DNA of 24,777 nucleotides, from the IMG/VR virus record IMGVR_UViG_3300013286_000552, positions 1 through 24,777 of that record; one strand, written 5' to 3'. Below are positions 1 to 24,777 of this stretch, piece after piece (within the stretch, counting starts at the first letter, position 1; each line of letters starts with the position of its first letter). The notes under the pieces were generated by a model. It had not been told where the DNA came from. It did no database searches and saw only the letters and a list, made by a program, of their open reading frames with translations. A program made the position numbers and the translations under genes. This DNA comes from a virus.

Positions 1-7
1 AAGGAAG
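1..7 (+). promoter_or_regulatory. Ribosome binding site of the amidinotransferase gene
   Basis: AAGGAAG lies 8 bases ahead of the ATG at 16. It is a good Shine-Dalgarno match and supports that start. Most genes in the window have no comparable site. Confidence 0.6.
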
Positions 8-15
8 TTAAACAT

Positions 16-1089
16 ATGAGCATTTGGACAAATTGGGATCCACTACAAGAAGTTATTGTTGGAGATTGTTATGATCCTGGCACATTAGATGCAGTATTGC
101 CTAAAAGTGCAGAACTACAGTTTAATAAAATACTAGAAGAAACTAAAGAAGATTTGCAAAATCTTGCAGACTACTTGACTGCATTTAAAATTAAAGTACA
201 CAGACCTAAGGTTCCTGAATATAAACCATATGTTGATCTGGGATATTTTAAAATAATAAATCCAACAGCACCTGTTGTTCCCCGTGACCAATACCTCGCA
301 TATGGAAAAACAATATATCAAACATATACAAGTATGCCCGATAGATACTTAGATTGTGTTAATTATAATCACATATTCAAAGAAAAGTTTGATGAGGGTT
401 ATAATTGGATTAGCCAACCACCACCTGTACTAAAAGCATTACAACAAGACAAATGGTGGGCAAATGGGCAAGACATTTATCATCATACGTTAAGCAATCG
501 TATACTATGGCACACAGCTACAATGTTTAAGTGCGGTGATAAGTTAGTAACAAATACAGAAGGCCCAGGAACAGAAGCTGGCCTAGAATGGATGAGTCGC
601 AACTTGCCTGCTGGAACTATTGTTAGTGCTGGTCGTAATTATCAAAAGAGTTGGGGACATATTGATCACGGTTGGTTTATGACTAATGATGATTTTGTAT
701 TTTGTGCTAACAAGTCTTGGGTACCAGAGCCGTTGCGTCACAAAGAAATGGTTGAGTTTTCTTCATTAGTAGATCAGTTTGATGATGAAAAGTTCATAGC
801 CAGCTATACCAAAGCAGGCGGCAAGTTTACTAAAGAATGGATTGATACTTGGCTAACTGAATGGAAAGGATATGCACAAGATGTATTCTTTGACAGCAAC
901 GTGTTAGTTATTAACCCGCAGAATGTTATCTTTTCTAATACACAACCTAGACTATTTAAAATGTTAGAAGGTTGGGGAATTACTCCGCATGTAGTTAAAC
1001 AGAGGCACGGGCTATTTTGGGAAAGCGGAGTACATTGTATGACATTAGACTTAGCTAGAGAGGGCGACAGTCGCCGCATAGTCAGTTAA
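16..1089 (+). CDS. Glycine/inosamine-type amidinotransferase family protein
   Basis: The 357-aa protein belongs to the Cys-His amidinotransferase family, which includes glycine amidinotransferase (AGAT) and the streptomycin enzyme StrB. These transfer the amidino group of arginine to an amine through a cysteine intermediate. Seen: NWDPLQEVIVG at the N-terminus, PRD at 89-91, GHID at 214-217 (active-site His215) and GVHC at 338-341 (nucleophile Cys341). The length matches StrB. Unusual: in my by-eye alignment to AGAT, the FDAAD segment carrying the triad Asp reads WHTAT here, so that Asp is replaced by His166. The enzyme may have shifted substrate or chemistry. It starts at ATG 16 behind a good ribosome binding site. 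Its 3' end overlaps the opposing aminotransferase by 39 bases. The acceptor amine cannot be predicted; the adjacent aminotransferase could supply one (inference). Family assignment is firm, substrate unknown. Confidence 0.88.
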   Translation: MSIWTNWDPLQEVIVGDCYDPGTLDAVLPKSAELQFNKILEETKEDLQNLADYLTAFKIKVHRPKVPEYKPYVDLGYFKIINPTAPVVPRDQYLAYGKTIYQTYTSMPDRYLDCVNYNHIFKEKFDEGYNWISQPPPVLKALQQDKWWANGQDIYHHTLSNRILWHTATMFKCGDKLVTNTEGPGTEAGLEWMSRNLPAGTIVSAGRNYQKSWGHIDHGWFMTNDDFVFCANKSWVPEPLRHKEMVEFSSLVDQFDDEKFIASYTKAGGKFTKEWIDTWLTEWKGYAQDVFFDSNVLVINPQNVIFSNTQPRLFKMLEGWGITPHVVKQRHGLFWESGVHCMTLDLAREGDSRRIVS

Positions 1090-2241
1090 TGCTTTGACTA
1101 AACAAGATTCTAATCTTATAAACCAACTAGGCGGTGCATTAATTGGAACAACAAATAATAATCCGTTGCCACCTTCGTTCCATAGGCCTGCGTAAAGTCC
1201 GTGTTTATATAAGAAACTTTCAAACATAGTTTCTAACGGCTTCTTGTTTAATAATACTAGGTTAAACACTAAGCCGTGATTTTTATACTCTTTAATTAAT
1301 CCTTGTTCAATTAATCTATTGGCTAATTCCTTAGTCCGGTCTATTAATTGAGGAACTTCCTCTAGCAATTTGTCTTGCTCTAATAAATCTAAATAAGCAA
1401 GTGTTGAGTATACTCCACTTAGATTGAAACTATAACTAAACCCGTGTGCCCACATAATATCTTTAATACTATCAAATATCTTTTCGCTTAGGCAAGTAGC
1501 ACTTAAGGGGAAGTACCCTCCAGTTAACGCCTTGCCCATTGTAAAGATATCTGGCTCTACTATTCCAGTCCAGCCAAAGAATGTACCGGTCTTCCCACCG
1601 CACATTGCAATGTCATCGACAATAAGAACTATGTTCTTATCGGTACATGTCTTGCGTAGGCTGACCCAGAAATCTTTACCCGGATCATACAGACCATTTT
1701 GCCAACTGGCTGTTTCTATAACTACAGCACATAAGTCATCAGTAATACTATCTAAGTTATAATCGCTGATTACACAGCGGGGATCTTTACCAAATGTATT
1801 GGTTATATAAGTTGCATCACTTACGCTTGAGCTCATATACGTACTACCGTGATAACTGTTCTTAAAGCCAAGAAACTGGTTACGACCATTATATAGTTGT
1901 GCTATTTTTATAGCACCTTCTATCGCATCACTACCGCTTACTGCAAAGAAACTGCGATATCCTCCACTCATATTATATAGTCGCTCACCTAATTCAATTA
2001 CAGCCGGGTGTGTGGTATAAAATTCACCGCTACTAAACGGAGCATCCTTGATCTTCTCACATACTTTATCAACTACGTCTGTTCTCTTAAATCCAATTGG
2101 AAAGCACCCACAGCTACCTAAACTTAGATCCATTTTAAGAAACCCGTCTTCATCAATAAATCCGTAGGTTGTGTATTCGCTAATCACTCGGAGTGATTGT
2201 GAACTATTTGTTGCGTAAGGAAATAAAAGTTTTGAACTCAT
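1051..2241 (-). CDS. Class III PLP-dependent aminotransferase
   Basis: The 396-aa fold-type I PLP enzyme resembles glutamate-1-semialdehyde/omega-aminotransferases, which move an amino group between an amine donor and a carbonyl. Seen: the phosphate-binding segment SGSDAIEGAIKIA at 102-114, YHG at 130-132, cofactor-binding Asp209 in LIVDDIAMCGGKTG (the usual pattern is D-E-V-Q), and the Schiff-base Lys237 in TMGKALTGG. It is slightly shorter than the usual 420-450 aa. It is the last gene of a tight minus-strand operon: its ATG shares one base with the halogenase stop (TAATG), so translation is probably coupled. Its C-terminus overlaps the convergent amidinotransferase. Co-location with oxygenase and halogenase suggests tailoring of one small molecule or sugar, but this is inference. 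Family sure, substrate not. Confidence 0.9.
   Translation of the reverse strand: MSSKLLFPYATNSSQSLRVISEYTTYGFIDEDGFLKMDLSLGSCGCFPIGFKRTDVVDKVCEKIKDAPFSSGEFYTTHPAVIELGERLYNMSGGYRSFFAVSGSDAIEGAIKIAQLYNGRNQFLGFKNSYHGSTYMSSSVSDATYITNTFGKDPRCVISDYNLDSITDDLCAVVIETASWQNGLYDPGKDFWVSLRKTCTDKNIVLIVDDIAMCGGKTGTFFGWTGIVEPDIFTMGKALTGGYFPLSATCLSEKIFDSIKDIMWAHGFSYSFNLSGVYSTLAYLDLLEQDKLLEEVPQLIDRTKELANRLIEQGLIKEYKNHGLVFNLVLLNKKPLETMFESFLYKHGLYAGLWNEGGNGLLFVVPINAPPSWFIRLESCLVKALTDYAATVALSS
1063..1075. terminator. GC-rich hairpin in tail-to-tail overlap (weak terminator candidate)
   Basis: GGCGAC-A-GTCGCC is a perfect inverted repeat (as RNA, a 5-bp stem with a 3-base loop) inside the 39-base overlap of the convergent amidinotransferase and aminotransferase genes. 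It is unusually GC-rich for the surroundings, but no T-run follows on either strand. Confidence 0.3.
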
Positions 2242-3836
2242 TACGAAAAATAAGGGCCTAGAGTTACATCGAGATTAGTTTTACATTCTTGTTTCATAAG
2301 TTGAATTCTATTTAATTTCCATATTTCGTATTCTGCTAGAATTAGTTCTGCTTTTCCTGTTAGATGTGCTCTAGCAACATCTTTAGATATAAAACCTAAT
2401 CCTGATAGTATTTGATTCCACGCCTGGTGACCAATACTATTTTCAGGATTAAGTATATCTTGTTCTGTCAACAGTCTATGTTTAGTAATTTCTAAAACAT
2501 GTTTAACAAGGTCAGTGGATATATCTGTATTGGCTATGTATTTCCAAAAAGGAGTGTCTCCTTTTCCTCCTAGATAATGTAAGACAATAAAATCTCTAAT
2601 ATCATCATACATAGAACCTATTTCTTTATTGTATTGATCTATTACATTTTTATTGCAAGTTTCTGACCTAGTCATTTTTAAATTTTCAACAAACTTTGTA
2701 AGCTGTATAGTAGATGCATGTATACTGGTTGCTTCTAATGGTTCAATAAATGCCGATGCTAATCCTAATGCAATACAATTTTTAAACCAAGGAGTTTGAT
2801 GCCTACCGGGTTCGAACTTGATTTGTTTAATTGGTTTAATATCGTGCTTAAAATACTGTGTGACTTCTGATTCTGCTTGGCTGAAAGACATGAACTCATC
2901 ACAGAATACGTATCCGCACCCGTATCTTTCTAGCGTTGGTATTTGCCATGCCCACCCTGCAGATAAAGCGTGTGCAGTAGTAACTGGTTGAGGCCTCATT
3001 GGATTTTGATACTCATCGCCGTACCCGTAAGGAAGATAAAAAGGTAATCCAGAATTTAAAAGTAAATGATCTTTATAACTTTTCCATCCAGAGTTTAGCT
3101 TATCTATTAATACTCTGGCAAACCCTGTACAGTCTATAAAGAAATCTCCTTTTATATTACGTTTATCTGAAATAACCGGTGGAGGGGGTGGCGCTGAGTC
3201 TAACCCCGCTACTGGGGACATTGGTACGTAAGGAATCTCTTCTACATTATGTAATCTAAGATCAAGGCCAACAATGCCATGATCATCTTGAACAACATTT
3301 TCAACGCGAGCATCTATAAATTCTCCGCCCATCTTCAAAACTTGTTCTTTAAAATAAAGTCCAACCTTGTGTCCGTCAAAATGGTAACTAAACCCGTCAG
3401 TTGGAAAAAATCCCGACTCGTCCTTCTTTACTACAGATTGTTTTTCATTTATAAACATTCCTAACTCGCTGATTGCATGAATAGGCCCGTCATTTAATAT
3501 CTGCAATGCTAGGTAATCATTCAATTTAGGATCTCTAGCAAAATTTAAATCTAGCGGATTATAATATGTGCTAGGAGATTTAGTCCAGTTTACATGTTTA
3601 GTACCTTGTTTAAATGTAGCATCTGTTTTAATTATAAAATCTTTGCTGTCTATACCAAAATCAACAGATTTACCATTTAACACATTTCCAAGTATATGAG
3701 TTGATCCCTCACCGACACCTATGATACCATCCTCTGAACTTTCAATAACTGTCACTTGTTGATTTTGATGCGATTTTAAAATATAAAAGGCCGCCAACCA
3801 TCCTGCAGTTCCTCCACCAACTATAACAATTTTCAT
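2241..3836 (-). CDS. Flavin-dependent tryptophan-halogenase-family protein
   Basis: The 531-aa protein matches the FAD-dependent tryptophan halogenase family (PrnA/RebH type), which uses reduced flavin, oxygen and halide to make hypohalous acid. Seen: the N-terminal FAD Rossmann motif MKIVIVGGGTAGW (1-13), VGEGST at 41-46, Lys76 in ATFKQGTKHVNW at the place of the catalytic Lys79 of PrnA, the diagnostic WxWxIP motif at 295-300, and the flavin-proximal EPLEATS at 365-371. A proline run (216-220) forms an insert before the DFFIDCTGFA motif. I start at ATG 3836: it puts the Rossmann strand at the N-terminus and overlaps the upstream stop as ATGA. A TTG at 3851 is the only longer alternative. Halogenase-like genes are known in T4-like cyanophages with unknown substrates; a monooxygenase role is possible. 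No flavin reductase gene is in the window. Confidence 0.88.
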   Translation of the reverse strand: MKIVIVGGGTAGWLAAFYILKSHQNQQVTVIESSEDGIIGVGEGSTHILGNVLNGKSVDFGIDSKDFIIKTDATFKQGTKHVNWTKSPSTYYNPLDLNFARDPKLNDYLALQILNDGPIHAISELGMFINEKQSVVKKDESGFFPTDGFSYHFDGHKVGLYFKEQVLKMGGEFIDARVENVVQDDHGIVGLDLRLHNVEEIPYVPMSPVAGLDSAPPPPPVISDKRNIKGDFFIDCTGFARVLIDKLNSGWKSYKDHLLLNSGLPFYLPYGYGDEYQNPMRPQPVTTAHALSAGWAWQIPTLERYGCGYVFCDEFMSFSQAESEVTQYFKHDIKPIKQIKFEPGRHQTPWFKNCIALGLASAFIEPLEATSIHASTIQLTKFVENLKMTRSETCNKNVIDQYNKEIGSMYDDIRDFIVLHYLGGKGDTPFWKYIANTDISTDLVKHVLEITKHRLLTEQDILNPENSIGHQAWNQILSGLGFISKDVARAHLTGKAELILAEYEIWKLNRIQLMKQECKTNLDVTLGPYFS

Positions 3837-4465
3837 TTTTGTACATTCCAATGTTGATTACTTACATTCCAGTTACTACTTCTGCTTCCTACATTGAAAG
3901 ACATTATATACCTATCTTCATCTGTATTATTCTTTAAAGTCCTATGTCTTAACCACCCTGGAAACAACAATAAATCTCCTGTAACTACTTCTATCTCATT
4001 TTCTAACCACGATGGAGCTTCGTCGTGTCCTTCTTGATAATCAAAAGGTTGTGTAGATATAATTAGGTAGTTTGGATTTTCAAACACTATATTACCCATT
4101 TCCGGGCCAGCTTTAAGATAAAGCACTCCTGAAATTTGATAGGGAGAGTGATTGTGAGAATTTATAAACGAATCTTTCTTATATCGATTAATCCAGCACT
4201 CGCTAATGAATGGTTCTAATCCCTGGTAGAATTTAAACTGCTTCCAACAATCGTTAATTGCAACATCTATTTGCTGAATTACATTTGAAAAAATTGGTTC
4301 TTCGTGTAATCGATGATGCTGATCAAATGTAGCAAGTGCGCTACCTTCTAAATTATAGTGTTCTGTGAGCATGTTATCTACTAAAGAACTTATATTAGGT
4401 AATAGTTCTTCTACACCAGTAATTCTAGTTTTATAGATATGGGTGGGGAATAGTGATATGAGCAT
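3833..4465 (-). CDS. 2OG-Fe(II) oxygenase (phage-type)
   Basis: The 210-aa protein fits the putative 2OG-Fe(II) oxygenase family common in marine T4-like phages. These are double-stranded beta-helix enzymes that hydroxylate or otherwise oxidise a substrate with iron and 2-oxoglutarate. Seen: HNHSPYQISGVLYL from 104 (a candidate iron His at 104 or 106), GNIVFENP at 124-131, GDLLLFPGWLRH at 163-174 (distal His174), and RYIMSFNVGSR near the end, which supplies the Arg for 2OG. The second iron ligand (Asp/Glu) is not obvious by eye. It is the first gene of the minus-strand operon with the halogenase and aminotransferase and overlaps the halogenase start as ATGA. A TATAAATA late-promoter match sits four bases before its ATG. 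Substrate unknown. Confidence 0.78.
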   Translation of the reverse strand: MLISLFPTHIYKTRITGVEELLPNISSLVDNMLTEHYNLEGSALATFDQHHRLHEEPIFSNVIQQIDVAINDCWKQFKFYQGLEPFISECWINRYKKDSFINSHNHSPYQISGVLYLKAGPEMGNIVFENPNYLIISTQPFDYQEGHDEAPSWLENEIEVVTGDLLLFPGWLRHRTLKNNTDEDRYIMSFNVGSRSSNWNVSNQHWNVQK

Positions 4466-4469
4466 GAGG

Positions 4470-4477
4470 TATTTATA
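4470..4477 (-). promoter_or_regulatory. T4-type late promoter candidate for the 2OG oxygenase operon
   Basis: On the minus strand this reads TATAAATA, an exact match to the T4 late promoter core, followed by CCTC and the ATG at 4465. Late transcription normally starts about six bases after the octamer, so the start would fall on or next to the ATG and the mRNA would be leaderless or nearly so. Confidence 0.5.
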
Positions 4478-4496
4478 TTTTGTTAAATATGCAGTT

Positions 4497-4504
4497 AATA
4501 AATA
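4497..4504 (+). promoter_or_regulatory. T4-type late promoter candidate for the methyltransferase
   Basis: AATAAATA followed by CTATC and the ATG at 4510. As I recall the extended T4 late consensus (TATAAATACTATT), 11 of 13 bases match. As on the opposite strand, the predicted transcription start falls at about the start codon. Confidence 0.45.
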
Positions 4505-4509
4505 CTATC

Positions 4510-5139
4510 ATGTCACGTATATCTACCGCAACCCTTGAATACAACAAAGAAATCACAGAACTGTACAATCTTATTGATTCAAAAGATGACAACAAACACT
4601 TTGTTAAATTGTTTTTAAAATTACATAATTCTGTTGAAGGATCTTTAATTGATTTATGTTGCGGTCTTGGTAAATTGTGTGACGAATTTAAAAAATTTAA
4701 TCCTAGTTTATCTATTGTCGGTTGCGACAAGTCTGCAGATATGCTTGGTCAACGTACAGATTTCAAAGTTGGTGATGTTACGAATCTAACAGGAACGTAC
4801 GACAATGTTATTAGCACCTACGGATATAGACACTTTGATGATGTTGAACAATTTTGGGAAACTGTATTTAGGTTATCACATGATAAAACCAAAATTTTAA
4901 TATGCGATTGGTTGCGCCCTGATGATTTAGATTCTTCTATTAATCAATTTCTATCTTTCCTTACTACTATCGATGCTCCCAAATTAACAGAACTGCATCC
5001 AATGATTGAGTTATGCGTTAGATCAACATATAGTAAGTCTGAACTAGAAAATCATATTAAAAAATATCCTACCCTTAAAGTACATTATCATGATACTGGA
5101 ATTGGTATAGAACTATTTTACGTCTATAATACTCAATGA
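4510..5139 (+). CDS. SAM-dependent class I methyltransferase
   Basis: The 209-aa protein has a Rossmann-type methyltransferase core. Motif I is LIDLCCGLGK at 46-55, which binds S-adenosylmethionine. An acidic residue for the ribose follows in GCDKSADML (Asp73), then GDV at 88-90, and strand beta-4 is DNVISTYGYRHF at 98-109. The pattern resembles small-molecule methyltransferases of the UbiE/Methyltransf_11 type rather than DNA methyltransferases: no DPPY or PC motif is seen. I start at ATG 4510; a TTG at 4480 and ATG at 4489 are in frame but would overlap the promoter-like sequence. It is divergent from the 2OG oxygenase and overlaps the next opposing gene by 27 bases. It may methylate the product of the neighbouring cassette (inference). 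Confidence 0.8.
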   Translation: MSRISTATLEYNKEITELYNLIDSKDDNKHFVKLFLKLHNSVEGSLIDLCCGLGKLCDEFKKFNPSLSIVGCDKSADMLGQRTDFKVGDVTNLTGTYDNVISTYGYRHFDDVEQFWETVFRLSHDKTKILICDWLRPDDLDSSINQFLSFLTTIDAPKLTELHPMIELCVRSTYSKSELENHIKKYPTLKVHYHDTGIGIELFYVYNTQ

Positions 5140-5697
5140 TAAAGAAATACGATCATACTCTAAATTATCTACCCCGTGTATCATAGAAGTGTTTATTTTG
5201 TGCCATCTTCTTGGTTTTATTTTTATCTGTTCAATTAATTCTAACTTATCTAAATCAAATGTAGTGTGAGGATAGACTTTTAATTGCTCAAACTGTTTTG
5301 TTGGTTTGTAGAATGATGTAGTTGCATTGCCTGTTGCAATAATATAATTATATGCATTAGATCTTATTTCATCAACATGCGGAGGGATAGTTTTACCACC
5401 ATGCATGTGCTGTATACTTACATAAGCAAATTTACCTATGTTTTCATGTACCCAATTAGATATTTTGGTGTCTACATTCAGGAAATCAAATCTAGCAATA
5501 TTGCCTTTGGCTTCTGATAACGGATACCCTAGAGAGTCGTCTTTATTATACGTAAATTTCTTAACTTCTTCTAATATATCATCTGATGCTTTAATGTTTA
5601 GATCATCAATTAAATTGTTTATAGATCCTGCAACTAACAACATTATGTGTTGTTCCAAATAGTCTGGAAGAGCTGGTAAATCTAAATAATTAAACAT
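5113..5697 (-). CDS. Putative 2OG-Fe(II) dioxygenase, Asp/Asn-hydroxylase-like
   Basis: The 194-aa protein carries the expected iron triad: PPHVDE (His107, Asp109) and SMIHGVDN (His174), followed by Arg183 in YDRISLSLSI, which would bind the 2OG carboxylate. This order and spacing fit a cupin-fold aspartyl/asparaginyl hydroxylase-like oxygenase. The first ~90 residues are not recognisable. I chose the ATG at 5697, because the longer open frame back to a GTG at 5844 would run far into the divergent radical SAM gene. The 20-base divergent gap contains TATAAT on this strand, a plausible -10 box. The target is unknown. Confidence 0.68.
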   Translation of the reverse strand: MFNYLDLPALPDYLEQHIMLLVAGSINNLIDDLNIKASDDILEEVKKFTYNKDDSLGYPLSEAKGNIARFDFLNVDTKISNWVHENIGKFAYVSIQHMHGGKTIPPHVDEIRSNAYNYIIATGNATTSFYKPTKQFEQLKVYPHTTFDLDKLELIEQIKIKPRRWHKINTSMIHGVDNLEYDRISLSLSIIDVK

Positions 5698-5717
5698 ACG
5701 AGTACTTATTATAACAT

Positions 5718-6788
5718 ATGAACGAAAAAAAATATATAGAGATACAGTTAGAACAACAGTACACATATCATCCTGCAATGAAAGCATATCCCCGTGGAGC
5801 AGATTTTCTAGCAGTACACAAATATAAGTGTAATATACCTTCACGTGCTCTAAGTATAGATTTCAGAGGAGACTGCCATGTATGTATATGTGAAGTTTTC
5901 TTACCTGTTCCTGTGGGTAACATACTAGATTTTAAGTCATTAGAAGATGTTTGGAATTCTCCAATGGCCAAAGAATTGCAAAAAGACATAGAGATAGAAA
6001 ATAATTTTACATACTGTGCTATAGAACATTGCGGAGTATTACAAATGGATCAACATTTATCTCGATATAAGTTAAGTATCGATGTTGATGAAAGTTGTAA
6101 CTTAGCATGTCCTAGTTGTAGACGAGATCCCATCATGCTGAACCACGGGCAAGAGTATGAGCGCAGAAAGCACATTATAGATCATATACTTAAATTGGTG
6201 CAAGAGTTTGATAAACCAATTACTATCACAACCAGCGGCGGTGATGTGTTTGCCAGTAGAATACTCCGTCCTTTGTTTATTGACTGGCAACCAAAAGATA
6301 CTCAAGAGTTTATATTTCAAACAAATGGGCTATTGATGAAAAAATTATTACCTGACTCTAATATTATTTCTAAAATTACCGAGTTATTGATAAGCGTAGA
6401 TGCTGGAACTAAAGATGTGTACGAAATAGTCCGCTCTCCGGGTAAATTTAGCACACTAGAAGAAAATTTAGAATGGCTATCTAACAATAGACATTTGCTG
6501 CCTAATGCTGAAATTAAAATACGTTATGTAATGCAAGCGGCAAATGCAGGCGACCTTGTTAACTTTGCTAGACTATGCAAGCAATTTAATTTTCAGGGTG
6601 TAGTAAATAAAGTAGATGATTGGGGAACGTGGGACAATTTTAACGAACACGACATTACTTTACCCAATCATCCTAAACATCAATTGGCTGTGCAACAAAT
6701 AAAACAAGTCTTAACAGAATATACCAAACAAGAAATGTATATTCAGGAATCGTTGATTGCTATGATCGATAGACTCGATCATATATAG
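5718..6788 (+). CDS. Radical SAM enzyme with N-terminal SPASM-like cluster domain
   Basis: The 356-aa protein has the radical SAM CxxxCxxC motif at Cys127, Cys131 and Cys134 (DESCNLACPSC), the SAM-binding GGD at 174-176 (usually GGE) and SVDAGTKDVYEIVRSP at 226-240, typical of the SPASM/twitch group. Before this core, at residues 38-105, are Cys38, 53, 56, 58, 100 and 105 around VGNILDFKSLEDVWNSP. That pattern is normally found in SPASM auxiliary-cluster domains, which follow the barrel; here it comes first. SPASM enzymes mostly modify peptides, sugars or alcohols through extra iron-sulfur clusters. No precursor peptide gene is adjacent. The 3' end overlaps the opposing kinase-like gene by 29 bases, and a 9-bp hairpin lies in that overlap. 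Confidence 0.85.
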   Translation: MNEKKYIEIQLEQQYTYHPAMKAYPRGADFLAVHKYKCNIPSRALSIDFRGDCHVCICEVFLPVPVGNILDFKSLEDVWNSPMAKELQKDIEIENNFTYCAIEHCGVLQMDQHLSRYKLSIDVDESCNLACPSCRRDPIMLNHGQEYERRKHIIDHILKLVQEFDKPITITTSGGDVFASRILRPLFIDWQPKDTQEFIFQTNGLLMKKLLPDSNIISKITELLISVDAGTKDVYEIVRSPGKFSTLEENLEWLSNNRHLLPNAEIKIRYVMQAANAGDLVNFARLCKQFNFQGVVNKVDDWGTWDNFNEHDITLPNHPKHQLAVQQIKQVLTEYTKQEMYIQESLIAMIDRLDHI

Positions 6789-7389
6789 CAGGAAGAACAT
6801 CGTCTGGCCATTTGATATATTCATTAAATGCCTTTTCTCTTAGCAATCTCATGTCTAATGCATTTCCTACCATTAGTTTTCTTACCATTGCGCCTCGCTC
6901 GTCATTAAACAGCGGCATATACATCTCCATTGCCATTGGTAGCTCCATATATCTCGAAGTCGAAAAATGCCCAAATGCTTTAAGTTGTTTGTTGTTGTCA
7001 ATAAAGAAACACTTAGGATACATTGACACTTTACAAATATTTTCGTTATGTAAGTCAATACACATCTGTTCTAATTGCTGTTTCCAATCTGGACAGTAAT
7101 CCTCTAATTTTTCACCCCTATCCAGTATTTCCTGGCACAATGTTCCATCGAAGTGTAGGAATATTTTAAATCCGTCTCTTGTATCGTCAGCGAACTCGGC
7201 GCACCAAGGATACTTGGCAATTGGAGATGAAATATCTACAAGATTTACATCTCGAATGAAACAACTTCTCATCAGCATCATTCCGTATTTTTCTTTATTT
7301 TCGTATGCTTGACAAAGAAACTTATTGTCTGTACTTTTATAAAGACTATACACTCCCTGTTCAACAGGAATCCAATTTTCACTCATCAT
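6760..7389 (-). CDS. Kinase-fold protein lacking catalytic Asp (pseudokinase-like)
   Basis: The 209-aa protein shows a degenerate protein-kinase C-lobe: LHNENICKVSMYPKCFFID at 113-131, which lines up with the catalytic loop of kinases (H-x-x-x-I-x-H-x-D-L-x-P-x-N). The catalytic Asp is Ser122 and the DFG-like Asp is missing (AFGHF at 138-142). The same motif with the same losses occurs in the protein at 8229-8906, so the two are homologues. It starts at tandem ATGs; I keep the first, one base after the stop of the upstream 2OG-oxygenase-like gene, so the two form an operon. Related small proteins are, as far as I recall, common and unannotated in marine T4-like phages. Role unknown; a binding or scaffold function is possible. 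Confidence 0.65.
   Translation of the reverse strand: MMSENWIPVEQGVYSLYKSTDNKFLCQAYENKEKYGMMLMRSCFIRDVNLVDISSPIAKYPWCAEFADDTRDGFKIFLHFDGTLCQEILDRGEKLEDYCPDWKQQLEQMCIDLHNENICKVSMYPKCFFIDNNKQLKAFGHFSTSRYMELPMAMEMYMPLFNDERGAMVRKLMVGNALDMRLLREKAFNEYIKWPDDVLPAIYDRVYRS
6761..6783. terminator. Hairpin in a tail-to-tail overlap (possible bidirectional terminator)
   Basis: TATGATCGA and TCGATCATA form a perfect 9-bp stem with a 5-base loop, inside the 29-base overlap of two convergent genes. No T-run follows on either strand, so factor-independent termination is not certain. Confidence 0.35.
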
Positions 7390-7390
7390 A

Positions 7391-8194
7391 TTAATAACGC
7401 TCCAAATGATCGATACCTAATTTTTTACGAAACTCTTCCGTGAACTTTCCGTCAATGCGCAGGCTATAACTTTGTTCCATAATTTGCTCACCACCGTGCC
7501 AATCGACATCATTCCACCAAGCCGCACGGGTGTTTAAGTAGGTCTTGTCTTTAGTTTCTGGATCCCACAGGTAGAAAGCTTTTTTAGTGTTAGGGCGAAT
7601 ATGTATAAACTCATTGCGGTGTGGCGCAACAACATCGATGCCATTCTTTGCATCTAAGTCTCTGTGTTCAAACGGTATACCGTCAGCTTCGCAGTGAAAG
7701 AATATCACGCGGCCTATGTGCTCAAATACTCCTAGAGTAATAAAATCTTCAACCCATTTTACAACATTAGGGAAGTATTGGGCCTCTTCGGTAAGTTTGC
7801 GCGGCGCTGTTCTATCGTCCCACGATCCTTCTTCCCATAAGAAATAATATATGTAAGGATCATACGCCCCCATAGCCATTTTTAAATATCGTGTAAACTT
7901 GTTACGCTGTTTATAGTTTTTGAAATCTTTAAACAAATCAATACCGCCAAGATAAACAGGATCATTTTTTGGTAATTCCATAAACTCTTCCATAGCTTGA
8001 TATATAGGTTTCCAATGTAGTTGGTAACTCATAGCGTCAAAACTAAATCCTGGCTTCATCCATGTACCTTCTTTAGCGTACTCACGTGCCTCTGCAAAAC
8101 CACGAATAATTTCTGGTTGTAGTTGATCGAATTCATCCATATTGATATATGGAGTCATGTCGATATAGGGTTGGTTGTTAATTCCTTTTATCAT
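7391..8194 (-). CDS. Putative 2OG-Fe(II) oxygenase, cupin-like
   Basis: The 267-aa protein has an apparent non-haem iron triad in its C-terminal half: FEHRDLD (His177, Asp179), DVDWHGG (His233), then YSLRIDG with Arg246 for 2OG. The spacing fits an Asp/Asn beta-hydroxylase-like double-stranded beta-helix. The N-terminal 150 residues are rich in aromatic residues and not recognised. It starts at ATG 8194 with no clear ribosome binding site and is the first gene of a two-gene minus-strand operon with the pseudokinase-like gene. It is divergent from a second pseudokinase-like gene across a 34-base gap holding a 16-bp palindrome. An oxygenase flanked by two kinase-fold paralogues may act with them, which is inference. 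Confidence 0.62.
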   Translation of the reverse strand: MIKGINNQPYIDMTPYINMDEFDQLQPEIIRGFAEAREYAKEGTWMKPGFSFDAMSYQLHWKPIYQAMEEFMELPKNDPVYLGGIDLFKDFKNYKQRNKFTRYLKMAMGAYDPYIYYFLWEEGSWDDRTAPRKLTEEAQYFPNVVKWVEDFITLGVFEHIGRVIFFHCEADGIPFEHRDLDAKNGIDVVAPHRNEFIHIRPNTKKAFYLWDPETKDKTYLNTRAAWWNDVDWHGGEQIMEQSYSLRIDGKFTEEFRKKLGIDHLERY

Positions 8195-8208
8195 GGGGTA
8201 CCATTCTG

Positions 8209-8214
8209 TATAAT
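8209..8214 (+). promoter_or_regulatory. Candidate -10 box (TATAAT)
   Basis: An exact TATAAT lies 14 bases before the ATG at 8229 and overlaps the palindrome at 8212-8227. No convincing -35 box is seen at 17-base spacing. If used, the leader would be only a few bases. Confidence 0.35.
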
Positions 8215-8227
8215 GATAATTATCATT
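8212..8227. promoter_or_regulatory. 16-bp perfect palindrome, Fur-box-like operator candidate
   Basis: AATGATAATTATCATT is its own reverse complement. Together with the three bases before it, it matches 15 of 19 positions of the classical Fur consensus GATAATGATAATCATTATC. It occupies half of the 34-base gap between two divergent genes and ends one base before the ATG at 8229, so a bound protein would block expression. The sequence is AT-rich, so chance resemblance to Fur sites is possible; the palindrome itself is exact. Confidence 0.5.
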
Positions 8228-8228
8228 T

Positions 8229-8906
8229 ATGCAATATGAATACTATTATAATAGGCTCAGCGGAGAACAGTGGCGTAATAATCTAATTTATACCAGTTTG
8301 ATGTCTGCTGACCAATCAGTCTTCGTGCAATGGTATAACAATGACACAGAATACCATAAAGGACAGAATCAAGTAGTGGATCCTGCTGTGATGGAAGAAA
8401 AGTGGAATAGAGAAGTAAAATACCTTTCACTAATGCGTGGTGCATATCCTAGCCTTGTTCCGCAATTATTAGATATAGACTATAAAAACAAAAAGATTTA
8501 CCTTAAAGTTGATGGCCCTGATTTTTGGCAAAGAAGCCTAAGTGGTAATTGTACGTTTGATCAAGTGTTGCCCAACTGGCAAGATCAAATGCTCAACATT
8601 ATCCAAGCCCATAAACATCTAGGACTGCACAAATACAGCATGCATCCTAGCAGTTATTTTCTAGTAGATGGCCAATTAAAAAGTATAAACTACTTTTTCA
8701 CATACAGCAAAGACGAGCCTAATGTTAGTATAGCGGATGTAGAAAGTCATATCTATTCGTCTCGTCAAGATGAAATGCGTAAACATTTAGAAACTTTGGG
8801 GATTGATTGGAATACACCGCAATCGTGGAATACAATGGATAGACTATGCTGGGAAAGTTTTAGAACTAACTATCCTGCGGACTTTATTGAAAAATGTATA
8901 AACTGA
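8229..8906 (+). CDS. Kinase-fold protein lacking catalytic Asp (pseudokinase-like)
   Basis: The 225-aa protein is a homologue of the one at 6760-7389 but retains more of the kinase shape: a strand at VFVQWY (31-36), a helix-C-like EVKYLSLMRG (62-71), and a hinge-like IYLKVDGPDFW (90-100). The catalytic-loop equivalent is AHKHLGLHKYSMHPSSYFLV at 127-146, where the Asp of H-x-D is Ser137 and the Asn/Asp metal ligands are absent (INYFF follows at 153-157). Phosphotransfer is therefore unlikely by the known mechanism. It starts at ATG 8229 directly behind the palindrome and overlaps the next gene by 13 bases, in a three-gene plus-strand operon with the GNAT-like and radical SAM genes. Confidence 0.65.
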   Translation: MQYEYYYNRLSGEQWRNNLIYTSLMSADQSVFVQWYNNDTEYHKGQNQVVDPAVMEEKWNREVKYLSLMRGAYPSLVPQLLDIDYKNKKIYLKVDGPDFWQRSLSGNCTFDQVLPNWQDQMLNIIQAHKHLGLHKYSMHPSSYFLVDGQLKSINYFFTYSKDEPNVSIADVESHIYSSRQDEMRKHLETLGIDWNTPQSWNTMDRLCWESFRTNYPADFIEKCIN

Positions 8907-9436
8907 TACCGTGGTCTGAAGATTTAGACCTAACAGACTTTTATGCAGAAGCTGAACGAAGAGGGTTTACCAATAACTCTAGTCAAAAGGCAATGGTGGA
9001 CTGCTTTCGTAACGAGCGTGAGTGGTGCGTGTGGATTCTTTACTACAACAATACAGCCGTAGGCAGCGTAGGCGCACATTCACTAGACGATGGCGGATAT
9101 CGAATCTGTGCAAGAACTTGTGCATTTACAGACATGATGCCATTACATCACTTGCGTACTAGAGAAGGCATTACATCACACCAAAATGTAACAGCACAGT
9201 TTTTCATACCTCAATGTATTGAATGGGTAGGCAATCATGATATGTATATCACAACACATCCAAGCGAAGTGGGAACACAGCGATTAGTACATACAGTATG
9301 GGGCCCAGCATTAGAACTAACAGGATGTTTAACATTAACATCTAACAAGTTCTACAGGGGGCATACTCAGACTTTTTGGCGCTTAAATAAAGATGTATTC
9401 TTAGAACAATTATCAAAGGGTCCTAGATGGCATTAA
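8894..9436 (+). CDS. GNAT-like N-acyltransferase candidate
   Basis: The 180-aa protein has a GNAT-like layout: an N-terminal helix region (DLTDFYAEAERRGF at 12-25), then strands WCVWILYYNNTAVGSVGAHS (44-63) and a C-terminal section with FYRGHTQTFWRL. No clear acetyl-CoA pyrophosphate loop (Q/R-x-x-G-x-G/A) is visible, so the assignment rests on overall shape and on similarity, as I recall it, to unannotated proteins of marine T4-like phages. It sits between the pseudokinase and radical SAM genes with 13- and 10-base overlaps, which implies co-translation. If it is an acyltransferase, the acceptor is unknown. Confidence 0.5.
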   Translation: MYKLIPWSEDLDLTDFYAEAERRGFTNNSSQKAMVDCFRNEREWCVWILYYNNTAVGSVGAHSLDDGGYRICARTCAFTDMMPLHHLRTREGITSHQNVTAQFFIPQCIEWVGNHDMYITTHPSEVGTQRLVHTVWGPALELTGCLTLTSNKFYRGHTQTFWRLNKDVFLEQLSKGPRWH

Positions 9437-10509
9437 CATTATCTCTATGCGAGCATTGCTATAGACACGCACCAGCTGAGAAATTTGTGCGTGATGGCTC
9501 TGTTTGGATGCGTAAAACTTGTACAGAACATGGCAAATCTGAATATATGATTGAGCGCGATGCAGAGTTTTACCATAGCTTAGAATTCGATCCGTACGGG
9601 TATGATGTTCCTAGCGGCATCATGATTGAAGTTACTGATCGTTGCAATCTCAAATGTCCGCATTGCTATCACGAGCCAGAAAGTGCATCAACTGATAAAC
9701 CGTTGGGACTTATACTACAGCAAATAGAAAGTTGGCCTGATGATGCAGGTAGTGTGATACTTGCTGGCGCAGAACCAACACTACGTAAAGACTTACCAGA
9801 ACTTATAAGAAACATTCGTCATGTACAAGAGCATCTTAATAGAACACAGCAAGATATTACAATTTTAACCAACGGTGTCAAACTTGCTGATAAACAATGG
9901 GTTGCTGACATAGCCAAAGCAGGATGCCGTGCAGTAATGATAGGGCTTAATCATCAATCATACCAAGGCGAAACTGTGCATCGTAAGCAATTAGAGGGGA
10001 TTGAAAATTGTAAAGATGCTGGTATCTATGTATACTATGTTGGCTACACATTAGAAGATTTTAATCATATTCCTGATGTGTTAGATGAAATACAGTTGCT
10101 AGGCAATAGCGCAGGACAGTATAGAGTGCGTGCCGGAAGCGATATCGGTCGCAATCCTAATGAGCCAAGATACTTTCTAAGCGATCATGTCAAGGCTATT
10201 AAAGCATACGTAGACAGCAAAGGTTGGACTTGGGAAAAGATTCCTGCTGATGATAACTTATATCACTATATGGTTAAGATCAACGGCATTGTACATAGGC
10301 TAATACAATGGAGTGATCCTAAGACTATTGACATGGAAGAACTACGTTGCGGTCCGTGGTGCGACTTTGTGCCCAACAAGCCCATAACAAACTTCTTACA
10401 TCAAATCATGTTGCGTGATGCGGCAGTTAATAAAGGAATGAACTTGTGGGATACCGTACCAGAACGCTATCAGTTTCGAAGTAGAGAAGCAATGAGGCTA
10501 GACCCTTAA
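9427..10509 (+). CDS. Radical SAM enzyme with N-terminal Cys knuckle (MJ0619/Tes-like)
   Basis: The 360-aa protein begins with a small metal-binding knuckle: CEHC at 8-11 and CTEHG at 32-36. This is followed by a radical SAM core with CxxxCxxC at Cys73, Cys77 and Cys80 (TDRCNLKCPHC) and GAEPT at 114-118 in place of GGEPT. The N-terminal C-x2-C...C-x2-H-G knuckle is characteristic of radical SAM proteins of the MJ0619/tetraether-lipid-synthase type, many of which act on lipids or other hydrophobic carbons. Two more Cys (308, 312) near the C-terminus could bind a cluster or metal. It starts at ATG 9427 behind AAAGGG, 10 bases inside the GNAT-like gene. It converges on speD with a 4-base overlap. 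The reaction is unknown. Confidence 0.83.
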   Translation: MALTLSLCEHCYRHAPAEKFVRDGSVWMRKTCTEHGKSEYMIERDAEFYHSLEFDPYGYDVPSGIMIEVTDRCNLKCPHCYHEPESASTDKPLGLILQQIESWPDDAGSVILAGAEPTLRKDLPELIRNIRHVQEHLNRTQQDITILTNGVKLADKQWVADIAKAGCRAVMIGLNHQSYQGETVHRKQLEGIENCKDAGIYVYYVGYTLEDFNHIPDVLDEIQLLGNSAGQYRVRAGSDIGRNPNEPRYFLSDHVKAIKAYVDSKGWTWEKIPADDNLYHYMVKINGIVHRLIQWSDPKTIDMEELRCGPWCDFVPNKPITNFLHQIMLRDAAVNKGMNLWDTVPERYQFRSREAMRLDP

Positions 10510-10856
10510 GCCTGTCGCTCTAGAAAAGTTTCTTTAATAGATGCTGGATTAAAGTATTTCTTAACCAATTCAACAACTATGTCTTTATCGAAAGATTTAC
10601 AACTAAAAAGATCAATATAACCTTCCCTGGTCGCACTAACAAAATGTGCAGTGATGTTACTGGTTTGTATCATTTGCATCATGCTGAATCCTGCGTTAGG
10701 TGTCTTGGGCAACAGATATTCAATCCTAGGCCCGTCAACTGCCTGCATGCCTATGCGGGGAATCAGCTCAACAACAAATTTCTCAATCACTATATCATTA
10801 TCGATGCTTTGATTGCATCCTGAGCAATCAAGTAATAAATGGTAACCCCAAGTCAT
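10506..10856 (-). CDS. speD: S-adenosylmethionine decarboxylase-like protein
   Basis: The 116-aa protein resembles SpeD, the pyruvoyl enzyme that cleaves itself and decarboxylates SAM for spermidine synthesis. Seen: GYHLLLDCSGC at 4-14, then TSNITAHF at 65-72 and IDLFSCKSFD at 81-90. The pyruvoyl-forming Ser66, processing His71 and catalytic Cys86 are in their usual places, but the normal ESH around the serine reads TSN. SpeD genes occur in marine T4-like phages, so the divergent motif may be a lineage form. The length fits bacterial class-1 SpeD (110-130 aa). It is preceded by AAAGGAT and its ATG overlaps the SGNH hydrolase stop as ATGA. Besides polyamines, decarboxylating SAM could compete with the many SAM-using enzymes nearby (inference). 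Confidence 0.8.
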   Translation of the reverse strand: MTWGYHLLLDCSGCNQSIDNDIVIEKFVVELIPRIGMQAVDGPRIEYLLPKTPNAGFSMMQMIQTSNITAHFVSATREGYIDLFSCKSFDKDIVVELVKKYFNPASIKETFLERQA

Positions 10857-11539
10857 TGTATATCCTTTAAAATTAATTGCGCTAATGCTTCATGCGCATC
10901 TCTTCCGTAATGTAGGTAAGGCATCTTAGTAAAACCTTGTTCCTCTGCCCAGTCTTTATAATTAGTGTGTCCTTGAAAATCAAACCAATTATCAAAATTG
11001 CTTGCAGTATGATTGAGCATTAAGTGGTATACATCTTTGCATGACATATCAACTAATAAAGCTAGAGAATCTATGTCATTATGTGGATGTAAGAATTGCT
11101 TTACGTAAGTATCGTTAATAGGATTATGCAACTTAGTTACTTTGATATCTTTTTCTATTGGCCCGTACCATTGCATGCCTACTTGTAGATATTGGTCTTC
11201 ATCATGACCTAATAAGTTTTTACCAGGATAGTAAAATTCATTTCGATCAGAAGAAGTGTAACCAAACAATACAAGACTATTTGGATGGTCGTGCAATGCC
11301 TGTCCTAGTAATCGCATGCTACGTTGATTACTGCCACCTGTCATTGCATAGTTATAGTACGGCATCCCTAACGCTTTCGCAACAATAGCCGGAAACGCTA
11401 ACATTTTACCAGGAACATCAGCCGCCTCTAAAGAAATGTCTCCACGTAAGTACATATCATACGTGCTGTTGCTGGTTAATAATTCACACCCTGCAACATG
11501 GCTGTCACCAAATGCAAGTATAGACTCATAGTTTTTCAT
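10853..11539 (-). CDS. SGNH/GDSL-type hydrolase
   Basis: The 228-aa protein has the SGNH block I motif FGDSH at 10-14 with nucleophile Ser13, a block II-III-like MTGGSNQRS at 66-74 (oxyanion Gly and Asn71), and a C-terminal GRDAH at 212-216 supplying Asp214 and His216. Such enzymes are esterases or acyltransferases acting on acetylated sugars, lipids or peptides. No signal peptide is seen, so it acts inside the host cell or in the virion. It is the first gene of an operon with speD and divergent from the tandem radical SAM pair. The central 90 residues are not alignable by eye. Substrate unknown; de-acetylation of glycans would fit the region. Confidence 0.75.
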   Translation of the reverse strand: MKNYESILAFGDSHVAGCELLTSNSTYDMYLRGDISLEAADVPGKMLAFPAIVAKALGMPYYNYAMTGGSNQRSMRLLGQALHDHPNSLVLFGYTSSDRNEFYYPGKNLLGHDEDQYLQVGMQWYGPIEKDIKVTKLHNPINDTYVKQFLHPHNDIDSLALLVDMSCKDVYHLMLNHTASNFDNWFDFQGHTNYKDWAEEQGFTKMPYLHYGRDAHEALAQLILKDIQ

Positions 11540-11547
11540 TATGTATA

Positions 11548-11562
11548 TATTTAACTTAAATA
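11548..11562. promoter_or_regulatory. 15-base palindrome in a divergent promoter gap
   Basis: TATTTAACTTAAATA is a perfect 7-1-7 inverted repeat in the 27-base gap between the divergent SGNH hydrolase and radical SAM genes. It places a TTAAATA element upstream of each gene, similar to the late-promoter octamer with one or two mismatches. It may be an operator or a symmetric promoter pair. Confidence 0.35.
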
Positions 11563-11566
11563 CACT

Positions 11567-13174
11567 ATGTTCGATGTAATTCTATTTGCTGACGCTCCTT
11601 ACCCACATCATAAAATTAGAGGCTATGGCGTACATAGAATAGCCAGTCATATTCGTGCAAATGGTTACTCTTGTATTGTTATAGATTTTAGTTCTGCGTT
11701 AACCTTTGATTTATATAAAGAAATTATAGATCTTACAGTTGGCCCTAACACACTTATGGTAGGGTATTCTACTACATGGCTTCCTTATAGGTATCCAGAG
11801 ATTCCTGGTGAGTTTAGCAATCAGATCCCCGGGCATCATATTGGTGAGGAGTATGAGCTTTCTAATAACAAAGAAGATTTAAAAGACTGGAAAAAGAATA
11901 ATCTAGTTTTTAAATTTGGAATTAATGAAGTTGATGATTGGTTAAAATATCCAAAGTCAATCAACCCTAATTTGAAAACAGTATTAGGCGGAGCTAAGGC
12001 AGATTTCTATATGGACCTAGCAAATGTAGATCATGTGATATTTGGCATAGCAGAAACTATGACTATTGATCTATTAAATAAACTCAGTGGTAAGACTAAA
12101 CGTATTTTTAACAAATATATAGATCATGACCGCAAGGCACATGCCACGTCATGGGATTTTAGACAAAGTAAAACAACTTATACTGATTTAGATTTTCTGC
12201 AACCCCAAGAAAGTCTAGTATTAGAAGTAGGCAGAGGATGCAGATTTAAATGTGCATTTTGTAATTTTCCGTTAATTGGACAAAAGAATGTTAACGACTA
12301 TCTAAAACAGCCTAGTGTAATACGAGATGAACTATTAGAAAACTACGAGCGATGGGGTACTACCAAATACTTTATTGTAGATGATACTTTCAACGACAGC
12401 ACAGAAAAATTAGAGATGATGGTTAAGGTTATGAGAGATCTTCCATTTGATATTAAGTTTTGGTGTTATACTCGAATTGACTTATTAGCCGCCCATCCAG
12501 AACAAATTGAATTAATGAAAGAATTAGGTGTTGCTGAAACGTTCTTTGGCTTGGAAACATTTAACGATAAGAGTAGTAAGACTATTGGCAAAGGTATGCC
12601 CAACAGCCGACGCAAGGATACTTTGTATAAAGCAAAGGAAATATGGGGTGATCGTGTTTATATGGAAGGTGGCTTTATGATTGGCTTGCCTTACGAGACA
12701 CAGGCCAGCTGGAGACAAACTGTTGATTGGTTAAAAAGAGAAGACTGCCCGTTGGACATTAGCACTTGCTATCCTGTGAATATTATTAAAAAGACAGATC
12801 GCAACCAATGGTTTCCTACCAGCTGGTTTGATAACAACTATGAACAGTTTGGTTATTATTTCCCGCATGACGGAATAGAGGGTTTATTGACCTGGCACAA
12901 AGACGACGATACTGATATTAATACATTTGTTAAGGCACAAGAGATAGCAGATGCAACTACTAAAGAGTTAGCATCTTATCAACGTCCGCGGAAAGGGGAT
13001 TTTTATGCAAGCGCATTTAATCATGCCATATTAAAAGATAGAGAAGCAACGTTAAATATGACAGATCAAGAATACAATCAAATTGTACATAATATAGATT
13101 TTGATAATTTATTTTACGAATCTGCACATCAAGAATACTTTGGCTTGTTATTAAAAAAATTAAGAAATGTTTAA
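11567..13174 (+). CDS. B12-binding-like radical SAM protein, copy 1
   Basis: The 535-aa protein has an N-terminal cobalamin-binding-like Rossmann region (about 1-175), including RGYGVHRIASHIRANGYSC, a LMVGYSTTW strand, TVLGGAKAD at 138-146 and FGIAETMT at 159-166, followed by a radical SAM core with CxxxCxxC at Cys225, Cys229 and Cys232 (GRGCRFKCAFC). The DxHxxG motif that binds cobalamin base-off is absent, so B12 may bind differently or not at all. The C-terminal ~130 residues are specific to this pair. Known relatives methylate or rearrange unactivated carbon. It overlaps its paralogue by 8 bases. There is no ribosome binding site; a TTAAATA element lies 4 bases before the ATG. Family firm, reaction unknown. 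Confidence 0.85.
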   Translation: MFDVILFADAPYPHHKIRGYGVHRIASHIRANGYSCIVIDFSSALTFDLYKEIIDLTVGPNTLMVGYSTTWLPYRYPEIPGEFSNQIPGHHIGEEYELSNNKEDLKDWKKNNLVFKFGINEVDDWLKYPKSINPNLKTVLGGAKADFYMDLANVDHVIFGIAETMTIDLLNKLSGKTKRIFNKYIDHDRKAHATSWDFRQSKTTYTDLDFLQPQESLVLEVGRGCRFKCAFCNFPLIGQKNVNDYLKQPSVIRDELLENYERWGTTKYFIVDDTFNDSTEKLEMMVKVMRDLPFDIKFWCYTRIDLLAAHPEQIELMKELGVAETFFGLETFNDKSSKTIGKGMPNSRRKDTLYKAKEIWGDRVYMEGGFMIGLPYETQASWRQTVDWLKREDCPLDISTCYPVNIIKKTDRNQWFPTSWFDNNYEQFGYYFPHDGIEGLLTWHKDDDTDINTFVKAQEIADATTKELASYQRPRKGDFYASAFNHAILKDREATLNMTDQEYNQIVHNIDFDNLFYESAHQEYFGLLLKKLRNV

Positions 13175-14783
13175 TATAATACTATTCACAGATACCCCAG
13201 AGCCGTTGACCAAGACCAGAGGGTACGGCTGTCATAGACTGGCTTCACAGGTAAGAAGCGAAGGATACACTTGCTTGGTTGTAGATTTTATATCTGCAAT
13301 GGATTATAATATGTATAAAGAAATATTAAACCATGCAGTAGGGCCGGAAACTTACGTTGTGGGGTTTTCATCATCTTGGCTTCCTTATCTTATGCTGGAA
13401 GGAGAAGCCCCCCAAACTGCCGATCCTGGTAGAGAAGTTGACCAGCGTAGACGGGGTAGTGACGAAATACTGTTAAAAACTGATATAGAAGATCCGTTTG
13501 CTGGCTCATTAATGACTGCTTTTATTAACAAATATGCAGGACAGTGGTTTAACTATGTAAAAGAATTGAATCCCAAAACTAAAGTTGTGTTGGGCGGCAA
13601 TAAAATTGATTGGTACACAGATATAAAAGAAGTTGACCATTTTATGATAGGCTTGTCTGAAACTATGATGTTAGACTTACTTGATTCTCTCAGTAAAAAA
13701 GGACCAAGAAGAATTTTTAATAAAGTAATAGACCACGACACTCGTGCTAAATTACCTAGATGGGATTTTAGAGAAAGCTCTACGTCCTATACAGAATACG
13801 ATTTTATCAAACCTAACGAAACACTCAGTTTAGAATTATCACGTGGGTGTAGATACAAGTGTAGCTACTGTTCTTATCCTATGATTGGACAAAAGAACAT
13901 GGAAGATTATCTAAAGTATCCCCAAACTTTAAAAAAAGAGTTAATAGAAAATTATGAGCGTTGGGGTACAACACAGTATTATTTTATGGACGATACGTTT
14001 AACGATACTACTGAAAAGTTGCAGGCCTTCTTAGATGTTGTTAGCTCATTACCATTTAAGATCAGCTTCTGGTGTTATCTAAGATTAGATGTGTTAGCTG
14101 TGCATCCTGAACAGATATACATTTTAAAAGAGTTAGGTATTGGACAATGTTATATGGGCATAGAAACATTCCACCCTAAGGCAGGCAAAGCTATTGGAAA
14201 AGGTATGAGTGCTTCCCGTAGAAAACAAACTCTTAAATTGTGTCAAGAAGTATGGGGAGCAGATGTTAGTATACAGGCTGGATTTATGGTAGGACTGCCA
14301 CACGAGTCATCTGACTCTATATACGAAACTGCAAAATATCTTTCAGAGCCTGCTTGCCCTATAACACAAGGATGGGTATTTTCATTAAGCATAGTAGGTA
14401 ATCATGATCTATCTAAGTATGTGTACAAGAGCGAATTTGATACTAACCATGAAAAGTATGGTTATAAAATTCCCAACCCAGATAGATTCTGGGAATGGTA
14501 CAAAGACGATGAAACTGATATAACAAGTTGGAAAGTAGCAGAAGCTGTAAGCATGAAGGCACACGAAACAATAGTCAACAAAGATTATAAAGGAGATTTT
14601 TATAAATCGTCTCTAAAACATCCTGTGTTATCAAACAGACAGCTAACTATGTCAATGACAGATAAAGAATATAAAGATCTTATTAATTCCATTGATCAAT
14701 TTAAGCTGTATACAGATACAGTAATGGAAGATTATTTTAATCCGCTAATACAAAAACTAAAAAATGCCAATACCGTTAAATGA
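13167..14783 (+). CDS. B12-binding-like radical SAM protein, copy 2
   Basis: The 538-aa protein is a full-length paralogue of the preceding one. Shared blocks include ENYERWGTT, the RGCR(F/Y)KC cluster loop (Cys228, Cys232, Cys235), a DDTFND segment and KAIGKGM/KTIGKGM. It again has the RGYG...GY cobalamin-domain-like N-terminus without DxHxxG. It differs most at 75-125, where copy 2 carries a charged, arginine-rich insert (REVDQRRRG near 89-97), and near the C-terminus. Divergence across the whole length suggests an old duplication and different substrates rather than a recent copy. It overlaps copy 1 by 8 bases and the next radical SAM gene by 20, so the three are probably translated together. 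Confidence 0.85.
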   Translation: MFNIILFTDTPEPLTKTRGYGCHRLASQVRSEGYTCLVVDFISAMDYNMYKEILNHAVGPETYVVGFSSSWLPYLMLEGEAPQTADPGREVDQRRRGSDEILLKTDIEDPFAGSLMTAFINKYAGQWFNYVKELNPKTKVVLGGNKIDWYTDIKEVDHFMIGLSETMMLDLLDSLSKKGPRRIFNKVIDHDTRAKLPRWDFRESSTSYTEYDFIKPNETLSLELSRGCRYKCSYCSYPMIGQKNMEDYLKYPQTLKKELIENYERWGTTQYYFMDDTFNDTTEKLQAFLDVVSSLPFKISFWCYLRLDVLAVHPEQIYILKELGIGQCYMGIETFHPKAGKAIGKGMSASRRKQTLKLCQEVWGADVSIQAGFMVGLPHESSDSIYETAKYLSEPACPITQGWVFSLSIVGNHDLSKYVYKSEFDTNHEKYGYKIPNPDRFWEWYKDDETDITSWKVAEAVSMKAHETIVNKDYKGDFYKSSLKHPVLSNRQLTMSMTDKEYKDLINSIDQFKLYTDTVMEDYFNPLIQKLKNANTVK

Positions 14784-15717
14784 AATAAAGAATTTTGGAC
14801 AACAAACATTGTTAGATAATCCTAGATTTAACATAAGTTGGATACTAGGTAGATTTTGTAATTACAAATGTAGTTACTGTTGGCCGTATGCTCGTAGTGA
14901 TAAACTAGATTATCAAACACTAGAAGTATACAAATCCACAGTAGATGAAATAAAACGACAGGCTCGTGCTAATGGCTTTACCGAATTTCATTGGAGCTTC
15001 AGTGGTGGTGAGCCTACAGCCTACAAGCAATTGCCAGAACTAATCAAGCACTTAGATGAAAAAGAATCTGCATATCAAAGTGTGCATATGACTACTAATT
15101 TAAGTCCTGGAAGCAAATGGTGGAAGAGTTGGGCCGATTATACGAGTCTTTTACAGCGGCGTAGTATTACAGCCAGCTTCCATGCAGAGTTTGCCAAGGA
15201 GCAAGAGTTTGGTGATAAATGCTTACAGCTAATGTACGAACTTGTTCATGTAACAGTGAATCAAGTTATGGTACCACAGCATTTTTTTGACACCCTTGAA
15301 CGCTGTAACAGATTGCGCAGTAGGGGAATCAATGTAACACTAAAGCCACAAAGCAATGGTACTGCTACAGCCATTGTAGAAGGATATACTCCTGAGATGA
15401 TTAAAATTATGCAAGATGATTTTGAACAACAGGAGGGCTTTCAAATAAGATTAACTGATGGAATTAACAACTACTACATTGACCAAGCTGAAAGATTTAA
15501 CGCATTAGGATTTAATAAGTTCAATGGGTGGAATTGCTCTGCAGGATTTCAAGGACTTATTATTCGTGGAAATGAAGTAAAACGTGGGTACTCTTGTAAA
15601 GAAGAATCCCTCGGAACCTTAAAAAATTTTAATTTATTAAAACAACCAACAATCTGTGTTACTCCTTGCTGTGTAAGCTCTGCAGACAGCAAGATGCCCA
15701 AATACAAGAATGAATAA
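14764..15717 (+). CDS. Radical SAM enzyme with C-terminal twitch/SPASM-like Cys cluster
   Basis: The 317-aa protein has CxxxCxxC at Cys32, Cys36 and Cys39 (GRFCNYKCSYCWP) and a canonical FSGGEPT at 79-85. After the barrel come Cys258 (GWNCSAG), Cys278 (GYSC), Cys298 and the pair Cys302-303 (CVTPCC), an arrangement expected of a twitch or shortened SPASM domain holding an auxiliary 4Fe-4S cluster. Such enzymes often modify peptides or sugars. It is the third radical SAM gene of this operon, starting 20 bases inside the previous one. Its stop codon overlaps a late-promoter-like octamer that serves the next genes. The two unknown proteins downstream could be substrates or partners; that is inference. 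Confidence 0.83.
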   Translation: MPIPLNEIKNFGQQTLLDNPRFNISWILGRFCNYKCSYCWPYARSDKLDYQTLEVYKSTVDEIKRQARANGFTEFHWSFSGGEPTAYKQLPELIKHLDEKESAYQSVHMTTNLSPGSKWWKSWADYTSLLQRRSITASFHAEFAKEQEFGDKCLQLMYELVHVTVNQVMVPQHFFDTLERCNRLRSRGINVTLKPQSNGTATAIVEGYTPEMIKIMQDDFEQQEGFQIRLTDGINNYYIDQAERFNALGFNKFNGWNCSAGFQGLIIRGNEVKRGYSCKEESLGTLKNFNLLKQPTICVTPCCVSSADSKMPKYKNE

Positions 15718-15720
15718 ATA
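15713..15720 (+). promoter_or_regulatory. T4-type late promoter candidate
   Basis: AATAAATA overlaps the stop codon of the radical SAM gene and lies 19 bases before the ATG at 15740. The predicted transcription start near 15726 leaves a 14-base leader containing CGGA. This is the best-placed late-promoter match in the window. Confidence 0.55.
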
Positions 15721-15739
15721 AACATAACACGGATCACTT

Positions 15740-16468
15740 ATGCTAGATATACTAAAAAACAAAATTCTATCCTGGACGCCCGAGAGCGCCGGTGCATTCT
15801 TTAGAGGAATTACTAGATACTCTGCTCTAGGCGGCCAAATTTGGGAACTTGCCCCAACTGGATATTATCTATGGTCTTCTGAATATGCAGGATATTTTGA
15901 TAACAACGGTAAAGTATGTGAATTGTTCATTAAAGATAGTGCTGAAGAATTGGCATTTAAACAAGCCTTAAGCAACCATGTCGATAACTCCAAATCAATT
16001 AAAGTTGAAAAACCCACGCTGATACAGTCAGGCGATATATTTGGATTAGATTTTACTTACACAGAACAACAACGCCCTTATGATTCTCAAGGAATTAACA
16101 TGGCAAATTTAATGTCTGTGCCAACAGATTTTGAAGATAATTACCTTCAACTATTACAGCAAATACTTCTATCATACGAGCAGTTAATAACGGCCATTGA
16201 CAATATGCAGGGTAACGAAGAGTCTAATAGATACCCTATGATGGTATACGACTCATACTTCATTGATCCTACTACACAATCTGCATTTTGGGCAGGACCT
16301 ATGCAATTTGTCAGTTCTAGAGAAGATTCTATTAAACATATACATGATTCGTTGCCTTATGTAGATAAACTTGTACAGCAAGTATATGGATATTCTAATG
16401 CCAGATCTATTCAAGCCGATTTAAATAATTTTATAAAAACACAATGTACAATACTTCAACTTCCTTAA
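15740..16468 (+). CDS. Unknown phage protein behind a late promoter
   Basis: I do not recognise this 242-aa protein. It has no Cys-rich motif, transmembrane segment or signal peptide. It is rich in aromatic residues at the N-terminus (SAGAFFRGITRYSALGGQIW at 16-35, then GYYLWSSEYAGYF) and turns helical and Gln-rich after 130 (NYLQLLQQILLSYEQL). The composition would suit a structural or assembly protein. It begins 22 bases after the radical SAM gene behind a late-promoter match and overlaps the next gene by 25 bases. These two form what looks like a separate late transcription unit ending in a hairpin at 17219-17243. Confidence 0.7.
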   Translation: MLDILKNKILSWTPESAGAFFRGITRYSALGGQIWELAPTGYYLWSSEYAGYFDNNGKVCELFIKDSAEELAFKQALSNHVDNSKSIKVEKPTLIQSGDIFGLDFTYTEQQRPYDSQGINMANLMSVPTDFEDNYLQLLQQILLSYEQLITAIDNMQGNEESNRYPMMVYDSYFIDPTTQSAFWAGPMQFVSSREDSIKHIHDSLPYVDKLVQQVYGYSNARSIQADLNNFIKTQCTILQLP

Positions 16469-17220
16469 TAGATTTCACAGTTCGAGAAAATGGGGCCCAG
16501 ATATTTGATGGGAAAGTCCCTTACAACCTCTTAAGTCATATAACTGAAATTTTAGGATTTTCCAAAAACGATAGAATGGTATCATATAATATTGATGGTA
16601 ACTTTTTTACTTTTTCAGGTCCCAACAGCGATGTTATTTCAGAAGGCACCACTGATCTGACTCATCCGTCTCTCCTAGCATATAGCGGAATACAAAACGC
16701 AAAAATATTAGAAGATCAATTCTTGCAAGATACAAATGCACTAGAACTTTCCCAACATCAATTAGATCAAGAAAAAATGGTCTTTGAATCTAACGAAGTT
16801 CAAAGATTGACAATAGAAGCGTTTAATAGTTTTAAGGAAATGTTAATTGAACAAAAGCAATTAACTGAAGAACAAGCCCAACTAAACTATGCAGAACAAT
16901 TAAGACAAGATGAAAACAGAATCGCACTGGTTAGAGGCATTGCATTAGATCCTATGAGTGCAGTATCTGCATTACAAACTGAATTTGGTCAAACAGGTGA
17001 TGTAAGAAGACAAATTGCCGCAGTTATGACTGCAAATATTGAAATTTCAAAATTAATAGCTTCCAGCGATCCAATGTATTGGATGTCTAGTTATGAAATT
17101 ATGGCAGTCCTAGGTTCTCAAAGTGCTGAAAATGGAAAATTAGCACAAATCCTAGCAGATCAATTGCCCGAGGATAGCAGTTTAAAAATGATACTAAAGT
17201 CTTTTGGCTGGGCTACGTAA
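16444..17220 (+). CDS. Unknown phage protein with central coiled coil
   Basis: The 258-aa protein is not recognised. Residues 1-75 look globular and beta-rich. About 85-160 form a long, highly charged helical stretch rich in Glu, Gln and Leu (for example LELSQHQLDQEKM, then MLIEQKQLTEEQAQLNYAEQL), a probable coiled coil. The C-terminal 90 residues are helical. There is no membrane segment or signal peptide. It starts 25 bases inside the previous gene, with no ribosome binding site, so coupling is likely. The late promoter upstream of the pair points to expression with virion genes, and the shape fits a structural, scaffold or chaperone role; this is inference. Confidence 0.7.
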   Translation: MYNTSTSLIDFTVRENGAQIFDGKVPYNLLSHITEILGFSKNDRMVSYNIDGNFFTFSGPNSDVISEGTTDLTHPSLLAYSGIQNAKILEDQFLQDTNALELSQHQLDQEKMVFESNEVQRLTIEAFNSFKEMLIEQKQLTEEQAQLNYAEQLRQDENRIALVRGIALDPMSAVSALQTEFGQTGDVRRQIAAVMTANIEISKLIASSDPMYWMSSYEIMAVLGSQSAENGKLAQILADQLPEDSSLKMILKSFGWAT

Positions 17221-18703
17221 ACACTTTAACATTATAAGTGTTTTGAAATTCTAACGCATCATCTATATCATTAATCATTGGCTTGCCTTTAACGTTCAAG
17301 CTGGTGTTTAACAACATAGGACAACCAGTCCGATCATACCATATTTCTAAGAGTTCTCTAAACTTGCTTCCGTCTTTTGGGACTGTTTGTACACGAGAAG
17401 TCCCGTCAGCATGAACGATAGCAGGAAATAAGTCAGGAACCCTACAGCGAGCCACGACTTGCATATACCTACTGTCACTCCAACCGCTAGGCATATCAAA
17501 GTAAGTGTCACATAGCTCCTCCAGGATTGCTGGAGCAAATGGTCTAAATTGCTGTCGTTGTTTAATTGCATTTACTTTCTCCTTAATGTCTTTGCCACGT
17601 GGGTCAGCTAACAAACTTCTATTACCCAATGCACGTGGACCAAACTCTGATTTACCTCTAGCAACACCGCATATCTGGTGTTTTTCTAAATAGGATGCTA
17701 TTTCGTAGTTGTTTGCATTTCCACGCATCTCGTGTCCAAGAAATGGAGTGAACTCGTAAGGTTGCATTCGCCAATGGGGTTTTAGTGCATACACAGCACC
17801 AATAGCACTACCGCTATCACCTGGCGCTGGCATGATCCATGTTTTATCAAAATACTTGCCAGTTAGTTTATTTCCTACACAGTTAAGAGCGCATCCGCCC
17901 ATAAGCACTAGATTACAACTTGGTACTAACTGTACAGCCTGTTGTAGGAGACGTTCAAACACTACTTCATAAACCGCTTGAGTCGCCGCCGCAATGTCAA
18001 ACAAGTCTTGCTCTGTAGTAAGTTCAGGCGCCCATAACGGGCATCCTCGATGTAAGTTTTCTTTCAAACGGAATATATGGTTCCAGTCATCGTTAGGAAA
18101 ACTAAAGAAATCCAATAGAACTCTATTAAAATGTTTCTTTGGATCTCCGTATGCCGCCATTCCCATTAGGATATATTCTTCTTCGTTTGGCTTTAGTCCG
18201 CATCGTTGGGTCATTGCACTATACCAAAGTCCTAGACTGTTTGGGTAGTCTAAATTGTACTGTTTAGTTAAAGTACCGCCTTCGCCTTTCCAAATAGTAA
18301 GAGTTTCGTATTCGCCTATTGCATCTATTACAATTACGCAGGCGTGATCAAAACCGCTGGTACAATAGCCGCCAGCCGCATGGCTCTTGTGATGACTTAC
18401 ATACTTTATAGGAGTACTTGGCAAGTATCCTCTTAAGTATTGTTTAATATTGTTTTCTTGATAGCGCCAGCCTTGTCCTGCTTGCAATTGTCTAACAGTT
18501 TTTAACAAAGGCTTCTCATACCAAACTATACGGTCGGGAGTAAGGTTGCGGTCGTTTAAGTAATAGATTAAATCTTTATCAAGATCTGGATCGTTTTTGA
18601 TTCCACTCCAGCGTTCTGTTTCTGAAGCAAATATTAAATGTTCGTCAGCAAACACAGCAACTGCCGCATTGTGACTATTGGCTGATATTCCCCAGGTTAT
18701 CAT
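17213..18703 (-). CDS. Carbamoyltransferase, TobZ/NodU/HypF-C type
   Basis: The 496-aa protein matches O-carbamoyltransferases of the TobZ/NodU family, which make carbamoyl-adenylate from carbamoyl phosphate and ATP and pass the carbamoyl group to a hydroxyl. Seen: the ASKHA-fold start MITWGISANSHNAAVAVF, VSHHKSHAAGGY with metal-binding His104, His105 and His108, Asp127, MGGCALN at 268-274, GKSEFGPRALGNRS at 350-363, RPFAPAI at 387-393 and LLNTSLNVKGKPM at 464-476. It is shorter than the 550-600 aa cellular forms, as phage versions often are. It starts at ATG 18703 and overlaps a convergent gene by 8 bases. Next to glycosyltransferases, a sugar acceptor is likely. A viral member of this family has been reported to carbamoylate 5-hydroxymethylcytosine, so DNA is an alternative. 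Confidence 0.92.
   Translation of the reverse strand: MITWGISANSHNAAVAVFADEHLIFASETERWSGIKNDPDLDKDLIYYLNDRNLTPDRIVWYEKPLLKTVRQLQAGQGWRYQENNIKQYLRGYLPSTPIKYVSHHKSHAAGGYCTSGFDHACVIVIDAIGEYETLTIWKGEGGTLTKQYNLDYPNSLGLWYSAMTQRCGLKPNEEEYILMGMAAYGDPKKHFNRVLLDFFSFPNDDWNHIFRLKENLHRGCPLWAPELTTEQDLFDIAAATQAVYEVVFERLLQQAVQLVPSCNLVLMGGCALNCVGNKLTGKYFDKTWIMPAPGDSGSAIGAVYALKPHWRMQPYEFTPFLGHEMRGNANNYEIASYLEKHQICGVARGKSEFGPRALGNRSLLADPRGKDIKEKVNAIKQRQQFRPFAPAILEELCDTYFDMPSGWSDSRYMQVVARCRVPDLFPAIVHADGTSRVQTVPKDGSKFRELLEIWYDRTGCPMLLNTSLNVKGKPMINDIDDALEFQNTYNVKVFT
17219..17243 (+). terminator. Hairpin terminator candidate
   Basis: AAACACTT and AAGTGTTT form an 8-bp stem with a 9-base loop directly after the plus-strand TAA at 17218, ending in TTTT. 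The stem is AT-rich and the T-run short, so strength is uncertain. It also lies within the end of the opposing carbamoyltransferase gene. Confidence 0.42.
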
Positions 18704-18754
18704 TTGTAGATAAATGGATCGCGTTTGCGCAATTCTTTGATTCGTTGGCGGTCT

Positions 18755-19456
18755 TTATACCACTGCCACGGAGTTAATAATATCTGTATAAGACGTTTCA
18801 TATTGTTCTTTTAACCATTCGTAATTGTTAATCTTACTTATTTCGCTTGAATTCTCTAGACCAAATTTTCTACCGGACAGGGCACCGCAGTATCCTTGAG
18901 CGCCATATGGTACATCAGTGTTTAACTGACACCATGCATCAAGTCTAGCTTCGCTTTCGGCATTCACTTGTCCGTCTATAATTTTGCTAGAAAGTTTGGC
19001 ACATTCTCTAAATGCACTACGCCATGCACTGAAAGCATCTGTGTTAAAGGCTGTAATATTACTAACTTCCTCCATAGCCTTAAACTTAGAGCTGATACTG
19101 GTAGTCATGTCAGGTTTAGTTAAGTCCATGGCCAGAGTAAGTTTCTTAGGTAGTAGTTTAACTCCACCATACCCGTACTCTAGGTTGTTAAGCGGGTTGC
19201 GACTGCGCCACACATGCACACATTCCAAATCCCATTCTGGTGCTTTGTAATCAAAGTTAAATGAATCTAGTATTTGTGCATCGCCGTCGACTACCCAAAA
19301 CATTTCAGTAAAGCTCATACGTGCGGCTTTAATATGTGCTTGATGAATACCTACAACATCTTTAACACGTTTAGTAAGAGGGAACCTTGATTTGACACGC
19401 TGGTAGTTTTCCTCAGAGTTTGGTTCTCCGTAACTGATAAAAATTAAATCATACAC
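18755..19456 (-). CDS. Glycosyltransferase-like protein (DxD), FISYxEPN family, copy 2
   Basis: The protein is 233 aa from a GTG at 19456 (241 aa if a TTG at 19480 is used). The GTG puts the first beta strand, LIFISYGEPNSEENYQRV, near the N-terminus and overlaps the upstream stop by 8 bases. VVDGDAQI at residues 55-62 contains a DxD motif as in GT-A glycosyltransferases, which bind a metal and nucleotide sugar there. It is a shorter paralogue of the next gene: both share FISYxEPN, KRV/ERV...VxG, a KAA helix, the DxD and an AWR(S/A)(A/G)FRE block. Proteins of this type are, as I recall, common in marine T4-like phages. The role is probably glycan decoration; acceptor unknown. The 51 bases to the carbamoyltransferase are the largest gap in the window and hold nothing I recognise. 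Confidence 0.68.
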   Translation of the reverse strand: MYDLIFISYGEPNSEENYQRVKSRFPLTKRVKDVVGIHQAHIKAARMSFTEMFWVVDGDAQILDSFNFDYKAPEWDLECVHVWRSRNPLNNLEYGYGGVKLLPKKLTLAMDLTKPDMTTSISSKFKAMEEVSNITAFNTDAFSAWRSAFRECAKLSSKIIDGQVNAESEARLDAWCQLNTDVPYGAQGYCGALSGRKFGLENSSEISKINNYEWLKEQYETSYTDIINSVAVV

Positions 19457-20324
19457 GATTAAGCCTATAAAATTCGTCAAATGTGTTTACTACGTATGCG
19501 CTTGTATCTGCATTAAGAACAGGCACACTAATAAAATCTTTTGTTTTTGTTTGATACATTTGAATTAGTTCTAACGTATCTGTTCCAAATATTTTATCAA
19601 ACATTTGATTTAGCACTTCAAAGTCTCGAACATTAGTAATATCCCAATCAGTACACATAGTAAGATAAACTCCTTGCCAGGCACCAACTATAGCCCACGC
19701 ACCTTGATCAACATGCATGCCCAATGTAAGCCACTGTTTTAGCCTATGTAAATTTTCCCACCAGATTACTTCTTTGGCGTTCTTGCCTTGTTCTAATCGT
19801 ATGCCACGATCTAAACACATTTTGACCCCTTCACGGAATCCAGCTCTCCATGCCTGTAATGGTGTTGTGTTTATAATTGTATCTGAATAGCTAACTATAA
19901 GAGGATAGTATCCTGCTTCCCAACAAAAGTCTACTTGCCCTTTGTCTTCCTCTGCGGCTTCGTGAGTTTTCATATTAAGCACAAAGTCTTTGCGCCATGC
20001 TTTAAGACTGCCGTTGCCATAACGCAGTCCATTGATGTTATTGCGCCCAGGCCAGTTGAATGCCTGTGCATTTGGATATTTGTCTAAATCAATTTCTAAA
20101 TCCCAAAATTTAGGATTTACAATATTGTCTGCATCTACAGTAACAAACCACTCTGTTTCGCTTAGGTTGGCCGCGGCTTTGTGACAAGCGTCACTGCCTT
20201 TAACACCATGCACACGCTCTGCCCAAGGCGCCTCCTGTAGCAACCTAGCATAGTTTAATTCTGCATTAGGTTCATCATATGAGATGAATATGCAATCTAA
20301 TTCATTAATTCTTAGCAATGACAT
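19449..20324 (-). CDS. Glycosyltransferase-like protein (DxD), FISYxEPN family, copy 1
   Basis: The 291-aa protein begins with LDCIFISYDEPNAELNYARL, continues with ERVHGVKG and CHKAAANLSE, then WFVTVDADNIV at 59-69 with the DxD at 64-66. Together this gives the nucleotide-sugar binding half of a GT-A fold. It is paralogous to the gene after it but carries about 50 extra residues at the C-terminus. Conserved segments such as LQAWRAGFREGVKM recur in both. Start is ATG 20324, 20 bases inside the preceding gene, with no ribosome binding site, so translation is likely coupled. Given the carbamoyltransferase two genes downstream, decoration of a glycan or of modified DNA is a reasonable guess; no nucleotide-sugar synthesis genes are present here, so host sugars would be used. 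Confidence 0.7.
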   Translation of the reverse strand: MSLLRINELDCIFISYDEPNAELNYARLLQEAPWAERVHGVKGSDACHKAAANLSETEWFVTVDADNIVNPKFWDLEIDLDKYPNAQAFNWPGRNNINGLRYGNGSLKAWRKDFVLNMKTHEAAEEDKGQVDFCWEAGYYPLIVSYSDTIINTTPLQAWRAGFREGVKMCLDRGIRLEQGKNAKEVIWWENLHRLKQWLTLGMHVDQGAWAIVGAWQGVYLTMCTDWDITNVRDFEVLNQMFDKIFGTDTLELIQMYQTKTKDFISVPVLNADTSAYVVNTFDEFYRLNRV

Positions 20325-20865
20325 AAACTGATATTGGGCTTGGTCCTTGGTAATTTAATTCTATAGGTGTTCCGTTGATAAAATCGGTTACTTGTATTTC
20401 TTTCGTATCATACAGATTGTAAGGATTACCTTTTTCTGTGATATGTATATTATACACTTTATCCTGTACTAATGTCAATCTTTCAATATTCTCTTGATTG
20501 GTTAGACTATCAAAATGATTTCGATCATAATGAAGTTTTAGAATATTATTGCTCAGTTGTGCAATTATGGCACAGTCAGCAATAAAGTTCTCATAAGGTC
20601 GAAGAGACTTAACAGTTTCTAAGTCGTCATTTTTTACTATCGAGCTATTAAAGATACGTTTACGTCTAAATCCTGTAATTACAGTTTTTTCAAATAATGG
20701 ATAGTACTCGTTTATATTTTTTAAATCAGTAAAAAATGGTTCTATTAATTTCCAAGGCACTTCTACTACAGAGAATTTTGGATCTTCTATATAGTGAGCT
20801 CCTACTGATTGTATATCAAGAGTGGAAGAATTAAATTTTACATAATGTCTTTGTATTTGTTCCAT
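20305..20865 (-). CDS. Unknown protein within glycosyltransferase operon
   Basis: I do not recognise this 186-aa protein. It has no membrane segments or signal peptide. It contains a single His-containing patch that might suggest an oxygenase or phytanoyl-type fold (KLHYDRNHFDSLT at 110-122), but no full iron triad can be assigned. Its ATG is preceded by AGAGGAGAAGG, the strongest ribosome binding site in the window, which suggests high expression relative to its neighbours. It overlaps the glycosyltransferase-like genes on both sides by 20 and 28 bases, so it is part of the same operon and probably the same process. Confidence 0.7.
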   Translation of the reverse strand: MEQIQRHYVKFNSSTLDIQSVGAHYIEDPKFSVVEVPWKLIEPFFTDLKNINEYYPLFEKTVITGFRRKRIFNSSIVKNDDLETVKSLRPYENFIADCAIIAQLSNNILKLHYDRNHFDSLTNQENIERLTLVQDKVYNIHITEKGNPYNLYDTKEIQVTDFINGTPIELNYQGPSPISVYVIAKN

Positions 20866-21701
20866 ACCTTCTCCTCTAACATGTGGACTAGATTATCGCT
20901 AATTAGATCTTTCTGTGTATAGTGTAAAATATCCTGCTGAAGATATGGCCCAATTTTTACCTTAAAATCTTTGTTGTAATGAAATGCAATGTAGTCCGTC
21001 CATTTAGTTGCAGATTCGCTTAACCCCTGCGATCTAGATTTCATATGTGTAAATCTAGGAAAGGGCAGGGTTGGATCACTCATGTCTTCCACCATGTCTA
21101 ACATCTTTGCGGTTAACGCACACGCTTCGTCAGTGGGGATGCTTTCAAAATTGCAATTGTTTAATTGTGACTTCCATGTTTCGGGGTAATCAGTTAGTGC
21201 TCGCATTATATCCCAAAACTTAGATGTTTCTCTACTTTGTTTAAAGTATAACCAACCAGAGTAGAAATCTGGTAGATTGTTTTCAGTAAATGTTTTTCGA
21301 TAATACTTGCTGGTCATAGTATCACCCCTAAATGTTATAGGTCGGGTAGCACACCATAGATCGTGTTTTTGCATGTGGGGCCACCAATGACTAACATCGT
21401 TAAGGAATAAAAAATCACTATCAATGAATACTGTTTCTTTGTAGGGAGTATGTTCATAAGCCCTCGACCTAGCATCCATTCCTTTTGGCCCTTCGTAGTC
21501 TATGATGTTGTCAAATACCCAAGATAGTTTTAAAGACTGTGCATTTTTTACATTAGTTGTAGCAATGCTAACATTGTTGTAACCTTCCGGTTGAGTCAAT
21601 TTTATAGTCAATGCAGTTATATAAGACAGTCTAATATAGTTTGTTTCTTTAACATTGTTGGCTATCATAAAATAGCCCTTATCTAATAGTTTTTCAATCA
21701 T
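20838..21701 (-). CDS. Glycosyltransferase-like protein (IDSD), copy 2
   Basis: The 287-aa protein has a central TVFIDSDFLFLNDVS strand-turn (DxD at 94-96) preceded by SRAYEHTPYKE, the pattern of GT-A enzymes such as GT8-type glycosyltransferases, in which the DxD binds the metal and the nucleotide sugar. It shares the TPY..T..IDSD.L block with the gene upstream, so the two are paralogues, but the rest has diverged strongly. Further conserved-looking parts are WCATRPITFRGD (116-127) and FYSGWLYFK (146-154), with an acceptor-side PTDEACAL near 189-196. It starts at ATG 21701 and overlaps both neighbours (8 and 28 bases). It is probably cytoplasmic, using host nucleotide sugars. Confidence 0.7.
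   Translation of the reverse strand: MIEKLLDKGYFMIANNVKETNYIRLSYITALTIKLTQPEGYNNVSIATTNVKNAQSLKLSWVFDNIIDYEGPKGMDARSRAYEHTPYKETVFIDSDFLFLNDVSHWWPHMQKHDLWCATRPITFRGDTMTSKYYRKTFTENNLPDFYSGWLYFKQSRETSKFWDIMRALTDYPETWKSQLNNCNFESIPTDEACALTAKMLDMVEDMSDPTLPFPRFTHMKSRSQGLSESATKWTDYIAFHYNKDFKVKIGPYLQQDILHYTQKDLISDNLVHMLEEKVWNKYKDIM
20867..20877 (-). promoter_or_regulatory. Strong ribosome binding site
   Basis: On the minus strand this reads AGAGGAGAAGG, one base before the ATG at 20865, with the GGAG core about 7 bases away. It lies inside the upstream gene and is the best Shine-Dalgarno match in the window. Confidence 0.6.
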
Positions 21702-22503
21702 ATAGAGAACCCAGTGAGTCTATTTTTTCCAACAACTCTATTTTGTTCATCATATGAATGTCTTGCCCAGCAGTCCTAACTAATATGTTTTGATCGCCTG
21801 CTACCCAAGTTAATCCGTTCTTGGTTATTTTTACCAGTGAATCTCTGTCATTAAACAAAATTGGACTAGGGAGTGCTATATAATATTTTTCAGCGCCAAA
21901 TCCTCCCATGATATGACATGCAACAGTAAATGCATAGTCGTTGCGAAATCTTCTAGTGTCAAACTGATAAAGTGTTCCGTACCATATCCAATTTTCTCTG
22001 ATATGGTCCACTAAGTCAAAAAGAATTTTGTTTTCGGGAGTTTTATTGAATATGATATTTGTTGCCCACAGCATGTGAAGACTTTGCGGACTAAATGAAA
22101 AGTTACTCCCACCTCTATTAGGGCATAGATCTTTCATGCTTTCACATATCATGAAATCGTAGTCACTGTCTAAATAATCTTTTAAACGGTTGCTGAATAT
22201 TAAACAATCACTGTCAATTAGCAGAGTACGATCGTAGGGCGTGAGAGCGTAAATTTTATTCCTATTGATATTTTTAAATGCAATACTTTTTCCGCATAGG
22301 ACTCGAGAGTTATCGCTATCATCCCCTTCTGTGATAAACGTTTTATCGAAGATAGTGTGATCAATTTTATCTAAAGTAATGGAGTCTGTTATAAGACTGA
22401 CCGGTATGCCGAGATGCTTTTCCACTAGGCGTCCCGCAAGAACAGCTTGTGGGCCGTAGTCGATATCGCCATCAAAGGCAAATATACAACAACCTAGGTT
22501 CAT
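21694..22503 (-). CDS. Glycosyltransferase-like protein (IDSD), copy 1
   Basis: The 269-aa protein begins with a GT-A first strand (MNLGCCIFAFDGDIDYGPQA), with IPVSLITDS at 33-41, and has the DxD at 97-99 within ALTPYDRTLLIDSDCLIFSN. Later segments LWATNIIFNK and FRNDYAFTVACHIMGG resemble the acceptor side of phage glycosyltransferase-like proteins. It is a paralogue of the gene after it. Its ATG overlaps the stop of the 113-aa phage protein as ATGA, behind GGTGG, so it follows the structural genes in one operon. Position directly downstream of a tail protein suggests a virion target (inference). Confidence 0.7.
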   Translation of the reverse strand: MNLGCCIFAFDGDIDYGPQAVLAGRLVEKHLGIPVSLITDSITLDKIDHTIFDKTFITEGDDSDNSRVLCGKSIAFKNINRNKIYALTPYDRTLLIDSDCLIFSNRLKDYLDSDYDFMICESMKDLCPNRGGSNFSFSPQSLHMLWATNIIFNKTPENKILFDLVDHIRENWIWYGTLYQFDTRRFRNDYAFTVACHIMGGFGAEKYYIALPSPILFNDRDSLVKITKNGLTWVAGDQNILVRTAGQDIHMMNKIELLEKIDSLGSLYD

Positions 22504-22841
22504 AGGTCCACCAATTTTGCCGCAGTTCTTTTTTGCCTAATCTCGTTATAGTCTGTTAGATATCTATTAGTGACTTCAAAGTATGTTCCAATTACTCGTG
22601 CTCGGAAATCTTCTAAGTTTTCAATTTCAACTGGATAACCATTGTCATCTAGGATAACAGCAGATTCATATTCTTTGATAGAATTAACGAATCCGATCAA
22701 GGTTCGATCAACAGTAAATATGCCACCGCAGTATCCTATAACAAGTTCTGCATGTGCTTTGTCTTTTAATCTTTGTCTTTCGATTCCTAGCGTTTGTCTA
22801 TAATCAGCATGCGCCAGTGCTTTAACTAATCTGTCGTCCAT
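22500..22841 (-). CDS. Conserved marine T4-like phage protein, function unknown
   Basis: The 113-aa protein has an N-terminal YRQTLGIERQRLKDKAH segment, then LVIGYCGGIFTVDRTLIGFV, an LDDNGYPVEI turn and a C-terminal helix ending KLVDL. I recognise this organisation from small unannotated proteins near tail and structural genes of T4-like cyanophages and pelagiphages, so it is useful as a lineage marker. It is probably a small structural or assembly protein. It starts at ATG 22841 behind AAAGGTT, 13 bases after the tail protein stop, and is translationally coupled to the first glycosyltransferase-like gene by an ATGA overlap. Confidence 0.75.
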   Translation of the reverse strand: MDDRLVKALAHADYRQTLGIERQRLKDKAHAELVIGYCGGIFTVDRTLIGFVNSIKEYESAVILDDNGYPVEIENLEDFRARVIGTYFEVTNRYLTDYNEIRQKRTAAKLVDL

Positions 22842-22854
22842 TTCAACCTTTTAA

Positions 22855-24777
22855 TTAGAATGACGGTTGTATTCCTGGATAGCTTGGAGCATTATATCTA
22901 GTGCCGTCCAAGTAATTATACACATGAGTCTGGCCTATGGGTTGAATATTGAAGGGATATGTAAGCGTCTGCCCTAACCCAAGATTGCCGCTCGAAACAA
23001 TGTTAGAACCACCCGCGCCGACATACTGATTCTGGATCGCACTAACTACGAAGATAGATTTTGCCTGAAATAAATCAGCATTGTCTAAGCCTACCCACAT
23101 AACAAAGTAACTGCTGGTATAATTTGCATCTGCTTCGAAGACTTTTGCCGTTGGAGTTATAACTTGGTTTATTGGATCTGGATTTACCAGCATGTTTCCA
23201 CCGTATACTCCACCAGTCTGTCCTATTGTTGCAGGATATGCTCCGCCTTGATTAAATTGAGTAAAGGAATTTCTAGTAAGTCTAAAAGATCCTAAACTAC
23301 TAAGGAGGTCTGCCCATCCTTGACTAATTGGATTTTGAATAGTTGGCACAAAACTAAAATTCCATGTTATGTATCCGCCTGCATTCCAAAAACTTCTAAA
23401 ATCCGCATTGTTGGCAAATTCAACTTGGTAACCAAATCCGTGTGCCTGTGAAAAGGAAATATTCCCGCCGTGTGCTGTCCATGAACTTGAAGTGAGCCTA
23501 GACGAAGATGCTGTATTTCTATTTGTATAGGTATAGTCAACAGCCGCGCTCAATCCATTATAGTCGGATTGTGTAACTAGATATTTTGATGTTACTGGTA
23601 CTCTAGATGTAGGTTGATATCGCGTATTAGCAATTTGTTGATAGCATTTATCAACATCTTGTGCAATTTGATCATACTCAATACCAGTTATCTTATCGTT
23701 AGTGTTTACTATACTACTTGTGTAACTTTGATTCCATCCTAGGTCAACTGTACTATTGTTAGGCGTTCCTAAAACTGCGGTTACCTTGCCTTGTAAAAGA
23801 TTCCAATCATTATGATTAACAGCATTAGTTGAGCCAGATACTGGCGCAGATTGAATAGATAACGTAAAAGTTCCAACCGCGGTATTACTTGTTGCATCTG
23901 TACCTGTAACAGTATATGTAGTAGTTTGTAAAGCACCTGTAGGAGTTCCGGTTATGGCACCATTAGCAGTATTGAAATTTAAACCTGTCGGAAGACTTGG
24001 ACTGATACTGTAAGTTATAATCCCCGCACCGCCTACAAATGCCACCGGAGTAAATGAGCCCACTGACGTTCCGGCGGTAGCTTGTTTTGTAGGAATAGCA
24101 ACTGTAGCAGTTATAGTATTAACTAAGAGTGCTACCGTTTCTGCAATAGTCGAAATGGCACTGGTTAAATTGTGACTAGGATTCGCAGTATTAGCCGCCG
24201 CCCAATCTCCTCCCTCGTCTAGTTTAATATATGTAACTCGATTATTTCCCAACTCTGATTGTAATGTATTGATAAAATTATCAGTAAGGGCTGGAGGAAC
24301 CAGGGTGTCATTGATGTTATTAACAAAAATAAATTTGACATTGGAATTTTTTACAGCATTACGCCATAAGCCCGGACTTGCTTGTGATCCATAATTGTAT
24401 CTAGGCGAAGCCGCTTGCAATGCGGTGCTGTTGCCTGTACTATTTACATAGCTATTGACAATGAATTTTGCAGTCTCAGTAACTGTAGCATCGTTTAAGG
24501 TAACATAATCTAGATCCATTGGACCTACTACAGGACAGATAGCGGTAATTGGCCCTTGTCCGTAGTCGTAAATGTATTTCATACCAGCATAGGCTACAAG
24601 ATGTCCGCCTGCACTTTCTCCAGAAATTATCAGCCCATACGTGCTGGTTCTAGCTGAAATCGTATTCCATAATGCGCTATAAGCGGACCCAGCACCGGTT
24701 ACTGTGCAGAATCTTATAATGGTCTCAATGTCATCTGCTGCCGCAGGATGGTAGTTTGCCGTACTACCCGGTGACGG
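22855..24777 (-). CDS. Tail/structural protein with inserted alpha/beta-hydrolase domain (5' end missing)
   Basis: This gene is open to the window edge, so its start lies beyond 24777; the 640 visible residues are numbered from the edge. Residues ~9-225 look like a carboxylesterase-type alpha/beta hydrolase: GESAGGHL at 53-60 with nucleophile Ser55, FVNNINDTLVPP at 151-162 with Asp157, and PSHNLT with His202. Residues ~225-310 form an Ig-like He_PIG domain (SPSLPTGLNFNTANGAITGTP). From ~320 on, the sequence matches a C-terminal domain seen in structural proteins of marine T4-like phages, including FRSFWNAGGYITWNFSF. The whole therefore reads as a tail fibre or virion surface protein with its own esterase, perhaps removing acyl groups from host polysaccharide. 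A Met at 24582 is not the start: it would cut off the nucleophile. Confidence 0.82.
   Translation of the reverse strand, partial: PSPGSTANYHPAAADDIETIIRFCTVTGAGSAYSALWNTISARTSTYGLIISGESAGGHLVAYAGMKYIYDYGQGPITAICPVVGPMDLDYVTLNDATVTETAKFIVNSYVNSTGNSTALQAASPRYNYGSQASPGLWRNAVKNSNVKFIFVNNINDTLVPPALTDNFINTLQSELGNNRVTYIKLDEGGDWAAANTANPSHNLTSAISTIAETVALLVNTITATVAIPTKQATAGTSVGSFTPVAFVGGAGIITYSISPSLPTGLNFNTANGAITGTPTGALQTTTYTVTGTDATSNTAVGTFTLSIQSAPVSGSTNAVNHNDWNLLQGKVTAVLGTPNNSTVDLGWNQSYTSSIVNTNDKITGIEYDQIAQDVDKCYQQIANTRYQPTSRVPVTSKYLVTQSDYNGLSAAVDYTYTNRNTASSSRLTSSSWTAHGGNISFSQAHGFGYQVEFANNADFRSFWNAGGYITWNFSFVPTIQNPISQGWADLLSSLGSFRLTRNSFTQFNQGGAYPATIGQTGGVYGGNMLVNPDPINQVITPTAKVFEADANYTSSYFVMWVGLDNADLFQAKSIFVVSAIQNQYVGAGGSNIVSSGNLGLGQTLTYPFNIQPIGQTHVYNYLDGTRYNAPSYPGIQPSF

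Follow-up and report, generated by a model that had tools for sequence, protein, structure and literature searches.

The stretch of DNA analyzed here (the window) is a viral record taken at its full length of 24,777 bases. Up to its last base runs a minus-strand frame of 640 codons (22855..24777), which an ORF check found to be open to the end of the record. Together with the gene that follows it, this frame comprises the following features, all on the minus strand:

22855..24777, minus strand: 3' part of a predicted protease-esterase fusion gene (last 640 codons and stop), aligned via the near copy L002 to residues 802-1441 of its relative in contig L004
24124..24777, minus strand: C-terminal ~218 residues of a predicted BD-FAE-like alpha/beta-hydrolase (from Pfam on L004, AlphaFold, and PDB matches)
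24613..24615, minus strand: codon of the predicted catalytic Ser55 in a GESAGG nucleophile elbow, kept in all phage copies
24580..24582, minus strand: codon of Met66, internal to the gene although it is the earliest ATG in the fragment; complete relatives start ~800 codons upstream
24307..24309, minus strand: codon of the predicted catalytic Asp157 (NINDTLVP), kept in all phage copies
24172..24174, minus strand: codon of the predicted catalytic His202 (PSHNL), kept in all phage copies
23854..24105, minus strand: He_PIG Ig-like domain, fragment residues 225-308 (Pfam PF05345, E 1.6e-9, above cut-off)
22858..23847, minus strand: C-terminal domain of ~330 residues, with paralogs encoded by the two genes that immediately precede the fusion in relatives
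22500..22841, minus strand: 113-aa gene directly downstream of the fusion, syntenic in L004, L010, L011, L123, and L130

The upstream part is represented by relatives of this gene, and the missing 5' part, placed by the alignment of window residue 1 to L004 residue 802 (through the near copy L002), amounts to ~801 codons past the record end. The initial annotation had warned that a gene call from the Met at 24582 would lose the catalytic serine, and that ATG (residue 66) indeed lies downstream of Ser55. Its description of the enzyme as hidden by a false start needs amending, in that the cause is truncation of the contig, with the ATG of the relatives ~800 codons upstream; a hidden start codon was likewise ruled out, as the gene leaves the record. 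The frame is not a chance one, because other contigs contain a fragmentary near copy (L002, 94% identical) and further relatives at 81-89% identity (L003-L006), and because the esterase part is under purifying selection (pN/pS, 0.12-0.53). This ratio stays below 0.6 for every domain and pair compared, the close pairs being the better guide, since synonymous sites are near saturation at larger distances.

Searches of IMG/VR recovered the esterase in fifteen contigs, the window included. Ten of these carry the complete gene, encoding eight distinct proteins of 1,441-1,462 aa from the chosen ATG; the cut copies are those of L002, L003, L006, L031, and the window. In L004 the chosen start lies nine codons past the preceding in-frame stop and has an AGGA motif shortly before the ATG. 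The complete protein is composed, in order, of a propeptide-like start, an S8 protease, an Ig-like region, a BD-FAE-type alpha/beta-hydrolase, He_PIG, and a 330-aa C-terminal domain, with the Pfam matches in L004 placed as follows:

L004 residues 144-502: subtilisin-like S8 protease domain (E 1e-20)
L004 residues 739-963: BD-FAE domain (E 1.2e-11)
L004 residues 1026-1109: He_PIG domain (E 1.5e-12)

The strand-rich region between the two enzymes appears Ig-like by eye and was modeled by AlphaFold with partly low confidence. The domains keep one frame in every copy. No copy that spans them has lost a catalytic residue of either enzyme, even at identities as low as 46%: the esterase of L123 is 46% identical to that of L004, and both L123 and L130 retain the S8 Asp/His/Asn/Ser and the esterase Ser/Asp/His. 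That an assembly artefact had joined two genes, a hazard raised in the initial annotation and one to which the window's ending inside the gene might have pointed, is vanishingly improbable and already refuted by the same architecture in ten complete-gene contigs, along with partial copies, with conserved flanking genes. The fusion is present in other phages, and the proposed architecture stands as far as an esterase-type alpha/beta-hydrolase fused to an Ig-like and further domains is concerned; the S8 protease, in the N-terminal 540 residues, had been missed.

The BD-FAE profile (PF20434) scores 17.7 bits on the fragment alone, below the Pfam gathering cut-off of 26.8 bits, which the full-length relatives pass with 35.0-54.0 bits (L004, 45.0; L005, L010, and L011, 42.9-54.0; L123 and L130, 35.0-36.8). 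BD-FAE and Abhydrolase_3 are the only Pfam hydrolase matches, and no SGNH/GDSL domain is among them. The Ser-Asp-His triad and an HGG oxyanion turn occur in canonical BD-FAE order, the turn (HGGGW) falling in the missing part of the window gene and reading HGGGF in L130. The triad residues are exactly those singled out initially from the nucleophile elbow and the candidate Asp and His. When aligned with bacterial esterases, the Ser55 column is S in 53 of 54 rows, the His202 column is H in all 54, and the Asp157 column is D in 45, where it coincides in most bacterial relatives with the Asp of HGDKDPLVP.

An AlphaFold model of L004 region 545-1112, computed with 53 phage and bacterial relatives (mean pLDDT, 81.8; pTM, 0.83), predicts that the esterase part is a canonical alpha/beta-hydrolase fold, most of which is modeled with high confidence. 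The catalytic serine occupies a strand-elbow-helix between strand 306-311 and helix 313-329, the Asp follows strand 405-411, and the His precedes helix 465-477, in a loop modeled with low confidence (block pLDDT, 56). The best PDB fold matches (E 1e-13 to 1e-11) are to lipases and to feruloyl or carbohydrate esterases: Lip_vut4 (6nkf), the feruloyl esterase 4zrs, and 6tkx/6xyc; the last pair, listed in the PDB as a carbohydrate esterase from gut microbiota, we take to be the BD-FAE structures. The assignment to a BD-FAE or carboxylesterase fold offered in the initial annotation thus agrees with both profile and predicted structure. The nearest bacterial sequences found (23-34% identity) belong to BD-FAE-like enzymes, for the most part of Planctomycetes and Verrucomicrobia, and no credible relative of the esterase was recovered among 50,697 phage records. 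A Staphylococcus phage match was rejected as spurious (E 0.6), and a viral contig with a 34% match (L034) was set aside as encoding a stand-alone secreted-type esterase, perhaps on bacterial DNA.

On profile and motif evidence, the N-terminal 540 residues of the complete protein are a predicted subtilisin-like protease. In the relatives (the window itself lacks the S8 part), the Subtilase S8 profile (PF00082) scores 74.7 bits against a cut-off of 21.8, the phrog_9158 profile matches with E values of 1.2e-89 on L011 and 4.1e-80 on L123, and the catalytic motifs VDGHADP, HG[ST]HV, NSW, and GTS are kept in the copies spanning them. The ~140 residues ahead of S8 resemble a subtilase propeptide by eye (VIVHRIED...THYMMTEAEAELLKQDPRV). 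The best S8 matches, 39-41% identical, are cyanophage proteins annotated as "subtilisin-like serine protease" or "peptidase," whose genes are flanked by baseplate, tail-pin, or tail-fibre genes: S-H38 and S-CREM1 have theirs within a run of baseplate genes, and that of P-SSM2 adjoins a putative proximal tail fibre. The family occurs in at least 372 IMG/VR stretches; of the 72 examined, nearly all stop shortly past S8, and an esterase was seen in L130 only. The phages with the fusion also carry a separate stand-alone S8 gene adjoining fibre-like genes. In a tree, the fused S8 domains group in a single clade (100/99), apart from the stand-alone copies in these phages, and a recent in-genome duplication of the stand-alone gene was dismissed as unsupported, given these separate and strongly supported clades.

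A protease in this position might also serve virion maturation rather than act on the host, cleaving either its own chain or adjacent proteins of the assembling virion and freeing the esterase-Ig-C-terminal part. The propeptide-like start and the position of stand-alone homologs in baseplate or fibre clusters are in keeping with such processing, as are the free-standing paralogs of the C-terminal domain next door. We nevertheless regard it as unlikely, given that Pfam recovers no Inhibitor_I9 propeptide match at E<=0.1 and that every copy holds its domains in a single frame.

Downstream of the esterase, the He_PIG match (fragment residues 225-308) accords with the Ig-like domain recognized at the outset. 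The C-terminal domain, then taken for a marine T4-like structural C-terminus, fared differently: no described relative of it was found in Pfam, PHROGs, or the phage records (tblastn), and its model (pLDDT, 84) has no PDB fold match. Its relatives are, instead, two tandem paralogous genes of ~300 aa directly upstream of the fusion (L004:1570-3369, L010:1567-3354, and L011:1564-3369), to which it is 25-32% identical. A further relative forms the N terminus of a 1,193-aa repeat-rich protein (L159:1407-4988) that has no match in the phage records and whose gene lies 12 bases upstream of an S8 gene, which links the C-terminal domain of the fusion to large S8-associated proteins. This domain may anchor or assemble the fusion protein. 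The T4 capsid protein gp23 (PF07068) had no match in the contigs and likewise none in the controls.

The gene order around the fusion is conserved in L004, L010, L011, L123/L132, and L130, and the window agrees with its downstream part: an IscA-like gene, the two ~300-aa paralogs of the C-terminal domain, the fusion, the 113-aa gene, a ~268-aa gene with a weak DUF5672 match, and a ~287-aa gene. The 113-aa gene adjoins the fusion in every relative inspected, and the gene directly before the cassette is an IscA/Fe-S_biosyn homolog (PF01521, E 8e-14). Genes for a Trp halogenase and a carbamoyltransferase lie further from the fusion. No baseplate or tail-fibre cluster was found at the fusion, which sits between the IscA-like and DUF5672-like genes; the word "tail" in the initial description is weakened because no recognized tail cluster surrounds the gene and because its neighbours are metabolic genes (IscA-like, Trp halogenase, carbamoyltransferase, and DUF5672-like).

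As a separate observation, the window carries a dense metabolic cargo (1051-3851 on the minus strand and 5718-18703) for a 25-kb phage fragment, namely, a class-III aminotransferase, a tryptophan halogenase, five radical SAM genes (one with a weak B12-binding match), and a Nol-like carbamoyltransferase. Contig L017 (G001:1-20000) similarly has, near the fusion gene, small IscU-like (by eye) and IscA-like genes and a second tryptophan halogenase (13140-16936). The photosystem gene family PF00124, sought as a sign of a cyanophage host, had no match in seven contigs, all of them fragments and hence uninformative on this point.

A neighbourhood so rich in metabolic genes would suit a hydrolase working inside the cell in phage-directed metabolism rather than in adsorption, for instance, by deacylating a metabolite produced through the halogenase, radical SAM, and carbamoyltransferase genes nearby. 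We consider this quite unlikely, since the Ig-like domains, the baseplate- or fibre-cluster location of the S8 family, and the sharing of the C-terminal domain with a repeat-rich protein fit a virion protein better.

The reading that we prefer, to which we assign a probability of roughly 0.55, is that of a virion-borne protease and esterase acting on the host surface, with activity, location, and substrate alike predicted from sequence, model, and context. The ~1,450-residue protein would be carried by the virion, at the tail or close to it, a location suggested by the genomic placement of the S8 family in cyanophages, the Ig domains, and the want of an evident signal peptide on inspection of the sequence. 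There, the S8 protease would cleave proteins of the host surface or matrix. The esterase, as its BD-FAE family suggests, would deacylate surface polysaccharide (removing acetyl or feruloyl-like groups), and the two activities would let the tail reach a receptor or the membrane. More tentatively, we suggest that a single virion protein might bring two catalytic activities to bear, giving the phage one tail component able to get through the host's protein layer as well as its layer of acylated glycan. The separate stand-alone S8 encoded near fibre-like genes argues against a baseplate role for the fusion, as it could fill that role itself.

Receptor-binding proteins can lose catalysis yet keep binding, and by the same route both folds might have been kept for binding a glycan or protein, with catalysis lost or minor. 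An enzyme-derived binding protein of this kind is improbable here, as neither enzyme has lost any of its catalytic residues, even though the sequence around them has diverged to 46-57% identity. A surface-acting protease and esterase would be of interest because S8 proteases are common yet unexplained in cyanophage baseplate regions, and their fusion to an esterase is a testable hint that this widespread phage family works at the host surface. The fusion could also be a source of enzyme pairs with which to degrade acylated exopolysaccharide. It illustrates, besides, how entire domains, along with catalytic residues, can go unseen when a contig edge truncates a gene.

Depolymerases and deacetylases carried on phage tails are familiar. 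The tail fibre gp66 of Possum (PMC9569702) is an established case of O-polysaccharide deacetylation, and tailspike esterases have been described as SGNH hydrolases (PMC12115436); the proposed role of the fusion, as a particle-borne esterase stripping acyl groups from host polysaccharide, resembles theirs, whereas the fusion itself has a predicted GxSxG alpha/beta-hydrolase joined to a protease. BFVD also contains phage-encoded esterases with the alpha/beta-hydrolase fold (Siphoviridae sp. ctBLh2 and Arthrobacter phage Seahorse), but their likeness is one of fold only (12-16% identity), and their entries name no S8 domain. BD-FAE is a bifunctional feruloyl/acetyl-xylan esterase with the triad S128, D237, and H269 (PMC8165983); the phage domain resembles it in its Ser-Asp-His (L004 S856, D958, and H1003), its HGGG-type oxyanion turn, and its fold match to 6tkx/6xyc. 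However, BD-FAE comes from bacterial polysaccharide-utilisation loci, whereas the phage counterpart is the middle domain of a phage protein and a predicted esterase. The literature searched describes no phage protein with both protease and esterase activity; both enzyme families are known, and it is their pairing, and the presence of a BD-FAE-type esterase in such a phage protein, that we did not find in the collections and literature searched.

The protease part has its closest counterparts in the Kyanoviridae S8 proteins (phrog_9158; S-H38, S-CREM1, P-SSM2, and S-SCSM1), with which it shares the S8 domain, the ~140 residues that precede it, and the catalytic residues. Their genes lie in the baseplate/fibre region of those phages; most of the proteins are ~530-610 aa long and lack an esterase. 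S-SCSM1 PQC12_gp144 (1,411 aa), annotated in its record as a virion structural protein, comes from a phage whose virions were analyzed by mass spectrometry (PMC9602691). Like the fusion, it is a long protein that has S8 at its N terminus and further domains of a surface type; in this case the added domain is of the Laminin_G/ConA lectin type, not an esterase, and its S8 domain is only ~31% identical to that of the fusion. Among the stand-alone phage S8 proteins (L134-L206), a short conserved C-terminal RPxSGxxYPRxRIRR, absent from the fused copies, is very often present and is possibly an attachment peptide. Another S8 fusion variant is encoded at L206:1191-3542, where a glycine-rich domain (PF21722, E 8e-18) comes after S8.
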